Positions 1 through 64,000 of a stretch of 64,000 nucleotides of DNA are shown in pieces. This DNA comes from Rhodobacteraceae bacterium WD3A24 (GTDB lineage Bacteria > Pseudomonadota > Alphaproteobacteria > Rhodobacterales > Rhodobacteraceae). Position numbers and translations under genes: made by a program. Below the pieces are notes generated by a model that saw only the letters and a program-made list of their open reading frames with translations, searched no databases and was not told where the DNA came from. The stretch lies in NCBI GenBank assembly GCA_002967695.1, contig PUHN01000010.1, positions 1 through 64,000 of the forward strand, written 5' to 3'. Every line of letters begins with the position of its first letter. Position 1 is the first letter of the stretch.

Positions 1-40
1 TCTTCGCCAGATCGAGACCGACCGTGGTAATCTCCGACAT
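1..40 (-). CDS. IS110-family transposase, N-terminal tip (runs off window)
   Basis: Only the first 13 codons lie in the window. They read MSEITTVGLDLAK, the characteristic start of IS110-family DEDD transposases, whose first catalytic Asp sits in the G-x-D-L-A-K motif. A clear Shine-Dalgarno GGAGG (complement of 47-51) stands 6 nt before the ATG at 40, which supports the start. The rest of the gene is outside the window, so completeness cannot be judged. A related C-terminal remnant lies at 29784-30102. Confidence 0.75.
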   Translation of the reverse strand, partial: MSEITTVGLDLAK

Positions 41-404
41 GACCGTCCTCCTCTGTGGATCGTCGCAGACCCACCTTGGCACATCGATGCCGTCGGGGGG
101 CGGTCACATCATCAAAGCCCCTTCATTCCGGACCATGTGCTCCCCCAGATCCTTTCTCCCCTTATCATCGCGGCCTCTTGCCCCGTTATCGAGGCGCGCC
201 GACCGGGAGCCGCGGGGTGGGCGCCCGCCATCATTCCCCCCGGGGCTTTCGTATCCCCGCCCTGTTGCTCCGCCGCCACATCCTGCGCCCGTTTCGGCAC
301 GTTTCCGCCGCTTCCGGCGGCCCCTGCGTGCCCTGCCCCGTTGCGCGGGGGGGACGGGCGCGCCATTTTCCGGCGGTCTGTTCGTATCGGTATCGGGGGG
401 TGCC
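41..404. other. Intergenic region between IS110 end and DUF1328 gene
   Basis: About 360 bp without a convincing gene. It must contain the upstream end of the IS110-type element and the promoter of the DUF1328 gene, but no terminal inverted repeats were recognisable (IS110 elements commonly lack them). Open frames here are arginine- and proline-rich composition artefacts on both strands. Confidence 0.5.
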
Positions 405-578
405 ATGCCCGGCTGGGCCACCGTGTTTCTTTTTGCCGCGCTCATCACGGGCGCTGTCGGCTTTGTCGCGCCATGGGGGGCTGTCGCGGTTCTGGCGCAG
501 ATCGCCTTTTTTGTCACGCTGCTTTTGTTTCTCGGCGCGCTACTGCTGCGCGCGCTGCATATCCGCCGCAGGCCGTGA
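405..578 (+). CDS. DUF1328 family small membrane protein
   Basis: 57-residue hydrophobic protein with two membrane-spanning stretches (about residues 4-24 and 28-50) and a basic end (HIRRRP). Length, opening (MPGWATVFLFAALITGAVGF) and the G-rich turn between the helices match the DUF1328/YtjA family of inner-membrane peptides, often stress-induced but of unknown function. The ATG at 405 is preceded by a purine-rich GGGGGG stretch. A longer in-frame reading from upstream is only Pro/Arg-rich and was discarded. Confidence 0.75.
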   Translation: MPGWATVFLFAALITGAVGFVAPWGAVAVLAQIAFFVTLLLFLGALLLRALHIRRRP

Positions 579-620
579 CGGGGCCGTTGCGCGCCCGCGC
601 CAAAGCTGCATAAAGGCGCC

Positions 621-2156
621 ATGACCGCGCCCCGTCCCGACCATGCCGACATCGTGGCGTTCCTGTCCGATCCGGCCACGCATGGCGGCGCAGAGGTGCG
701 TGTCAAGCGCACCCACGGGGCCGAGATCTTCCTTGCCGGGCAGGACGCTTACAAGATCAAGCGGCCGGTCGCCTATGACTATCTCGATTTCACCACGCTT
801 GAAGCGCGGCGCGAGATGCTCCAGCGCGAATACGATCTCAACCGCCCCGCCGCGGGAGAGATCTACAAGGGGCTGGTGCCCGTCACCCGCTCGGGCTCCG
901 GGCTGGCGCTGGGCGGCGACGGCGAGGTGGTCGAATGGGCGCTGCACATGCGCCGCTTTCCCGCCGAAGCCGAGCTTTCCAACATTGCCGAGGCGGGGGA
1001 TTTCTCCTGCGATCTCGCGCGTGAGCTGGGCCGGGCCGTCGCCCGCTATCACGCCGCCGCCGGGGCGCGCGAGGCCGACGGGCCCGAGCGAATCGGCGAG
1101 ATCGTCGCCCAGCTCCAGACCGCCTTCGCGGAGATGACCGACAGTCTGGGCGCGGGCGCCGTTGCCGAATTCGCCCGCCGCGCCGGCGCCCGGTTCGAGC
1201 AGGCGCGCGCGCTGCTGGCCGAGCGCGCCCAACAGGGGCATGTCCGGCGCTGTCACGGCGATCTACACATGGGCAACATCGTCGTGCTCGACGGCCGCCC
1301 GGTGCCCTTCGACGCGCTCGAATTCGACGAGCGGCTGGGCACGATGGACGTGCTCTATGATCTGGCCTTCCTGCTGATGGATATCGATCACGCGGGGCTG
1401 CGCGCGCAGGCCAACACCGTGCTCAACCGCTATCTGCACGCCGCGGGGATCGACGCCCATTACGACGCGCTCGCGCTGCTGCCGCTGTTTCTGGGGCTGC
1501 GCGCGGGCATCCGTGCAATGGTCGCCGTCCAGCGCGCCGACGGCGCCGGGGATGACGGCGCCGCGCTCGATCAGGCGCGCGGCTATCTCGGCGCGGCCAA
1601 CGCCTATCTCGCGCCGCCGCCTGCGCGCCTGGTGGGCGTGGGCGGGCTGTCGGGCAGCGGCAAGACGACCCTCGCCGCCCGCCTCGCGCCCTTGAGCGGC
1701 CCCGCGCCCGGCGCGGTGCATCTGCGCAGCGATCTGATCAGAAAGCAGCTCTTCGGGGTGGACGAGTTCGACCCGCTGCCCGAGGAGGCCTATTCGCAAG
1801 AGGCCCGCGAGACCGTCTATGCCCGCCTGCGCGACCGCGCCGGCCGCGCCCTGCGCGCAGGCCACGGCGTGGTGATCGACGCGGTCCATTTGCACCGCGA
1901 GGAGCGCGCGGCGACCCGCGCGCTGGCCGAGGCCGCGGGGGCGGGTTTTGCCGGTCTCTGGCTGGAGGCCGAACCGGGCGTTCTGATCGCCCGCGTCGAG
2001 GCGCGCCGCGGCGATGCCTCGGACGCCGACGCGGAAGTGGTGTGCAAGCAGCTGCAACGCGGCGCAGACCCCGACGACTGGCGCCATGTCGACGCCTCGG
2101 GCAGCATCGCGGCCACGTTGGAGAACGCGCGCGCGGCGCTGCAAAACAGTCGGTGA
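621..2156 (+). CDS. Bifunctional APH-like phosphotransferase / AAA P-loop kinase
   Basis: 511-residue two-domain cytoplasmic protein. The N-terminal part (to about residue 330) has an aminoglycoside-phosphotransferase-like kinase fold, with the catalytic loop C-H-G-D-L-H-M-G-N near residues 211-219 and a following FDALEFD metal-binding Asp. The C-terminal part carries a Walker A P-loop (GGLSGSGKTT, about residue 340) of the gluconate/zeta-toxin-like kinase class. This fusion is common in proteobacteria, and its physiological substrate is not established. The start ATG has AAGG five bases upstream. The next gene follows after 46 bp on the same strand. Confidence 0.8.
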   Translation: MTAPRPDHADIVAFLSDPATHGGAEVRVKRTHGAEIFLAGQDAYKIKRPVAYDYLDFTTLEARREMLQREYDLNRPAAGEIYKGLVPVTRSGSGLALGGDGEVVEWALHMRRFPAEAELSNIAEAGDFSCDLARELGRAVARYHAAAGAREADGPERIGEIVAQLQTAFAEMTDSLGAGAVAEFARRAGARFEQARALLAERAQQGHVRRCHGDLHMGNIVVLDGRPVPFDALEFDERLGTMDVLYDLAFLLMDIDHAGLRAQANTVLNRYLHAAGIDAHYDALALLPLFLGLRAGIRAMVAVQRADGAGDDGAALDQARGYLGAANAYLAPPPARLVGVGGLSGSGKTTLAARLAPLSGPAPGAVHLRSDLIRKQLFGVDEFDPLPEEAYSQEARETVYARLRDRAGRALRAGHGVVIDAVHLHREERAATRALAEAAGAGFAGLWLEAEPGVLIARVEARRGDASDADAEVVCKQLQRGADPDDWRHVDASGSIAATLENARAALQNSR

Positions 2157-2202
2157 CGCGCGCGCGCCGGCGTGTCAGGATCGCCGCAACCAGCGAGGCA
2201 TC

Positions 2203-3585
2203 ATGGACTACATCGAAAACCGCAGCTTCGACGAGATCGCGCCGGGCGAGAGCGCCGAGATCACGCGCGAGCTGACCACGCGCGACATCGAGCTGTTCGC
2301 GCTCGCCTCGGGCGACGTGAATCCAACCCATTTCGCGGGCGAGGCCTCCGGCGGCGCCGTGGGCGGCGATGTCATCGGCCACGCGATGTGGGCGGGCGCG
2401 CTGATCTCGGCGGTGCTGGGCACCCGGCTGCCGGGACCGGGCATGACATATGTCGAGCAGGATCTGCATTTCGCCCGCCCCGTGCGGGTGGGCGAGACGG
2501 TCGTCGCCCGTGTAAGCGTCGCCGCGAAGGATGCCGCGACCGTCCGGGTCACGCTGGATTGCCGATGCGAGACCGCCGAGGGCGAGACGGTCGTCACCGG
2601 CACCGCCGTGGTGCATGCCGCGCGCGAGCGGATCCGGCGCCCGCGCGCGGTGCTGCCCGAGATCGCGCTGAGCCCGGCCGCCAGCCGGTTCCGCGCGCTC
2701 GTCGAGCAGGCGCGCGCGCTCGATCCGCTGGTCACGGCGGTCGTCCATCCCTGCGACGCGCTGAGCCTCGAGGGCGCGCTGGACGCCCATGCCGCCGCGC
2801 TGATCACGCCGCTTCTGGTCGGCCCGCGCGAGAAGATCGAGGCCGCCGCGCAGGAGGCGGGGCGCTCCATCGACGGCATCGAGATCATCGACGCCCCCCA
2901 CAGCCACGCCGCCGCGGAAGCGGCTGTCGGGCTGGTCCGCGAGGGCCGCGCGGGCGCGCTGATGAAAGGCAAGCTGCACACCGACGAGTTGCTGGAGGCC
3001 GTCCTCGACAAGGACCGCGGCCTGCGCACGGAGCGGCGGCTGAGCCATGTCTTCGCGCTCGACGTGCCCACCTATCCGCGGATGCTCATGGTCACGGACG
3101 CGGCGATCAACATCGACCCCGAGCTGGAGACCCTGGCCGACATCGTTCAGAACGCGCTCGACCTGGCCCGCGCGATCGGCGTCGAATGCCCGCGCGCCGC
3201 GTTGCTCTCGGCCGTGGAGACGGTGACCGGCCGGCTGCCCTCGACCCTCAAGGCCGCCGCGATCTGCAAGATGCATGACCGCGGCCAGATCACCGGCGGG
3301 CTCGTCGACGGCCCGCTGGCCTTCGACAACGCCGTCTCCGAGGCCGCCGCCGCCGCAAAGGGGATCGAGTCGCAGGTTGCCGGGCGGGCCGATATTCTGG
3401 TGGCCCCCGATCTGGAGAGCGGCAACATGATCGCCAAGCAACTCATTCATCTGGCCGGGGCGGATTCGGCAGGGATCGCGCTGGGCGCGCGGGTTCCGAT
3501 CATGCTGACGAGCCGCTCCGACACGGCCGAGGCGCGACTGGCCTCGGCAGCGCTGGCGCAGATTCACGCTCACCGCACGCCGTAG
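2203..3585 (+). CDS. MaoC-type enoyl-CoA hydratase fused to phosphate acetyl/butyryltransferase
   Basis: 460 residues. Residues 1-140 form a hot-dog MaoC domain with the hydratase motif A-S-G-D-V-N-P-T-H-F (catalytic Asp/His dyad). Residues about 160-460 are a phosphotransacetylase/phosphotransbutyrylase domain (E-G-A-L-D-A-H, L-M-K-G-x-L-H-T, D-A-A-I-N-I motifs). The fused protein is a known family, annotated bifunctional enoyl-CoA hydratase/phosphate acetyltransferase, and would convert acyl-CoA to acyl phosphate in short-chain acid metabolism. The ATG at 2203 was chosen because upstream in-frame sequence belongs to the previous gene. Its stop lies 5 bp from the end of the convergent flavoprotein gene. 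Confidence 0.88.
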   Translation: MDYIENRSFDEIAPGESAEITRELTTRDIELFALASGDVNPTHFAGEASGGAVGGDVIGHAMWAGALISAVLGTRLPGPGMTYVEQDLHFARPVRVGETVVARVSVAAKDAATVRVTLDCRCETAEGETVVTGTAVVHAARERIRRPRAVLPEIALSPAASRFRALVEQARALDPLVTAVVHPCDALSLEGALDAHAAALITPLLVGPREKIEAAAQEAGRSIDGIEIIDAPHSHAAAEAAVGLVREGRAGALMKGKLHTDELLEAVLDKDRGLRTERRLSHVFALDVPTYPRMLMVTDAAINIDPELETLADIVQNALDLARAIGVECPRAALLSAVETVTGRLPSTLKAAAICKMHDRGQITGGLVDGPLAFDNAVSEAAAAAKGIESQVAGRADILVAPDLESGNMIAKQLIHLAGADSAGIALGARVPIMLTSRSDTAEARLASAALAQIHAHRTP

Positions 3586-3590
3586 CCCGC

Positions 3591-4805
3591 TCAGCCCTTG
3601 AGAAGCGCCTTGAGATCGGTGCGGGGGGATTCGATGGTCGCGGGGGCGGGGCTGCGCCCGGCCTCCAGCAAGCGCTTGCCGATCATGTAGGCGCGCGGGT
3701 CGTTCATCGCGTCCACCGCCAGCAGCGTCTCGCCCGCGTAGTACCAGTGCGAAACCGCGCCGCCCGCGCCCTCGCGGACGACGACGCGCTCATAGCCCTG
3801 GTTGAGCCCGGCGATCTGCAGCTTGACGTCGTACTGGTCCGACCAGAACCACGGGACGGGGTCGTAGGCCCGCCCCGCGCCCAGCATGTTGTCGGCCACG
3901 TATTCGCTCTGGTCGATGGCGTTCTGCACGCTTTCCAGCCGCACGCGCCCGCCCCGGAACGGAAACGAGGCGCAATCGCCGGCCGCCCAGACACCGGGCA
4001 CCAAGGTGCGCCCCTGCGCATCCACCGCGATGCCGTTGTCGATGGCAAGCCCGGCGGCCTCGGCCAGCGCGGCCGCCGGGGCGATGCCGATGCCGGTGAT
4101 GACGAAATCGGCCGAAATCTCGGTGCCGTCTTCCAGCACCGCGCCGGTGACGCGATCCTCACCCGTCAGGTGCGAAAGCCCGGTGCCCTCGCGGACATCG
4201 ACGCCGTGGCGGCGGTGCAGGTCGGCAAACCAGGCCGAGGTCTCGGGCGCGGCGACGCGGGCGAGGATGCGCGGCGCGGCCTCGACCAGGGTGACATCCA
4301 GCCCCTTCTGCGCGGCGACCGCGGCGGCCTCCAGCCCGATATAGCCCCCGCCGACCACCAGCACCCGCGCGCCCGCGACGAAGTCCGGCGCCATCGCGTC
4401 CACGTCGGCAAGGCTGCGCACGACATGGACCCCCGGCAGCGCGCCACCGATGGCCTCGGGCAGCCGGCGCGGGACCGAACCGGTCGTCAGCGCGAGCTGG
4501 TCGTAGTCCAGCCGCCCGCCCCCGGCCAGCGCGACCGTGCCTGCCGCGGTGTCGACGGCCTCGGCCCGCGTGCCGGTCAGCAGGCGGATGTCATGTTCGG
4601 CGTAATAGCTTTCGGGGCGCAGGAACAGCCGCTCCAGCGCCATCTCGCCCAGCAGGTATTTCTTCGACAGCGGCGGGCGTTGATAGGGGGGAACGGGTTC
4701 CTCGCCCACCAGCGTGACGGGGCCGTCATGCCCCTGCCCGCGCAGCCGCGCCACCAGCGCGGCGCCCGCCTGCCCGCCGCCGATCACCACGATATGCTCA
4801 GCCAT
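3591..4805 (-). CDS. NAD(P)/FAD-dependent ferredoxin reductase-type oxidoreductase
   Basis: 404 residues. FAD-binding G-G-G-Q-A-G at the N-terminus, second dinucleotide motif V-G-G-G-Y-I-G near residue 150, and the second FAD motif A-A-G-D-C-A near residue 272. The layout, with C-terminal reductase domain, matches putidaredoxin/rhodocoxin/phthalate-type ferredoxin reductases that pass electrons from NAD(P)H to a [2Fe-2S] ferredoxin feeding a monooxygenase. No ferredoxin or P450 gene is visible nearby, so the acceptor is unknown. It is the last gene of the leftward cluster, 24 bp after the TetR gene. Confidence 0.88.
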   Translation of the reverse strand: MAEHIVVIGGGQAGAALVARLRGQGHDGPVTLVGEEPVPPYQRPPLSKKYLLGEMALERLFLRPESYYAEHDIRLLTGTRAEAVDTAAGTVALAGGGRLDYDQLALTTGSVPRRLPEAIGGALPGVHVVRSLADVDAMAPDFVAGARVLVVGGGYIGLEAAAVAAQKGLDVTLVEAAPRILARVAAPETSAWFADLHRRHGVDVREGTGLSHLTGEDRVTGAVLEDGTEISADFVITGIGIAPAAALAEAAGLAIDNGIAVDAQGRTLVPGVWAAGDCASFPFRGGRVRLESVQNAIDQSEYVADNMLGAGRAYDPVPWFWSDQYDVKLQIAGLNQGYERVVVREGAGGAVSHWYYAGETLLAVDAMNDPRAYMIGKRLLEAGRSPAPATIESPRTDLKALLKG

Positions 4806-4829
4806 TGCCCGCCCCCTTCTCCGTCGTCC

Positions 4830-5447
4830 TCACGGCCGCAGCCCGCGCAGCACCAGTTCGGTCACCTCGGCGATGATCGGCTCGGGGTCCGGCGACGCCT
4901 CGTCGCCCAGCCCCAACATGAAGCGCACCTCGGTGAGGTGCAGCGCGTAGTGCTGCGTCAGCGCCCAGATGTTGAACTGCAGCAGCACGGGGTCGACCGG
5001 CCGGATCAGCCCGGCCTCGACCCAGCCGCGCACGCGCTCGGCGGCCTTCATCGTGGCCTCGCGCGAGGACGGCCAGTAGTCGCGCAGCATCGGCGCGCCG
5101 CGCATCACCTCGTTGGTGAAAAGCCGCGCGACCTCGGGGTGTTCCAGCGAGTGCCGTATCTTGCGGCCGATATAGCTGCGCAGGAACGCCTCGGGGCCCT
5201 CGTCGGTGGCGGTCTCGTGGAACAGCTCGGACCAGATCTCGATGATGCTCTGCAGCGATTGCTCGTAGAGCTCCTCCTTGCTGGCGATGTAGTAGTGCAG
5301 CTTGGTCTTGGAGATGCCCGCGCGGTCGGCGATCGCCTGGGTCGAGGCGCCGCGCAAGCCGTTCTCGGCGAATTCCTCGATCGCGGCCTGACGGATTTGC
5401 GCCATCAGTTCCTCGCGCCGAGTGGCAAGGTCGCTGCGCGCGCTCAT
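4830..5447 (-). CDS. TetR/AcrR regulator, RutR-like
   Basis: 205 residues. N-terminal TetR HTH (A-I-A-D-R-A-G-I-S-K-T-K-L-H-Y-Y, about residues 36-51), then a ligand domain whose landmarks (the H-P-E-V-A-R-L-F-x-N-E run, W-x-x-x-Q-H-Y, C-terminal L-R-G-L-R-P) resemble the RutR subgroup, which in E. coli senses pyrimidines. The start ATG overlaps the stop of the upstream RidA gene by 4 bp (ATGA), so the two are translationally coupled. It probably autoregulates the cluster. The pyrimidine ligand is inferred from subgroup resemblance only. Confidence 0.82.
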   Translation of the reverse strand: MSARSDLATRREELMAQIRQAAIEEFAENGLRGASTQAIADRAGISKTKLHYYIASKEELYEQSLQSIIEIWSELFHETATDEGPEAFLRSYIGRKIRHSLEHPEVARLFTNEVMRGAPMLRDYWPSSREATMKAAERVRGWVEAGLIRPVDPVLLQFNIWALTQHYALHLTEVRFMLGLGDEASPDPEPIIAEVTELVLRGLRP

Positions 5448-5899
5448 CGGGCCTCCGGCAGCCATGCGGTGGCCTCGACCTCGATCAGCGCCTCGGGCGT
5501 GGGCATCAGCTCGCTCACCCCGACGACGGTCGAGACCGGCGGCACCTCGGGGAAGAACAGCTTGCGCACCGCGTTGTAGCGCGGGAAGTGGTCCAGATCG
5601 GTGAAATACTGCACCAGCTTGAACACATCGCCCATTCCGCCACCGGCCTCCTCCATCGTGGCGCGGATACGGTCGAGGACGAACCAGCTTTGCGCGATGA
5701 CGGGGCCGTCGCGTGCATCGACCGAGAATTCTCCCGTCCGCCCGATCATGTCGGGGACGCCGTCGGGAAGATCTTCGAAGCCGCGGATCACCCGGCCCAG
5801 CGCCGGATCGACGGCGATGATGCCGGAGAGGAACACGAAGTCCCCCCGGCGCTGAAAGGCCGAGTAGCGGGCGAGCGGCTGGGCGGCACTGTCTGGCAT
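5444..5899 (-). CDS. RidA/YjgF family protein
   Basis: 151-residue RidA-fold protein. It shows F-L-S-G-I-I near the N-terminus, the central V-F-K-L-V-Q-Y-F-T-D segment and the C-terminal A-L-I-E-V-E-A-T-A strand. Classical RidA enamine deaminases keep an Arg in the P-A-R-S motif. Here the matching segment reads P-P-V-S-T-V, so the catalytic Arg is replaced by Val and standard deaminase activity is doubtful. RutC of the Rut pyrimidine pathway is a relative, which fits the RutR-like neighbour. It lies 9 bp downstream of the flavodoxin-fold gene. Confidence 0.82.
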   Translation of the reverse strand: MPDSAAQPLARYSAFQRRGDFVFLSGIIAVDPALGRVIRGFEDLPDGVPDMIGRTGEFSVDARDGPVIAQSWFVLDRIRATMEEAGGGMGDVFKLVQYFTDLDHFPRYNAVRKLFFPEVPPVSTVVGVSELMPTPEALIEVEATAWLPEAR

Positions 5900-5908
5900 G
5901 ACGGGCTC

Positions 5909-6520
5909 CTACAACGCCTTGAGGGTGGTTTCCACCCGGTCGAGAAAGCGCGCGCGCTCGGCCGCGGTGACGTTGTTCATGCTGTGAAGCTGGCGCCACA
6001 CGACCCGCGCGCGGCGATGAAACAGCGGCCGCAGGCCGCGCGTGAACAGGCTGCGCCCCGGGTCGCGGATGACCCTGAGCCACCACCAGGGCGAGCCCGA
6101 CGTGGTCAGCCCGACGAACAGGCGGATGTTCTGAAGCCGCGGGCGCGGCCGGTCGCCCTTGAACCGCGGGATCTCGAAGGTCACGCCGGGCAGCCAGACC
6201 CGCTCCAGCCAGCCCTTCAGCATCGCCGGCGGCCCGTAGAACCATGTGGGATAGACCACGACGAGCCCCTCGGCCCATTGCAGATCGGCAATATGGTCGG
6301 CCTGCCGCGCGTGGTTGGCCTCGGGATTGGCGAGGTAGTCCTCCCACTCGGTGCGCGACAGGACGGGGTCGAAGCCCATGCGGTAGAGATCGCGCAGGCG
6401 CAACTCGTGCCCGCCCACCTCCAGCGCGGCCACGGCGCGGGAAAGAACCGCCGCGCCGAAGCTGTCCGCGCTGGGATGGCAGAAGATCACCAGTAGCCGC
6501 ACGGGCTCCGCCCCTCTCAC
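5909..6520 (-). CDS. NAD(P)H-dependent flavodoxin-fold quinone oxidoreductase
   Basis: About 200 residues, NQO/MdaB-type flavodoxin fold. It has the FMN-phosphate loop C-H-P-S-A-D-S-F near the start, the V-V-V-Y-P-T-W-F-Y-G-P-P-A core motif and a downstream W-L-E-R-V-W. Such proteins reduce quinones or supply reduced flavin. The first start is GTG at 6520, directly abutting the upstream stop. A GTG at 6502 is preceded by a purine-rich GGGGCGGAG and gives MRLLVIFCHPS, so the shorter form is quite possible. It may supply electrons to the FAD oxidase or the terminal flavoprotein of the same operon (inference). Confidence 0.82.
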   Translation of the reverse strand: MRGAEPVRLLVIFCHPSADSFGAAVLSRAVAALEVGGHELRLRDLYRMGFDPVLSRTEWEDYLANPEANHARQADHIADLQWAEGLVVVYPTWFYGPPAMLKGWLERVWLPGVTFEIPRFKGDRPRPRLQNIRLFVGLTTSGSPWWWLRVIRDPGRSLFTRGLRPLFHRRARVVWRQLHSMNNVTAAERARFLDRVETTLKAL

Positions 6521-7516
6521 TCAGCGGTCCGTGTAGAGGTCCATGCCGACACCGTTGTTGACGAACTGGTCGGTCGCCACGGCGCCCGGGTCGAGCGCGC
6601 CCTCCTCGATGATGCCGGAATTGACCGCCAGATCGTGGAAGGCGGCCACACGATCGAGATCGAGCGCGCCGATGCCGTGCTCGCGCGCGTCGCCGCTGTC
6701 GACGATGCCCAGATCCATCATCTGCGCCACCTCGGCGTCGAGCTTTTCGACGGACTGCTCGGGGTTCTCCTCCATGATCAGATCATAGGCCGCGCTGCGG
6801 TCGCCATAGAGGAAGTTGTACCAGCCGATGATCGAGGCATCGACGAAACGCTGGACCAGGTCGGGGTCGTTCTCGACAAGCTCGGTGCGCGTCTCGATCG
6901 TGGTGGCATAGGTGTTCCAGCCCTGCTCGGCCAGAAGATAGGTATCGACCTCGGCGCCCTCGGCGGCGGCATAGAGCGGCTCGGCCGTGGCATAGGCCTG
7001 CTGGACGATCTCCTCGTCCTGCAGGAACTGCGCGATGTTGAAGCCGTAGGGGCGCAGTTGCTCGTCGCGGAAGCCGTGCTCATCGACCAGCCACTGCCAG
7101 AAGCTGAACTGCCCGTCGCGGCTGAGCAGCACGGTGGGCGCATTGGCCAGATCGGCGAAGTCCTCATAGACGCCGGCATGCGACATCAGCGCCTGCGGAT
7201 CGCGCTGAAAGAACGCGGCGACGACGGTGGTGGGAATGTCGTTGCGCACATTGTCGAAGGACAGCAGAAGGTTGCCGGCCATGAGAAAATCCAGCCGCCC
7301 GGCGGGCAGCATGGGCCGGTTGTTCATCTGCGGGCCGCCCTCGACGATTTCCACGTCGAGCCCGTATTCGGCGTAGGTGCCGTCGGCCAGCGCCTGGTAG
7401 AAGCCGCCATGCCCGCCCTGGGCCAGCCAGTTTGTGCCGAAGCGGACCTCGTCCTGCGCGCTGGCGGCGCCGGCGACCATGGTCATCGCGATGGCCGTGG
7501 GGATAATCCTGTTCAT
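6521..7516 (-). CDS. NMT1/THI5-like ABC transporter substrate-binding protein
   Basis: 331 residues with a Sec signal peptide ending near A-G-A-A-S-A-Q (about residue 20), so periplasmic. The mature part starts E-V-R-F-G-T-N-W-L-A-Q-G-G-H-G-G-F-Y-Q-A-L, the hallmark of NMT1/THI5/SsuA-type binding proteins for pyrimidine precursors, sulfonates and similar small organics. The ATG at 7516 has AAAGGA eight bases upstream. Permease and ATPase partners are encoded upstream in the same operon but separated by the deaminase and FAD oxidase genes, which ties uptake to catabolism. Confidence 0.88.
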   Translation of the reverse strand: MNRIIPTAIAMTMVAGAASAQDEVRFGTNWLAQGGHGGFYQALADGTYAEYGLDVEIVEGGPQMNNRPMLPAGRLDFLMAGNLLLSFDNVRNDIPTTVVAAFFQRDPQALMSHAGVYEDFADLANAPTVLLSRDGQFSFWQWLVDEHGFRDEQLRPYGFNIAQFLQDEEIVQQAYATAEPLYAAAEGAEVDTYLLAEQGWNTYATTIETRTELVENDPDLVQRFVDASIIGWYNFLYGDRSAAYDLIMEENPEQSVEKLDAEVAQMMDLGIVDSGDAREHGIGALDLDRVAAFHDLAVNSGIIEEGALDPGAVATDQFVNNGVGMDLYTDR

Positions 7517-7545
7517 GTCGTGTCCTTTCACTCTCCTGTCGGTGG

Positions 7546-8913
7546 TCACTGGGCCGCCATGTCGGCGGTCCATCCCCGGGTTTTTCCCGGATTCATAAGG
7601 CCCCTGGGATCGGCCAGCTTCTTGAAGGCGATCTGGGCGGTGTCGATTTCCTTCATGCCGCCATCCTCGATGGTGACGACATGCGGGTCGAAGACGGTGC
7701 AGCCGTCGGTGCTTTCCAGCTCGTCGATGATCTCGTAGATGCGCGCGCGGCTGGTCCAGCGCACCAGAGGCAGCGCAAAGATCTGGATCTCGCCGTCCAT
7801 CCGCGCCATCTCGTGGTGGAAGTAGACCTCGTCGCCGTAGCGGCGCATCTGCGCCATCACCAGATCGGGGTCGAACGGGCGCGGATAGGCCACCTGCAGA
7901 TAGGTCCACACGCCCGGCTCGTGCTTGAGCGCCTGCAGCGTGGTGTGGTTCCAGCCGCACTCCCAGGCCGGCGGCAGGCCGGCGGCCTCGATCTCGGCCA
8001 GGGGCTTTTGCAGGCTGATGGTGCCGCCCGCCTCGGCCACGCGGCGGGCGAACTCCTCGGCGGCCTCGGGCGCGACCATGGTGAACACCGCGTCGCGGTC
8101 GGGCGGGAACAGCCCCTCCAGCCGCTTGTAGAAGGGGGCGAAGCGCCGCTCGACCGGCGTCATCAGGAAACAGTCGAGGCCCTCGGCCTGCGCCTTGGTG
8201 GCAAAGCGCAGCGCCACGTCGTAGCCGTCGAACAGCGCGATGGCGTGCAGCCAGTCCGTCGCCGGGCTCAGCGCGAAGTCCAGCGCGGTGATGATCCCGT
8301 TGGTGCCGTAGGCGTGCTGGACCTTGAGCGTGTCGTCGCCCTCAAGCTCGATCACGCGCGGCTCGGGCTCGACCGTGACCACGCGGATGTAGGAGACGTT
8401 GCCGCCATCGGCCAGCATCCCGTGGCGCAGGCTGCCGATGCCGCCCGAGCCGCCCGAGATGAACCCCCCGATCGTCGCCGTGCGCTTGGTCGAGGGGAAC
8501 ATGTTGAGCATCTGGCCGGACTCGGCCACGGCCTCCTCCAGCCGCGAGATGCGCATCCCCGCCTGCACGCGGACGCGCCCCTCGCCGATCTCGATGACCT
8601 TGTTCAGCCGCGTGATGTCCAGGATCACGCCCCCTTCCAGCGGCACGCATTGCCCGTAATTGCCCGTGCCGCCGCCGCGCAGCGTCACCGGCAGGCCGTG
8701 GCGCGCGGCGGCGGCGGCGACGCGCTTAACCTCGTCCTCGTCCTCGGGCATCACCACGATGTCGCCCGCAAGGCCGTCGAGCTCGGCGTCGAGGATCGGC
8801 GAATACCAGAAATAGTCGCGCGAGCGCGCCGCCACCATCTTGGGGTCGTCATAGACGCGGACGCCGTCGATCTCCGCGCGGAAGGCGTCGAGTGTGTCGT
8901 GCGATACGGTCAT
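7546..8913 (-). CDS. FAD-binding oxidase (GlcD / FAD_binding_4 family)
   Basis: 455 residues. The PCMH-type FAD domain is clear: P-E-D-E-D-E-V, then L-R-G-G-G-T-G-N-Y-G-Q, and the G-G-F-I-S-G-G-S-G-G-I-G-S-L loop about residues 150-165. The C-terminus has the P-R-G-L-M-N-P-G-K segment typical of lactate/glycolate/alditol-type dehydrogenases. It probably oxidises a hydroxy-acid or alcohol intermediate in the cytoplasm. The start overlaps the deaminase stop by 4 bp (8910-8913). Substrate cannot be deduced from sequence. Confidence 0.88.
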   Translation of the reverse strand: MTVSHDTLDAFRAEIDGVRVYDDPKMVAARSRDYFWYSPILDAELDGLAGDIVVMPEDEDEVKRVAAAAARHGLPVTLRGGGTGNYGQCVPLEGGVILDITRLNKVIEIGEGRVRVQAGMRISRLEEAVAESGQMLNMFPSTKRTATIGGFISGGSGGIGSLRHGMLADGGNVSYIRVVTVEPEPRVIELEGDDTLKVQHAYGTNGIITALDFALSPATDWLHAIALFDGYDVALRFATKAQAEGLDCFLMTPVERRFAPFYKRLEGLFPPDRDAVFTMVAPEAAEEFARRVAEAGGTISLQKPLAEIEAAGLPPAWECGWNHTTLQALKHEPGVWTYLQVAYPRPFDPDLVMAQMRRYGDEVYFHHEMARMDGEIQIFALPLVRWTSRARIYEIIDELESTDGCTVFDPHVVTIEDGGMKEIDTAQIAFKKLADPRGLMNPGKTRGWTADMAAQ

Positions 8914-10142
8914 AGCGGGGCCTCGTCGGTCAGGGCGTTGGTCAGGGGCGCCGATGTCTCGTGGCCGGCACGGAAGACGCGGCGCGAAATGCAGGGGTGG
9001 CGCAGCGCCTCGTCCCAGCCGGGCGCGGGCAGCAGCAGGAAATCGGCGGGCGCGCCGGGCTCCAGCGTGCCGGCGTCCAGCCCCAGCCAGCGCGCCGGCG
9101 TGGTGGTGACGGCGTCGATCCACGCCCCGGGCTCCAGATGCGCGGCCCAGGCGGCCTGGCGCAGCACGTCGAGCGGGTCGTAGGCGCCGTAGGGGTAGAA
9201 CGGGTCGGCAACGTTGTCGGCCCCAAGCATCACCTCGACCCCGGCCGCGCGCGCCTCGTGCAGCGGCGCGATCCCGCGCAGGCGCGGCGTCCGGCCGGGG
9301 GCTGCATCCTGCAGCCAGGTGTTGGTGGTAGGCAGCGCGCACAGCCCCACGCCCGCCTCGGCGGCGCGGGCCAGCACCGCGGCCGCCTCGGGCGCGGGCC
9401 GCACCGACAGCGAACAGGCATGCCCGCACAGCACCCGCCCCGCCATGCCGTGGCGGGCGGTCAGCTCGATGATCGTCTCGATGCCGCGCGCCTCGGGATC
9501 GAGCCCCTCGTCGACGTGGAAGTCGAGGGGCAGCGCATGGCGCTCGGCAAGCGCGAACACCCGCGCGAGCTTGTCGTGCAGCGCGTCGTTGCGGTAGACG
9601 AACGCGCCGAGAACCGCGTCCTCGCACTCGGCAACGCGGACGGCGATATCGGGGCCAAGCGCGGGATCGCCGATCAGGTCGAGCGGGCAGAGCGCGGCGC
9701 GCTGGATCGTGATGCGCCCGCGCCACTCGCGCGCCATCGCGCCCAGCACGCCCCAGGCGCGCGGCTCGCCCGCGTCTTCCCAGTCGACATGCGTGCGGAC
9801 ACCGCGCATTCCGGCGGTCTCCGCCTCGGCCAGCGCGCGGCCCGCGCGGGCGCGGATATCGGCGGCGGTCCAGTGCACCTTGTCGGCGCGCGTGGCCTCG
9901 ATCGCGCCGAACAGCCCCGGCGCGCCGCGCCCGGCGCGCCCGGCGGTGTGGGTCTTGTCGAGATGCAGATGCGGGTCGACCGGCAGCGGCAGGGCGAGCC
10001 TGCGCGCCGGCCCCGCCGCCGCCGGCATCGCCGCGATCCGGCTGCCGTCGAGCTGCAGATCGACCACGCGGCCATCCGCCAGCGCGACGCCAGCAAGCGT
10101 CTGGCGCCCGTCGGGCGCCACAGGGGGCGCGTCAGGTCTCAC
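8910..10142 (-). CDS. Cytosine deaminase-like amidohydrolase
   Basis: 410-residue TIM-barrel metal-dependent hydrolase of the CodA type. Metal ligands are visible in order: P-H-L-H-L-D-K-T-H (HxH, about residue 58), D-F-H-V-D-E-G, G-H-A-C-S-L-S and the late Asp in L-G-A-D-N-V-A-D-P-F-Y-P-Y-G. CodA relatives deaminate cytosine, isoguanine or other cyclic amidines. Translation starts at GTG 10142, overlapping the permease stop by 11 bp. The neighbouring RutR-like regulator and NMT1/THI5 importer favour a pyrimidine-like substrate, as inference. Confidence 0.88.
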   Translation of the reverse strand: MRPDAPPVAPDGRQTLAGVALADGRVVDLQLDGSRIAAMPAAAGPARRLALPLPVDPHLHLDKTHTAGRAGRGAPGLFGAIEATRADKVHWTAADIRARAGRALAEAETAGMRGVRTHVDWEDAGEPRAWGVLGAMAREWRGRITIQRAALCPLDLIGDPALGPDIAVRVAECEDAVLGAFVYRNDALHDKLARVFALAERHALPLDFHVDEGLDPEARGIETIIELTARHGMAGRVLCGHACSLSVRPAPEAAAVLARAAEAGVGLCALPTTNTWLQDAAPGRTPRLRGIAPLHEARAAGVEVMLGADNVADPFYPYGAYDPLDVLRQAAWAAHLEPGAWIDAVTTTPARWLGLDAGTLEPGAPADFLLLPAPGWDEALRHPCISRRVFRAGHETSAPLTNALTDEAPL

Positions 10143-11022
10143 GCTTGATCTCGCTTTCGTGCCAGTGGCCCAGCACCAGCTTGGAGGCCAGCGTGGTCAG
10201 CAGGAAGATCGCCACGCCCAGCAGCGAGACGAGAACCAGCGCCGCGAACATCCGCGGAATCTCGTTGCGAAAGCTCGCCTCGATGATGCGCGAGGCCAGC
10301 CCGGTGTTCTGGCCCGTCGCCCCGGCGACGAACTCGGCCACCACCGCCCCGATCAGCGCCAGCCCCCCGGCCACCTTCAGCGCGGCCATGAAATACGGCA
10401 GCGCCGAGGGCGCCAGCAGGTAGCGCAGCCGCTGCCACGGCGTCGCGCGATAGAGCGTGAACAGGTCGCGCAGGTTGTGGTCGGCGCTGCGCAGCCCGAT
10501 CACCGTGTTCGACAGGATCGGAAAGAAGGCGACGATCCACGCGCAGATCAGCAGCGCGACGAAGGTGTTGGCGACATAGATCAGGATCAGCGGCGCGATC
10601 GCCACGACCGGGGTGACCTGCAGGATGACCGCGAAGGGAAACAGGCTCATCTCGACCGAGCGCGACAGCGCGAACAGCGCGCCCAGCAGAACCCCGCCCA
10701 CGACCGCCAGCAACAGCGAGAAGAACGTCAGCTTGACCGTGAACCACGCCGATTGCAGCAGCGACGGGCCATCGGTCCAAAGCGTCTCGGCCACGCGGCT
10801 CGGCGCGGGGATCAGGTAGTGGGGAATGTCGTTGGCGCGCACCCACCATTCCCAGCCCAGGATCGCCAGCGCCATCGTGGCCAGCGGCATCACCCAGGCA
10901 AGGATCCGCTCGCGCCGCATCGCGGCCAGATGCTCGGTGTTGAGCGGCGCCGGCTCGTCCTGCACCGCTCCGGCGGGCGTCCGGGCCTCTTGCGGGGATT
11001 CAATGGTCGATGTCGTCGTCAT
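10132..11022 (-). CDS. ABC transporter permease (SsuC/TauC/ThiX type)
   Basis: 296 residues with about six membrane segments. It carries the permease signature around residues 195-215 (A-P-S-A-L-P-Y-F-M-A-A-L-K-V-A-G-G), an EAA-like loop that docks with the ATPase. The family imports sulfonates, taurine or pyrimidine precursors with NMT1-type binding proteins. The gene overlaps the ATPase gene by 23 bp and the deaminase gene by 11 bp, so it is co-transcribed with both. Confidence 0.9.
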   Translation of the reverse strand: MTTTSTIESPQEARTPAGAVQDEPAPLNTEHLAAMRRERILAWVMPLATMALAILGWEWWVRANDIPHYLIPAPSRVAETLWTDGPSLLQSAWFTVKLTFFSLLLAVVGGVLLGALFALSRSVEMSLFPFAVILQVTPVVAIAPLILIYVANTFVALLICAWIVAFFPILSNTVIGLRSADHNLRDLFTLYRATPWQRLRYLLAPSALPYFMAALKVAGGLALIGAVVAEFVAGATGQNTGLASRIIEASFRNEIPRMFAALVLVSLLGVAIFLLTTLASKLVLGHWHESEIKRET

Positions 11023-11779
11023 GGAGCGTCTCCTTGAGCTCGGCCGAAACACGGCGGCACTCGTCGGCATAGGTCTGGGAGGTGCGGAAATCGTCGCCCC
11101 GCGGCCAGGGCGCGCCGACCTGCAGTTCCTCGGCCACGCGCCCCGGCCGCGCGGCCATCACGACGATGCGGTTCGACAGGTAGACGGACTCGAAGACCGA
11201 GTGCGTGACGAACACCACCGTCAGCCCGTGCTCGGCCGACAGCCGCACCACGTCGTTGTTGAGCTTCATCCGCGTCATCTCGTCGAGCGCGGCGAAGGGT
11301 TCGTCCATCAGCAGGATGCGCGGGCGCGTGACCATCGCGCGGGCGATGGAGACGCGCATCTTCATGCCGCCCGACAGCTCGCGCGGATAGGCGCGCTCGA
11401 ACTTCGACAACCCGACCTCGCGCAGGGCCTGCTCGACCCGCTCGCGCGCGCGGTTCCTGCCCACGCCCGCCAGCCGGAGCGGCAGCCACACATTGTCGAA
11501 CACCCTGGCCCAGGGCATCAGCGTGGGCTCCTGAAAGACGAAGCCCAGATCCTGCTCGGCCTGCTCGCCCGCCTCCGGCGGCTTGATGTCGATGGTGCCG
11601 GCGGTGACCGGCAGCAGCCCCGCGATCATCCGCAGGGCGGTCGACTTGCCGCAGCCCGAGGGCCCGAGAAAGCTGATGAAGTCGCCCTTCTCGATGGTCA
11701 GGCTCATGTTGTCCACGGCGACGACCGATCGGCCGAATTCCTTGCGGACCCGGTCCATGCGGATCAGGGGCTGGTTCAT
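11000..11779 (-). CDS. ABC transporter ATP-binding protein (SsuB/TauB type)
   Basis: 259 residues. Walker A G-P-S-G-C-G-K-S-T (about residue 40), Q-loop F-V-F-Q-E-P-T-L-M-P-W, ABC signature L-S-G-G-M-K-M-R, Walker B I-L-L-M-D-E-P-F-A-A-L-D and switch His in V-T-H-S are all present, so it should be active. The Q-E-P-T-L-M-P-W form is typical of nitrate/sulfonate/taurine-class ATPases. The start at 11779 overlaps the creatininase stop by 4 bp. Confidence 0.92.
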   Translation of the reverse strand: MNQPLIRMDRVRKEFGRSVVAVDNMSLTIEKGDFISFLGPSGCGKSTALRMIAGLLPVTAGTIDIKPPEAGEQAEQDLGFVFQEPTLMPWARVFDNVWLPLRLAGVGRNRARERVEQALREVGLSKFERAYPRELSGGMKMRVSIARAMVTRPRILLMDEPFAALDEMTRMKLNNDVVRLSAEHGLTVVFVTHSVFESVYLSNRIVVMAARPGRVAEELQVGAPWPRGDDFRTSQTYADECRRVSAELKETLHDDDIDH

Positions 11780-12597
11780 TCGGCGGCCTCCGGGTCGGCG
11801 GGATTGTTCAGGATGGAAAGCGGCGTGGCGGCGACCTCCTGCAGCAGGCGCGCAATCTGGCGCCCGCCATTGCCGAGGAAGGCGCGCCCCTTCTCGGCGG
11901 TGGCGCTGGCGGCGTTGCCGCAGGCGCCCGCGGGGTGCATGTCCTGCGCCTGCCAGCCCAGCTTGCCCGCGGGCGTCAGGCCCAGATGGCGGTTCTCGGC
12001 CGCCATCCGCGCGTTGAGGGGGCGGAAGTCGCGCGCGCGCTCCATCGCCACCAGATCGGGGCGTAGCGCCAGCATGACCGATGTCTCCATGTCGCCGGCA
12101 TGAATGCCGTGGCGCGCCTCCTCGTCGGTGAGCAGCCCCTCGGGCAGGCCCATGGCGAACCAGTTGGCCGCGACCGCCAGCATGTCGTGCTTCACGCGCA
12201 GATCGCGGGCGACGATGTCCATCACCGCGATCTGCCCGCCATGCGAGTTCAGCATCACCAGCTTGCGCACGCCCGCGGCGGCGACGGAGTCGCCCAGCTC
12301 GGTCCACATCGAGATCAGCGTGTGGCTGGAGAAGGTCAGCGTGCCGGGGTAGCGGCTGTGTTCGTTGCTCTTGCCGACGGCCTGCGTGGGCAGGAACAGC
12401 GCCGGGCAGTCCCCGGGCAGATGCCCGATCGTGGCCGCGATCATCCCGTCAAGGATCGCCTGATCCACGCTCAGCGGCAGGTGCGGCCCGTGCTGCTCGA
12501 TCGCGCCCACGGGCAGGACGGCCACGAGGGCCTCGCGGTCGAGGCGCGCGAAGTCGCGCGCGGTGTAGTCGGCCCAGAAACGGCTGTGAAGCTGCAT
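11776..12597 (-). CDS. Creatininase family amidohydrolase
   Basis: 273 residues. The family signatures are intact: V-G-A-I-E-Q-H-G-P-H-L-P-L-S-V-D (metal-binding Glu and His residues, about 31-46), N-S-H-G-G-Q and H-A-G-D-M-E-T-S. Members hydrolyse cyclic amides or related C-N bonds (creatinine, formamidopyrimidine in flavin/F420 synthesis, inosose derivatives). The ATG at 12597 shares one base with the transketolase stop (TGATG). A TTG three bases earlier is an alternative. With the importer and deaminase it probably opens a cyclic N-substrate (inference). Confidence 0.88.
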   Translation of the reverse strand: MQLHSRFWADYTARDFARLDREALVAVLPVGAIEQHGPHLPLSVDQAILDGMIAATIGHLPGDCPALFLPTQAVGKSNEHSRYPGTLTFSSHTLISMWTELGDSVAAAGVRKLVMLNSHGGQIAVMDIVARDLRVKHDMLAVAANWFAMGLPEGLLTDEEARHGIHAGDMETSVMLALRPDLVAMERARDFRPLNARMAAENRHLGLTPAGKLGWQAQDMHPAGACGNAASATAEKGRAFLGNGGRQIARLLQEVAATPLSILNNPADPEAAE

Positions 12598-14981
12598 CAA
12601 AGTCCCCCGGTCAGGCGCAGCGGGCGTCCGGGGGCAAGCCCCGTGACCACCCGGATGATGGAGTTCCGGTCGATCCCGAAATGGCGGTAGAGTTCCGGCA
12701 CGCTGCCGGTCTGGCCGAAATGCTCGACCCCCAGCCCCGCCACGCGGTGGCCGTGGACCGAGCCCAGCCAGGACAGCGTCGCGGGATGGCCGTCGATGAC
12801 GGTCACGATCAGGCAGTGGCGCGGCAGCCCCTCCAGCAGGTCCTCGACATGGGCGCGGCCCTCGCGCCCCTGCACCCGGGCCGTCTGCGCCGCCTGCCAG
12901 CCGGCGTTGAGACGGTCGGCCGAGGTCACGGCAAGCACGCCGACGTCGCGCCGCCCCTCGGCGATGCTGGCCGCGGCGGCGATGGCCTCGGAGGCCACCA
13001 CGCCCTGATAGGCGATGACGACCTCGCAGTTCGGCCCCGGCTCGCGCAGCCAGTAGGCCCCGTCGATCACGCCCTGCCGGATGTCGTCGGCCGGCCGGCG
13101 CGGCTGCTCCAGCGCGCGCGTGGACAGCCGCAGATAGACCGAGCCGCCGCCGGCCTCGCGCGCCCAGTCGGCGCCCTCAGCCTTGCCGCCGTCGCGCTGG
13201 AGGTAATCGAAGGCCCATTCCATGATGACGGCAAGCTCGTCGGCAAAGGCCGGCTCGAACGCCGCCAGCCCGTCCTGGCTCATCCCGATCAGCGGCGTGC
13301 CCACCGACTGGTGCGCGCCGCCCTCGGGCGCGAGCGAGACGCCTGAGGGCGTGCCGGCCACGATGAAGCGCGCATCCTGGTAGCAGGCGTAGTTCAGCGC
13401 ATCGAGCCCGCGCGCGACGAAGGGGTCGTAGAGCGCGCCCACCGGGATCAGCCGCTCGCCGAACAGCGAATGCGACAGCCCCGCCGCGCCCAGCAGCAGG
13501 AACAGGTTCATCTCGGCGATGCCCAGCTCGACATGCTGACCCTTCGGCGAGAAGCCCCATTTCTGGACCGAGGGGACCTTTTCGTCGCGGAAGGTGTCGG
13601 GCCGCTCCTCCAGCGCGAACAGACCCCGGCGGTTAACCCAGGCGCCCAGGTTCGTCGAGACCGTCACATCGGGCGAGGACGTCACCACCCGGTCGGCCAG
13701 CGGCCCGTCGGACCGGGCGAGCTGGTCGAGGATCTTGCCAAACGCCGCCTGGGTCGAGATCTCGGCGTCGTCGGGCGCGGCCAGCGCGGGCACGTCGATC
13801 CTCGGCGCGGTGTAGCGCCGCGTCCCGCGCGCGTTGAACGGCGTGCGGGCCAGCAGCGCGTCCAGCGCCGCCTCGTCCATCTCCAGCCCCTCGGCGCGGT
13901 CCCATTCATGGCCCTCGCGCACGCCCATGCCGGCGCGGAACGCCTCCATCTGCGCGGGCGTCATCAGCCCGCCGTGATTGTCCTTGTGGCCGGCAAGCGG
14001 CGTGCCCCAGCCCTTGATGGTGTAGAAGACGAAGGCCGTGGGCGTCGGGTCGTCCCCGGCCGCGTCGAAGGCGGCGCGGACGGTTTCGGGGCAGTGCCCG
14101 CCGAGGTTCTCCATCAGCGCGGCCAACTCGTCGTCGCCGCGCCGGTCGATCAGGGCCGACACCGCGCCCTGATCGCCGATATCGTCCATAAGCCGTTTGC
14201 GCCACGCCGCGCCTCCCTGGTAGGTCAGCGCCGAGTAGAGCGGGTTGGGGCAGGCGTCGATCCATTCGCGCAGCGCCTCGCCGCCCTCCTCCTCGAAGGC
14301 CGCGCGCTGCAGCGCGCCGTATTTCAGCCGCACCACCTTCCAGCCGAAGGCGGTAAAGATGCTCTCGATGCGTTCCGACAGCCCCTCGCGCACCACGCCG
14401 TCAAGGCTCTGGCGGTTGTAGTCGATGATCCACCAGCAGTTGCGCAGGCCCTGCTTCCAGCCCTCCTGCAGGCACTCGTAGACGTTGCCCTCGTCAAGCT
14501 CGGCATCGCCGACAAGCGCCACCATCCGCCCCGCCGGCACGTCGCCGCCCCAGCCCTTGGCGCGCACATAGTCCTGGATCAGCGAGGCAAAGGCCGTCAT
14601 CGCCACGCCCAGCCCCACCGAGCCGGTCGAGAAATCGACGTCGTCGCCATCCTTTGTGCGCGAGGGGTAGGACTGCGCCCCGCCATAGCCGCGGAACGCC
14701 TCGAGCGCCGCGCGGCTCTGGTTGCCCAGCAGATACTGGATGGCGTGGAACAGCGGCGAGGCGTGCGGCTTGACCGCCACGCGGTCCTCGGGGCGCAGGA
14801 TGTCGAAATAGAGCACGCTCATCAGCGTGGCCATCGACGCGCAGGAGGCCAGATGCCCGCCGACCTTCAGCGCGTCGGGCTTGGGCCGCAGGTGATTGGC
14901 GTTGTGTATGGTCCAGGCGCTGAGCCACAGCGCCTTGCGCTCCAGCGCGCGCAGCTCGTCGATATCGGGTCGCGCGGCCAT
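12597..14981 (-). CDS. Transketolase / pyruvate dehydrogenase E1-like TPP enzyme
   Basis: 794 residues, first gene of the leftward operon. The N-terminal half has the thiamine-diphosphate motif G-D-A-E-L-D-E-G-N with downstream N (about residues 195-235). The C-terminal half has the pyrimidine-binding domain around G-I-A-E-M-N-L and an E1-like transketolase C-terminal domain. Overall it resembles the long AceE/transketolase-like group more than TktA. The ATG at 14981 was chosen because residues upstream are low-complexity and overlap the promoter, and GGGGGAAGG precedes it. Acceptor and donor are unknown; it may cleave or transfer a two-carbon unit from the pathway product. Confidence 0.85.
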   Translation of the reverse strand: MAARPDIDELRALERKALWLSAWTIHNANHLRPKPDALKVGGHLASCASMATLMSVLYFDILRPEDRVAVKPHASPLFHAIQYLLGNQSRAALEAFRGYGGAQSYPSRTKDGDDVDFSTGSVGLGVAMTAFASLIQDYVRAKGWGGDVPAGRMVALVGDAELDEGNVYECLQEGWKQGLRNCWWIIDYNRQSLDGVVREGLSERIESIFTAFGWKVVRLKYGALQRAAFEEEGGEALREWIDACPNPLYSALTYQGGAAWRKRLMDDIGDQGAVSALIDRRGDDELAALMENLGGHCPETVRAAFDAAGDDPTPTAFVFYTIKGWGTPLAGHKDNHGGLMTPAQMEAFRAGMGVREGHEWDRAEGLEMDEAALDALLARTPFNARGTRRYTAPRIDVPALAAPDDAEISTQAAFGKILDQLARSDGPLADRVVTSSPDVTVSTNLGAWVNRRGLFALEERPDTFRDEKVPSVQKWGFSPKGQHVELGIAEMNLFLLLGAAGLSHSLFGERLIPVGALYDPFVARGLDALNYACYQDARFIVAGTPSGVSLAPEGGAHQSVGTPLIGMSQDGLAAFEPAFADELAVIMEWAFDYLQRDGGKAEGADWAREAGGGSVYLRLSTRALEQPRRPADDIRQGVIDGAYWLREPGPNCEVVIAYQGVVASEAIAAAASIAEGRRDVGVLAVTSADRLNAGWQAAQTARVQGREGRAHVEDLLEGLPRHCLIVTVIDGHPATLSWLGSVHGHRVAGLGVEHFGQTGSVPELYRHFGIDRNSIIRVVTGLAPGRPLRLTGGL

Positions 14982-15004
14982 CCTTCCCCCAGCTCCGATC
15001 CGTC

Positions 15005-15053
15005 CGCGACAGAATGTCACGGATGCCGGACATGTCAAACCAAAAGGTTTGAC
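15005..15053 (-). promoter_or_regulatory. Promoter with overlapping palindromic operator for the 14981-3591 operon
   Basis: A perfect 8-bp inverted repeat, GTCAAACC-AAAA-GGTTTGAC, spans 15034-15053. Read on the minus strand, its distal arm contains TTGACA (complement of 15033-15038), an exact -35 consensus, followed after 16-17 bp by a weak -10 (CATTCT). A protein bound to the palindrome would cover the -35, suggesting repression. The symmetry with a 4-bp spacer fits a GntR- or TetR-type dimer. The operon-encoded RutR-like TetR is the obvious candidate but is unproven. Confidence 0.6.
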
Positions 15054-15180
15054 CAGTTGGGTGGATTTTGGGCGGCCTGCCGCGCGGCCGGGCAATCGCC
15101 CTCCGCGCGGCGCGCGCCATTTCACCTTCGCGGAAATATCCCCGCCGGAGGCACGCCCGCCGCGCCGTGCCGCCATGAGA

Positions 15181-15210
15181 ACCCCCGGCAGGCGCAGGCC
15201 TGCCGGGGGT
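15181..15210 (-). terminator. Stem-loop terminator after TRAP binding-protein gene
   Basis: Perfect 13-bp inverted repeat ACCCCCGGCAGGC / GCCTGCCGGGGGT with a 4-nt loop, 20 bp beyond the TRAP gene stop. On the minus strand it is followed only by a short T-poor tail (TCTC), so it may act as a strong hairpin or processing stop rather than a textbook intrinsic terminator. It separates the TRAP gene from the catabolic operon promoter. Confidence 0.6.
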
Positions 15211-15230
15211 CGCGCGCCACCGGCCGCGGC

Positions 15231-16328
15231 TCAGATCTCGAAGAACTGCTCGCGCGCGCGCATGAATCCCATGTCGGTATTCTCGGTGCGCGAGCGCACC
15301 AGCCGCAATGCATCGACATAGCTCTCGGCCGTGCGGCGGGTCAGGTCGTCGTCCGAGGCCAGAAGCCCCTCCATGATCTCCCTGGCGGCCGTCGCGGCAG
15401 CATCGAGGATCTCGTCGGGGAATTCGGGATGGACGATCACGTCATGCTCGTTGACCAGCGTCTGCAGCGCGACCGGATCGTTGGCGTAGAAATCGCTGGC
15501 GACCTGATCATATTCGGCCTGGCAGACGTCGCGTATGATCGCCTGCAGGTTCTCGGGCAGTTCCTGATACTTGGCCTTGTCGACGACGAGTTCGGTCGCC
15601 AGTCCCGGCTCGTTGAATGAGGCCGTGTAGTAGTGCTTGCGCACCTGGTGGAAGCCCAGCGCGAGGTCGTTATAGGGGCCGACGAACTCGGCCGCATCCA
15701 GCGCGCCCGACTGCAGCGCCTGGAACACCTCGCCAGCGGCGAGGTTGGTCACCGACACGCCAAGCTCCTGCCAGACCTGCCCGCCCAGGCCCGGCGTGCG
15801 GAACCGCAGGCCCTGGATGTCGTCGAGGCCGGTCAGCTCGTTGTCGAACCAGCCGCCCGCCTGGGTGCCGGTATCGCCGGACATGAAGCCCTTGAGCCCG
15901 AACTGGTCATAGACCTCGTCCCACATTTCCTGGCCGCCCATGTAACGCATCCAGGCGGCGAGCTCGCGCGAGGTCATCCCGAAGGGCACGCCGGTGAAGA
16001 AGTTGAGCGCCTGGCTCTTGTTCTGCCAGTAATAGGCCGCGCCGTGGCTCATCTCGGCGGTGCCGTCGATCACCGCGTCGAGCGACTGCAGCGCGGGCAC
16101 CATCTCGCCGGCCGAGAAGACCTCGATGGTCAGCGCGCCGTCGCTCGCGGCGGTGATCCGGTCGGCGAGGCGCTGCGCCCCCACGCCCAGACCGGGAAAG
16201 TTGCGCGGCCAGGTGGTGACCATGCGCCATGTGGTGGTGCCCTGCGCCACCGCCGGCGCGGCAAGCGAGGCAGCCGCCGCAGCGGTGCCGCCAAGGGCCG
16301 ATCTTCTCAGAAATGAGCGACGATCCAT
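15231..16328 (-). CDS. TRAP transporter substrate-binding protein (DctP family)
   Basis: 365 residues with a twin-arginine-like signal (D-R-R-S-F-L-R-R-S-A-L-G-G, cleavage after A-V-A-Q about residue 29). The mature protein has DctP features: Q-A-G-G-W-F, L-R-F-R-T-P-G-L and F-V-G-P-Y-N-D, close to 2-oxoacid/carboxylate-binding members such as TakP. Two ATGs are adjacent (16331, 16328). The GGAGG lies 6 nt before the second, so 16328 was chosen. No DctQ or DctM membrane genes are adjacent, so it is an orphan. It is divergent from ilvB. Confidence 0.9.
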   Translation of the reverse strand: MDRRSFLRRSALGGTAAAAASLAAPAVAQGTTTWRMVTTWPRNFPGLGVGAQRLADRITAASDGALTIEVFSAGEMVPALQSLDAVIDGTAEMSHGAAYYWQNKSQALNFFTGVPFGMTSRELAAWMRYMGGQEMWDEVYDQFGLKGFMSGDTGTQAGGWFDNELTGLDDIQGLRFRTPGLGGQVWQELGVSVTNLAAGEVFQALQSGALDAAEFVGPYNDLALGFHQVRKHYYTASFNEPGLATELVVDKAKYQELPENLQAIIRDVCQAEYDQVASDFYANDPVALQTLVNEHDVIVHPEFPDEILDAAATAAREIMEGLLASDDDLTRRTAESYVDALRLVRSRTENTDMGFMRAREQFFEI

Positions 16329-16537
16329 CATTTTCCTCCCCAGTTTGCGGCGCCCGCCCCGTGCGCGGCGCCGGTGGTGGCGCGACCATACACATCGAGA
16401 ATGGCGCTGAAAAGACAGCCCCGCGCAGGCCCCTTGTACCCGCGGGGTCTTGCGCGAAATGTCCCAGGAGCGGCCGCCGGGGCAACAATCGCAAACCAGA
16501 ACCGGCCCGCGCGACATAAATTTCGCCAATTTGGCAG

Positions 16538-16566
16538 TTGACGCCCCCCGGACCCCCTCCTAATGT
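16538..16566 (+). promoter_or_regulatory. ilvBN promoter
   Basis: TTGACG (16538-16543) and TAATGT (16561-16566) are separated by exactly 17 bp, a good sigma-70 promoter. Transcription would start near 16573, just before the ribosome binding site of the leader peptide at 16592, giving a leader of about 150 nt before ilvB. Confidence 0.65.
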
Positions 16567-16591
16567 CCGCCGAAGGCTTGGAGGAATGGCG

Positions 16592-16642
16592 ATGGATCGG
16601 CTTGTAGTGGTAATGGCGGGACACGGGCGCATGGGCCGTTAG
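16592..16642 (+). CDS. ilvL: ilvB attenuator leader peptide
   Basis: 16-codon ORF encoding MDRLVVVMAGHGRMGR, with a GGAGG seven bases before the ATG. The Leu-Val-Val-Val run (CTT GTA GTG GTA) is a branched-chain amino-acid sensor: ribosome stalling at these codons when charged Leu/Val tRNA is scarce should favour antitermination. The first 10 nt region (16591-16600) is exactly complementary to 16655-16664 just upstream of the terminator, giving a mutually exclusive RNA fold. Ribosome-mediated attenuation of ilv operons is established in alphaproteobacteria. Confidence 0.8.
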   Translation: MDRLVVVMAGHGRMGR

Positions 16643-16667
16643 GCGTATTCCTGACCGATCCATCTGC

Positions 16668-16696
16668 GCCCCCGACCGCATCGGGGGCTTTTTTTT
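16668..16696 (+). terminator. Attenuator terminator of the ilvBN leader
   Basis: GCCCCCGA / TCGGGGGC stem (16668-16675 with 16681-16688), 5-nt loop, then eight T residues at 16689-16696: a textbook intrinsic terminator placed between the leader peptide and ilvB. It would abort transcription when leucine and valine are plentiful. Confidence 0.88.
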
Positions 16697-16726
16697 GCGA
16701 TGACGCGAGATGACGGAGACGACGAC

Positions 16727-18481
16727 ATGACACGGGCGATGACCGGGGCGAAGATGGTTGTTCAGGCGCTCAAGGATCAGGGTGTCGACACGGTATTCGG
16801 CTATCCCGGCGGCGCCGTGCTGCCGATCTATGACGAGATCTTCCAGCAGAACGACATCCGCCACATCCTGGTGCGCCACGAACAGGGTGCCGCCCACGCG
16901 GCCGAGGGCTATGCCCGCTCCACCGGCAAGCCGGGCGTCGTACTGGTCACCTCCGGGCCCGGCGCGACGAACGCGGTCACCGGCATCACCGACGCGCTGA
17001 TGGACTCGATCCCGATCATCGTGCTGTCGGGGCAGGTTCCCACCTTCATGATCGGCACCGACGGCTTTCAGGAGGCCGATACAGTCGGCATCACCCGCCC
17101 CTGCACCAAGCACAACTGGCTGGTCAAGGATACCGAGCGTCTGGCCGACACCATCCACCAGGCCTTCCATGTCGCCACCTCGGGCCGGCCAGGGCCGGTG
17201 CTGGTCGACATTCCCAAGGACGTCCAGTTCGCCACCGGCACCTACGCCGCGCCCGAGGCCGCGCGCACCAGCCACTACCAGCCGCGCGTGAAGGGCGATA
17301 TCGACGCGATCACCCGCCTCGTCGAGATGATGGAGACAGCCGAGCGGCCGGTCTTCTACACCGGCGGGGGCGTCATCAACGCCGGCCCCGGCGCCAGCCA
17401 GTTGCTGCGCGAGCTGGTGGATGCCTCGGGCTTTCCGATCACCTCGACTCTTATGGGGCTGGGCGCCTATCCCGCGTCGGGCGGGAACTGGCTCGGCATG
17501 CTCGGCATGCACGGGCTCTACGAGGCCAATCTGGCCATGCATGGCTGTGACCTGATGATCAATCTGGGTGCGCGTTTTGACGACCGCATCACCGGCCGGA
17601 TCGCCGATTTCGCGCCGCATTCACGGAAGGTGCATGTCGATATCGACCCATCGTCGCTCAACAAGGTCGTCCATACCGACGTGCCGATCGTCGGCGATGT
17701 CGGCCATGTGCTCGAGGACGTCCTGCGGGTCTGGAAGTCGCGCGGCCGCAAGATCAACCGCGAGGCACTGTCGCGCTGGTGGGCGCAGATCGAGGAGTGG
17801 CGCAAGGTCGACTGCCTGAAATTCGCGCCCTCGGCCCGGACGATCAAGCCCCAGCACGCGCTGCAGCGGCTGGAGGCGCTGACCAGGGACCGCGACCGCT
17901 TCATCACCACCGAGGTCGGCCAGCACCAGATGTGGGCGGCGCAGTATCTGGGCTTCGAGGCGCCCAATCGCTGGATGACATCGGGGGGGCTGGGCACGAT
18001 GGGCTACGGCATGCCCGCCTCGGTCGGCGTGCAGGTCGCTCATCCCGACAGCCTTGTCATCAATGTCGCCGGCGAAGCGTCCTGGCTGATGAACATGCAG
18101 GAGCTGGGCACGGCGGTGCAGTACCGTCTGCCGGTCAAGCAGTTCATCCTCAACAACGAGCGTCTCGGGATGGTCCGCCAGTGGCAGGAGCTGCTGCATG
18201 GCGAGCGGTATTCGCAGTCCTGGTCCGAGGCCCTGCCCGACTTCGTCAAGCTCGCCGAGGCGTTCGGGGCCAAGGGTCTGACGGTCTCCGATCCGGCCGA
18301 CCTCGACGACGCGATCATGGAGATGATCGACCATGACGGGCCGGTCGTCTTCGACTGTCTGGTGGAAAAGCACGAGAACTGCTTTCCGATGATCCCGTCG
18401 GGCGAGCCGCACAACCGCATGATCCTGAGCGAGGACACCACGAGCGACACGATCGGGGCCTCGGGCGCGGTGCTGGTCTAG
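16727..18481 (+). CDS. ilvB: Acetolactate synthase large subunit
   Basis: 584 residues, catalytic subunit of acetohydroxyacid synthase, the first common step of valine, leucine and isoleucine synthesis (pyruvate plus pyruvate or 2-oxobutyrate). The catalytic Glu of the TPP site is in R-H-E-Q-G-A-A-H-A-A-E-G-Y-A-R-S near the N-terminus. The FAD- and TPP-binding regions are in order, with G-E-A-S-W-L-M-N and N-N-E-R-L-G-M-V-R-Q-W-Q at the C-terminal TPP domain. The start at 16727 was preferred over 16700 because GGAG precedes it by 8 nt, whereas 16700 abuts the attenuator T-tract. ilvN follows. Confidence 0.96.
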   Translation: MTRAMTGAKMVVQALKDQGVDTVFGYPGGAVLPIYDEIFQQNDIRHILVRHEQGAAHAAEGYARSTGKPGVVLVTSGPGATNAVTGITDALMDSIPIIVLSGQVPTFMIGTDGFQEADTVGITRPCTKHNWLVKDTERLADTIHQAFHVATSGRPGPVLVDIPKDVQFATGTYAAPEAARTSHYQPRVKGDIDAITRLVEMMETAERPVFYTGGGVINAGPGASQLLRELVDASGFPITSTLMGLGAYPASGGNWLGMLGMHGLYEANLAMHGCDLMINLGARFDDRITGRIADFAPHSRKVHVDIDPSSLNKVVHTDVPIVGDVGHVLEDVLRVWKSRGRKINREALSRWWAQIEEWRKVDCLKFAPSARTIKPQHALQRLEALTRDRDRFITTEVGQHQMWAAQYLGFEAPNRWMTSGGLGTMGYGMPASVGVQVAHPDSLVINVAGEASWLMNMQELGTAVQYRLPVKQFILNNERLGMVRQWQELLHGERYSQSWSEALPDFVKLAEAFGAKGLTVSDPADLDDAIMEMIDHDGPVVFDCLVEKHENCFPMIPSGEPHNRMILSEDTTSDTIGASGAVLV

Positions 18482-18534
18482 CCCCCGCCGCCCCGCCCGA
18501 GCTTCCGCAACCCGAGACAGGAAATACCGCGATC

Positions 18535-19104
18535 ATGACCGCACTCAACATCAAGAAGGGCTCGTCGAAGCACTCCGCCTACGACCTGCGCACCCCATTC
18601 TCCGACCACGAGGAAACCCATACCCTGGCGGTGCTGGTCGACAACGAGTCCGGCGTGCTCGCCCGCGTGATCGGGCTGTTCTCGGGGCGGGGCTACAACA
18701 TCGACAGCCTGACCGTGGCCGAGGTCGATCACGAGGGCCACCGCTCGCGCATCACCATCGTGACCACCGGCACGCCGCAGGTCATCAACCAGATCAAGGC
18801 CCAGCTCGGGCGCATGGTGCCGGTCCACGACGTCCACGACCTGACCGCCGAGGGCGCCTCGGTCGAGCGGGAACTCGCGCTGTTCAAGGTCGCGGGCAAG
18901 GGCGAGGCGCGCGTCGAGGCGCTGCGGCTGGCCGACATCTTCCGCGCCAATGTGGTGGACTCCACGCTTGAGAGTTTCGTCTTCGAGATCACCGGCACCC
19001 CGCAGAAGATCGACGCCTTTGCAGAGTTGATGTATCCGCTGGGCCTGATCGAGCTGGCCCGCACCGGGGTTGCGGCGCTCGCGCGCGGGGGCGGCGGCGC
19101 CTGA
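18535..19104 (+). CDS. ilvN: Acetolactate synthase small regulatory subunit
   Basis: 189 residues. The N-terminal ACT domain starts T-L-A-V-L-V-D-N-E-S-G-V-L-A-R-V-I-G-L-F-S-G-R-G-Y, the allosteric valine-binding region. The C-terminal ACT-like domain follows from about residue 100 (L-A-L-F-K-V). It stabilises and confers feedback inhibition on IlvB. The gene lies 53 bp downstream of ilvB in the attenuated operon. A roughly 30-residue N-terminal extension before the ACT domain is present, as in many alphaproteobacteria. Confidence 0.95.
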   Translation: MTALNIKKGSSKHSAYDLRTPFSDHEETHTLAVLVDNESGVLARVIGLFSGRGYNIDSLTVAEVDHEGHRSRITIVTTGTPQVINQIKAQLGRMVPVHDVHDLTAEGASVERELALFKVAGKGEARVEALRLADIFRANVVDSTLESFVFEITGTPQKIDAFAELMYPLGLIELARTGVAALARGGGGA

Positions 19105-19138
19105 GCGGCCGGCTCGGCCGTCCCGCGCCCCGGCCACG

Positions 19139-20239
19139 CTAACCGATCAGCTGCGCCCGCGGGCCGCCGGTCTCGTCGTAGTGGCGCTTGAGCCGCATCA
19201 GGGCGATGCGCAGGACGATCTTGCCCGACCGGGCCGACCAGCCCATGCGCCGCTCGGCCGCCTCCAGCCCCTCCAGATAACAGCAGCAGCGCAGCGCCAT
19301 GTCGCCCAGCCCCGGCCCGAGATCGGCGAGCGCCGCCTCGACGCGGGCGCGCGCGTCGGCGGGGCCGCTGCCGGGGGCGTTGTCGCCATAACTGCCGCGC
19401 GCGCCGCCGGTGAGGAACCTGTCCCAGTTCTGCGCGACCCGCGGCCCCATCTGGGCAAGTTCGAAGTCCTCGCGCAGGCGCTCGGCGGCGGCGACCAGTT
19501 CGGGCGACAGGAAAGGATTGCCGTCCTTGTCCTTGCGGCGGGCGAGCATGGTGACGGGCGACTCGGCCATGTTGGCGCGCAGGCGCCGTGTCGCGCCATC
19601 CTCGTCCGGCACCTCGCGGTGCCCCCAGGCGCGATGCTGCTCGGCAAATCCGTCGCGCTGCTTGCCGTTCTCGGCCCCGAGCAGCCGCTTGAGCGCCGCG
19701 CGCCCCGTCGAGGTGATCGCGTAGGTGGTCACCCGCCCCGAGCGGCGGCAGGCGATCCATTCCTTCAGCGCAAAGGCGCGGGCGACGCCGCGCGCCACCA
19801 CCGCCGTGCGGATCGCCTGCCCGTCGGCGTTTTCCTTGAGCACGACAGCCTTTTCCATGTCGGGCGCGATGGCGAGCACCGCTCCGGCCTCGCCCAGCCG
19901 GCGCAGGATGCGCCGCGCCTCGCGCTGGATCGTGGCCTCGTCGGTCACAAGCTGATCGGAGCGGAAAGGTGCCGTCATGTGCTGGTCGTCCTCGCTTTCG
20001 GGATCGGGGATGCCGGCGGGTTGCACCTGCCCCAGCAGGGCCAGCGCCTCGTCCACCAGCGGGTCGTCCCGGCGATTCTCGAACCGGCGCACCTGACGCA
20101 TGACCGTCGAGGGATGGCAGCCCTGCCGCCGCGCCAGCGCGCGCAGCGAATGCCCCGCCTCGGTATGCGAGAGATACAGACGCACGGTCTCGGGCACCCA
20201 GTCGGGCAGGCCCCGGATGTTGTCGATATTGGCCGTCAT
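19139..20239 (-). CDS. Helix-turn-helix protein with DUF6456 domain
   Basis: 366 residues. An N-terminal HTH (S-L-R-A-L-A-R-R-Q-G-C-H-P-S-T-V-M-R-Q-V-R-R-F-E, about residues 31-54) is followed by a winged-helix-like middle part and a C-terminal block (E-S-P-V-T-M-L-A-R-R-K-D-K-D-G, then G-D-M-A-L-R-C-C-C-Y-L-E-G-L) recalling the DUF6456 domain of alphaproteobacterial HTH proteins. A DNA-binding regulator is likely; its targets are unknown. It ends 35 bp from the convergent ilvN stop and diverges from the DUF6477 gene. Confidence 0.7.
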   Translation of the reverse strand: MTANIDNIRGLPDWVPETVRLYLSHTEAGHSLRALARRQGCHPSTVMRQVRRFENRRDDPLVDEALALLGQVQPAGIPDPESEDDQHMTAPFRSDQLVTDEATIQREARRILRRLGEAGAVLAIAPDMEKAVVLKENADGQAIRTAVVARGVARAFALKEWIACRRSGRVTTYAITSTGRAALKRLLGAENGKQRDGFAEQHRAWGHREVPDEDGATRRLRANMAESPVTMLARRKDKDGNPFLSPELVAAAERLREDFELAQMGPRVAQNWDRFLTGGARGSYGDNAPGSGPADARARVEAALADLGPGLGDMALRCCCYLEGLEAAERRMGWSARSGKIVLRIALMRLKRHYDETGGPRAQLIG

Positions 20240-20456
20240 GCGCCTTGTCCCGTTCCTTTGCCGCGGCGGGCCCGCCCGCGCGCGGGCCTCAACCGTGAGT
20301 TGCCGAGGTTACGCGTTGGTTAATGAATCGCCGTGAGACCTCATATTTGTTTCCAAAAACTAAACATTGGGGAATCCAACGCACGGTGCAGCGGCGGGAC
20401 GCGCAACACCCGCATCGGTTGAGTCAAGCTGCTCGCAGCCGAAAGGGAGATGACCG
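20240..20456. other. Divergent intergenic region, AT-rich
   Basis: 217 bp between the divergent DUF6456 and DUF6477 genes, with a locally AT-rich core near 20310-20370. Promoters for both genes should lie here. A single TTAA half-site occurs but no paired CtrA-type motif, and no clear -35/-10 pair could be fixed. Confidence 0.4.
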
Positions 20457-20852
20457 ATGACCGACTGCCTGGCCGTCCTGCAATCGCTGTACCGCCCGCG
20501 CCTGCTCGTCAGCGCCGCGCGCTTCGGGCTCGAACATTACCGGCGCGGCCCGGCGCTGCGCCGGCTGCTCGGCACGGATGTCGCGCCGGCGCCACGCGCC
20601 GCGCTCGAGCGTCTCCGGGCCCTCGAGGCCGAGCAGGACGCCGACCGGCGCGCGCGCGCCGCCTCCTACAGCCCCGCCCGCCATGTCGAGATCCTCATCG
20701 CCCTGATGGCCGAAGCCCGGCTGGTCGCCCGCGCGACCAGCCGGCCACCCGCCCCGGCCCCGCGACGCCCGGAGATGCGCCCCGCCGCCGCGCGGCGCGA
20801 TGCCGGTCAGCCGAAGGCGTCGGGCATGGAGGCCTTGCGGCGCGCGACATAG
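20457..20852 (+). CDS. DUF6477 family protein
   Basis: 131 residues. The opening ([17 protein letters not shown], then [12 protein letters not shown]) matches the small Rhodobacteraceae proteins grouped as DUF6477. Function is unknown. GGGAGATG just upstream supplies the ribosome site for the ATG at 20457. The last 46 bp overlap the 3' end of the convergent MttB-like gene, and the Pro/Arg-rich C-terminus probably carries little constraint. Confidence 0.65.
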
Positions 20853-22354
20853 TCGTTGAGCGCCTCGAACACGGCCGGGTCGAGCTGCGGCTGCTGATAA
20901 TCGGCGAGCTGCCTGGCCACGCGCGCTTGCGCGAGGGTGGCGGTGTCGCGGGCGCCGTCGTCGTCCCACTGCTCGAAGGGCTTGTAGTCGAGCATGTCGG
21001 AGCGCCAGAACGCCTCCTTGAAATTGGCCTGGGTGTGCGCACAGCCGAGATAATGGCCGCCGGGGCCGACCTCGCGGATCGCGTCCATCGCCTGGCCCGT
21101 CTCGCTGAGATCCACGCCCTTCGCGAAGTGATGAAGCACGCCGAGCTGGTCGGCATCCATTACGAATTTCTCGAAACTCGCCACAAGCCCGCCCTCAAGC
21201 CAGCCGCAGGAATGCAGCATGAAATTGACGCCCGCCAGCAGCCCCATCTTGAGGCTGTTGGCCGTCTCGTAGCCCGCCTGCGCGTCGGGCAGCTTGGAGC
21301 CCGTGAATGCCCCGCCCGACCGATAGGGCAGCCCCAGCCGCCGGGCGAGCTGGCCCATGCCGTAGGTGATGTGCGCGGCCTCGGGCGTGCCGAAGGTGGG
21401 CGCGCCCGAATTCATGTCGATCGAGGTGACGAAGGCGCCCATGATCACCGGCGCGCCTGGTCGGATGAGCTGGGAATAGGCCACGCCGGCGAGCGCCTCG
21501 GCAAGCACCTGGGTGAGCGTTCCGGCCACGGTGACCGGGGCCATCGCCCCGCCGACGATGAAGGGCGAGAGGATACAGGCCTGATTGGCCGCCGCGTAGG
21601 TCTCCAGCGCCCCCATCATCACGCCGTCGAAGGTCAGCGGCGAGTTCACATTGACCAGCGAGGTCATCACGGGGTTTTCGTCGACCACATCCGCGCCGAA
21701 CAACAGCCGGGCCATTTCGACCGAATCGTGGGCGCGTTCAGGGTCTGTGACCGAGCCCATGAAGGGTTTGTCGGACAGCGTCATATGCGCCAGCAGCATG
21801 TCGAGATGGCGCTTGTTGACCGCGATGTCGGTGGGTTCGCAGACCGTGCCCCCCGAATGGTGGAGCCATTTCGACATATAGCCGAGCTTGACGAAGTTGT
21901 GGAAGTCCTCGAGCGTGGCATAGCGGCGCCCGCCGGCGACATCGCGCACGAAGGGCGGCCCGTAGACCGGCGCGAAGACGAGGCTGCGCCCGCCGATTTC
22001 CACGCTGCGCGCGCGGTTGCGCGCGAGCTGGGTAAAGCGCGAGGGCGCGGTGGCGCAGAGCCCGCGCGCCAGCCCGCGCGGCATGCGCACCCGTTCGCCC
22101 TGCACGTCGGCGCCGGCGTCGCGCCAGCGCTCCAGCGCGGCGGGGTTCTCGACGAAGTTCACGCCGATCTCTTCGAGGAGCGTCTCGGCATTGTGCTCGA
22201 TGGTCTCCAGCGCCTCGGCGTCGAGCACCTCGAAATCGGGGATGCGCCGCTCGATGAACTTCGCCGTCTCCACGCTGACGGCGGTGCGTTGCGCCCGTCG
22301 TGCCGCACCGCCGCCGCCGCGGCTCCTGCGCCCTGTCGCACTCGCCTCGCCCAT
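20807..22354 (-). CDS. Trimethylamine methyltransferase (MttB) family protein, non-pyrrolysine type
   Basis: 515 residues covering the full MttB family length. Recognisable blocks include the E-E-I-G-V-N-F helix near the N-terminus, [14 protein letters not shown] and [12 protein letters not shown]. True archaeal MttB needs an in-frame UAG for pyrrolysine. This gene reads through without any amber codon, as in non-Pyl homologues such as glycine betaine:corrinoid methyltransferase. It probably demethylates a quaternary amine onto a corrinoid protein, but no corrinoid protein gene is adjacent. GGAGG precedes the ATG by 7 nt. Confidence 0.85.
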
Positions 22355-22531
22355 GATGCACCTCCGTCCGTGCCAGCCCGCCTCTGCGCCCGTGATAGCC
22401 GCTCGCGGCGACGCGCTCAGGACGATTTGCGCCGCTTCGGGCGTGAAAGCGACCTGTCGGCGCCCCGCTTTGGCGCCACGCGCGCGCAGGCCGGCCTTGC
22501 GCCGGGCGCGCGCCTTGCCTATGGGACCGCC

Positions 22532-24097
22532 ATGACCCAGCGCGCCCATGACCGCCTCCTCATCATCGACTTCGGCAGCCAGGTGACGCAGCTCATCGCG
22601 CGGCGCCTGCGCGAGCTGAACGTCTATTGCGACATCCACCCCTTCAACCGCGTGGACGATGCCTTTCTCGATGACTACGCGCCGCGGGCGATCATCCTCT
22701 CAGGCGGCCCGGCCAGCGTGACCGACCCGGCCAGCCCGCGCGCGCCGCAAAAGGTGTTCGAGCTTGGCGTGCCAGTGCTGGGCATCTGCTACGGCCAGCA
22801 GGTGATGATCGAACAGCTCGGCGGCGCGGTCGAGGGCGGCCATCACCGCGAGTTCGGCCGCGCCTGGGTCGAGCCCACCCGCGACCACGAGGAAGACAGC
22901 ATCTTCACCGGCCTTTTCGCCACCGGCCGCGAGGAGGTCTGGATGAGCCACGGCGACCGCGTGACGGCCCTGCCGCCGGGCTTCGAGGTCTACGGCAAGT
23001 CCCAGGGGGCGCCCTGCGCCATCGTCGCCGACCCGGCGCGGCACTTCTATGCCGTGCAGTTTCACCCCGAGGTTCACCACACCCCGAACGGGCGGGTGCT
23101 GCTGGCCAATTTCACGCGGCTGGCAGGCTTCACCGGCGACTGGACGATGGGCGCCTACCGCGACGAGGCCGTCGCCAAGATCCGCGAGCAGGTCGGCGAC
23201 GGCAAGGTCATCTGCGGGCTGTCGGGGGGCGTGGACAGCTCGGTCGCCGCGGTGCTGATCCACGAGGCGATCGGCGATCAGCTCACCTGCGTCTTCGTCG
23301 ATCACGGGCTGCTGCGCCAGAACGAGTCCGACGAGGTCGTGACGATGTTCCGCGACCACTACAACATCCCGCTGATCCACGCCGACGAGTCCGAGCGGTT
23401 CCTCGGCGCGCTCGAGGGCGTGTCCGACCCCGAGGAGAAGCGCAAGATCATCGGCGGGCTGTTCATCGACGTCTTCCAGAAGCACGCCGCCGAGGTGGGC
23501 GGCGCCGAGTTCCTGGCGCAGGGCACGCTCTACCCCGACGTCATCGAGAGCGTGAGCGCAGCGGGCGGCCCTTCGGTGACGATCAAGAGCCACCACAATG
23601 TCGGCGGCCTGCCCGAGAAGATGGGCCTCAAGCTGGTCGAGCCGCTGCGCGAGCTGTTCAAGGACGAGGTGCGCGCACTGGGCCGCGAGCTGGGCCTGCC
23701 CGCCCATTTCATCGGCCGCCATCCCTTCCCCGGGCCGGGCCTCGCCATCCGCTGCCCCGGCGCGATCACGCGCGACAAGCTCGAAATCCTGCGCAAGGCC
23801 GATGCGATTTTTATCGACCAGATCCGTCGGCACGGCCTTTACGACGACATCTGGCAGGCCTTCGTCGCGCTGCTGCCGGTGCGCACGGTGGGCGTGATGG
23901 GCGACGGGCGCAGCTATGACTACGCCTGCGCGCTGCGCGCGGTCACCAGCGTCGACGGCATGACCGCCGACTACTATCCGTTCACCCATGAGTTCCTGGG
24001 CGAGACGGCGGGCCGCATCGTCGGCGAGGTCGAGGGCATCAACCGGGTGACCTACGACATCACCTCCAAGCCGCCCGGCACCATCGAGTGGGAGTGA
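22532..24097 (+). CDS. guaA: GMP synthase (glutamine-hydrolysing)
   Basis: 521 residues, the usual length. The N-terminal class I glutamine amidotransferase has the catalytic Cys in G-I-C-Y-G-Q-Q (about residue 87) and His-Glu in Q-F-H-P-E-V-H. The ATP pyrophosphatase domain has S-G-G-V-D-S-S-V near residue 234. The C-terminal dimerisation domain contains R-H-P-F-P-G-P-G-L and ends K-P-P-G-T-I-E-W-E. It converts XMP to GMP. The ATG at 22532 fits family length; the upstream in-frame sequence overlaps the opposite-strand mttB-like gene. Confidence 0.97.
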
Positions 24098-24281
24098 CGG
24101 CCCGGTGCCGCCGCCCTGCATGAGCCGCGCCGCATAACCCCCTGAAGGTGCAATAAAAAGGGCCGGAACCGGGGCACCCGCCGCAGCGATGGCGCGGCCC
24201 CGGGGCGGGCCGGGGCGCGCCGTCTGGACTTTCCCGCCGCGGGCGGGCATGACCGCACGGCCACAATGCCGGAGCCGCGCC

Positions 24282-25181
24282 ATGCCGCAACAGGATCGTC
24301 CCCTCCTCGCCGCCCTCTGGATGGTCGGCGCGATCGCCTCCTTCAGCATGATGGCGGTCTCGGGGCGCGCGATCCAGGAAGAGTTCAACACCTTCCAGCT
24401 CATGGCGTGGCGCTCGGTCATCGGCTGGGTCGTGGTCGTCGCCCTCGTCTGGCGCTCGCCGTTCGGTTTCGCGCAGTTGCGCACGCCCCGGCCGTGGCTT
24501 CACGTTCAGCGCAACATCTTCCACTTCACCGGCCAGAACGCGTGGTTCTTCGCGCTCACCCTCATCCCGCTTGCCCAGCTCGTCGCCTTCGAGTTCTCCA
24601 ATCCGGTCTGGGTGGCGCTACTCGCTCCGCTGCTACTGGGCGAGGCGCTCACGCGAAGGCGCATGATCGCTGTGGCGCTGGGCTTTGCCGGCATCCTGCT
24701 GGTGGCGCGGCCGGGGCTGCAGCCGCTCAGTATCGGCCATGCCAGCGCCCTTCTGGCGGCGCTGGGCTTTGCGCTCAACACGCTGTGGACCAAACGCCTG
24801 ATGGCCTATGACAGCGTGCTGTGCGTGCTGTTCTGGATGACGGCGAGCCAGGCGGTGATGGGGTTCGTCCTCGGGCTGTGGGGCGGGTTTCCGTGGCCCA
24901 CGCCCGGAATGTGGCCGTGGCTGATCGCGGTGGGCGTCTCGGGGCTGACAGCGCATTACTGCCTGACCTCGGCGCTTTCGGTTGCGCAGGCGGGCATCGT
25001 CGCGCCGATGGAGTTCATGCGCCTGCCCGCGCTCGCCGCGATCGGGGCGCTGCTTTATGCCGAGCCGCTCGAAGCCACGGTGTTCCTCGGCGCGGCGGTC
25101 ATCCTCGCCGGCAACCTGGTCAACATGCGCGCCGGGCCCGCCGCCCCCGCCGCCGCAGCCGGGCCGCGCCCGCGCGGGTGA
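24282..25181 (+). CDS. EamA/DMT family transporter
   Basis: 299 residues with ten predicted membrane helices in two EamA repeats (N-terminal repeat to about 140, second from about 150). This matches drug/metabolite exporters of the 10-TMS class; substrate unknown. GGAG lies 7 nt before the ATG at 24282. The preceding 184 bp after guaA contains no gene, and no terminator with a T-tract was found there. Confidence 0.88.
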   Translation: MPQQDRPLLAALWMVGAIASFSMMAVSGRAIQEEFNTFQLMAWRSVIGWVVVVALVWRSPFGFAQLRTPRPWLHVQRNIFHFTGQNAWFFALTLIPLAQLVAFEFSNPVWVALLAPLLLGEALTRRRMIAVALGFAGILLVARPGLQPLSIGHASALLAALGFALNTLWTKRLMAYDSVLCVLFWMTASQAVMGFVLGLWGGFPWPTPGMWPWLIAVGVSGLTAHYCLTSALSVAQAGIVAPMEFMRLPALAAIGALLYAEPLEATVFLGAAVILAGNLVNMRAGPAAPAAAAGPRPRG

Positions 25182-25238
25182 TGCGCAAAAGCCACGCCAT
25201 GCCTGGCACACCAGGGGTGTCAATTCGGCTGACCCTGC

Positions 25239-25251
25239 GTCAATAATTGAC
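25239..25251. promoter_or_regulatory. Perfect short palindrome upstream of fadL-like gene
   Basis: GTCAATAATTGAC, a 6-1-6 perfect inverted repeat, lies 63 bp before the fadL-like start in the only AT-rich patch of this intergenic region. It could be an operator for the porin gene. A related half-site GTCAATTCGGCTGAC lies just upstream. No regulator is adjacent to test against. Confidence 0.35.
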
Positions 25252-25313
25252 CGGCGATTTTCGGCGCGGCTACGCCGCATCCATTGGCAGACAGCGACGG
25301 ATCAGGAGGAAAA

Positions 25314-26432
25314 ATGCGTGCCACGCTCCTTGCAACGACGGTTCTCTCCATGTTCGCGGGCGGCGCCCAGGCCGCCGGCATCGAGCGCAGCGCGCAGTCC
25401 ATGGCGATCCTGTTCGAGGAGGGGCGCCACGCGCAGCTTTCCTTCTCCCATGTGAACCCGGATGTGAGCGGTCGGGCGCCCGCCCTGCTCGGCGGACGGG
25501 GGTCGGGCGAAGTGCTGGACGACTACGCCACCTTCGCGCTGGGCTACAAGATGGCGCTGGGCGAGCGCCTCGATCTGGCGCTGATCCTCGACCAGCCCAT
25601 CGGCGCCGACATCGCCTATCCCACCGGCACGGGCTACCCGCTCGAAGGCACCACCGCGACGATCGACACGAACGCCGTCACCGGCGTGCTGCGCTACCGC
25701 GTGGGGGCAGGGCTGAGCGTTCATGGCGGCCTGCGCGTCGCGCGCACCGAGGGTGATGTCGATCTGCGCTTTCCCGCCTTCGGGCCGGCGGGCTATCAGC
25801 TGAGCACCTCCCGCGAGACCGACGCGGGCTATCTGCTCGGCCTGGCCTATGAGCGCCCCGAAATCGGGCTGCGCATCGCGCTGACCTACAATTCGCAAAT
25901 CACCCATGATTTCGACGCGACCGAAACCGTGCTCGGCGCCAGCTTCGAGACGGGTTTCGAGACGACGATCCCCGAATCCGTCAATCTGGAGTTCCAGACC
26001 GGCATCGCGCCGGACACGCTGCTGTTCGGCTCGGTGCGCTGGGTCAACTGGCCCGATTTCGAGATCGCCCCGACCGTCTACACCGCCCCTCGGTCAACCG
26101 GCGGGCTGGGGCAGGAGCCGCTGGTCTATTACGACGACGAGACCGTCACCTACAATCTCGGCATCGGCCGGCGCTTTTCCGAGCACTGGTCGGGCGCGCT
26201 CACGCTGGGCTACGAGACCCGCATGGACCCCCCCGAGGGCATGGGCAATCTGGGCCCGACCGACGGCCGCGAGAGCATCGGGCTGGCGCTGACCCATACC
26301 CGCGACAACGTCTCGATCACCGGCGGCGTGGAGTATATCGCGGTGGGCGACACCACCACGCGCACCGTCGAGGCCGATTTCGACGACAATCACGCGCTGG
26401 CCATGGGCGTCGAGATCGGCGTGAGCTTCTGA
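25314..26432 (+). CDS. FadL/OmpP1/TodX-like outer membrane transporter
   Basis: 372 residues, with a signal peptide cleaved after A-Q-A-A (about residue 20) and a mature protein of alternating amphipathic strands ending in Phe (E-I-G-V-S-F), the beta-barrel C-terminal signature. The N-terminal region (R-S-A-Q-S-M-A-I-L-F-E-E-G) and overall length match FadL-type channels for long-chain fatty acids or hydrophobic aromatics. A strong AGGAGGA ribosome site sits 5 nt before the ATG. Confidence 0.88.
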   Translation: MRATLLATTVLSMFAGGAQAAGIERSAQSMAILFEEGRHAQLSFSHVNPDVSGRAPALLGGRGSGEVLDDYATFALGYKMALGERLDLALILDQPIGADIAYPTGTGYPLEGTTATIDTNAVTGVLRYRVGAGLSVHGGLRVARTEGDVDLRFPAFGPAGYQLSTSRETDAGYLLGLAYERPEIGLRIALTYNSQITHDFDATETVLGASFETGFETTIPESVNLEFQTGIAPDTLLFGSVRWVNWPDFEIAPTVYTAPRSTGGLGQEPLVYYDDETVTYNLGIGRRFSEHWSGALTLGYETRMDPPEGMGNLGPTDGRESIGLALTHTRDNVSITGGVEYIAVGDTTTRTVEADFDDNHALAMGVEIGVSF

Positions 26433-26529
26433 GCGCCGGCCTCGCGGCGGCGGGCCGACAAGGGCGTTGACCGGGGCCGGCGGGCTGGCTAGGAGGCGCG
26501 TGAGCCACAGCAAAGGCGGAACCGCGCAG

Positions 26530-27405
26530 ATGCTCTATTTCTCGTCCGACGCCTGGATGGCGGCCCAGGCCAAGCGCGTCATGCTGTTCGGGATGTCGGG
26601 GCTGGGCAAGACGCATGTATCCGACATGCTCCGCCGCAGCGCCCCGCCCGAGCGCGGCTGGTTCCACTACTCGGTCGATTACCGCATCGGCACCCGCTAC
26701 ATGGGCGAGCACATCGCCGACAACTTCAAGCGCGAGGCGATGCGCGTGCCGCTGTTGCGCGAGTTGCTCTTGTCGGACTCGGTCAAGATCGACTCCAACA
26801 TCACCTTCGGCAATCTCGCGCCGCTGTCGACCTATCTCGGCAAGCCCGGCGCGCCGGAAAAGGGCGGGCTGCCCTTTGCCGAATACATGAAGCGCCAGGA
26901 GCAGCACCGCGTGGGCGAGATCGCCGCGCTTTTGGATGCGCCGCATTTCATCGACCGGGCGCGGGAACTCTACGGTTACGCCCATTTCGTCTGCGACACC
27001 GGCGGCTCGATTTGCGAGGTGGTCGATCCCGACGATCCCGACGATCCGGTGCTGACCACGCTGTCGCGGCACATGCTCCCCGTCTGGATCGAGGGCAGCG
27101 AGGCGCATACCGCCGAACTCGTCCGCCGCTTCGACCGGGCGCCCAAGCCGATGTATTACCAGCCCGCCTTCCTGCACGCGGCATGGGCGGAGTATCTCGG
27201 CGAAAAGGATGCCGTCGAGAGCGAGGTCGACCCCGACGCCTTCGTGCGCTGGACCTATGCGCGGGCGCTGGCGCACCGGACGCCGCGCTACAGGGCGATG
27301 GCGCGCAACTGGGGGGTGCGGGTCAGCGCCGAGGACGTCGCCGCACTGGAGACGGCCGACGACTTCGTCACCCTGATCGGCCATGCCCTTGAGGATGACG
27401 GCTGA
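26530..27405 (+). CDS. P-loop ATPase of unknown function, linked to metA
   Basis: 291 residues. Walker A motif G-M-S-G-L-G-K-T-H near residue 21, followed by a conserved-looking aromatic/basic region (F-H-Y-S-V-D-Y-R-I-G-T-R-Y). A D-D-P-D-D-P-D-D-P run near residue 160 comes from a small DNA repeat. It resembles nucleotide kinase-like P-loop proteins, but I do not recognise a characterised homologue. A GTG at 26500 directly behind AGGAGG (3-nt spacing) could add ten residues. It is on the same strand as metA, 39 bp upstream, so probably co-transcribed. Confidence 0.65.
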   Translation: MLYFSSDAWMAAQAKRVMLFGMSGLGKTHVSDMLRRSAPPERGWFHYSVDYRIGTRYMGEHIADNFKREAMRVPLLRELLLSDSVKIDSNITFGNLAPLSTYLGKPGAPEKGGLPFAEYMKRQEQHRVGEIAALLDAPHFIDRARELYGYAHFVCDTGGSICEVVDPDDPDDPVLTTLSRHMLPVWIEGSEAHTAELVRRFDRAPKPMYYQPAFLHAAWAEYLGEKDAVESEVDPDAFVRWTYARALAHRTPRYRAMARNWGVRVSAEDVAALETADDFVTLIGHALEDDG

Positions 27406-27444
27406 GAAGGCTATCTCACTCGCGTTCCCAGGAGGATCGCGACC

Positions 27445-28371
27445 ATGCCCATCAACATTCCCGAGAACCTTCCCGCCCATGACGTGCTCACGCGCGAGGG
27501 CGTGATGGTGATGTCGGATGTCCGGGCGTCGCGGCAGGACATCCGGCCCCTGCGCATCGGGCTGCTGAACCTGATGCCCAAGAAGATCCAGACCGAGACG
27601 CAATTCGCCCGGCTGGTGGGAGCGACTCCGCTGCAGATCGACTTTCAGCTCATCCGGATGACCGAGCACCGCGCGCGCAACACCGCCGCGGCGCATATGG
27701 AGGAGTTCTATCGCCCCTTTCAGGAGGTCAAGGAGGAGAAATTCGACGGCCTCATCATCACCGGCGCCCCGATCGAGCATCTCCCCTTCGAGGAGGTCAC
27801 CTATTGGGACGAGCTGTGCGAGGTCTTCGACTGGACGCAGACCCATGTGCACTCCACCATCGGCGTGTGCTGGGGCGCGATGGCGATGATCCACTATTTC
27901 CACGGCATCAGGAAGCACACGCTGGGCGAAAAGGCCTTCGGCTGTTTCCGCCACCAGAACATGGACCCGACCTCGCCCTATCTGCGGGGCTTCTCGGACG
28001 ACTGCACGATTCCGGTCAGCCGCTGGACCGAAGTGCGCCAGTCGGAGATCGACGCCGCACCGGAGCTGCGCACGCTTCTGGGCAGTGCCCATGTGGGACC
28101 GTGCCTGGTCGAGGATCCGCACCACGGCGCGCTCTATCTGTTCAATCACCTCGAATACGACAGCGACACGATCCGCGAGGAATACGAGCGCGATCTGGAG
28201 GCCGGCGTGCCGGTTCGCCTGCCGATGAACTATTTCCCCGACGACGACCCTGCCTGCACCCCGCTCAACCGCTGGCGCAGTCACGCCCACCTGCTCTACG
28301 GCAACTGGATCAACGAGATTTACCAGTCCACATCGTTCGAGCTCGACCAGATCGGCGCCGGCCGGAGCTGA
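27445..28371 (+). CDS. metA: Homoserine O-acetyltransferase, MetA family
   Basis: 308 residues. The MetA-fold catalytic triad is intact: Cys142 in G-V-C-W-G-A, His235 and Glu237 in F-N-H-L-E-Y. The acyl-donor position 111 is Glu (G-A-P-I-E111-H-L). Structural work on the family links Glu111 to acetyl-CoA and Gly111 (E. coli) to succinyl-CoA, so this should be an acetyltransferase despite the usual succinyltransferase label. It performs the first committed step of methionine synthesis. CCAGGAGGATCG upstream gives a good ribosome site. No SAM riboswitch was found upstream. Confidence 0.95.
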
Positions 28372-28408
28372 GCACGCCGCGGCCGGGCCTGCGGCACCAA
28401 GCAAAAGA

Positions 28409-28429
28409 GCCGCCCCCGGCGGGGGCGGC
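28409..28429. terminator. Bidirectional terminator between metA and rpsI
   Basis: Perfect 9-bp stem GCCGCCCCC / GGGGGCGGC with a 3-nt loop. On the minus strand it is followed by CTCTTTTGC, a fair intrinsic terminator for rplM-rpsI. On the plus strand it is followed by CCTTTCC, weaker, for metA. Confidence 0.7.
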
Positions 28430-28456
28430 CCTTTCCATTCCTGCGGGCGGCTGCGT

Positions 28457-28948
28457 TCAGCGCTTGGAGAACTGGAAGCTCCGGCGGGCCTTGGCGCGGC
28501 CGAATTTCTTGCGCTCCACCACGCGGGCGTCGCGCGTGAGGAACCCGGCGGCCTTGAGCGGCGCGCGCAGGGCGGGATCGTAGAGCTGAAGCGCCTTGGA
28601 GATGCCGTGCTTGACGGCGCCCGCCTGCCCCGACAGCCCGCCGCCCTTGACGGTGGCGGTCACGTCGAACTGGTCGCTCACGCCGGCCACCTGGAAAGGC
28701 TGGCGCAGGATCATCTGCAGCACGGGGCGGGCGAAATACGTGTTGATCTCCTTGCCGTTGACCGAGACGCGGCCCGAGCCCGGCTTGATCCAGACGCGGG
28801 CGACGGCATCCTTGCGCTTGCCGGTGGCGTAGGAGCGGCCGAGACGGTCGCGCACGGGCTCGCGGGTGGTCTCCTCCTGCGCGGCGGGCGCGTCAGTGCC
28901 GGAGACGACCGATTTGAGATCATCGAGGGTCTTGACGTCTTCGGCCAT
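28457..28948 (-). CDS. rpsI: 30S ribosomal protein S9
   Basis: 163 residues. The S9 core begins [15 protein letters not shown] and ends [15 protein letters not shown], the conserved basic tail reaching the P site. An acidic alphaproteobacterial N-terminal extension of about 40 residues precedes it. An alternative ATG at 28954 overlaps the rplM stop (ATGA). The 28948 start was preferred because GGAG is then 9 nt away. It is cotranscribed with rplM. Confidence 0.95.
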
Positions 28949-28950
28949 GA

Positions 28951-29415
28951 TCATGCGCTCCGGGTGTTCTTGGTGTTGAGGGGCTTGACGTCGAGCACTT
29001 CGGGCTGCTGCGCCTCGTGGGGGTGCTCGGCGCCGGCATAGACGCGCAGATTGGTCATCTGCTGGCGGCTGAGCTTGCCGCCGGGCAGCATCCGCTCCAC
29101 CGCCTTCATGACCACGCGCTCGGGATGCGCGCCTTCGAGGATCTGGCGCGCGCTGCGGTTCTTGATGCCGCCGGGATAGCCGGTGTGCCAGTAATACTGC
29201 TTGTCGTCGCGCTTGCGCCCGGTCAGTTGCACCTTGTCGGCATTGATGACGATGATGTTGTCGCCCATGTCCATGTGCGGTGTGAAGCTCGGCTTGTGCT
29301 TGCCGCGCAGACGGGTGGCGATGATCGAGGCGAGCCGGCCCAGAACGACGCCCTCGGCGTCGATGAGGATCCACTTCTTCTCGATATCCGCCGGAGTTGC
29401 GGTGAAGGTTTTCAT
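28951..29415 (-). CDS. rplM: 50S ribosomal protein L13
   Basis: 154 residues. L13 motifs [29 protein letters not shown] and the [10 protein letters not shown] segment are all present. It assembles early into the 50S subunit. It is first gene of the rplM-rpsI operon, with a clear promoter at 29479-29506. Confidence 0.97.
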
Positions 29416-29478
29416 GTTTCGCCCAATCTCGTGAAAGGTTGCGCCGGCGGCCGGGGCCACCGCGTCGGGGATGGGCGT

Positions 29479-29506
29479 GTTCTACGCATCTCGCTGCGCA
29501 GGTCAA
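29479..29506 (-). promoter_or_regulatory. rplM-rpsI promoter
   Basis: Read on the minus strand: TTGACC (complement of 29501-29506), 16-bp spacer, TAGAAC (complement of 29479-29484). This places the transcription start about 55-60 nt before the rplM ATG. Confidence 0.6.
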
Positions 29507-29601
29507 GGGCAAGTGACGCGAATTGTTTGCGTATTATCAATTCCTTGCAAATAAGGTATCTATATACCCCACGTTGTCAGTGATGTTGTGCATACCGTAC
29601 C

Positions 29602-29643
29602 CATATGATGGGAGTAGCATCATATGAATGAGGCAAAGCCTCA
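29602..29643. repeat. Two adjacent perfect hairpins at island edge
   Basis: CATATGATG / CATCATATG (29602-29610 with 29618-29626, 7-nt loop) is followed within 3 nt by TGAGGC-AAA-GCCTCA (29629-29643). The segment is much more AT-rich than its surroundings and lies where core ribosomal genes give way to IS remnants, so it may be an IS end or terminator pair. Confidence 0.5.
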
Positions 29644-29711
29644 ACAACATGGGCGACATGCGCCGGGATGCTCGTGACCCCGCGTGATCTTTCCCCCGTT
29701 TTGCCGGACAC

Positions 29712-29783
29712 TCAGGCGGTTGCGGTTTGAGCTGCGATGAACTCGCTGGGCGAGCGCCATCTCAGCCCTGAGTGCGGGTCGTC
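29712..29783 (-). pseudogene. IS3-family transposase OrfB, C-terminal remnant
   Basis: On the minus strand the codons ending at a TGA at 29712 read D-P-H-S-G-L-R-W-R-S-P-S-E-F-I-A-A-Q-T-A-T-A. The R/D-P-H-S-x-L-x-x-x-x-P-x-E-F pattern is the usual end of IS3 OrfB integrase cores. Nothing of the catalytic domain remains. It is joined directly to the IS110 remnant. Confidence 0.6.
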
Positions 29784-30102
29784 TAATTGCACAGGCCATC
29801 TTCCAGAGCTCTTTGATCGATTTCCGCCAGCGGATCGTTGTCGTCTTCGTGGTCAGGTCGGATGCCTGCCGCATGAGTAGCGCTCGATCGAGGATCACGG
29901 AGGCTGCTTCGAAGAGAAGGCTGCGCGTGAGGCAGTCGCCACACTTCGAGATGCGTCCACCGATGTCCACCTCCCCGGACTGATAGCGTTTCGGCGTCAG
30001 TCCCAGATAAGCGCCGACATCGCTTGCGCGCCGAAAGCGGGTGGAGTCCTCGATCGCTGCGGCGAACACGAACGCAGTCAGAGGACCGATGTGGATCGGC
30101 AT
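29784..30102 (-). pseudogene. IS110-family transposase, C-terminal remnant
   Basis: From an ATG at 30102 the reading frame enters the transposase_20 domain at I-G-P-L-T-A-F and continues F-R-R-A-S-D-V-G-A-Y-L-G-L-T-P-K-R-Y-Q-S-G-E-V-D and R-I-S-K-C-G-D. It then loses similarity about 75 residues in. The N-terminal DEDD domain is missing, so this cannot transpose. It is of the same subgroup as the fragment at the left window edge. Confidence 0.75.
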
Positions 30103-30395
30103 GCAAAATTGTCCCCCATCTTGGGGTGATCGGCGTCCATGTTTGGATGCCCCCTTCGATGCAAGGATTTCTTCGACGGTCTGAGCGCGTGATCGGTAGC
30201 GGTCATGTTTCAGGCCTCTCAGGTGCGGCCATCTTATGCCGCGGGCCGGTATGGTGATGCGCGGACCGGGTCCAGATCAAAAGGGCGCGCTCAAGGCTCG
30301 TTGGACGCCACTGGTTCTCCCGGTTCCGATCATCCGATCGGTTGCCCATACGTGTCGCCGTCCTCCTCACATCGCCGACGCACCGGCAGGCGCGG
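30103..30395. other. Non-coding IS flank
   Basis: 293 bp between the truncated IS110 remnant and the 3' end of the intact IS110-type transposase. It should hold the downstream end of the intact element. No inverted repeats or coding potential recognised. Confidence 0.4.
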
Positions 30396-31418
30396 TCAGC
30401 AGACCGCCCCGGCCGGATCCCGGTAATCCTCGTTGCGGACCAGCATGGCCCAGACCATGCGCGCCATCTTGTTGGCGAGCGCGACGGCGACCAGCATACG
30501 CGGCTTCTTCGCGAGCATGCGCGACAGCCAGGACCCCGGCCGACCACCATCCCGTCCGCGCCAGTGGACAATCGACATGGCGCCCGCGATCAGCAGGCGC
30601 CTTATGTCGCGCTGACCCATCTTCGACGTTCGACCCAGCTTCTGCCGGCCGCCGCTCGAGAGTTGCCGCGGGACCAGGCCGAGCCAGGCGGCAAAGTCGC
30701 GGCCGCTCCGGAACGCGCGCATGTCGGGCGCGAAGGTCGTGATTGCCATGGCGCAGACCGGCCCGATACCCGGCGCGGTCTGCAGGCGGCGCATGTCCTG
30801 GCTGGTCTTCGCTGTCGCCGCGATCCGCCGGTCGAGCGCGGCGACCTCTGCCCCGATCCGCTCGATTTGCGCCACGTAGAGCTCAGACATCTCCTGCACC
30901 AGCGCCGGCACCTCGGCTTCCTCGAGCATCGCGGCCAGTCTGGCGACGTTGCCGACACCTCTCCCCACGACCATCCCGTGCTCGGCGAGATGGCCCCTCA
31001 AGGCATTCACCAGCTGCGTGCGCTGGCCGACCAGCAGGCTCCGCGTCCGGAACAGCATCGACCGTGCCTGCTGTTCCGCGCTCTTCACGGGGACGGTCCG
31101 CATGCTCGGTCGCTGGGCCGCCTCGGCGACCGCTTCTGCATCGGCGGCGTCATTCTTGTGCCGCTTCACGAATGGCTTCACGTAAGTCGGCGGGATTAGG
31201 CGCACGTCGTGTCCGAGCCGCGACAACTCCCGACCCCAGTAATGGGCCGTGCCGCAGGCCTCCATCGCCACGATGCAGGGGCTGTGGGACGCCATGAACT
31301 TCGCGAACTGCGGACGGGAGAGCTTCTTGCGGAACAGTGCCCGGCAATCGGCCCCGGCCCCGTGCACCTGAATGACCTGCTTTGCCAGGTCCACGCCGAT
31401 GATGCTAACTTCTTCCAT
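30396..31418 (-). CDS. IS110-family transposase (full length)
   Basis: 340 residues, complete. The N-terminal DEDD domain has I-I-G-V-D-L-A-K (first Asp), M-E-A-C-G-T-A-H-Y-W (Glu) and K-N-D-A-A-D-A-E-A (two Asp). The C-terminal transposase_20 domain starts A-P-G-I-G-P-V-C-A-M-A and includes the Ser-rich loop region of the family. GGGAGG lies 6 nt before the ATG at 31418. All catalytic residues are present, so it may be active. Its sequence differs clearly from the remnant at 29784-30102. Confidence 0.9.
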   Translation of the reverse strand: MEEVSIIGVDLAKQVIQVHGAGADCRALFRKKLSRPQFAKFMASHSPCIVAMEACGTAHYWGRELSRLGHDVRLIPPTYVKPFVKRHKNDAADAEAVAEAAQRPSMRTVPVKSAEQQARSMLFRTRSLLVGQRTQLVNALRGHLAEHGMVVGRGVGNVARLAAMLEEAEVPALVQEMSELYVAQIERIGAEVAALDRRIAATAKTSQDMRRLQTAPGIGPVCAMAITTFAPDMRAFRSGRDFAAWLGLVPRQLSSGGRQKLGRTSKMGQRDIRRLLIAGAMSIVHWRGRDGGRPGSWLSRMLAKKPRMLVAVALANKMARMVWAMLVRNEDYRDPAGAVC

Positions 31419-31563
31419 GGATGCCTCCCTTCCTTCGATGACGACTGCATCATCACCATGGCACATTGCGATGCCGCCGGGCGGGGGCATCCACCCCATC
31501 AATAGGGCCCCCTGATAATCTGGATCACAAGCTCCCTCGGAACCGAGAGGGAGCAGTCAGGGG

Positions 31564-31863
31564 ATGTTGGTCGTGGAGACGATAGGGAAGATCAGGCGGG
31601 CTCATTTCGTCGAGGGCAAATCGATCAAGCAGATCTGCCGCGACCTCTGTTTGTCGCGGAATACGGTGCGCAAGGTCATCCGTTCGGGCGCGACGGAGTT
31701 CATCTATGACCGCACGACGCAGCCCCGGCCGAAGATCGATCCTTGGCGTTCCGAGCTGGACGAGATGCTGGCCGAGAACGCCCGGCGGTCGAAGCGGGAC
31801 CGCCTGACGCTCATCCGGACCTACGAGGCTCCTCGACCGATCCGGGCTGGTCAAGCGGGGTGA
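31564..31863 (+). pseudogene. IS21-family IstA transposase, N-terminal fragment
   Basis: The first 90 residues follow IstA closely: an HTH of the form K-S-I-K-Q-I-C-R-D-L-C-L-S-R-N-T-V-R-K-V-I-R-S-G-A-T, then W-R-S-E-L-D-E-M-L and R-D-R-L-T-L-I-R-T-Y-E. After about position 31833 the frame runs into unrelated sequence and stops. The catalytic core and istB are gone. Confidence 0.8.
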
Positions 31864-31882
31864 TCGTGGTATCGTCGTCCAT
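31833..31882 (-). pseudogene. Transposase N-terminal fragment, IS256-like
   Basis: On the minus strand, AAGGAG precedes an ATG at 31882 that opens M-D-D-D-T-T-I-T-P-L-D-Q-P-G-S-V-E and then runs into the IstA fragment. The P-x-x-Q-P-G-S-V start resembles IS256-family transposases. The fragment is too short for certainty. A 9-bp inverted repeat GGCGTATCG / CGATACGCC (31883-31891, 31930-31938) lies immediately upstream. Confidence 0.4.
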
Positions 31883-31960
31883 GGCGTATCGCTCCTTCCG
31901 GAGGTTCCGGCAGGTTCACACACGCGCCACGATACGCCGCCTTCTCAGGCCGCAGCCCCC

Positions 31961-32098
31961 ATGGCTCTGAGCCGGAGAACCGGGCTCGCAATGGCTTTCA
32001 GGCTGATGATGTCAGCCCAAGGTGCCAATCGGCTGCCCGAGATTGTCCAGGGGATTGCCTTCAAGGACGGCATCAAGCAACTTCAGACCGCCGCCTGA
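31961..32098 (+). pseudogene. Transposase C-terminal fragment, IS256-like
   Basis: 45 codons ending in TGA at 32098: R-R-T-G-L-A-M-A-F-R-L-M-M-S-A-Q then R-L-P-E-I-V-Q-G-I-A-F-K-D-G-I-K-Q-L-Q. The pattern K/R-L-x-x-S-A-x ... L-P-x-x-I-x-G-x-x-F-x-D-G is the end of IS256-type transposases. The linker with the usual W-R-x-L is deleted. Confidence 0.5.
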
Positions 32099-32136
32099 CC
32101 ACGACGTCACCAACTTTCGCGCTTAGCTCGGGTTAA

Positions 32137-32667
32137 CTGCATGTCGACGTCAAATACCTGCCGCAGATGGGCGACGAGGACCGCCGGCGGTATCTGTTCG
32201 ATGCCATTGACCGCGCCACCCGCTGGGTCTTCGTGCGCTTCTACCCTGCGAAGACGGCGGCCCACGCCCGGCGCTTCCTGCGCGACCTGAAACGGGCCGC
32301 GCCGATGAAAATCGAGAATATGCAGAGGGACAACGGCAAGGAGTTCACTGACCGCCTCATTGGCCTGCGCCGTCGCGCCGCTATCGGCAATCATGATTTT
32401 GACCGTCTCTGCGCGGATTTCGACATCGAGCACCGCCTCGCCTCGCCGATGCGGCCACAGACCAACGGAATGGTTGTGCGTTTCAACGGCCGGATCGAAG
32501 GCATCCTGCAGAGCCACCGCTTCCGCAGCAGCGAAAACCCGGAACAGACCATCCTGCGTTACGTCCGCCTCTACAACAGCCAGCTCCCGCAATCCGTGCT
32601 CTAGGGCCGCACGCCCATCGACGCGCTCAAGGACTGGCATCGCCAGAAACCGAAACGCTTCAAATAA
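32137..32667 (+). pseudogene. IS481-family transposase, truncated and mutated
   Basis: Starts inside the integrase core (H-V-D-V-K-Y-L-P-Q-M, first catalytic Asp), continues through R-Y-L-F-D-A-I-D-R-A-T-R-W-V-F and D-N-G-K-E-F-T-D-R (second Asp), to M-V-V-R-F-N-G-R-I. The catalytic Glu expected in M-V-E-R-F-N has become Val (GTG at 32476). A TAG at 32602 interrupts the frame before G-R-T-P-I-D-A-L-K-D-W. The N-terminal HTH is missing. Clearly inactive. Confidence 0.82.
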
Positions 32668-32847
32668 CGACCGCAGAATCACGCGCGATGTGACACTTGC
32701 CCATGGCTAATGCACTACGCGGTGGCATCAATGGGAGATCGTGACGAGTTCCCCACTCTTGCCGCACACCTCGGCGTCGTCGTGACAGATGACATCCGGG
32801 CCCGCGGCGGGGCCGTGCCGGCGCCTTTTCGCGGTATGGCGATGCAA

Positions 32848-32872
32848 GGGCCGCTATCTGCGCCAGCGGCCC
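32848..32872 (-). terminator. Weak hairpin after methyltransferase gene
   Basis: GGGCCGC / GCGGCCC 7-bp inverted repeat with an 11-nt loop, ending 4 bp beyond the methyltransferase stop. No long T-tract follows on the minus strand, so the terminator call is tentative. Confidence 0.4.
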
Positions 32873-32875
32873 GGC

Positions 32876-33685
32876 TCAGCGCCGGCCGGTGGCAATCAGG
32901 GCCTGCATGGGAAAGGCGATTTCGCCGCCTTCGGTGTAGCGCTTCACTGTCGGCGCGATGGCCGTGCGCACGCGCTCCACAACGCGCTCGCGGCCGTCCC
33001 CGTCGAGGGCCTGCAGCTCGGGCACCACCGCCGCCGCCGACAGGATTGTCAGCCGCACGAAACGGTCGGGGTCGGGAAAGCGGACCTCGCGGGTGGCCTC
33101 GGCCACATCGACATCGCGAAAGCCGGCATCCGAGAGCATCGCGCGCAGCTCGCGGCGCTCGCCGAGCGAGAAGGGCAGCGCGATATCCTCGAGCCGGCTT
33201 CCGACCTCTTCGGCGCCCGCCTCCAGCATCGGCTTGAAAACCGGCTGGTGGTCGAGCGCCTTCCAGACCGCCAGCGCGAGCCGACCGCCGGGGCGCAGCG
33301 CGCGGCGCAGCGCGCCCAGCGCCGCCTCCGGGTCGGGGCAGAACTGCAGGCTCTGCTGCGAAAGCGCGAGGTCGAAGGTCTCGGTGGGCAGGTCGTCAGC
33401 CGTTCCCTCCTGCCAGCGGACCCCGGCCCCTTCGGGCGCCGGACGAGACCGCGCCACGGCGAGCATGTCGGGATTGGGGTCGAGCCCCGTGATCCGGCCG
33501 TCCCCGCCCAGCCGCGGCGCCAGATGCCGTGCCACGATCCCCGTGCCGCAGCCGAAGTCGAGCACATCCTCGCCGGACCGGGGGGCTGCGGTGTCGATCA
33601 GCACCGGCGCCCATCGGTCGAACATCCCGGGAACCAGATAGGAGTCGTAAATCTCCGCGGGCGATGGCTGGGCTGCCTGGGACAT
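32876..33685 (-). CDS. Class I SAM-dependent methyltransferase (UbiE/arsM-like)
   Basis: 269 residues. Motif I V-L-D-F-G-C-G-T-G-I-V-A-R (about residue 40), motif II acidic loop G-L-D-P-N-P-D-M-L, and post-motif F-D-L-A-L-S-Q-Q-S-L-Q-F-C-P-D belong to the UbiE/Methyltransf_11 group of small-molecule methyltransferases. Substrate unknown. The ATG at 33685 was chosen because the upstream extension has no similarity. It is flanked by IS remnants on one side and a degraded Fe-S gene fragment on the other, so it is probably part of the mobile region. Confidence 0.82.
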   Translation of the reverse strand: MSQAAQPSPAEIYDSYLVPGMFDRWAPVLIDTAAPRSGEDVLDFGCGTGIVARHLAPRLGGDGRITGLDPNPDMLAVARSRPAPEGAGVRWQEGTADDLPTETFDLALSQQSLQFCPDPEAALGALRRALRPGGRLALAVWKALDHQPVFKPMLEAGAEEVGSRLEDIALPFSLGERRELRAMLSDAGFRDVDVAEATREVRFPDPDRFVRLTILSAAAVVPELQALDGDGRERVVERVRTAIAPTVKRYTEGGEIAFPMQALIATGRR

Positions 33686-34027
33686 GGAAAACCTCGTCGA
33701 CCATGCTTTGTTACAGCCACGATGACTCGAGTATGACGCTAGGTCAACTTTTCGGCTGTGGGCGCGGACCGAGCCCGCCCCCCGCATGGCACGGAAGTCG
33801 TGACTCCGACGATTGCCGGACAACTTCGCGACGTCGGCATCCAAACCATGCCACCTGCATGGTCATCGGGCGTCCTTTGACGGAACGACGAGAAGGCCCA
33901 AATGGACGTCGTGCGGCCACAACACGGCTCAACATGCCGTCTCTCTATCAAAACGGATGCGGGCCGAAATTCGGCCGCGGGCCATCGCAGCGCGGCGCCT
34001 GCACCGTCCTCGTCGATGGCGCGCCGG
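33686..34027. other. Gene-free stretch with decayed coding remnant
   Basis: 342 bp between the methyltransferase start and the OYE stop. It contains the methyltransferase promoter and, on the + strand, a short recognisable [2Fe-2S] protein remnant (33967-34032). Nothing else was supported. Confidence 0.5.
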
Positions 34028-34032
34028 TTATC
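33967..34032 (+). pseudogene. [2Fe-2S] subunit remnant (IorA/XdhC-like)
   Basis: In one frame the sequence reads K-F-G-R-G-P-S-Q-R-G-A-C-T-V-L-V-D-G-A-P-V, which matches the first cluster loop of Mo-hydroxylase small subunits (normally F-G-C-G-x-x-x-C-G-A-C-T-V-L-x-D-G). Two of the three visible Cys positions have become Arg, while the third Cys is kept. No intact start, second cluster or stop context remains, so it is a decayed fragment. Confidence 0.45.
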
Positions 34033-35158
34033 CCGATGGGCGGCGCCTTTGTGCATCGAGCAGCTCCAGAGCTGGCGGCCACTTGTCGGGGTGGGCCCGC
34101 TCATAGGGCGGCGGGTATGCGGCCTCGGCGCCCAGCATCGTGGCTGCGTGATAGGCCCAGCGCGGATTGAAAAGAAAGGCCCGCGCCAGGGCGACAGTGT
34201 CAGAAGAGCCGTCAGAGACGATCTGTTCGGCGAATTCGGGGGCATAGATCATGCCCACGGCGCCGACGGTGACGCCCAGTTCCTCCGCCCTGACCCGCCG
34301 CGCGGCCTCGAGCTGGTAGCCGGGCGCCACGGGGGGGCGGCTCGACAGCACCACGCCGCCGCCCGAAAGCGTGACCATGTCGGCGCCGGCCTCTGCCACC
34401 GCCCGGGCGAACATCACCGCCTCTTCAGGGACGAAGCCGCCATCGGCCCAATCGGTTCCATTGTACTTGATGGCCAGCGCGCGCTCCTGGGGCCAGACCG
34501 CGCGAATGGCGCGCAGCACCTCCAGAGGAAAACGCATCCGGTTTTCAAGAGAGCCGCCCCAGGCATCCTCCCGCCGGTTGGAGAGGGGCGACAGGAAGCT
34601 GCTGAGCAGGTAGCCATGCCCGCCGTGAAGCTCCAGCATCTCAAAGCCCAGCCGGGCCGCCCGTCGCGCGGCATCGACATGGGCGTCGATCACCTCGGCG
34701 ATGTCGGCTTCGGTCATGGCGCGCGTTGCAGGGCCGTTTTCCGTCAGCGGGATGCCGGAGGGCGACAGGGTTTCCCATGGCGCCTCATCGGGCTGGAGCG
34801 GGCCGCCCCCCTCCCACGGGCGCCGGGACGAAGCCTTGCGGCCGGCATGACCGATCTGGATCGCCAGGGGGACGTCGCTGACCGCGCGAACCGATGACAG
34901 AATGTCGGCAAAGGCCCTCTCGCAGTCGTCGGAATAAAGGCCCAGACAGTTGTGCGTGATGCGGCCGCGCCGCTCGGGCGCCGTCGCCTCGACGGTCACC
35001 AGACCGGCTCCCGATCGCGCCATGGTGCCCAGATGGATACGGTGCCATTCATTGGGGCAGCCGTCGACGGCGGAATACTGGCACATCGGCGAGACGACGA
35101 TGCGGTTGGCAATCTCGATCGGGCCGATCTGGCGGGGTGTGAAGAGTGTGCTTGTCAT
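34028..35158 (-). CDS. NADH:flavin oxidoreductase, Old Yellow Enzyme family (YqjM-like)
   Basis: 376-residue FMN-binding TIM barrel. OYE landmarks include the N-terminal V-V-S-P-M-C-Q-Y-S (Cys of the YqjM class modulating flavin potential), Q-I-G-H-A-G-R-K-A-S, the L-H-G-G-H-G-Y-L-L-S-S-F-L-S-P-L-S-N-R loop and L-A-R-A-F-L-F-N-P at the C-terminus. It reduces activated C=C bonds and may act on ring intermediates produced by the upstream iorAB hydroxylase. It is the last gene of that minus-strand group, 118 bp after the ModA-like gene. Confidence 0.92.
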   Translation of the reverse strand: MTSTLFTPRQIGPIEIANRIVVSPMCQYSAVDGCPNEWHRIHLGTMARSGAGLVTVEATAPERRGRITHNCLGLYSDDCERAFADILSSVRAVSDVPLAIQIGHAGRKASSRRPWEGGGPLQPDEAPWETLSPSGIPLTENGPATRAMTEADIAEVIDAHVDAARRAARLGFEMLELHGGHGYLLSSFLSPLSNRREDAWGGSLENRMRFPLEVLRAIRAVWPQERALAIKYNGTDWADGGFVPEEAVMFARAVAEAGADMVTLSGGGVVLSSRPPVAPGYQLEAARRVRAEELGVTVGAVGMIYAPEFAEQIVSDGSSDTVALARAFLFNPRWAYHAATMLGAEAAYPPPYERAHPDKWPPALELLDAQRRRPSG

Positions 35159-35276
35159 GTCGATCCGGTCACCCTGTCTGTCATCACGGCGCGGCTCGCG
35201 GCGGCCATGATCGCCGGTTTCACCAATGCGTCGCGGCAACCGCCATCGGCCGGGCCGCCACTATCGTGCCGGACGC

Positions 35277-35972
35277 TCACGGCCCGAAGCCCACCCTGTC
35301 GCGGAGGTCGCGTGTCTCGGGCGCCGTGATCAGGTCGATCAAGGCCCGCGCGTGGTCTTGCTGTGCGGACGAGGTCATCACGCCCGCGGTATAGATCGTG
35401 GTCAGGTCGTAGCCCTCGGGCAGCGGCGCGACCAGACTCACCCCTTGGGTCCCGAGTATCTCCGTGACCTGCGTGCAACCGACGGGGCGGGCGCAGTCGC
35501 TGGCCGCCATCGCCTGCATGGCGGCCTGACCGCCGGGATGGGTCGACAGGCGACCATCAACCGCATCGCGAATGCCGAGCCGCCGAAGAACCTCGTCGAA
35601 GTGAATCCCCGCCGTGGCCTTTTCGGGATCGGGGAAAAAGATGCCGTCGGCGTCCAGCAGGGTGCGCCGCAAGGCATCGGGCGTGTCGCAGACGGGCGGG
35701 GTGTCACCGCTCCGCGTGGCCACGCCGGTTGCGACCGGGCCGACATCCGTGATGCTTTCGCCGTCCAGATAGCCGGCCTCGACAAGCTCCGCCATGAGCT
35801 TGCGCGAGAGGATCAGCACATCGGCCTCCTCGCCCGCCCGCACGCGGTCGCGCATGCCGCCGACGGGTCCGAATTCGCCGCGAATGGTCGCGCCGGTGAT
35901 CTTCTCGAACCGATCGGACAGCAGGTTGACGAGATCCTTCGCCGCCCCGCCTCCAAGGAGTCTTATTTCCAT
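35277..35972 (-). CDS. ModA-like substrate-binding domain protein without signal peptide
   Basis: 231 residues. The fold pattern (M-E-I-R-L-L-G-G-G-A-A-K-D-L, then F-G-P-V-G-G-M-R-D-R-V-R-A-G-E-E-A-D-V) matches periplasmic molybdate/solute-binding family II proteins. The protein begins directly with the first beta strand, so there is no export signal. AAAGGAA lies 9 nt before the ATG, making a missed upstream signal unlikely. It follows iorB by 45 bp. A cytosolic role, perhaps binding molybdate or the substrate for the Mo-hydroxylase, is inferred from position. Confidence 0.75.
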   Translation of the reverse strand: MEIRLLGGGAAKDLVNLLSDRFEKITGATIRGEFGPVGGMRDRVRAGEEADVLILSRKLMAELVEAGYLDGESITDVGPVATGVATRSGDTPPVCDTPDALRRTLLDADGIFFPDPEKATAGIHFDEVLRRLGIRDAVDGRLSTHPGGQAAMQAMAASDCARPVGCTQVTEILGTQGVSLVAPLPEGYDLTTIYTAGVMTSSAQQDHARALIDLITAPETRDLRDRVGFGP

Positions 35973-36017
35973 TCAGAGTGTTCCTTTATCCAGACTTGCG
36001 GTTCTCGCGCAACGCGC

Positions 36018-38123
36018 TCAGGTCATGGCCGCGACCAGCCTGTCGCGGGTAAGTGGCAGATCACGGGCACGAACGCCGAGCGCGCGGAAAACCGCGTTGC
36101 CGATCGCGGCGGCCGTCGGCCCCTGCGCGGCCTCGGCGCAGCCCAGCATGGGCTCCTCCGGCCGGTCGATCACCTGCACGTCTATCTCGGGAACCTCGGA
36201 AAAGCGCAGGATCGGATAGGCCTCCCAGCCCGCCGTATCGACCGCCGCCCCGTCGAGCGCGAGGGCCTCCTTCAGCGTCCAGCTCGTGGCCTGAATGATG
36301 CCGCCCTCGGTCTGATTGATGATACCGTCAGGGTTGATCGCCTCTCCCGCATCGATGCGCGACCACGCATGGGTCACGCGGACCTCCTCGGACACCTCGA
36401 CCCGGACGATCACGGCACACCATGCGGCGGTGTTCTTGTAGCGCGCAAATCCCAGCCCGGTTCCGACGCCCTCCTGTTCGGCGCCGGGCCAGTTCGCGGC
36501 GCGGGCGGTGGCCGTGATGACATCGCGCGCGCGCGGATCGCTCAGATGGCGCAGTCTGAACTCGACCGGGTCGATGCCGCGGCTCGCGGCGAGGTCATCC
36601 ATCAGCGTCTCGATCGCGAAGACGTTGAGATATCCCCCGAGCGCGCGCAACGAGGAGGTGCGAAACGGCAGATCATGGACGACGCGTTTGGATATCACCT
36701 GATGCGGGATGTCGTAGAGCGGCGTCGCGTTGCGGTCCGCCCCGCCCCCCGAGGCGGCCGGGACATCGGATGATCGCGGCACGGCAAAGGGCGCGTCGAG
36801 ATAGGCGGCTGCGCGCAGGTTCGGAGCGCCGTTGCGCCCCGGCCTGTTGCCGTGCGGGGCGCTGTTGGCCATGACCTGCATCGAGGTGACCGTGGCCGTT
36901 TGGTCGATGGTGGCTTCGGCCCTTGTGACCATTGCCGGGCCGAGCGGCGCGCAGCTGAACTCGTCCGCCCGGCTCCAGACGACACGCACCGGCCGCCCCG
37001 GCACGGCCCTGGCCATGAGCGCGGCATCGAGCGCCACATCGTCGGCCCCGTTATGCCCGTAGCACCCCGCACCGGGCATGTGGATCACGTCGATGCGCTC
37101 GGGGGCGATATCGAAGACCATCGCCAGCGCATCGCGGAGCGGGAACGCGCCCTGCGTATGCGACCACAGCATGAGGCGCCCGCCCGTCCACTGCGCCACG
37201 GCACAGGACGGGCCGATGGACGCGTGAGAGATATAGGGGCGTGAAACCATCGTGGCGACCCGCTCGCCCTGCGCATCGTCGAGCAAGCCGGCGCTGTGCA
37301 CCACCTCGCTGGGTTCGCAGGACTCCGCGATCTGTTCGACCGGATCGCCGGCAAAGGCGGCGTCGTCGTCCCACCGCGCGACACCTGTCGCCCAACGCGC
37401 GGCGGAGATGGCGTCCACCTCCCGCTCGGCGATGATGCCGACAAAGGCGCCATCGCGGATGGCGGCCATCACGCCGGGCCGTTGCCCGAGACGCTCCATG
37501 TCGAGGGTTACGCCCCGCGCGCTCATGGTCGGCGGATGGACCGGGCGGCCGTGAAGCATCCCCTCAAGGCTCAGGTCATGGACGAAGGGCGCGCCCGTGA
37601 TCTTTTCCTCCAGATCGATCCTGGGCAGCGACCGGCCCACGATCGACCGCTGCGTAGGGGGCTTCGGCGCGGCGTGGCGCGCGATATCGACATCGAGCGA
37701 CACCTTCGCGGCGAGCTTCCACAGCGTCAGGTCGGTGGGCACTGATCCGGCCAGAATTGCGCCGTCGACCATCCTGAGCTCCTCCTTCCCGCGCTGGAGC
37801 AGCTTGGCCGCTTCCGCGAGCAGCACCTCTCGGGCGGCCGATGCCGCAAGCCGCACGCACTGCCCTCCGACCGGCATCGACATGCTGCCGGAGGTGAAGC
37901 CCTCATTGGGGGTGGAGCGGGTATCGGCACCAATGATCGAAACCCGGCCGGGCGCGACGTCGAGCTCCTCTGCGGCGATCTGGACGAATGCGGTGAGATT
38001 TCCTTGACCGAGTTCGACACGCCCGCTTCGCAATGCGACCGTGCCGTCGGTCGCGAAATCGAGCCACTGCGAAATCTGGGGCGACGCGGCGAGCGGTTGG
38101 GGCAGAGTCGGACCCTCGGTCAT
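36018..38123 (-). CDS. Molybdopterin-binding large subunit, isoquinoline 1-oxidoreductase type (IorB-like)
   Basis: 701 residues of the xanthine dehydrogenase/aldehyde oxidase superfamily. It shows V-A-L-R-S-G-R-V-E-L-G-Q-G-N-L-T-A near the N-terminus, the molybdopterin contacts L-R-A-L-G-G-Y-L-N-V-F and a C-terminal G-C-A-E-A-A-Q-G-P in the position of the catalytic Glu loop. IorB-type enzymes hydroxylate N-heterocycles or aldehydes next to the ring nitrogen. There is no obvious signal peptide. It overlaps the small-subunit gene by 4 bp (ATGA at 38120-38123). Confidence 0.87.
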   Translation of the reverse strand: MTEGPTLPQPLAASPQISQWLDFATDGTVALRSGRVELGQGNLTAFVQIAAEELDVAPGRVSIIGADTRSTPNEGFTSGSMSMPVGGQCVRLAASAAREVLLAEAAKLLQRGKEELRMVDGAILAGSVPTDLTLWKLAAKVSLDVDIARHAAPKPPTQRSIVGRSLPRIDLEEKITGAPFVHDLSLEGMLHGRPVHPPTMSARGVTLDMERLGQRPGVMAAIRDGAFVGIIAEREVDAISAARWATGVARWDDDAAFAGDPVEQIAESCEPSEVVHSAGLLDDAQGERVATMVSRPYISHASIGPSCAVAQWTGGRLMLWSHTQGAFPLRDALAMVFDIAPERIDVIHMPGAGCYGHNGADDVALDAALMARAVPGRPVRVVWSRADEFSCAPLGPAMVTRAEATIDQTATVTSMQVMANSAPHGNRPGRNGAPNLRAAAYLDAPFAVPRSSDVPAASGGGADRNATPLYDIPHQVISKRVVHDLPFRTSSLRALGGYLNVFAIETLMDDLAASRGIDPVEFRLRHLSDPRARDVITATARAANWPGAEQEGVGTGLGFARYKNTAAWCAVIVRVEVSEEVRVTHAWSRIDAGEAINPDGIINQTEGGIIQATSWTLKEALALDGAAVDTAGWEAYPILRFSEVPEIDVQVIDRPEEPMLGCAEAAQGPTAAAIGNAVFRALGVRARDLPLTRDRLVAAMT

Positions 38124-38602
38124 TCCGCCGCCCTCCCGATCCTTTCGGCGGCCGTCTCGATCGCGCGCAGAATCCGCGAATGCGTTCCGCACCTGCAAAG
38201 ATTTCCGTCCAGCGCTTCCGCGATGCCCTCGCGCGAGGCAACGGCAGAATCGGCGAGCAGAGCGCGCACGCGCATCGCGATTCCGGGCAGGCAGTATCCG
38301 CATTGCCCGGCCTGCGCCTGCGTGAGCGCGGTCACGATCTCGTGGAGGCGCCAGTCACTCACATGCGACTCGATGGTGCGGACCCGTCGCCCTGCCACCG
38401 CCCACAGGGGCGTGTCACAGGACAGGGTCGGCCGCTCGTCGACAAGGACCATACAGGCGCCGCACAGCCCCTCACCGCAGCCGAATCGCACCCCTTTGCG
38501 GCCGAGTTCGTTGCGCAGCACGTAAAGCAACGGCTCGTCCGGGCCGCAGGTTACCTCGCAACCTTCGCCGTCGAGTTCGAAGGCAGTTGTCTGTTTTTTC
38601 AC
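38120..38602 (-). CDS. [2Fe-2S]-binding small subunit, isoquinoline 1-oxidoreductase type (IorA-like)
   Basis: 160 residues. The plant-ferredoxin-like N-terminal cluster loop is F-G-C-G-E-G-L-C-G-A-C-M-V-L-V-D-E-R (with a later Cys). The second cluster domain has G-Q-C-G-Y-C-L-P-G and L-C-R-C-G-T-H. All eight Cys ligands appear present. Translation most likely starts at GTG 38602, seven bases after GGGAG. Upstream ATGs would add unrelated residues. It transfers electrons from the molybdenum site of the partner subunit. Confidence 0.87.
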   Translation of the reverse strand: MKKQTTAFELDGEGCEVTCGPDEPLLYVLRNELGRKGVRFGCGEGLCGACMVLVDERPTLSCDTPLWAVAGRRVRTIESHVSDWRLHEIVTALTQAQAGQCGYCLPGIAMRVRALLADSAVASREGIAEALDGNLCRCGTHSRILRAIETAAERIGRAAE

Positions 38603-38699
38603 CGAATTCTCCCTAGCCACGGCCCGGTCGAAACCTGCGCCGCGCCGCTTGCGCATCCACAATGCCCCGCCGCGCTCGACAAAATGGCGACTTCTGCCC

Positions 38700-38731
38700 T
38701 TGACAGGACACCTCATTTATCGAACGATAAA
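38700..38731 (+). promoter_or_regulatory. Promoter/operator of the TTT importer operon
   Basis: TTGACA at 38700-38705 is a perfect -35. A perfect inverted repeat TTTATCG-AA-CGATAAA (38716-38731) lies where the spacer and -10 should be. A dimeric regulator bound here would control the rightward TTT operon. It lies in the shared 270-bp region with the divergent iorA gene. The symmetry is compatible with IclR- or GntR-type sites; no such regulator is in the window. Confidence 0.55.
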
Positions 38732-38872
38732 CCAACTGGGGTGCAGCGTAAATCACGAACTCGACACTGACCGCCCCAGCGGAAAGAACGGCCATGGCGC
38801 CATGAAAAACGGGGCGTCGAAACGCCGGCCGGGAGTGCCGCCGGCCATATTGTCGAAAAGGGAGGATCCACC

Positions 38873-39865
38873 ATGAAATTCAAACGCCGCGACATGCTGA
38901 GAATGGGCGCTGCCACCACGGCCGGCGCCGTGTTTGCACCCGGCCTTATCCGGGCCCAGGGCGCGTTTCCGAGCGGCCCCGTTCAGCTGGTGGTGCCGTT
39001 TTCGCCCGGCGGCGGTGCCGACCGGACATTCCGGCTTTTCGCACCGTATATCTCCGAGGAGCTCGGCGTCCCCGTCAATGTGATCAACATCGAGGGTGGC
39101 GGCGGCTGGGTCGCCTGGCAGCAGATGGCGAACTGGGATCCCGAGGAAGACGATCACATCATCGGGACCATCAACTTCCCGCATGTCTTCTCCTATCTCG
39201 ACCCGCGGATGAACCGCTCCGAGACGGTCGAGAGCTTCAACTTCCTTGCCTGGCATTCGCTCGACCCGTGTGTCTGGGCCGTCCGCCACGATGAGGACCG
39301 CTTCGACGGACTCGAGGACTTCATCGAGTATGTCCAGAACAATCCCGGCGAGATCACGATGAGCTCCACGGCCGTGGGGTCGGATGACCACATGGGCATC
39401 GCCTTCGCCGAGAAGTTCATCCCCGACTTCAACGTGCGCAAGCTCTACGCGAACGGCGACAGCAAGAAGCTGCAGGAAGTCATCGGCGGCGTGTCCGACG
39501 CTGTGGCCGGCAATGTCGGCTATTACAGCTCCTTCGTCGAGGACGAGCAGATCCGTTTCATCACCGTTCTGCATGAGGAGCGTTTCGACGGCGCCCCCGA
39601 CACCCCCACTTTCCAGGAAGTGACCGGGGAGCCCAACATTTCCTTCGCCGGGCGGACCATGTGCGTGGCCAACGGCCTGGCCGAGGAAAAGAAGCAGGTC
39701 TACGCCGACGCGATCGAGCGGGCCATCCAGAACGAGGAATACCTCGAGCGCGAGCGCGCGAACAACAACAACATCCAGTTCATGCGCGGCGACGAGATGT
39801 GGAACAAGATCGAGGAAACGCGCGAATACGTGGAATCGGTCGAATTCTGGAACGAAGAGACCTGA
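38873..39865 (+). CDS. TTT transporter substrate-binding protein (TctC/Bug family)
   Basis: 330 residues with a twin-arginine-like signal (K-F-K-R-R-D-M-L-R-M-G-A-A) cleaved near I-R-A-Q. The mature start G-P-V-Q-L-V-V-P-F-S-P-G-G-G-A-D-R-T is the Bug/TctC carboxylate-binding loop. It captures a tricarboxylate, aromatic acid or similar anion in the periplasm for the TctAB membrane proteins that follow. GGGAGG lies 7 nt before the ATG. Confidence 0.92.
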   Translation: MKFKRRDMLRMGAATTAGAVFAPGLIRAQGAFPSGPVQLVVPFSPGGGADRTFRLFAPYISEELGVPVNVINIEGGGGWVAWQQMANWDPEEDDHIIGTINFPHVFSYLDPRMNRSETVESFNFLAWHSLDPCVWAVRHDEDRFDGLEDFIEYVQNNPGEITMSSTAVGSDDHMGIAFAEKFIPDFNVRKLYANGDSKKLQEVIGGVSDAVAGNVGYYSSFVEDEQIRFITVLHEERFDGAPDTPTFQEVTGEPNISFAGRTMCVANGLAEEKKQVYADAIERAIQNEEYLERERANNNNIQFMRGDEMWNKIEETREYVESVEFWNEET

Positions 39866-39997
39866 TAACGGTCGTCATGCCGCGGCCGGATTGCGCGAGC
39901 AGTTCCGGCCGCGGACTCCCAACCACCGATCTCCGGGCGCCGATCTCGCGGCGCCCGGTTTTCTGGCCGCACCGACGACCGAGAGGGAAAATCCGAC

Positions 39998-40438
39998 ATG
40001 ACGATGTGGGGCGACAGGCTTTCCGCCATACTTTGCAGCGCCGTGGCAATCTACATGGCCTACAAGGGGTGGGATTTTCCCGCGGCTGGCGACATCTTCC
40101 CGAAATTCATCTCCGCAGCGATCGTCTTCATTTCAATTCTGTTGTTCATGCGCAGCTTTTCGGTGAAAAGCGTCTATGAATCCCGCTCCATCAGGCTCGA
40201 TATCAGCGAGGAGTTTCGTCCCATCCTCCTGACCGTGACGATGATCGTGTATGTGCTCGTGATCTTTGTGCTGGGGTATTACACCACCACGCTGCTGTTC
40301 CTGTGCCTGCTCTCGCTGATGGTCGGAACGCGAAACCTCAAGGCGATCGCCATCGCGGCCGGTGTCACCCTGCCCTTGCTCTACGCCTTTTTCGAGCTGT
40401 TTCTGGGCGCGCAGATGCCCAGCGGCCTGCTTATCTGA
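39998..40438 (+). CDS. TTT transporter small membrane subunit (TctB, DUF1468)
   Basis: 146 residues with about four membrane helices, opening with the D-R-L-S-A-I-L motif usual for TctB. It is the poorly conserved small permease subunit partnering TctA. The gap of 132 bp from the binding-protein gene is gene-free; 53 bp separate it from tctA. Confidence 0.88.
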   Translation: MTMWGDRLSAILCSAVAIYMAYKGWDFPAAGDIFPKFISAAIVFISILLFMRSFSVKSVYESRSIRLDISEEFRPILLTVTMIVYVLVIFVLGYYTTTLLFLCLLSLMVGTRNLKAIAIAAGVTLPLLYAFFELFLGAQMPSGLLI

Positions 40439-40491
40439 GGCATTCGCCACGGCATGCTCTTGCCAAATGTTCCAAACGGAGTTCCCCGCCC

Positions 40492-42015
40492 ATGGAGATC
40501 CTCTCCTACGCCCTCAACGTTCTGACATTTAGCAACATGGCTGCCATGCTGGTCGGTGTTGCGACCGGCATGATCATCGGGGCGATACCGGGCCTCAGCC
40601 CTCCGATGGCGATCGCGCTGTTGATCCCCGTGTCCTTTCAGCTGGCACCCGACACCGCGATCATTCTTCTGGTCTCGTGCTACGCTGCCGGGATTTACGG
40701 CGGCTCCTTTTCCGCGATCCTTCTGCGGGCACCGGGCACATCGGCCTCGGCGGCCTCCGCGATCGAGGGGTATGAGTTAACCAAGCGCGGCAAGGCGGTG
40801 GAGGCGATACGCATCTCGACCTTCGCGTCGGTCGTCGGCGGGCTCCTTTCGGGCGTCGCGCTGATGACCCTAGCGCCGCCGCTCGCCCGGTTTTCCCTGT
40901 ATTTCGGGCCGTCGGAATTCTTTCTGGTCGCGCTTCTGGGCCTGACCTCCATCGCCGCCGTGACCTTCGGTGCCCTGTTCCGGGGACTGATCGCGGGCCT
41001 GTTCGGCATGTTGATCTCGACGATCGGGATCGACATGAACTCAGGCTTTCCGCGCTACACCTTCGACTATATCGGCTTTCAAAGCGGCATCCAGATCCTG
41101 CCGGCGATCGTGGGGCTCTTCGCCTTCGCCCAGGGGCTGGAATTGTGCCAGGGGCGCGCGACCGGCACCATCTCCGGCGTGACCAGGCTGAGCTGGAATG
41201 TGTGGCCCAGTTTCGCCGAGGTCTTTCGGCTGCGCTGGTCGCTCATCCGCGGCTGGGTCACCGGCCTCGTGATGGGCATCGTCCCCGCGGCCGGCGCCAG
41301 TGTCGGGCAATGGATCGCCTATGCCTGGGAGGCCAACTACGCGAAGCCGGGGGATCGGTTCGGCCGGGGCGAGATCAAGGGGCTGGCCGCGACCGAGGGC
41401 TCCAACAACGGGGTGACGGGCACGTCGCTCATTCCGATGTTCGTGCTCGGCATCCCCGGCGGCATCTCGGCGGCCGTGATCTTCGGTGCGCTGATGATTC
41501 ACGGGCTGCAGCCCGGCATGCGGCTGTTCACCAACCAGCCCGAGGTGATCTACACCATCATGTGGGGCTTTCTCGCGGCAAACGTCCTGATGGGCCTGGT
41601 CGCGGGGGTCGTCGCGCGCATGATGGCGTACCTGACACTGATCCCGCAGGGCATCATCGGGCCGCTCATTCTCATCTTCAGCGTCATCGGCGTCTACGCA
41701 GGGACGAACAACATCCACAATGTCTGGATCATGATGGGCTTTGGCGTGATGGGGTTCTATGCACAGAAATGGCGCTTCGCGCCCGCCGGGATTCTGCTGG
41801 GCCTCATTCTCGGGCCGATCGCCGAGAGCGGTTTCCGCGATATGATGATCGTTTCGGACAACAACCCCATTCCCTACATCGCCGGGCGTCCGATTTCCGT
41901 CGTCATCGTCGTGATGATACTCATCGCCTTCTACTTTGCCTTCAAGCCCAAGGCATGGGTATCGGTTCCCCCGGTTGAAGAGGAAGACGACGACACGCCG
42001 ACCTCGGACAAGTAA
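40492..42015 (+). CDS. TTT transporter large membrane subunit (TctA)
   Basis: 507 residues with 11-12 membrane segments. TctA signatures: G-M-I-I-G-A-I-P-G-L-S-P-P-M-A-I-A-L near residue 26, Y-G-G-S-F-S-A-I-L-L-R-A-P-G-T, and G-I-V-P-A-A-G-A-S-V-G in the second half (two inverted repeats). The acidic C-terminus E-E-E-D-D-D-T is cytoplasmic. With TctB and TctC it forms a Na+- or H+-coupled importer. It ends 12 bp from the convergent CobW gene. Confidence 0.94.
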   Translation: MEILSYALNVLTFSNMAAMLVGVATGMIIGAIPGLSPPMAIALLIPVSFQLAPDTAIILLVSCYAAGIYGGSFSAILLRAPGTSASAASAIEGYELTKRGKAVEAIRISTFASVVGGLLSGVALMTLAPPLARFSLYFGPSEFFLVALLGLTSIAAVTFGALFRGLIAGLFGMLISTIGIDMNSGFPRYTFDYIGFQSGIQILPAIVGLFAFAQGLELCQGRATGTISGVTRLSWNVWPSFAEVFRLRWSLIRGWVTGLVMGIVPAAGASVGQWIAYAWEANYAKPGDRFGRGEIKGLAATEGSNNGVTGTSLIPMFVLGIPGGISAAVIFGALMIHGLQPGMRLFTNQPEVIYTIMWGFLAANVLMGLVAGVVARMMAYLTLIPQGIIGPLILIFSVIGVYAGTNNIHNVWIMMGFGVMGFYAQKWRFAPAGILLGLILGPIAESGFRDMMIVSDNNPIPYIAGRPISVVIVVMILIAFYFAFKPKAWVSVPPVEEEDDDTPTSDK

Positions 42016-42027
42016 GGGCTGTCTTTT

Positions 42028-43074
42028 TCAGCGGGGGGCGTGCGCGCAGGGCGGGCGCCCCCTGCCCTGCGACCGGAACAGATCGAAGGAGGCGCGGATC
42101 GCCCTTTCCGGCACATCGCGCGCGATAACGGTCACACGGCTGCGATGATCGCTGTCGGGCCAGTCCTCAAGGATCTTCGAGGGGTAGAAGACATGCTGAA
42201 CGCCATGGATGAGAACCGGGCCCGGAATCCCCTCGACCTCGACCAGCCCCTTTATGCGCAGGATGTCGGGGCCACGCATCGCGGTGATCCATTCCGCCCA
42301 GCGGGCGAGATCACGCCACGCGATCGGCGCGTCGAAGACGATGGAGGCGGTCTGAAAGACGCTGTCATGGTCATGGCCGTGACGGTGCCTGCCGCTTTCG
42401 CCGGAATGATCATGATCATGGTCATGGTCATCGGGCAGATCGGCAAGCGGGGTCACGTCGGTCGGGTCGAGCGCGAGAATGACCTCCGGGTCAAGACCGC
42501 CCTCCTCTATGGTCTTGACCGGCGCGCCGGGATTGATGGCCCTGACCGCTGCACGGACCCCGGCGATATCGGCCTCGGGGCGATCGGCCTTGGTCAGCAG
42601 CACGAGGTCGGCCAACGCCGCCTGGGTGCGCGCCTCGTCGAAGGAGTCGATGGACTGGACCCCGTTCACGCCATCGACCGTCACCACGATCCCCTTGAGC
42701 GTGAAGCGGCGGGCGAGATCGGCATTCGAGGCCAGGGTCTGCGCGATCGGACCCGGATCGGCAAGGCCGGTCGTCTCGATCATGACCTGCTGAAACTTCG
42801 GGATCTCGCCCTTTTCCACCCTGGAAAGAAGGTCCGTCAACGTGTCAACAAGGTCGCCTCGAACCGAACAGCACAGACACCCGTTATCCATCAGGATCAT
42901 CTCGTCGAGCGCGCTCTCGACAAGCAGGTGATCGAGCCCGATCTCGCCAAACTCGTTCACGATTACGGCGGTGTCGGAAAGGCGGGGGTCGCGTAGCAGA
43001 TTGTTGAGCAGCGTCGTCTTCCCGCTTCCCAGAAAGCCGGAGACGACAATCACTGGAATATGCTCTTCGGTCAT
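42028..43074 (-). CDS. CobW/COG0523 family metal chaperone GTPase
   Basis: 348 residues. The GTPase domain has Walker A G-F-L-G-S-G-K-T-T-L, the metal-binding G-C-L-C-C-S-V-R-G-D (CxCC about residues 66-70) and the T-K-A-D base-recognition motif. A His/Asp-rich linker (D-D-H-D-H-D-H-D-H-S then H-R-H-G-H-D-H-D, about residues 223-245) precedes the CobW C-terminal domain. Members deliver Zn, Co or other metals to client enzymes. ATG at 43074 was preferred to 43077 on ribosome-site spacing. It diverges from the LVIVD gene with only 53 bp between, so they probably share control. Confidence 0.9.
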   Translation of the reverse strand: MTEEHIPVIVVSGFLGSGKTTLLNNLLRDPRLSDTAVIVNEFGEIGLDHLLVESALDEMILMDNGCLCCSVRGDLVDTLTDLLSRVEKGEIPKFQQVMIETTGLADPGPIAQTLASNADLARRFTLKGIVVTVDGVNGVQSIDSFDEARTQAALADLVLLTKADRPEADIAGVRAAVRAINPGAPVKTIEEGGLDPEVILALDPTDVTPLADLPDDHDHDHDHSGESGRHRHGHDHDSVFQTASIVFDAPIAWRDLARWAEWITAMRGPDILRIKGLVEVEGIPGPVLIHGVQHVFYPSKILEDWPDSDHRSRVTVIARDVPERAIRASFDLFRSQGRGRPPCAHAPR

Positions 43075-43127
43075 CATGCCCTTCCGATCCGTCCATTCGT
43101 CCACACAGCAACTATCAGGGAAATTCA

Positions 43128-44339
43128 ATGATGTCAGCAGAATCCAAGAACATGCGGCTGATCGCCCATGACACGTTGCGCGGCTTTGGCAATGTGGGCG
43201 AAGGAATAAGCCTGCAGGTCGCCAAGGACGGCCGGCGCATTCTTTGGGTCGCCCATGAAAGCGCGCCCAAGAACTTCAGCGGGGTCGACGTCACCGACCC
43301 GCGCAAGCCCAGGGTCGTGGTTCAGACCGACCTTCCCCACAACACGGTGCGCTCGAACTCGCTCGAGGTCGCCGGAAACCTCATGGCGGTCGCCCACCAG
43401 ACCCAGACATGGGGCGAGGAGCCCGCCGGCGTCGCGATCTGGGATATCGAAAACCCCACGGAGCCCCGCGAAATCGGTTTCTATGACGCGGCGAGTCCCT
43501 GGTCGCGCGGATGCCATCAGGTCTGGATGGTCGATGAAGGCTGGCTGACCTGCGCCTGTCCGACAAAGGACTTCCAGCCGCGCGAGAAATGGGACGACCA
43601 GCCTTTCATGATGCTCGATCTGTCCGATCCGACCAGGCCCACCGAAAGCTGCTTCTGGTGGCTGCCCGGAACACGCGAAGGTGACGAGGCCCCGGTTCCG
43701 CCCCGCCACCCCCGTTTCAACCAGGGCTGGCGCTGCCACAATACCAATGTCTATCCGGAGCGAATGGACCGCGCCTATCTGGGCTATATCGATGGCGGGG
43801 TTATCATTCTCGACATCTCGGACAAGTCCAACCCGCAGATGGTCACCCACTGGAATCCCAATCCGCCGAACAACGGCTTCACCCATACGGTCATGCCGCT
43901 CTTCGATCGCGATCTGCTGGTCGTCACCGATGAATGCGTCTATGACGCAGGGGAAGACTGGCCCAAGCGCCACTGGATACTCGATGCCCGCGTCGAGACG
44001 AATCTCGTCCCGATCTCCTCGCTTCCCATGCCCCCGGTCGAGGAATTCGCCCCGAGGGGGGGGCGCTACGGTGGCCACAATGTTCACGAGAACCGGCCCG
44101 GCCCCTCTTTCCGCTCAAGTGACATTCTGGTCAGTTCCTTCTTCAACGGCGGCGTGCGCGTCCACGACATTTCCGACCCGTATGAGCCCAAGGAGATCGC
44201 CTATTACGTTCCCGAGACGCCCGAGGGCTCGCCGGTGGGCGCGATCCAGATCAACGATATCTACGTGGATGAAAATGCCATCATCTATGCGGTCGATCGC
44301 TGGGCGGGCGGGTTGTACGTCCTGGAGATGGATATCTGA
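43128..44339 (+). CDS. LVIVD-repeat beta-propeller protein
   Basis: 403 residues. Repeated strands of the type G-V-A-I-W-D-I-E-N-P-T-E-P-R-E-I-G-F-Y, G-G-V-I-I-L-D-I-S-D-K-S-N-P-Q-M-V and G-V-R-V-H-D-I-S-D-P-Y-E-P-K-E-I indicate an LVIVD beta-propeller. No signal peptide is seen, so it is probably cytoplasmic. Several His residues could bind metal, which would suit the divergent CobW gene, but this is inference. Function of the family is unknown. Two adjacent ATGs (43128, 43131) are possible starts. Confidence 0.8.
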   Translation: MMSAESKNMRLIAHDTLRGFGNVGEGISLQVAKDGRRILWVAHESAPKNFSGVDVTDPRKPRVVVQTDLPHNTVRSNSLEVAGNLMAVAHQTQTWGEEPAGVAIWDIENPTEPREIGFYDAASPWSRGCHQVWMVDEGWLTCACPTKDFQPREKWDDQPFMMLDLSDPTRPTESCFWWLPGTREGDEAPVPPRHPRFNQGWRCHNTNVYPERMDRAYLGYIDGGVIILDISDKSNPQMVTHWNPNPPNNGFTHTVMPLFDRDLLVVTDECVYDAGEDWPKRHWILDARVETNLVPISSLPMPPVEEFAPRGGRYGGHNVHENRPGPSFRSSDILVSSFFNGGVRVHDISDPYEPKEIAYYVPETPEGSPVGAIQINDIYVDENAIIYAVDRWAGGLYVLEMDI

Positions 44340-44606
44340 ACGCCCTTCGGCTGGCGCGCCCGCCCGGGGGGGCGCCGCGGATCTGTCCGGCGTGTGTGAA
44401 GGGGCGACGTCAGCACGCCGTCGGGTTGCGGTCTTTCGGTGTGCCCGTGCGCGGTTGGCATCGGAAAGCCCCCGGTCCGCGGCGACACGGTTTCGAGTGG
44501 TGCGGCGCCTCCCGTCGCGCCGTGTCCTCGGGCCGCGCATTTCGCTTCGGGGCTTGCACCCTGCATGCCGGGCGGGGCGCGACGGCAGATTGATTGAGGT
44601 GGCTGG

Positions 44607-45356
44607 ATGAAGCTCGCATCGTCTCACGGTGGATATGTGATCCCCTACGGAACCGGTTCGGTATCGTCGTCGCAACTGGCGGCTTTCGATGACACCCCTC
44701 TCTGCGAGGTCAATCTGCCCGGAGCCCCCCTTGTCCGCGTCCCGTGCGGATCGCGCGTGCCGTTGCGGTTGCACGACGTCACCTACCCTTTCGCCCGCCA
44801 GCCTGTCTCGCAAGACCTCGCGCATGGTCGTGACCAGGTCGCCTTCCTCGAGGCGCATCTGGCGGAGCTGTGCGGCGTGTGGAACAAGCCGTTGAGACGG
44901 TTCATTCACGGCTACTTTGCAGCCATCCGGCGCCATGTGCAGGAGGCCGCGTCCGAGCTGGAGGAAAGGCTGGGCCCGGTCGCCGGCCTTGCCGAGCTGG
45001 AGCACTGGGTGTTCGCTGCCCCAACGCCGTTGCCCAGAGCCCATATCCGGCTGACCGCCTTGCCGGACTCGGACAGCCCCGACAATGGCGAGTTCCACAC
45101 CGCCGATGTGGCTTTCTGGGACGGTGCCGGATTGATGTGCTGTTTCGTCTCCGGGGGCACCATGATCGGAAAGCAACTGCGCGCCGTGAATGCGCTCACG
45201 GAGTCCGGCGTTCGGGTGATCCGGCTTTCTGCGGCCGACTGCAACGACCAGCACACCCTCCTCGACCTCCTCGGCGCGCCATTTGCCGACTTTACCCCGG
45301 GAATCCGCCTTCCGCAAAGCCCCTTCGGCTCGCAAGGCATTCCCTATCCTGAATAG
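44607..45356 (+). CDS. Hypothetical protein, unrecognised family
   Basis: 249 residues, no signal peptide or membrane segment. I do not recognise it. Visible features: a central helical region (R-R-F-I-H-G-Y-F-A-A-I-R-R-H-V), then a compact alpha/beta segment D-V-A-F-W-D-G-A-G-L-M-C-C-F-V-S-G-G followed by V-N-A-L-T-E-S-G-V-R-V-I-R-L-S. This arrangement recalls restriction-endonuclease-like folds but lacks a convincing D/E-x-K. GAGG precedes the ATG by 8 nt. It follows the LVIVD gene after 267 bp of gene-free DNA and lies inside the island. Confidence 0.6.
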   Translation: MKLASSHGGYVIPYGTGSVSSSQLAAFDDTPLCEVNLPGAPLVRVPCGSRVPLRLHDVTYPFARQPVSQDLAHGRDQVAFLEAHLAELCGVWNKPLRRFIHGYFAAIRRHVQEAASELEERLGPVAGLAELEHWVFAAPTPLPRAHIRLTALPDSDSPDNGEFHTADVAFWDGAGLMCCFVSGGTMIGKQLRAVNALTESGVRVIRLSAADCNDQHTLLDLLGAPFADFTPGIRLPQSPFGSQGIPYPE

Positions 45357-45572
45357 TCTGCCCGATCGCGGCGCCCGCTGCGTCCATCTCGTGAGGAGGT
45401 TCCCGCCGGCAAAGGGGATGTCTCATCCTCGACAGGCGAGGGCAACGCTCCATGCGCGCCGCGCTTGCATGGGCTTGTCCAGCTGGCCGTAAGCGCGAGT
45501 TGGCCCTCGCCTTCGGCCGTGTTCCGGGCAATGCGAGGCGGTTCCTGTCGTGTGGCAGGGAGTGCGTTTCAC

Positions 45573-46010
45573 AATGTGTGCCAAGTCTGCGTTTCCCAGA
45601 TCGCTCAGTGTTGAGGTCCATGTATCGGGTCAGCGAAGGTGGCCGTACGAGGTAAAGGCGCAAGTTGTCGTGGAAAGTCTGCGACCCGGCGAGACGGTGA
45701 ATGCGGTTGCGGCGCGAAATGGCATCCAGCCGAACCAACTGACGGCCTGGCGACGGAAGGCGAAGGACAGGGCGCCCGTTCTGCCGGCCGCCGAGCCGGA
45801 GACAGACGAGGCCTTGTTCGCACCGCTCGTGGTCTGCGATGCGGAGGACGCACCGCCGGCGCCGGCGAACGACACAGCCGGGGGCGAGGTGCGGATCGCG
45901 ATCGGCGGCGTGACCCTCCACCTCGACGCGGACACGCCCACTGTTCGCCTTGCCGAGATCGTCCGGGCGCTCGGAGGTCAGGCGCGATGCTGCCCGCGCA
46001 CAAAGTCCGC
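45573..46010 (+). pseudogene. IS66-family TnpA, fused downstream to foreign sequence
   Basis: From ATG 45573 the frame reads as IS66 orfA: S-V-E-V-H-V-S-G-Q-R-R-W-P-Y-E-V-K-A-Q-V-V, an HTH with A-A-R-N-G-I-Q-P-N-Q-L-T-A-W-R-R-K, and the C-terminal beta region I-A-I-G-G-V-T-L-H-L-D-A-D-T-P. An overlapping TnpB start (M-L-P-A-H-K-V-R at 45987) is cut off after about 8 codons. The TnpA frame has no stop and continues into a tyrosine recombinase remnant. Confidence 0.72.
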
Positions 46011-46039
46011 ACTCGAACGCATGGCGTTCGCCTGCTCAC

Positions 46040-46398
46040 GTCGAGCCAGAGGAACGGCCAGTCGCCCTCCAGAGGCCGGTTCAGGAACGCCTGCGCGCGA
46101 CGCTGCGCAGGGCCCGAGGCACGGCGACACGATCCTGACTGGTCAAAGAGGCGGGCCGCTATCATACCGCGCCGCCGCCGACCGCATGCGCAAGCTACGC
46201 AAGGCTATCGGGGCGGGGAAAGCACACGATTCGCATGCCCTGCGCTACACGACGACCGCCGAAATGGCCGCGCTCGGCTACGACGACGACCTTATCATGG
46301 CCGTGACCGGGCACCGGACTAAGGCGATGGTCGAGAAGTATGCCGGGTCAGCCCGGCAGAAGGTGCGCGCCATCGAGGCGCAGAAAAGGAGGAAGTGA
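46040..46398 (+). pseudogene. Tyrosine recombinase (integrase), C-terminal remnant with frameshift
   Basis: The C-terminal catalytic part survives: H-A-L-R-Y-T-T-T (HxxR), then V-T-G-H-R-T-K-A-M-V-E-K-Y (conserved GH and the nucleophile Tyr). The preceding segment V-Q-E-R-L-R-A-T-L-R-R-A-R-G-T is in a different frame, shifting near 46125. The N-terminal core-binding domain and first catalytic Arg are absent. It stands 205 bp from the 3' end of tRNA-Cys, a typical integrase position. Confidence 0.72.
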
Positions 46399-46598
46399 TG
46401 AGAGGGCGCGCTTATCGCCTTCGCGTGTATGGGTGCCGATTTTGCGGAAAGACCCTCATTAGGGAAGTGCCCGCGGAGTGCTGTGTTGAGCGAATGCGCG
46501 ACCTCGGCCCGAGCGTCCCGAAATCACGGGCGAACGAACGAGGGGTGAACAACGAACTGTGCCATCCGATGTGCCAGACGCCGCGCCGGATTGACTAA
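46398..46598 (+). CDS. Small Cys-containing hypothetical protein
   Basis: 66 residues beginning M-R-G-R-A-Y-R-L-R-V-Y-G-C-R-F-C-G-K. The C-x-x-C plus a later C-C pair could form a small zinc ribbon. A very good GGAGG (46388-46392) sits 5 nt before the ATG, and the gene starts on the last base of the integrase remnant stop. Function unknown; it may be an element gene left after integrase decay. Confidence 0.45.
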   Translation: MRGRAYRLRVYGCRFCGKTLIREVPAECCVERMRDLGPSVPKSRANERGVNNELCHPMCQTPRRID

Positions 46599-46602
46599 GT
46601 AT

Positions 46603-46676
46603 TGGAGGCGAGTGCGGGATTCGAACCCGCGTACACGGATTTGCAATCCGCTGCGTAACCACTCCGCCAACTCGCC
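46603..46676 (-). tRNA. tRNA-Cys (GCA)
   Basis: 74 nt including an encoded CCA. The acceptor stem GGCGAGT pairs with ACTCGCC, and the T-loop GGTTCGAATCC is standard. The anticodon loop TTGCAAA gives GCA. The 3' end faces the integrase remnant, making it the likely attachment site for the accessory region to its left. Confidence 0.95.
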
Positions 46677-46827
46677 AGGGTGGCGTTGTGCTTAGGTTTT
46701 CCGATGGCCGCCGTCAAGGTGCCATGTTCGCCGGCGCCGGCGCGCGCGGCGTGGATCTCGCGCGGATCGTTGCGTCTCATTGAACCGGGGCGAAAATTGT
46801 GCCGGCCTGCCACGTAACTGAAATCAT

Positions 46828-46903
46828 TGGTGGGTGATGACGGATTCGAACCGCCGACATTCTCGGTGTAAACGAGACGCTCTACCATCTGAGCTAATCA
46901 CCC
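46828..46903 (-). tRNA. tRNA-Val (UAC)
   Basis: 76 nt including CCA. Acceptor stem GGGTGAT/ATCACCC, D-arm AGCTCAGATGGTAGAGC, anticodon stem TCTCG/CGAGA with loop TTTACAC (anticodon UAC), and T-loop GGTTCGAATCC. Located 151 bp upstream of tRNA-Cys on the same strand, possibly co-transcribed. Confidence 0.95.
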
Positions 46904-47041
46904 GACGCCTCGCAGATAGCCCGGAAGGACGGCCCCGCGCAAGTGGGCTGCGCGGCGGCTTGCCCGAACCGCGGCGCGGCGGGTAGACTATGCGGCCAGG
47001 CTGGCGCCGCGGCGCCGCGCGACACCCCGAAAGCGGCCCAG

Positions 47042-48361
47042 ATGAGCACGCAATACGCAGTCCAGATGCAGCAGATCCGCGCGCTCGCCATGACAACGGG
47101 TCTGCGGCAGGCGATCGGGCTGCTCCAGTACGACAACCTCGCCCTCTCGCGCCTGATCGCGCGGGAGGCGGCCCGCAACCCGGCGGTGCGGTTGCAGACC
47201 GCGACGGCGCGGCCGCCGCCGCCCCGCCCGGCCGGAATGCCGCCCGACCCTCGACCGGGCGCGGGGGCCGACTGGACCGGCCGGCTCGCCGCCCCCGCCG
47301 AGGGGCTTGAGGCGCATGTCGAGCGCGAGATCGGGCTCGCCTTTCGCGATGGGCGGGCCCGCGAGATCGCGCTGACCTTCGCCTCGGCGCTCGAGCCCAG
47401 CGGCTGGCTCGGCGCCGGGGTCGGCGAGGTCGCGGCGGCGGCGGGCTGCACGGTCGCGGAGGCCAAGGCGGTTCTCGACCGGCTTCAGGCGATCGAGCCG
47501 GCCGGCCTTTTCGCCCGTTCCCTGGCGGAGTGCCTGCGCCTGCAGGCGGCCGATCGCGGGCTGCTCACGCCGGTCATGGAAATCGTGCTCGACGATCTCG
47601 ACGCGGTCGCGCGCGGGGCGCATTCCGCCCTTGCCCGCCGTGCCGGCTGCGACGAGGCCGACATCGGCGCCGCCCTGCGCGACCTGCGCCAGTGCGACCC
47701 CAAGCCGGGCGCGGCCTTCGACGCCGGGCCGGCGCCCGTTCATCCGCCCGATCTGGTGGTCACGCCGCACGGGATCGCCGGCTGGAAGGTGGACCACAAC
47801 CACGCGACGCTGCCGCATCTGATCGTGCTCGACCCCGGCGCCGACGCCTTTGCCGACGCCGAGGCGCGGCGCGAGGCGCTGACCTCGGCGCGGTGGCTCG
47901 AACGCGCGGTGGCGCGGCGCAACGCCACCACCCTGCGGGTTGCCGGCGAGGTCGTCGAGCGCCAGAGCGCCTATCTGCGTGACGGGCCCGCGCGCCTAGC
48001 GCCGCTGTGTTTCGCCGACGTGGCGGCGGCGGTGGGCGTGCATGAGAGCACCGTCAGCCGGGTGACGGCCGGACTGCGCATGGAGACGCCGCGCGGCGGT
48101 GTCGCCCTGCGCGATCTGTTCAGCCCCGCCCTGCCCGGCCATGGCGGCGCGCCGGTCTCCACCACCGCCGTGCGCCACAGAATCGCGGAGATGATCGCCG
48201 CCGAGGTGCCCGAGCGGCCCCTGAGCGACGCTGCCATCGCCGGGCACCTGCGCGAGCGGGGCATCGGAATCGCGCGACGGACGGTCGCCAAGTATCGCGA
48301 GATGCTCGGCCTGCCGGGTTCGGCCGCGCGCCGCACGCGCGCCGCCAGCCGGGCCCGGTAA
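47042..48361 (+). CDS. rpoN: RNA polymerase sigma-54 factor (RpoN paralogue)
   Basis: 439 residues. Region I is recognisable (Q-M-Q-Q-I-R-A-L-A-M-T-T-G-L-R-Q-A-I-G-L-L-Q-Y), the core-binding domain occupies about residues 85-240, the HTH (F-A-D-V-A-A-A-V-G-V-H-E-S-T-V-S-R-V) comes next, and the C-terminal RpoN box is A-R-R-T-V-A-K-Y-R-E. The acidic region II is very short. Related bacteria carry several rpoN copies with dedicated targets. Here two sigma-54 promoters and an enhancer-binding protein gene lie just downstream, suggesting a self-contained regulon. The ATG at 47042 begins the conserved region I. Confidence 0.92.
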   Translation: MSTQYAVQMQQIRALAMTTGLRQAIGLLQYDNLALSRLIAREAARNPAVRLQTATARPPPPRPAGMPPDPRPGAGADWTGRLAAPAEGLEAHVEREIGLAFRDGRAREIALTFASALEPSGWLGAGVGEVAAAAGCTVAEAKAVLDRLQAIEPAGLFARSLAECLRLQAADRGLLTPVMEIVLDDLDAVARGAHSALARRAGCDEADIGAALRDLRQCDPKPGAAFDAGPAPVHPPDLVVTPHGIAGWKVDHNHATLPHLIVLDPGADAFADAEARREALTSARWLERAVARRNATTLRVAGEVVERQSAYLRDGPARLAPLCFADVAAAVGVHESTVSRVTAGLRMETPRGGVALRDLFSPALPGHGGAPVSTTAVRHRIAEMIAAEVPERPLSDAAIAGHLRERGIGIARRTVAKYREMLGLPGSAARRTRAASRAR

Positions 48362-48365
48362 GGCA

Positions 48366-48401
48366 GCGTGAAAATTGCCGCATGGCGCGCGAAATTCACG
48401 C
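48366..48401. promoter_or_regulatory. Putative upstream activator site, copy A
   Basis: GCGTGAA / TTCACGC inverted repeat (48366-48372, 48395-48401) about 110 bp before the -24/-12 promoter. Its left 9 bases GCGTGAAAA, and a GCGCGCG exactly 10 nt further on, are repeated with the same spacing upstream of the AtuA-family promoter (56265-56290). The distance is typical for NtrC-type enhancers. Confidence 0.5.
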
Positions 48402-48507
48402 AAATGCATCCCGCATCATGCCCGCGGCTTCGATACGCCATCGCCATCGCCGCCGGGATCTGCCGGTTTTCAGACCCTTGGCGCGCGCCGCGCTCAAAGC
48501 CAGAGAC

Positions 48508-48523
48508 TGGCATGATCCTTGCA
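48508..48523 (+). promoter_or_regulatory. Sigma-54 promoter of the peptide ABC operon
   Basis: TGGCATGATCCTTGCA: the invariant GG (48509-48510) and GC (48521-48522) are separated by 10 nt as required for -24/-12 elements. Consensus is TGGCACG-N4-TTGCA. It lies about 70 bp before the binding-protein ATG. Confidence 0.78.
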
Positions 48524-48591
48524 TGAAGCAGGGTGTGCGGCGATCGAAGGGCATACCCCCACGCCGCATCGAACCGACAGGGAGAAACATC

Positions 48592-50130
48592 ATGACGAAG
48601 CTTCACAGAACCCTCATGGTCTCGGCACTGGCGCTGTGCACCGCCGCGCCGGCGGTCAGCGCCCAGGAACTGGTTGTGGGCTTTACCCGCGACGCCGACA
48701 CGCTGGACCCGGCCAACCACCGCAACCGGGAAACCGAGACGGTCATCCGCAACATGTTCGACGGGGTGCTGACCCGCGACTCCTCGATGGAGATCCACCC
48801 CCAGCTTGCCGAGTCCTATGAACAGGTCTCGCCCACCGTCTATGACTTCCATATCCGCGAGGGCGTGCAGTTCCACGACGGCACCGAGATGACCGCCGGG
48901 GACGTCGCCTTCACGCTGCGCCGCATCACCGAGGAAGGCGCCATGGGCGACGGCCAGACGAGCCCGCGCCAGAGCCTGATGGGCCCGGTCGAGTCGGTCG
49001 AGGTCGTCGAGGGCAACACCGTCCGCGTGACGCTGTCCGAGCCGTGGCCCCTTCTGCCGGCGATGCTGCCCTTCCAGGAGGTCGTGTCGCAGGATTTCGT
49101 CGAGGAGGTCGGCACCGAGGGCATGGCCACCCAGGCCAACGGCACCGGGCCGTTCGAGCTCGTCGAGTGGCGCCGCGGCGACTCGATCATCATGGAGCGT
49201 TTCGAGGACTACTACGGCGGCGCCGAGGGCATCCCGCCCGTGGACACCGCCTGCGTCGAGCGCGCGATCTTCCGCATCATCCCCGAGTCGGCCTCGCGCG
49301 TGGCCGCGCTGCTGTCGGGTGACGTGCATATCATCAACGAACTGCCGCCGCACTCGGTCGCCCAGGTCGAGAACAATTCCGGCACCGAGGTGATGACAGT
49401 CAACGGGACGCGCAGCTTCTTCATCGCCATGAACATGGAGAACGAGATCTTCGACGATATCCGCGTTCGCCAGGCCGTCGCCCACGCGATCGACCGTGAC
49501 CTGATCATCGACCGCATCCTCGGCGGCAATGCCGAGGCGATCAACGGCATCCTCAGCCCCGACGCCTTCGGCAAGAACGACGAGCTGGAGGGCTACGACT
49601 ACGACCCCGAGCGCGCGCAGGAGCTGCTGGCCGAGGCCGGCTATCCCGACGGGATCGAGGTCACGCTGGATGTCGAGGGCGCCTTCCGCGACACCGCGCA
49701 GGCGGTCGCCTCGCTGCTGACCGACGCCGGGATCAACACGCAGGTCAGCGTGGGCGAGGGCACGATGCTGACCCAGCAGTGGCGCACCGAGGGTGAACCC
49801 AAGACGGGCGACATGTACTTCACGTCGTGGGGCAACGGGTCGCTCGACCCGCAGGGGATCTTCGTGCCGACGCACATGACGGATGCGCGCGGCAACTCGG
49901 CGGGATACGCCAACCCCGAACTCGACGCGCTGCTCGAGGAGGCCGCCGTCGAGACCGACCGCGCCGAGCGCGCCGAGATGTACCAGGAGGCCGAGGCGAT
50001 GGCCGCCGCGGATGCGCCCTATGTCTATCTCTGGGTTCCGCAGGACATCTACGGCGTCTCCACACGGCTGAGCGGCTGGTCGCCCAGCCCCGACAGCCGC
50101 ATCAACCTGCACGACGCCTGCCTCGACTGA
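48592..50130 (+). CDS. ABC transporter substrate-binding protein, dipeptide/oligopeptide type
   Basis: 512 residues with a signal peptide cleaved after A-V-S-A-Q (about residue 24). SBP family 5 features: T-R-D-A-D-T-L-D-P-A-N-H, then F-H-D-G-T-E-M-T-A-G-D-V and R-Q-A-V-A-H-A-I-D-R. It binds peptides, opines or other polar molecules in the periplasm. First gene of a six-gene run with overlapping starts, driven by the sigma-54 promoter upstream. GGGAG lies 8-9 nt before the ATG. Confidence 0.93.
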   Translation: MTKLHRTLMVSALALCTAAPAVSAQELVVGFTRDADTLDPANHRNRETETVIRNMFDGVLTRDSSMEIHPQLAESYEQVSPTVYDFHIREGVQFHDGTEMTAGDVAFTLRRITEEGAMGDGQTSPRQSLMGPVESVEVVEGNTVRVTLSEPWPLLPAMLPFQEVVSQDFVEEVGTEGMATQANGTGPFELVEWRRGDSIIMERFEDYYGGAEGIPPVDTACVERAIFRIIPESASRVAALLSGDVHIINELPPHSVAQVENNSGTEVMTVNGTRSFFIAMNMENEIFDDIRVRQAVAHAIDRDLIIDRILGGNAEAINGILSPDAFGKNDELEGYDYDPERAQELLAEAGYPDGIEVTLDVEGAFRDTAQAVASLLTDAGINTQVSVGEGTMLTQQWRTEGEPKTGDMYFTSWGNGSLDPQGIFVPTHMTDARGNSAGYANPELDALLEEAAVETDRAERAEMYQEAEAMAAADAPYVYLWVPQDIYGVSTRLSGWSPSPDSRINLHDACLD

Positions 50131-50159
50131 GGCGCGCACCAGCGTAGGGAGGACCGGGC

Positions 50160-51167
50160 ATGAGCCTGACAAAGCTGATCGAGCGGCTGCTTCAGCTCGT
50201 GCCCGTCCTGCTGGGGGTCAGCGTCATCGTGTTCATCATGATGGCGCTGACGCCCGGCGACCCGGTCGAGATCATGATCGGGGATCAGAACATTTCGGCC
50301 GAGCAGGAGGCGCAGATGCGCCGCGATCTCGGCCTGGACGAACCGGTCCACCAGCGTTTCCTGACCTTTCTGGGCAACGCGGTCCAGGGCGATTTCGGCA
50401 CCAGTTTCTATCACCGCCGGCCCGTCTCGGAGGTAATCGCCGAGCGCCTGCCGGCGACGATCGAACTCAGCCTCGTCGCGCTGATCCTCGCGCTGGCGAC
50501 CTCGATCCCCCTCGGGGTGGTCGCGGCGATCAGGAAGAACTCCGTCCTCGACCGGCTGGCGACAGTGGGCTCGCTGCTGGGGGTTTCGCTGCCCGGCTTC
50601 TGGTTCGGCATCCTGCTGCTGATGCTGTTCGCGGTGCATCTGCAGCTGCTGCCGGTGGCCGGGCGCATCAGCTATCAAAGCGAGATCGAGCCGATCACCC
50701 ATCTTCTGCTGGTCGACTCGCTCCTGCGCGGGCGGCTTGACGCCTTTGCCGACGCCGCGCGCCACATCATCCTGCCGGCGATCACGCTGGGGCTGCCGAT
50801 GACGGCGATCCTCACGCGGGTGACGCGCACCTCGATGCTTGAGGTGATGCGCACTGACTACATCACCTTCGCCGAGGCCAAGGGGCTGTCGCGCCGGCGC
50901 GTGATCTACCGCCACGCGCTCAAGAACGCGCTGATCCCGACCGTCTCGGTCGCCGCGATCGAGACGGGCTCGCTGCTGGGTGGCAACATGATCGTCGAGA
51001 CGGTGTTCGGCTGGCCGGGCCTCGGCCGGCTCGTGGTCGAGAGCATCTTCGTGCGCAACTTCCCGCTCGTGCAGGCGGCGGTGCTGCTCTACGCGGTGAC
51101 CTACGTCATGCTCAATTTCATCGCCGACATCCTCTACACCGTCCTCAATCCGCGGGTGAAACTGTGA
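50160..51167 (+). CDS. ABC transporter permease, DppB type
   Basis: 335 residues, six membrane helices, with the DppB N-terminal helix V-L-L-G-V-S-V-I-V-F-I-M-M and the cytoplasmic docking loop E-A-K-G-L-S-R-R-R-V-I-Y-R-H-A-L-K-N-A. Inner-membrane channel half of the peptide importer. The stop overlaps the next gene's GTG start by 4 bp. Confidence 0.94.
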   Translation: MSLTKLIERLLQLVPVLLGVSVIVFIMMALTPGDPVEIMIGDQNISAEQEAQMRRDLGLDEPVHQRFLTFLGNAVQGDFGTSFYHRRPVSEVIAERLPATIELSLVALILALATSIPLGVVAAIRKNSVLDRLATVGSLLGVSLPGFWFGILLLMLFAVHLQLLPVAGRISYQSEIEPITHLLLVDSLLRGRLDAFADAARHIILPAITLGLPMTAILTRVTRTSMLEVMRTDYITFAEAKGLSRRRVIYRHALKNALIPTVSVAAIETGSLLGGNMIVETVFGWPGLGRLVVESIFVRNFPLVQAAVLLYAVTYVMLNFIADILYTVLNPRVKL

Positions 51168-52072
51168 GCACGGCAGCCCAATCCCCGACCGAGGCCGCGA
51201 CGCCGGCCGCGGCGACGTCGATCTTCCGGCGCAACATGCGCGACTTCGCCGACAACCGGCTGGCGCTGGTCAGCGCGGTCGTCGTGGTGCTGTTCGTCCT
51301 GATGGCGCTCGCCGCGCCGCTGGTCGCGCCGCACGACCCCAACGCGACCGACCTGTTCCGCCGCCTGCAGCCGCCGGCCTGGATGGAGGGGGGGAGCTGG
51401 TCCTACCCGCTGGGAGCCGACGCGCTGGGCCGCGACATCCTATCGCGCATCATCTACGGCACGCGCATCTCCATCTTCATCGGCGCGGCGGTCATCCTTG
51501 TGGCCACCACCATCGGCATCCTCGCCGGGCTGGCGGCGGGCTACCTGCGCGGCTGGACGGACGTGGCGATCTCGCGCCTGGTCGACATCCTGCTGGGCTT
51601 TCCCTACCTGATCTTCGCGATCGGACTCATGGCGATGATGGGGCCGGGGCTGGTCAACATCATCCTCGCGCTGGCCTACAAGGAATGGGTGATCCCGTGC
51701 CGCGTGGTCCGCGGCGAGACGCTGGTCACGCGCGAGCTCGAATACGTCGAGGCCGCGCGTGCGCTGGGCGCCTCGCGCGGGCACATCATGCTGCGCGAGA
51801 TCCTTCCCAACATCCTTTCGCCGGTGATCGTCGTCTCCACCATCCGCATGGCGCATGTCATCATCCTGGAGGCGTCGCTGTCGTTCCTGGGCCTGGGCGT
51901 GCAGCCGCCCACCGCCTCCTGGGGCGCGATGGTCGCCGACGGGCGGGCCTTCATCCTGGAAAGCTGGTGGGTCTCCACCTTCCCCGGCGTCGCGATCCTG
52001 CTGCTGGTTCTGGCGATCAACGTCGCCAGCCAGGGCCTGCGCGACGCCTTCGACCCGAGGTTCAGCGAATGA
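51164..52072 (+). CDS. ABC transporter permease, DppC type
   Basis: 302 residues starting at GTG 51164. DppC features: the L-G-A-D-A-L-G-R-D-I-L-S-R-I-I-Y-G-T-R motif and the docking loop E-A-A-R-A-L-G-A-S-R-G-H-I-M. Pairs with the preceding DppB-type permease. Ends in an ATGA overlap with the first ATPase gene. Confidence 0.94.
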   Translation: MSTAAQSPTEAATPAAATSIFRRNMRDFADNRLALVSAVVVVLFVLMALAAPLVAPHDPNATDLFRRLQPPAWMEGGSWSYPLGADALGRDILSRIIYGTRISIFIGAAVILVATTIGILAGLAAGYLRGWTDVAISRLVDILLGFPYLIFAIGLMAMMGPGLVNIILALAYKEWVIPCRVVRGETLVTRELEYVEAARALGASRGHIMLREILPNILSPVIVVSTIRMAHVIILEASLSFLGLGVQPPTASWGAMVADGRAFILESWWVSTFPGVAILLLVLAINVASQGLRDAFDPRFSE

Positions 52073-53078
52073 CTGACACCGCCGCCAGCCAGCCGCTCCT
52101 GTCCGTCTCGGGGCTGCGCACGGTCTTCGAGACCCGCGCCGGCAGCGTCTTTGCCGTGGACGGGGTCGACGTGAATGTGCGGCGCGGCGAATGCCTCGGC
52201 GTGGTCGGTGAATCCGGCTCGGGCAAGAGCGTGACGTTCTCCTCGGTGATGGGGCTGATCAAGCCGCCGGGGCGCATCGCGGCGGGCGAGATCATCTTTG
52301 ACGGGCGCGACCTGCGCGCGCTGTCGCCGGCCGAGATGCGCATGGTGCGCGGCGGCGAGATCGCGATGACCCTGCAGGACGCGCTGACCGCGCTCAACCC
52401 GGCCCTGACGGTCGGCGCCCAGATCGCCGAGATGATCGAGGCGCACGACCCCGGCCTGCCCCGCAGCGAGCCCGCCCGCCGTCGCGCGATCCGCACCCGC
52501 GCGGTGGAGATGCTGGGGCTGGTGGGCATCCCCTCCCCCGACGAGCGGCTGCGGCAATACCCGCACGAGTTTTCCGGCGGCATGCGCCAGCGCATCATGA
52601 TAGCCATCGCGCTGGCCTCGCGCCCGCGGCTGCTGATCGCCGACGAGCCCACCACCGCGCTCGACGTCACCATTCAGGCGCAGGTGCTCGAACTGATCAC
52701 CGAGCTGCGCACCGAGCTGGGCATGAGCGTCGTGCTGATCACCCATGATCTCGGCGTCGTCGCCGAACACTGCGACCGGGTGATGGTGATGTATGCCGGC
52801 CAGGTCGTCGAGGAAGGCCCCACCGCCGAGGTGATCGCCGATCCGCGCCACCCCTACACGAAGGGCCTGCTGGGCTCGATTCCGCGCATCGAGCTGCGCG
52901 GGCAGAAAATCCAGCCGATTGAGGGGCAGGTTCCCGAGCTGATCGATCTGCCGCCGCAGTGCCGCTTCTACTCGCGCTGCGCGCTCGCGGGGGCCGACTG
53001 CCTCAAACCTATCGAGATGCGCCGGGTCGGCCCCGACCGGCAGGCGCGCTGCATCCGCACCCGCAAGGAGGTCGGCGC

Positions 53079-53082
<4 letters not shown>
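52069..53082 (+). CDS. ABC transporter ATP-binding protein, DppD type
   Basis: 337 residues. Walker A G-E-S-G-S-G-K-S-V, signature F-S-G-G-M-R-Q-R, Walker B L-L-I-A-D-E-P-T-T-A-L-D and the C-terminal oligopeptide domain with a Cys cluster (C-R-F-Y-S-R-C-A-L-A-G-A-D-C) that in relatives can hold an iron-sulfur cluster. The ATG at 52069 overlaps the permease stop by 4 bp. Confidence 0.94.
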
Positions 53083-54124
<1,042 letters not shown>

Positions 54125-54128
<4 letters not shown>

Positions 54129-55225
54129 GCGGGCCGAGCGTCACCCCCGCCGACTGGCTCGCGCTCGCCGGCGCGGCGCGCGACCGGGGCCGGCAGCAGG
54201 CCGATCACGTCAGCCCGACCGCCGCGGCGCAGGTGCGCGCCGCCACGCAGGGCCGGATCGAGCAGGCGCGCGCCGAGGGCCTGCTCGACCCGGCCGCGCG
54301 CGATTATCTCGCCGCCCAGCACAGCTTCGCGGCCGCGCATGACCCCCACGGACTGGCCGAACTGGAAGGCATTGCCGAGGGCTTCGGCATCGTCGCCGAG
54401 ACGCTCTTTGCCCACCAGCACCTCGGGATGCTGCGCGACGTCGCGCGCGGCGCGACGATCGACCGGGACGGGTGCAGCGCCTGGGCCACCGGCGACGGGC
54501 CGGACGGGCCGCTCGTGGTCAAGAATCGCGACTTCTCCGGCACGCATCAGGGGATTCAGCGGCTGATGTGGCACACCGGCCCCGATATCGCCACGGGCGG
54601 GGTGATGTGTCTGGGCAGCCTCGGCAGCCCCGGCGCCTATTCGAGCGGCATGAACGCCGCCGGGCTCGCCCTGGCCGACACGCAGATCGGCGCGCGGCAC
54701 CATCGCGTGGGCTGGCCGCGCTATTTCCTGATGACACGCCTGCTGGCGCGTTGCGCGACGGTTGCGGAGGCGCTCGACTTCCTCCGCGCGGTTCCCCATG
54801 CGGGGGGCGGAGCGCTCATCCTCGCCGACACGACCGGCGCGACGGCGGCCGTGGAACTGGGCGCCGATCATGTCGAGATCGAAAGCGGAGCGCTGAGCCT
54901 GCGGACCAATCACTTCGTCTCCGCCGCGCTCGCCGCGCAAACCCTCAGCGCGACGGGGCAGATCGACGAAAGCTCCGCCGCCCGGTATGCGTATCTGGCC
55001 ACGACCCTGCCCGAAGCGCGCCGCGACATCGCGGGGGCGGCGCGGCTCATGGCCACCCATGCCGACCCGGATGGCGGCGGCGCGCCGGTCTGCCAGCACG
55101 CCCGCGAGGGGGACGAGACGCACACACTCTCCTCGGTGATCTATTCCATCCGCGAGGCATGCGTGTATTTTCACCCTGGAAATCCCTGCGCGGGGCGGTG
55201 GCAGAACGTTCGGCTGCCGGTCTGA
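54125..55225 (+). CDS. C45 family peptidase / acyl-CoA:6-APA acyltransferase-like Ntn hydrolase
   Basis: 366 residues. The family autocleaves before a Cys that becomes the N-terminal nucleophile. D-G-C-S-A-W near residue 118 is the likely site, followed by K-N-R-D-F and the G-M-N-A-A-G-L-A motif. No signal peptide, so it acts in the cytoplasm after import. It overlaps the last transporter gene by 4 bp, suggesting that the imported compound is an amide or peptide that this enzyme cleaves or acyl-transfers. Confidence 0.88.
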
Positions 55226-55255
55226 GTCCGCGCGATGGCGCCGGGGCGAGACATC

Positions 55256-56245
55256 ATGGCGGATTATCAGCGCAAGCTGATCGGCGAGCATTCCAGCATC
55301 GAGGCCTTGCGCAGCCTCGCCGCGCGCGTGGCGCGCAGCCCGGCGCGCACAGTGCTGATCTATGGCGAGACGGGAACGGGCAAGGGCCTTGTCGCGCGGC
55401 TCATCCACGGCCTGTCCAGGCGCGCCGAGCGCGAATTCGTCGACATCAACTGCGCCGCGATCCCGCCCAACCTGATGGAATCCGAGCTTTTCGGCCATGA
55501 GAAGGGCGCTTTCACCGGCGCGGTCGGGCGCAAGGCCGGGCTGATCGAGGCGGCCAGCGGCGGGACGGTCTTTCTCGACGAAATCCGCGAGATGGACCTG
55601 ACGCTTCAGGCCAAGCTGCTCAGCCTGCTCGACACCCACCAGTTCCGCCGCGTCGGCGCGGTCAAGGCCACCGATGTCGATGCGCGCTTCATCGCGGCGA
55701 CGAACAAGGTGCTGCTTTCGGAAGTCTCCTCGGGCAATTTCCGCGAGGATCTCTATTACCGGCTGCAGGTCGTCGCGCTCAACATCCCGCCCCTGCGCGA
55801 GCGCGGCGACGACGTGCTGACGCTGGCGCAGCACTTCATCGAACGCTTCAATGTCGCCTATGGGCGCGAAATCCGCGGCCTTCATCCCGAGGCCGAGGAC
55901 ATTTTTCGCAAATATCCCTGGCCGGGGAATGTGCGCGAGCTGGAAAACCTGCTCGAACGGATCTTCATCCTCGAAGAGGACGACCGCATCGACCCGCGCC
56001 ACCTGCCCGACCGGATTCTGCGCACGGTGCGCGCCGGGGCCTCGGCGGTGCCGCCCGCGCCGGACCCGGCACCGATGGCCCGCGTGGGCTTTCACGAGGC
56101 CACCGCGACCTTCCAGCGCGCGCTCATCGAGCAGGCGCTGGAGGCCGCCGACGGCAATCTGCAGGCCACCGCCGCGCGGCTCAAGATCAGCCGCCACGCC
56201 CTGCGCCACCAGATGATCAAGCTCGGCCTCTCGCACGAGGGCTGA
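55256..56245 (+). CDS. Sigma-54 enhancer-binding activator without sensor domain
   Basis: 329 residues. The AAA+ domain starts almost at the N-terminus: Walker A G-E-T-G-T-G-K-G (about residue 38), the sigma-54-contacting G-A-F-T-G-A loop (about residues 83-88), Walker B V-F-L-D-E and the R-finger region. The C-terminus has a Fis-type HTH (N-L-Q-A-T-A-A-R-L-K-I-S-R-H-A-L-R-H-Q). There is no receiver, PAS, GAF or V4R domain, so it is either constitutively active or regulated by a partner, as with PspF or HrpR. ATG 55235 is an alternative start. Confidence 0.92.
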   Translation: MADYQRKLIGEHSSIEALRSLAARVARSPARTVLIYGETGTGKGLVARLIHGLSRRAEREFVDINCAAIPPNLMESELFGHEKGAFTGAVGRKAGLIEAASGGTVFLDEIREMDLTLQAKLLSLLDTHQFRRVGAVKATDVDARFIAATNKVLLSEVSSGNFREDLYYRLQVVALNIPPLRERGDDVLTLAQHFIERFNVAYGREIRGLHPEAEDIFRKYPWPGNVRELENLLERIFILEEDDRIDPRHLPDRILRTVRAGASAVPPAPDPAPMARVGFHEATATFQRALIEQALEAADGNLQATAARLKISRHALRHQMIKLGLSHEG

Positions 56246-56264
56246 CCGCCGCGCCGCCCGGCCC

Positions 56265-56302
56265 GCGTGAAAACCCCGCCCCCGCGCGCGGGAAATGCGC
56301 GC
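56265..56302. promoter_or_regulatory. Putative upstream activator site, copy B
   Basis: GCGTGAAAA at 56265-56273 and GCGCGCG at 56284-56290, with the same 10-nt spacing as copy A, about 80-100 bp before the second sigma-54 promoter. The right half is less symmetric (AAATGCGCGCAA against AAATTCACGCAA in copy A). Confidence 0.45.
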
Positions 56303-56372
56303 AATGAGGTGCCGCCCCCGTCCATTCTCCGGTTTTCGGCGCATTATCAATCAACTGTGGCCAGCGCGATGT

Positions 56373-56388
56373 TGGCACGCCGCTTGCA
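56373..56388 (+). promoter_or_regulatory. Sigma-54 promoter of the AtuA/DUF4387 pair
   Basis: TGGCACG-CCGC-TTGCA, a perfect match to the -24/-12 consensus, with GG at 56374-56375 and GC at 56386-56387. It lies 35 bp before the ATG at 56423. Confidence 0.9.
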
Positions 56389-56422
56389 TATAAGGGGCAG
56401 ACCCACATTACACGAGGCATTC

Positions 56423-57781
56423 ATGTCGTCCGTCAAGATCATCTGCCCCAACGGGCATCTCGGTTTCGCGCCGCTCAAGCCCGAAAGCTTTCACCTTGGC
56501 GTTGCCGAGGCGCCCGATTTCATCGCGGCGGATTCTGGCAGCGACGATATCGGCCCGGTGCCGCTGGGCAGCGACACCAGCGCCAGCCCCAAGGCCTGGC
56601 AGGTCGGCGACCTCGAAGAGATGCTGCTGGCCGCGTGCAAGGCCGGCGTGCCGATGATGATCGGATCGGCCGGTGACACCGGCACCAACAGCCGCGTCGA
56701 CATGTATGTTCAGATCATCCGCGAACTAGCCGAAAAGCACGGGCTGGCCCCCTTCAAGCTGGGCTGGTTCTACTCCGAGGTCGACCCCGAACTGGTGCGC
56801 GAAAGCATCCGCGGCGGACGGCCCGTGACGGGGCTGGACGAGCGCGGCGACCTGACCGAGGAAGAACTCGACCGCACCGACCGCATCGTGGCGATGGCCG
56901 GCGTCCATCCCTACCGCGCGCTGCTGCAGCAGGGATGCGACGTCATCATCGGCGGGCGCTCCTCCGACAGCGCGATCTTCGCCGCCGCCGCGCTGGAGCG
57001 CGGCCTTCCCGAGGCGCAGTCCTACTACCTGGGCAAGGTGCTGGAATGCGCGTCGTTCTGCGCCGAGCCCTATGGCGCGAAGGAGACCGTGCTGGGCGAG
57101 GCGACGGCCGAGCATGTCGATGTCACCGCCATGCATCCGGGCCAGCGCTGCACCGTCGCCTCGGTCGCGGGACACGCCATGTACGAACGTGCCAATCCCT
57201 TCTACGAGACGGTCGCCGGCGGGCGGCTCGACATGACCAACTGCAGCTACGACCAGATTGCCGAGAAGACCACGCGTGTGACCGGCATGGTCTTCGACCC
57301 GGCCGCGGAATTCCGCGTCAAGCTGGAGGGGTCGGGTAAGGTCGGCGAGCGCTTCATCGGCATGGCCGGCATCCGCGACCCCTACACAATCGCCCATGTC
57401 GACGAGGTCATCGAATGGGCCCGCACCCAGACGCGCGAACGCTTCGGTGACAGCGGCTGGGAGCTGCACTACAGCGTCTTCGGCCGCGACGGCGTGATGG
57501 GCGAGATGGAGCCGCTGCGCGACAAGCCGGGCCACGAGCTCTGCGTCGTCGTCCAGGGCATCGCGCCGACCGCCGAGATGGCCGAGGAGGTCGCCATGAC
57601 CGGCACGCGCCAGATGTTCTACGCCCGCCTGCCCGACGTGAAGGGCACCGCCGGGGGCGTGTCGTTCGTTCTCGACGAGGTCGTGCAGGCCAGCGCCGCC
57701 TATACCTGGACGCTCAACCACACCATGGCGGTGGACGACCCGATGGCCCTGTTTCCCACCCATACCGCGCAGATCGGCTGA
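56423..57781 (+). CDS. AtuA family protein (DUF1446)
   Basis: 452 residues, cytoplasmic. DUF1446/AtuA features: D-F-I-A-A-D-S-G-S-D-D-I-G-P near residue 37, M-I-G-S-A-G-D-T-G-T-N, G-C-D-V-I-I-G-G-R-S-S-D-S-A and V-L-E-C-A-S-F-C-A-E. AtuA is required for acyclic terpene use in Pseudomonas, but its reaction is unresolved and many relatives act in other pathways. Directly driven by a sigma-54 promoter and followed 11 bp later by the DUF4387 partner. Confidence 0.85.
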   Translation: MSSVKIICPNGHLGFAPLKPESFHLGVAEAPDFIAADSGSDDIGPVPLGSDTSASPKAWQVGDLEEMLLAACKAGVPMMIGSAGDTGTNSRVDMYVQIIRELAEKHGLAPFKLGWFYSEVDPELVRESIRGGRPVTGLDERGDLTEEELDRTDRIVAMAGVHPYRALLQQGCDVIIGGRSSDSAIFAAAALERGLPEAQSYYLGKVLECASFCAEPYGAKETVLGEATAEHVDVTAMHPGQRCTVASVAGHAMYERANPFYETVAGGRLDMTNCSYDQIAEKTTRVTGMVFDPAAEFRVKLEGSGKVGERFIGMAGIRDPYTIAHVDEVIEWARTQTRERFGDSGWELHYSVFGRDGVMGEMEPLRDKPGHELCVVVQGIAPTAEMAEEVAMTGTRQMFYARLPDVKGTAGGVSFVLDEVVQASAAYTWTLNHTMAVDDPMALFPTHTAQIG

Positions 57782-57792
57782 GGAGCGCCCAA

Positions 57793-58122
57793 ATGAACAC
57801 CCCCCGCAAGCTGGCCGACCTGGCCAAGACGATCCGTTCCAAGAACGCGGGCACCGACAAGATCACCTTCGACATCATCTTCCGCGAACGCGACACCTAC
57901 GAGATGGTCAGGCGCTCGGGCGCGCTCACGCGCGAGACGGTGGCCGACGTGCTGGGCATCGATCCGGCCCGGGTGACCGATTTCGTGGAATACGACCCGG
58001 CCTATGCAATCAAGTTCACCATCCTGCGCGAGCGCCCCTCGGGGAGCGCCGGCGACGGCGACATATTCGGCGCCCAGCAATACGCGCCCTTTCTCGATCT
58101 GGAAGTCGACATCACGGCCTGA
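57793..58122 (+). CDS. DUF4387 family protein (AtuA partner)
   Basis: 109 residues. K-L-A-D-L-A-K-T-I-R-S-K-N-A-G-T-D and the following D-I-I-F-R-E-R-D-T-Y-E segment match DUF4387, a small protein that is usually encoded next to or fused with DUF1446 proteins. The two probably form one enzyme. GAGG lies a few bases before the ATG. Confidence 0.82.
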   Translation: MNTPRKLADLAKTIRSKNAGTDKITFDIIFRERDTYEMVRRSGALTRETVADVLGIDPARVTDFVEYDPAYAIKFTILRERPSGSAGDGDIFGAQQYAPFLDLEVDITA

Positions 58123-58213
58123 TCGGCGCGCCGCCGCGTGCCGGCATCTTGCGGGCGCGCGGCCGAGCCCCTAACGTCGCCCCGGCCGGAGCGGAACGGG
58201 GGTGCGGGCACGG

Positions 58214-58900
58214 ATGACGAGCGACAGGAACGACCCCGCACACAAGCGCCGCGGGGTGCTGGGCGGGCTGAGGGCGAATTTCCTGACCGGTCTGGTGGTG
58301 ATCGCGCCGATCACGCTGACGCTGTGGCTGATCTGGACGGCGGTCGGCTGGATCGACAGCGTGATGCTGCCCTTCGTCCCCGCGCGATACAGGCCCTCGG
58401 AATATCTGGGCGTCGACATTCCCGGCCTCGGCGTCATCCTTTTTCTGGTGCTGACGATACTGGCGGGCTGGCTGGCCAAGGGGCTGATCGGGCGCACATT
58501 CCTGGGCTGGGGCGAGAGCATCGTCTCGCGCATGCCGGTCGTCCGGTCGATCTACAACGGCGTCAAGCAGATCGCCGAGACGGTCTTTGCGCAGTCCGAG
58601 TCCAGTTTCGACCGCGCCTGCCTGGTAGAATATCCGCGCAAGGGGATCTGGGCGATCGCATTCATCTCGTCCACCACCCGCGGCGAACTGGACGCGAAAA
58701 TTCCCCATGACGGGCGCATCGTCAGCGTGTTCCTTCCAACCACGCCCAACCCGACCTCGGGCTTTCTGCTGTTCGTGCCGGCCGAAGACGTGATGGTCCT
58801 CGACATGAGCGTGGAGGACGCCGCCAAGCTCGTCATCTCGGCGGGGCTGGTCTATCCCGACGGCAAGGCCCCACCCGCGCCGGAGGCGCCCCCGGGCTGA
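58214..58900 (+). CDS. DUF502 family membrane protein
   Basis: 228 residues. Two membrane segments (about residues 20-42 and 68-90) are followed by the cytoplasmic DUF502 core with M-P-V-V-R-S-I-Y-N-G-V-K-Q and T-P-N-P-T-S-G-F. Function is unknown; members are common in alphaproteobacteria. A GTG at 58202 could add four residues. The last 49 bp overlap the convergent LysR gene. Confidence 0.88.
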   Translation: MTSDRNDPAHKRRGVLGGLRANFLTGLVVIAPITLTLWLIWTAVGWIDSVMLPFVPARYRPSEYLGVDIPGLGVILFLVLTILAGWLAKGLIGRTFLGWGESIVSRMPVVRSIYNGVKQIAETVFAQSESSFDRACLVEYPRKGIWAIAFISSTTRGELDAKIPHDGRIVSVFLPTTPNPTSGFLLFVPAEDVMVLDMSVEDAAKLVISAGLVYPDGKAPPAPEAPPG

Positions 58901-59835
58901 CCGCTGCCGGCCCCCGCTTCCGCTTCCTCGCGCAGCCAGTCGGCGAAGGCCAGAACGCGCGGATCGGGCCGGATACCGGCGCGGTGGACGACATGGATGC
59001 CCTGGGCGAGTTCGGCGGTCGCAGGATGCAACCGCACGAGCCGCCCGGCGGCCTCGTCCACCGCCGTCATGCGGATATCGGCCAGGCAGACACCGTTGCC
59101 CGACAGCGCAGTGTCGAAGACGAACGCCCTGCTCTCGAGCGTCATCAGGTCCAGCCTGCCCGGCTCCGGCGCGGCGGCGTCGCCCGCGGCAGCGAACCAG
59201 GCGGCCCAGTCGGCCTCCCAGCCCGCCGCCGCCACGAGCCGCAACCCCTTCAGCGCCTCGAGCGAGAGGGGCAGCTCCCGTCCGGCGACGTATTGCGGCG
59301 CGGCCACCGGGCCGACCACGTCGCGGTGGACGGGCAATGCCACGAGCCCCTGCCAGTCGCCGCACCCATATCGCACCGCCGCGTCAAAGCCGCCCGCCGC
59401 CAGATCGACCAGATCGAAGGACAGCGCCGGCTCGACCGTTAGCCCGGGATGGCGCGCGCGGAATCGGTCGAGACGGGGCAGCAGCCAGCGATTGCCGTAA
59501 AAGGGCGCGACCGAGATGCGCAGCCGCCCCGTCATCGCCGCGTCACGCAAGCGGTCGGCCTCCGCGCCGACCTTGGCGAACGCCTCCGACAGCGCGGCCG
59601 CCAGCGGCGCGGCGCGGTCGGTCAGCCGGACCTCGCGCACGCCGCGGCGAAACAGCGGCTGACCGAGATCCTCCTCCAGTGCGCGGATCTGGTGGCTGAC
59701 CGCCGACTGCGTGACGCAGAGTTCCGCCGCCGCGTCCTTGAAACTCAGATGCCGGGCCGCAGCCTCGAACGCACGCAACTGGTTCAGCGAAGGAATGCGC
59801 CGGCCCATGCCGCCCCATGAGTTCACTTCATCCAT
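58852..59835 (-). CDS. LysR-family transcriptional regulator (GcvA-like)
   Basis: 327 residues. HTH F-K-D-A-A-A-E-L-C-V-T-Q-S-A-V-S-H-Q-I-R near residues 32-51, with the GcvA-type opening P-S-L-N-Q-L-R-A-F-E-A-A-A-R, then a periplasmic-binding-like effector domain. ATG 59808 (M-G-R-R-I-P-S-L) is an equally plausible start. Divergent from the small ORF and methyltransferase pair, which it may control. Confidence 0.9.
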   Translation of the reverse strand: MDEVNSWGGMGRRIPSLNQLRAFEAAARHLSFKDAAAELCVTQSAVSHQIRALEEDLGQPLFRRGVREVRLTDRAAPLAAALSEAFAKVGAEADRLRDAAMTGRLRISVAPFYGNRWLLPRLDRFRARHPGLTVEPALSFDLVDLAAGGFDAAVRYGCGDWQGLVALPVHRDVVGPVAAPQYVAGRELPLSLEALKGLRLVAAAGWEADWAAWFAAAGDAAAPEPGRLDLMTLESRAFVFDTALSGNGVCLADIRMTAVDEAAGRLVRLHPATAELAQGIHVVHRAGIRPDPRVLAFADWLREEAEAGAGSGQPGGASGAGGALPSG

Positions 59836-59931
59836 GCTGCAAGAAAAGCTCGTTTGCCGTCAATACCGGCGACGCACTAGGTTGGAACCGTTCCCGGGCG
59901 CCCGGACACGTATCAGCCCGAGGAGGAAACC

Positions 59932-60168
59932 ATGACCGTGACACCCGGACACCCCGCCGCGGCGGAGATCGCCCGCCTGCGCGCAGCCTACCCGGCTTTC
60001 CGCCGGCTCCATGATCCGGCCGGCACACCGCCCACGCCGCCGCGGCGACAAAGACGCCCCGTCGCGTCGCCGACGGCGTTGCCGTTCCTGGTGCGCGCGG
60101 CCGTCCGGTGCGCCCTGCGCGCCCGCCCGCAACCGGCGCCGCGCCCGCGCATGGAGGCCCCGGCATGA
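59932..60168 (+). CDS. Small hypothetical protein translationally coupled to a methyltransferase
   Basis: 78 residues, rich in Pro, Arg and Ala (P-A-A-A-E-I-A-R-L-R-A-A-Y-P-A-F-R-R at the start). AGGAGG sits 5 nt before the ATG, a better site than most genes here. The stop overlaps the methyltransferase start (ATGA). It may be a real small protein or mainly a translated leader that delivers ribosomes to the next gene. No family recognised. Confidence 0.5.
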   Translation: MTVTPGHPAAAEIARLRAAYPAFRRLHDPAGTPPTPPRRQRRPVASPTALPFLVRAAVRCALRARPQPAPRPRMEAPA

Positions 60169-60941
60169 TCGAGCACGCCCTCTACTACACCGACGCGCTG
60201 ATCGAGAACCTTCAGCTGCGCTGGGGGTCGGGGTTTCTCTCGCCCGGCGGTGCGGACGAGCTGGCCCGGATGCTGGGCGATATCGACCTGCGCGGGGCGC
60301 ATGTGCTCGATCTCGGCTGCGGGATCGGCGGCTACGACGCGCTCCTGGCCGAAGCTCACGGCGCCGCCCATGTCGTCGGCGTCGATATCGACGCCGCCTC
60401 GCTGGAGCGGGCCAGGGCGATGGCACATGACCGCGGCCTGACGAGCAACCTGACCTTCCTGCACGTCGCGCCCGGCCCGCTGCCCTTTGCCGACGGGCAG
60501 TTCGATGCCGTGATCAGCAAGGATTCCCTGGTCGATCTGCCCGACAAGCCTGCGGCGCTGGCCGAGCTCTTTCGCGTGGCCCGCCCCGGCGCCGCGCTGG
60601 CGGTCAGCGACTGGTTCCGCGCGGAGGCCCCATACACCCCGGAAATGCGTGCCTGGGCGACCGAGGGGGGCGAGACCTACGACATGGCCACGCTTGCAGG
60701 CACGGCGCGCGAGCTCGCCACCGCCGGGTTCACCGACATCGAAACGGAGGACCGCAATGTCTGGTTCCGGAGCTATGCGCGGGACGAGTATGAGCGGCTG
60801 AAGGGCCCGCTCTATCAGACTTATGTCGCGCGGTTCGGAGAAGCGCAGGCCGCAAGGTCGGTGGAAAACGCCCGTATCCGCGCATTGCTGGCCGCCCAAG
60901 GCCAGCTTCGGCCGGGGCATCTGCGCGCCCGCCGCCCATGA
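60165..60941 (+). CDS. SAM-dependent methyltransferase, phosphoethanolamine N-methyltransferase-like
   Basis: 258 residues. Motif I V-L-D-L-G-C-G-I-G-G-Y-D-A-L (about residues 46-59), acidic loop G-V-D-I-D, and S-K-D-S-L in motif II. The opening A-L-Y-Y-T-D-A-L-I-E-N-L-Q-L-R-W-G-S-G-F-L resembles methyltransferases near phosphoethanolamine and sarcosine/dimethylglycine N-methylation. Substrate uncertain. Coupled to the small upstream ORF, and divergent from a GcvA-like LysR. Confidence 0.82.
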   Translation: MIEHALYYTDALIENLQLRWGSGFLSPGGADELARMLGDIDLRGAHVLDLGCGIGGYDALLAEAHGAAHVVGVDIDAASLERARAMAHDRGLTSNLTFLHVAPGPLPFADGQFDAVISKDSLVDLPDKPAALAELFRVARPGAALAVSDWFRAEAPYTPEMRAWATEGGETYDMATLAGTARELATAGFTDIETEDRNVWFRSYARDEYERLKGPLYQTYVARFGEAQAARSVENARIRALLAAQGQLRPGHLRARRP

Positions 60942-61012
60942 CGGCGGGCAAGCCATCTTGACGAGCATCTTACGCGGCGTAAGAATGAGCCGGCCAACAG
61001 GGGGACATGACA

Positions 61013-61234
61013 ATGAAAACTGCCAGAACCGCAGCGCTCGCCGCCTGCCTCGCCCTTTCGAACATCGCGCCGGCCCTCGCCGATTCCGCGGCACCGCCGG
61101 AGGCGAGCCTCTCCGCCGAGATGATCACCCAGGATACGGCGGCGAGCAATCAGGAATGGGTCATCCCGACGGTGATGCTGCTTATCATCATCGCCATCCT
61201 GAGCAATTCCGGCGGAGGGGCGCACCCCTACTGA
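61013..61234 (+). CDS. Small exported/membrane protein
   Basis: 73 residues: signal peptide (K-T-A-R-T-A-A-L-A-A-C-L-A-L-S, cleavage near A-L-A-D), short acidic linker, then a C-terminal membrane helix W-V-I-P-T-V-M-L-L-I-I-I-A-I-L followed by S-G-G-G. An ATG at 61007 is in frame, but the GGGGG lies only 2 nt before it and 8 nt before 61013. Function unknown. Confidence 0.6.
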   Translation: MKTARTAALAACLALSNIAPALADSAAPPEASLSAEMITQDTAASNQEWVIPTVMLLIIIAILSNSGGGAHPY

Positions 61235-61436
61235 CCGCGCCGCCGCGCAGGCTGACGGCTGTGCGCCCGCCCGCGTTCACGGCACGGGGGCAAGCCGCTT
61301 GACATCGCCACCCTGCACCCGCTGATTGGCCATAATACTGCTCCAATCGGCACGCATTCGTCACTGCCGACGCGCCCGGGCGAATGGGCCGGCGGGCCGC
61401 GCCGCTCGGTCAGACTACGCAAAGCGAGGGTCATGG

Positions 61437-62588
61437 ATGGAGATCGAGCTTGTCACCGGCATTGCGGCGATGGAGCGGCTGCGCGACGAGTGGCTTGATC
61501 TTCATGCCGCATCTGCCGAGCGCACGCTCTACAACCATCCCGATTTCTGCCTGAGCTGGCTGCGCCATTTCGGCCATCATGTCGCCTCCGCGCCCCGCTC
61601 CGAAGAGGCCCATGACGGCCGGCACGCCCATCCGTTTCTGATGCTCGCCCGCCGCGAGGGGCGGCTCGATGCGGTCTGGCCGCTGCGCCTCGTCCAGCTC
61701 CGCCGGCCCGGCCCCGATGCCGGCCTCGTAACCCGTCTCAAACGGCGCCTGCCGATCTGGACGCTCGACGGTCTCATCAATTCGCATACCGATCACGCCA
61801 AGCTCCTGCTGCGCGCGGGCAGCGAGCAGATCGGCGGCGCACTCGTCGCGCATGTGTGCGCCAAGGCGCGCTGGCACCGGCTCAACTTCGGCGCGCACGA
61901 AAGCGCCACGGCCACCGGCCGCGCGCTGCAGGCACCGCCGCACACGCGCGAAACCCGCCGCCACCACCGCCATTCCCGCATCCTCAGACCGACGGGGCAC
62001 TACAGCGACTATCTGGCGGCCAACCCAAGGCTGCGCAAGAAGATCGGCCGCGCCACAAGGCGGCTGGAGCGCGACTTCGGCCCGCTGACACTGGACTGGT
62101 ATTCAGGCGACCCCGCGATTGAGAGGGGTTTCGACATCTTCGTCGAGGTCGATGCCGAAAGCTGGAAACACGACGCCGACGAGGGCGAGGCGCTGCGCGA
62201 CTCGCCGCTGCCCCGCGCCTATTATGGCGAGCTCGTCCGGCGCTTCGCCGCACTCGGGCGCGCGCATATGTGCGTCATGCGGCTCGATGGCCAGCCCGCC
62301 GCCGCCGATCTCAACTTCGAATGCGACGGAGTCCTCTACATCTACAAGACCTCCTACAAGGAAGCCTTCGCCACAAAGGGGCATCACCGCCCCGGCTTCG
62401 TCCTTCAGGCGATGGTGACCGAGCGCGGCTGGCAGGCCTTCGATGCGATCGACCTGATGAGCGACCGGTTTCAGCGCGAGTGGCAGTGCGACACCTATGA
62501 GCTGGTCTCGCAGACTCGCACCGCCACCCGCCCCTGGCGCTGGCTGCGCTCGGCGCTGCCGCCGCGGCTGCCGATCGACGCGGGCTGA
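61437..62588 (+). CDS. GNAT family N-acetyltransferase, CelD/BcsL type
   Basis: 383 residues. The Acetyltransf_6 pattern is seen: N-terminal M-E-R-L-R-D-E-W-L-D-L-H-A-A-S, Y-N-H-P-D-F, then K-K-I-G-R-A-T-R-R-L-E-R in the middle and the C-terminal acceptor segment Y-I-Y-K-T-S-Y-K-E-A-F-A-T-K-G-H-H-R-P-G. Relatives act in polysaccharide (cellulose) acetylation or peptidoglycan-like acyl transfer. Cytoplasmic, substrate unknown. The ATG at 61437 is preceded by GAGGG. Confidence 0.82.
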   Translation: MEIELVTGIAAMERLRDEWLDLHAASAERTLYNHPDFCLSWLRHFGHHVASAPRSEEAHDGRHAHPFLMLARREGRLDAVWPLRLVQLRRPGPDAGLVTRLKRRLPIWTLDGLINSHTDHAKLLLRAGSEQIGGALVAHVCAKARWHRLNFGAHESATATGRALQAPPHTRETRRHHRHSRILRPTGHYSDYLAANPRLRKKIGRATRRLERDFGPLTLDWYSGDPAIERGFDIFVEVDAESWKHDADEGEALRDSPLPRAYYGELVRRFAALGRAHMCVMRLDGQPAAADLNFECDGVLYIYKTSYKEAFATKGHHRPGFVLQAMVTERGWQAFDAIDLMSDRFQREWQCDTYELVSQTRTATRPWRWLRSALPPRLPIDAG

Positions 62589-62616
62589 CGCGGCGGCAGG
62601 CCGGGTATGCGGCGCG

Positions 62617-63402
62617 TCACAGCGCCGTCCAGCCCCCGTCCACGCTGATCGTGGTGCCGGTGATCTGCGCCGCCGCCTGCGTGCACAGAAACACCGCCGT
62701 CCCGCCGATCTGCTCGACCGTGGCGAATTCGCCCGACGGCTGGCGCGCAAGCATGACCTCCTTGATGACGGTCTCGCGGTCCATCCCGTGGGTCTTCATC
62801 TGGTCGGGGATCTGGCTTTCGACGATGGGGGTGAGCACGTATCCCGGGCAGATCGCGTTGGCGGTGATCCCCTGCCCGGCAACCTCGAGCGCGGTTGTCT
62901 TGGTCAGCCCCACCAGCCCGTGCTTGGCCGCGATATAGGCCGCCTTGTAGGGCGAGGCCGTGAGCCCGTGGGCCGAGGCGATATTGACCACCCGCCCCCA
63001 GCCGGCCGCCTTCATCCCCGGCAGGGCCGCGGCGGTGGCGTGGAAGGCCGAGGAGAGGTTGATCGCGATGATCGCGTCCCATTTCTCGCGCGGGAAATCC
63101 TCGATCGGGGCAACGTGCTGAATGCCGGCGTTGTTGACGAGAATATCGCAGCGCCCGGCCTTTTCGATCAGCGCATGACACGCGTCGGGGTCGGCCATGT
63201 CGGCGGCGATGTAGCGCGCGCTCGCCCCATGCTCGCGGCCAAGCGCCTCGGCCAGGGCGTGGTCCTCGTCGCGGTCGGTGAAGGAATTGAGTACCACCGA
63301 GGCGCCCGCGCGGGCAAGCTCATGCGCCACTCCCAGCCCAATTCCCGAATTCGATCCGGTAATGACGGCCGTGCGCCCGGCGAGTGTCGCGTCGCTTGAC
63401 AT
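62617..63402 (-). CDS. bdhA: 3-hydroxybutyrate dehydrogenase
   Basis: 261-residue short-chain dehydrogenase. Rossmann motif T-G-S-N-S-G-I-G-L-G-V-A (about residues 16-27), N-N-A-G-I-Q-H-V-A-P-I-E (typical of BdhA), catalytic S (in N-I-A-S-A-H-G-L) and Y-x-x-x-K in A-A-Y-I-A-A-K-H. The C-terminal R-Q-P-S-G-E-F-A also fits BdhA. It oxidises (R)-3-hydroxybutyrate to acetoacetate in polyhydroxybutyrate turnover. GGAGG lies 4 nt before the ATG. Confidence 0.92.
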   Translation of the reverse strand: MSSDATLAGRTAVITGSNSGIGLGVAHELARAGASVVLNSFTDRDEDHALAEALGREHGASARYIAADMADPDACHALIEKAGRCDILVNNAGIQHVAPIEDFPREKWDAIIAINLSSAFHATAAALPGMKAAGWGRVVNIASAHGLTASPYKAAYIAAKHGLVGLTKTTALEVAGQGITANAICPGYVLTPIVESQIPDQMKTHGMDRETVIKEVMLARQPSGEFATVEQIGGTAVFLCTQAAAQITGTTISVDGGWTAL

Positions 63403-63484
63403 TGTGCCTCCTGCTCATTGCTGCGTTGCCGTCAGGATATATGCCGCAGCCGCGAATGCCAGCCGCCCGCCCCGGCGCGGGCCC

Positions 63485-63560
63485 AAAAAAAAGCGCCCGC
63501 ACAAGGCGGGCGCCAGTTATTGAGGCAGGTTTCATACAGGCAAGAAACCTATCGAGCAGT
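63485..63560 (-). ncRNA. Candidate small RNA with its own promoter and terminator
   Basis: On the minus strand a -35 TTGGAG (complement of 63590-63595) and -10 TATATT (complement of 63567-63572) are 17 bp apart, predicting a start near 63560. The transcript would contain a hairpin with 7-bp arms AGGTTTC/GAAACCT (63527-63533, 63544-63550; loop TTGCCTGTAT) and end in a GCGCCCGC/GCGGGCGC stem followed by eight U (63485-63513). No ORF of note lies inside. Size about 76 nt. It lies between bdhA and a peptide-binding-protein gene. Confidence 0.6.
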
Positions 63561-63566
63561 GCCCTC

Positions 63567-63595
63567 AATATACGCAAACGACCGCCGCTCTCCAA
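63567..63595 (-). promoter_or_regulatory. Promoter of the candidate small RNA
   Basis: TTGGAG-N17-TATATT on the minus strand in a non-coding region, correctly placed for a transcript that ends at the U-tract at 63485. Confidence 0.55.
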
Positions 63596-63673
63596 GCTAA
63601 AAGTTTGAACACACGGCCTCGCGCGGCTAAACTCGGTGGAAAACGCGGCTCGAGCAGAAGGATTGTTGCCAAA

Positions 63674-64000
63674 ATGCATCCCCGATTTCGCGCGCTGACC
63701 GCAGGCGCCGCCTGTGCGCTCGCCCTTGCCCTGCAACCGGGAATCGCCCCCGCCGAGCCGATGCACGGTATCGCGATGTATGGCGCGCCGGCCTTGCCCC
63801 CCGATTTCGAGCACCTGCCCTATGCCAACCCCGACGCGCCGCAGGGCGGGCGCATCGTGTTCGGGGAATCGGGCGGGTTCGATTCGCTCAACCCCTATAT
63901 CCTGCGCGGCCGGGCGCCCTGGGGCGTCGGCCTTCTGACGGTCGAGACGCTGATGGGCCGCAGCTATGACGAGCCCTTCACCCTCTACGGGCTGCTCGCC
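63674..64000 (+). CDS. Peptide ABC transporter substrate-binding protein, YejA-like (partial)
   Basis: First 109 codons; continues past the window. A signal peptide (A-L-T-A-G-A-A-C-A-L-A-L-A-L, cleavage near A-P-A-E, about residue 28) precedes M-H-G-I-A-M-Y-G-A-P-A-L-P and N-P-D-A-P-Q-G-G-R-I-V-F-G, then F-D-S-L-N-P-Y-I and R-S-Y-D-E-P-F-T-L-Y-G. These are hallmarks of YejA-type SBP family 5 proteins for peptides and microcin C-like compounds. The rest of the transporter presumably follows outside the window. Confidence 0.88.
   Translation, partial: MHPRFRALTAGAACALALALQPGIAPAEPMHGIAMYGAPALPPDFEHLPYANPDAPQGGRIVFGESGGFDSLNPYILRGRAPWGVGLLTVETLMGRSYDEPFTLYGLLA

Follow-up and report, generated by a model that had tools for sequence, protein, structure and literature searches.

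A candidate operon for import and catabolism of the pterin ring in Rhodobacteraceae bacterium WD3A24

The 64,000-nucleotide stretch of Rhodobacteraceae bacterium WD3A24 DNA that was analysed, hereafter the window, carries on its minus strand eleven co-directed, mostly overlapping genes between positions 3591 (stop of the last gene) and 14981 (start codon of the first). In transcription order, the intergenic gaps are -1, -4, -23, -11, -4, +29, 0, +9, -4 and +24 bases, as calculated from start codons picked by hand. Since these gaps are small or negative, the eleven genes likely form one transcription unit. A TRAP binding-protein gene lies upstream of the operon, 249 bases off. The coordinates, gaps and Pfam assignments confirm the eleven-gene operon with mostly overlapping ends described in the initial annotation. 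Its gene labels held at the level of Pfam family, with the "transketolase" refined to an AceE-type E1 and the RutR-like TetR protein falling under the RutR cut-off. The features are listed below from the operon's upstream side, with Pfam families and other support in brackets.

15034 to 15053, no strand: operator candidate, perfect palindrome GTCAAACC-TTTT-GGTTTGAC (palindrome search)
12597 to 14981, minus strand: AceE-type TPP-dependent 2-oxo-acid enzyme (E1-like), 794 aa, first gene (transketolase/PDH-E1-like; TIGR00759 below cut-off, alignment, synteny)
11776 to 12597, minus strand: creatininase-family hydrolase, 273 aa, proposed lactam hydrolase (Creatininase, PF02633, E 9e-70)
11000 to 11779, minus strand: ABC transporter ATPase, 259 aa (ABC_tran, PF00005; 59/80 loci)
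10132 to 11022, minus strand: ABC transporter permease, 296 aa, start uncertain (BPD_transp_1, PF00528; 59/80 loci)
8910 to 10142, minus strand: pterin deaminase candidate, CodA-like amidohydrolase, 410 aa (Amidohydro_3; identity to Variovorax protein, catalytic residues)
7546 to 8913, minus strand: FAD-dependent enzyme, 455 aa, flavin oxygenase candidate for a pyrazine ring (FAD_binding_4; 6v42 match)
6521 to 7516, minus strand: NMT1/THI5-type periplasmic binding protein, 331 aa (NMT1, PF09084; nearest solved folds)
5909 to 6520, minus strand: flavodoxin-fold NAD(P)H oxidoreductase, 203 aa, possible electron supply (Flavodoxin_2, PF02525; 39/80 loci)
5444 to 5899, minus strand: RidA-family protein, 151 aa, possible imine/enamine hydrolase (Ribonuc_L-PSP, PF01042)
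4830 to 5447, minus strand: RutR-like TetR regulator, 205 aa (TetR_N + TetR_C_3, PF08362; TIGR03613; 33/80 loci)
3591 to 4805, minus strand: ferredoxin-reductase-type FAD enzyme, 404 aa (Pyr_redox_2 + Reductase_C, PF07992 + PF14759; 14/80 loci)

The loci counted here come from a synteny survey of 80 loci, collected with the deaminase alone as query. The creatininase and the FAD enzyme both join the deaminase in 59 of them, which argues that the gene grouping is more than chance.

An experimental anchor for the fifth gene is provided by the pterin deaminase (PDA; EC 3.5.4.11) of Variovorax sp. F1, whose activity was assayed and for which primers were published (PMC9513972). On the deaminase gene of V. 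boronicumulans (locus L071), the start primer shows 2 mismatches in 21 positions and the stop primer 4 in 21; a third published primer, for a downstream gene, matched no Variovorax locus at fewer than 5 mismatches. The window deaminase is 46.6% identical to the product of this V. boronicumulans gene, which adjoins genes for RidA, TetR, NMT1, FAD enzyme, permease, ATPase and creatininase proteins. The window and Variovorax systems are alike in deaminase family, catalytic residues and RidA, creatininase, ABC, FAD and TetR neighbours; they differ in that the window candidate is only 46.6% identical to the V. boronicumulans orthologue. By identity and gene neighbourhood, the window deaminase thus qualifies as a probable orthologue of the assayed enzyme, an assignment that draws on these two lines and not on the finer forks of the deaminase tree (the window plus 31 loci chosen from 94 with a long enough deaminase), in which the window's clade is supported at 80/43 only. 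Furthermore, Arad3529 of Agrobacterium radiobacter K84 was reportedly found by Fan et al. in 2013 to be a pterin deaminase.

A cytosine deaminase (CodA) identity was considered and rejected. The nearest curated model, NF005759/PRK07583, scores 321 bits against a cut-off of 403 (the Variovorax L071 deaminase likewise stays below it, at 335 bits), and NF006685 scores 123 against 483. Residues H58, H60, H209, E212, H241 and D309, the CodA-type metal-binding and catalytic set, are invariant in nine aligned sequences and match CodA. In place of CodA's Asp-Asp pair, the window protein has Asp-Asn, with Asn310 at the second Asp, a change that presumably counts against cytosine as substrate.

A second, independent indication comes from the FAD-dependent enzyme, whose best solved match is 6v42 (E 8e-126, TM 0.87, nearly full length), with an identical sequence deposited as 6v43. 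The PDB title of 6v42 reads "flavin oxygenase with cofactor bound involved in folate catabolism". Sequence and fold are shared and rhizobial relatives have a like cluster type, but the window enzyme is only about 47% identical to 6v42, compared with 65-69% for the FAD enzymes of the rhizobial relatives with the cluster. The window protein is accordingly described as a candidate flavin oxygenase acting on a pyrazine ring. As to a partner for the ferredoxin-reductase-type enzyme, a search of the window at E 1e-4 gave no relative of the clusters' 2Fe-2S protein. For the binding-protein model, the three top-ranking solved folds are 3ix1, 4nmy and 4h6d, at 14-17% identity, representing formylaminopyrimidine-binding ThiY, thiamin-binding and Thi5 types. 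Taurine or sulfonate uptake was rejected on this ranking, in which TauA is 28th and SsuA 33rd.

In the creatininase-family hydrolase, E34, H36, D45, H119 and E171, the metal-ligand set of the superfamily, are invariant in 10/10 aligned cluster members. A creatinine amidohydrolase identity was rejected: the HYE motif is replaced by HGG, and the TIGR04448 score is 91 bits against the creatininase equivalog cut-off of 235. The protein is proposed instead to be a lactam hydrolase. The RidA-family protein has Ser where RidA has its catalytic arginine, so it was not assigned as a canonical RidA imine deaminase; it also scores 39 bits on the RutC model, below the cut-off of 169.

The product of the first gene is nearest to AceE-type 2-oxo-acid dehydrogenase E1. 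Aligned to E. coli PDH E1, it is collinear over most of its length and has the TPP-enzyme domains, but it lies far below the cut-offs of both TIGR00759 (E 1.8e-52; 178.5 bits against 859.9) and the "AKGDH_not_PDH" model (155 against 1408). A pyruvate dehydrogenase E1 (AceE) identity was rejected on the former score, and the protein is placed in a separate subfamily. Its gene stands beside the cluster in all seven family genomes whose deaminase is at least 52% identical, and in the window it overlaps the creatininase gene by 1 base. Among 13 genomes with this E1 and a more distant deaminase, the two genes lie within 20 kb in one (G165), more than 1 Mb apart in another (G013) and on different contigs in 11.

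The regulator was examined together with the palindrome at 15034-15053, which sits 53-72 bases before the first gene. Its core, RACCNNNNGGTY, resembles the RutR box. Of 38 TetR-bearing loci, 14 have this core ahead of the creatininase gene against 0.93 expected (a count that leaves out L046, whose creatininase gene is at a contig edge), and 11 of these 14 loci are rhizobial and closely alike. The core also stands upstream of 3/7 linked versus 1/23 unlinked E1 genes, the sole unlinked case being L021, at -322. A RutR consensus gave, at up to 3 mismatches, four matches in the window against 0.71 expected, none of them before the operon. The TetR protein is RutR-like but below the RutR cut-off (TIGR03613, 142 against 368 bits). 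A pairing of this regulator with the palindrome is proposed, in which the repressor would bind before the first gene, its signal being either the substrate or an intermediate of uracil type.

From the observed gene content, synteny and family assignments, the operon very probably serves the import and catabolism of a pterin or folate ring rather than of a simple pyrimidine. A pterin as substrate is strongly inferred, because the synteny and identity of the deaminase and the 6v42 title indicate it and the nearest binding-protein folds fit. The binding protein and ABC transporter would import a free, hydroxymethyl-, carboxy- or polyol-pterin, released as folate or other pterin cofactors are turned over, and the CodA-like enzyme would strip the 2-amino group, converting pterin to lumazine. 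Every step past deamination is a proposal. The flavin enzyme would oxidise the pyrazine ring, with C7 as the likeliest site and a 7-oxo lactam as product, and its electrons may come from the flavodoxin-fold reductase. Opening of the C7-N8 lactam would fall to the creatininase-family hydrolase; C6 and C7 would then form a 2-oxo acid still joined as an imine to 5,6-diaminouracil, at which the scheme stops. The RidA-family protein, or water, would release the 2-oxo acid, and the AceE-type TPP enzyme is proposed to decarboxylate it, the identity of the acid being set by the C6 side chain. This ordered chemistry as a whole is tentative. The complete route, with lactam hydrolysis opening the pyrazine ring and C6, C7 and the side chain leaving as a 2-oxo acid for decarboxylation by a dedicated E1-like enzyme, is possible but put forward with low confidence. 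If true, D-erythro-neopterin would yield D-erythronate, L-threo-monapterin L-threonate, 6-hydroxymethylpterin hydroxypyruvate and D-glycerate, and unsubstituted pterin glyoxylate.

Depending on lineage, the cluster has as neighbours genes for D-erythronate dehydrogenase, L-threonate dehydrogenase, oxo-tetronate kinase and a hydroxypyruvate/glyoxylate-type reductase, a pattern that the complete route would account for. Tetronate genes adjoin the cluster in 13/80 loci, in Variovorax, Aquamicrobium, Mesorhizobium soli and Frigidibacter. As these loci comprise ten from Variovorax and three from alphaproteobacteria, they represent at least two gene arrangements and not 13 events. In 9/10 of the Variovorax loci, the oxo-tetronate isomerase stop overlaps the deaminase start by 4 bases, and a hydroxypyruvate/glyoxylate-type reductase gene adjoins the cluster in some relatives. 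These neighbours fit the acids that neopterin, monapterin and hydroxymethylpterin would be expected to give. By contrast, no tetronate genes stand beside the window operon, and no tetronate kinase was found in the window genome. Among 29 family genomes having both genes, none shows the kinase within 20 kb of the deaminase; in 8 the two share a contig (all more than 20 kb apart), and in 21 they are on different contigs, where they may yet be close.

An older textbook idea has the pterin ring contract to xanthine-8-carboxylate, which then enters purine breakdown. On that reading no 2-oxo acid would form and the E1 would be a passenger. The missing tetronate kinase of the window genome favours it, as does the occurrence of the E1 outside the cluster: 33/53 E1-bearing genomes lack this cluster, Lrp-type regulator genes flank the E1 in 3/3 records viewed, and a methionine gamma-lyase gene lies near one such E1. 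The 7/7 adjacency and the 1-base overlap with creatininase speak against a passenger. So does the operator-like site, which accompanies linked E1 genes, and another AceE-type E1 is present in 10/12 Variovorax loci (matches at 24-26% identity, a different subfamily that was counted separately). Ring contraction is judged less likely than not.

A role in breaking down a simple pyrimidine, be it cytosine, hydroxymethylpyrimidine or some modified base, in which the RutR-like protein would sense pyrimidines, is improbable. It would suit the E. coli cytosine deaminase as nearest solved structure to the window deaminase, the RutR-like regulator and a binding-protein fold near ThiY and Thi5; against it stand the deaminase's synteny with the assayed pterin deaminase, the folate-catabolism title matched by the flavin enzyme, Asn310 and the lack of any role for a lactam hydrolase and ring oxygenase once cytosine is deaminated. 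The Rut, reductive and hydantoin pathways were rejected because the eleven genes gave no match to their enzymes. A RutR-like regulator, a RidA-family protein and flavin chemistry are common to the operon and Rut, but the RutR and RutC scores fall short and RutA, RutB and RutD have no match among the eleven genes. The initial annotation's pyrimidine-like or cyclic-amide compound was correct in type: the operon would break down an imported N-heterocycle, half of which is a pyrimidine, and has a hydrolase fit for cyclic amides. Another fused heterocycle (riboflavin or lumichrome, a purine such as isoguanine, or a deazapurine) has a similarly small chance: creatininase-superfamily and FAD enzymes are used on several such rings, which the binding-protein fold cannot tell apart, yet two independent core enzymes indicate pterin or folate, and no riboflavin- or purine-specific enzyme was found among the eleven genes. 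Creatinine or hydantoin degradation, suggested by the creatininase family match, is very improbable given the equivalog score, HGG for HYE and the absence, across the eleven genes, of any match to a hydantoinase or carbamoylase.

The pterin reading also replaces the earlier statement that the combination matches no recognised pathway, as synteny and homology (the deaminase of PMC9513972, the 6v42 title) indicate pterin/folate-ring catabolism. The synteny points to an established pathway in part, since the literature consulted describes only parts of it. A search of open-licence papers returned no description of the whole cluster or of the 6v42 work. In Variovorax F1, folate deamination was slow and extracts hardly degraded deaminopteroate, so full ring breakdown there is unproven and the fate of the pterin ring after deamination was left open (PMC9513972). 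For these later steps, the operon offers a candidate set of importer, deaminase, flavin enzyme, ring hydrolase, 2-oxo-acid enzyme, regulator and operator. As the predicted product differs with each side chain, the proposed pathway would be directly testable by reconstitution.

Eleven co-directed genes on the minus strand occupy 3591-14981, as the initial annotation had described, and each of them has a Pfam match. Neighbouring genes are separated by -23 to +29 bases and are transcribed in the following order:

Genes 1-4, minus strand: AceE-type, TPP-dependent 2-oxo-acid enzyme (E1-like), creatininase, ABC ATPase, permease
Genes 5-8, minus strand: CodA-like deaminase, FAD enzyme, NMT1 binding protein, flavodoxin-fold reductase
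Genes 9-11, minus strand: RidA, RutR-like TetR regulator, ferredoxin-reductase type

The 249 bases 5' of the first gene contain a perfect 8+4+8 palindrome (15034-15053). At that same distance upstream lies a single gene for a TRAP-type (DctP) binding protein that carries a Tat-like signal (15231-16331, same strand), and no DctQ/DctM partner was seen adjoining it. Further along, a strong terminator-like hairpin with a T run (16668-16688, plus strand) directly precedes an acetolactate-synthase gene pair, and a trimethylamine-methyltransferase (MTTB) family gene of 610 aa (20807-22639) has no in-frame stop.

The operon very probably serves catabolism of the pterin (folate-type) ring. It is of a known kind, as the deaminase and flavin-enzyme family of this catabolism have already been described; no description of an E1-led form was found in the open-licence literature searched. 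The first pterin-deaminase paper is reportedly that of Fan et al. in 2013. In PMC9513972, a bacterial pterin deaminase assigned to a gene was assayed in Variovorax sp. F1, and the cloning primers given there match the deaminase gene of a V. boronicumulans locus (L071) with 2 mismatches in 21 at the start and 4 in 21 at the stop. This gene has 398 codons, compared with the 399 residues stated in that paper; a third primer from it, directed at the downstream gene, had no site with <5 mismatches in any Variovorax locus. The V. boronicumulans deaminase is 73-76% identical to V. paradoxus proteins and 36-38% to the Rhizobium type, and the same text reports 76.7% to V. paradoxus S110 and 37.0% to Arad3529, the Agrobacterium radiobacter K84 enzyme, for the F1 protein. 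The window deaminase is 46.6% identical to that of L071. In 8 of 12 Variovorax loci, divergent deaminase and RidA genes adjoin TetR, NMT1, FAD enzyme, transporter and creatininase genes; two of the others are cut short (L077, L078) and two are arranged differently (L079, L121).

The best PDB sequence match of the window FAD enzyme is 6v42/6v43 (E 8e-126), and 6v42 is titled 'Crystal structure of the flavin oxygenase with cofactor bound involved in folate catabolism'. It is also the top fold match (TM 0.87, 47% identity) of an AlphaFold2 model built from a 10-sequence alignment (pLDDT 83), and shares 65-69% identity with the cluster FAD enzymes of Roseibium and Rhizobium. No publication reporting 6v42 was found in the open-licence literature searched.

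Much of the same block is found on plasmids of Leisingera, Roseateles, Nitratireductor, Pseudosulfitobacter and Rhizobium, and variants on plasmids of Klebsiella, Ruegeria TM1040 and Agrobacterium. A single scan of GTDB contigs, based on an alignment of nine deaminases, retained the best 80 of 424 relatives, in which gene presence was scored by set identity thresholds. These contained creatininase in 63, FAD enzyme in 67 and both in 59; NMT1, ATPase and permease in 59 each; any RidA in 53, a second RidA family in 35, flavodoxin-fold reductase in 39 and TetR in 33; ferredoxin reductase in 14, tetronate kinase in 13 and the window-type E1 in 1. Creatininase and FAD enzyme were both absent from nine of the 80, six being stretches of <16 kb and three (L090, L095, L123) of 17.5-21 kb. 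In nine others of the 80, creatininase, deaminase and FAD enzyme occur but NMT1 does not, a pattern that suggests a chemical core made up of the three enzymes. TauD-type or 2-oxoglutarate/Fe(II)-type oxygenase genes near cluster variants (loci L041, L094, L112, L117, L120; L042, L087) suggest alternative oxidation steps. A 2Fe-2S ferredoxin gene accompanies the ferredoxin-reductase gene in several clusters (e.g. L036 14054-14383; L040 13197-13517); none was found within the window at E 1e-4.

The five metal-ligand positions of the creatininase are kept in 10/10 aligned cluster members, but the protein lacks the HYE motif of creatinine amidohydrolase. In the window RidA, Ser takes the place of the catalytic Arg of other RidA proteins. 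For the binding protein, a model from 13 sequences (pLDDT 85) first matched 3ix1 (N-formyl-aminopyrimidine binder), 4nmy (thiamin binder) and 4h6d (Thi5), with TauA at rank 28 and SsuA at rank 33; because the top matches share just 14-17% identity, the modelled fold only suggests this type of ligand. In addition, 14 of 38 TetR-bearing loci carry a candidate operator core, RACCNNNNGGTY, 5' of the creatininase gene, where 0.93 would be expected. Eleven of these are rhizobial and share a nearly identical site, which leaves few independent cases (L047, L067, L073 and the window). This core also precedes the E1 gene in 3/7 linked (beside a deaminase cluster) versus 1/23 unlinked cases.

By hand count, an E1 homologue (at least 65% identity, best piece) occurs in 53 of 198 family genomes, the window's own included. 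A deaminase at least 52% identical occurs in seven, again including its own, and E1 lies beside the cluster in all seven: in six, E1 and deaminase share a contig and are no more than 3 kb apart, and in the seventh (G021) E1 adjoins creatininase on a short contig. A further 13 genomes have E1 together with a less similar deaminase; the two lie within 20 kb in one (G165) and on different contigs in 11; the remaining 33 of the 53 gave no deaminase match at E 1e-40. Each of three plasmids viewed that carry an unlinked E1 has an Lrp-type regulator gene adjacent to it or at a distance of two genes; the Ruegeria pomeroyi E1 (L033 14632-18391) also has a methionine gamma-lyase gene as its direct neighbour. 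Both neighbours fit a 2-oxo-acid enzyme, and the latter hints at 2-oxobutyrate or similar acids as substrates of the window-type subfamily. A different AceE-type E1 lies near the cluster in 10/12 Variovorax loci, and the one scored exceeded the 'AKGDH_not_PDH' cut-off (1452 vs 1408). The Leisingera E1-like gene (L036 1413-3898) is broken into two overlapping reading frames by a frameshift or sequencing error.

The variable neighbours include candidate genes for side-chain metabolism. Within the best 80 of 424 relatives, 13 have a tetronate kinase gene no more than 10 kb from the deaminase (ten Variovorax plus Aquamicrobium, Mesorhizobium soli and Frigidibacter). In 9/10 kinase-bearing Variovorax loci there is a four-base overlap between the stop of the isomerase gene and the start of the deaminase gene. 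Representatives of L-threonate dehydrogenase, D-erythronate dehydrogenase, oxo-tetronate isomerase and oxo-tetronate kinase all exceeded curated cut-offs, and the decarboxylase fell slightly below (228 vs 250). Furthermore, a hydroxypyruvate/glyoxylate-type reductase gene, annotated as D-glycerate dehydrogenase (300 bits vs the 455 cut-off of the nearest model), adjoins the cluster in Leisingera, Roseateles, Shinella and Ruegeria marina. On another contig, the window genome encodes a reductase that shares 57% identity with the Leisingera protein. Counting against a side-chain role, tetronate kinase is missing from the window genome, and deaminase and kinase lie within 20 kb in 0/29 family genomes having both.

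In pterins, C7 originates from C1' of the GTP ribose and C6 from C2'. An ordered chemistry can be proposed, tentatively and with the odds somewhat against it, in which the flavin enzyme would turn C7 into a carbonyl and creatininase would open the C7-N8 amide, leaving C7 as a carboxyl and C6 as an imine/keto carbon, so that each pterin would yield R-CO-COOH. Oxidative decarboxylation would then give D-erythronate where R is D-erythro-trihydroxypropyl, and an L-threo chain would give L-threonate; R = CH2OH would correspond to hydroxypyruvate and R = H to glyoxylate. Leaving the fate of 5,6-diaminouracil outside it, this scheme, if true, would explain the creatininase, RidA, E1 and variable neighbour genes jointly.
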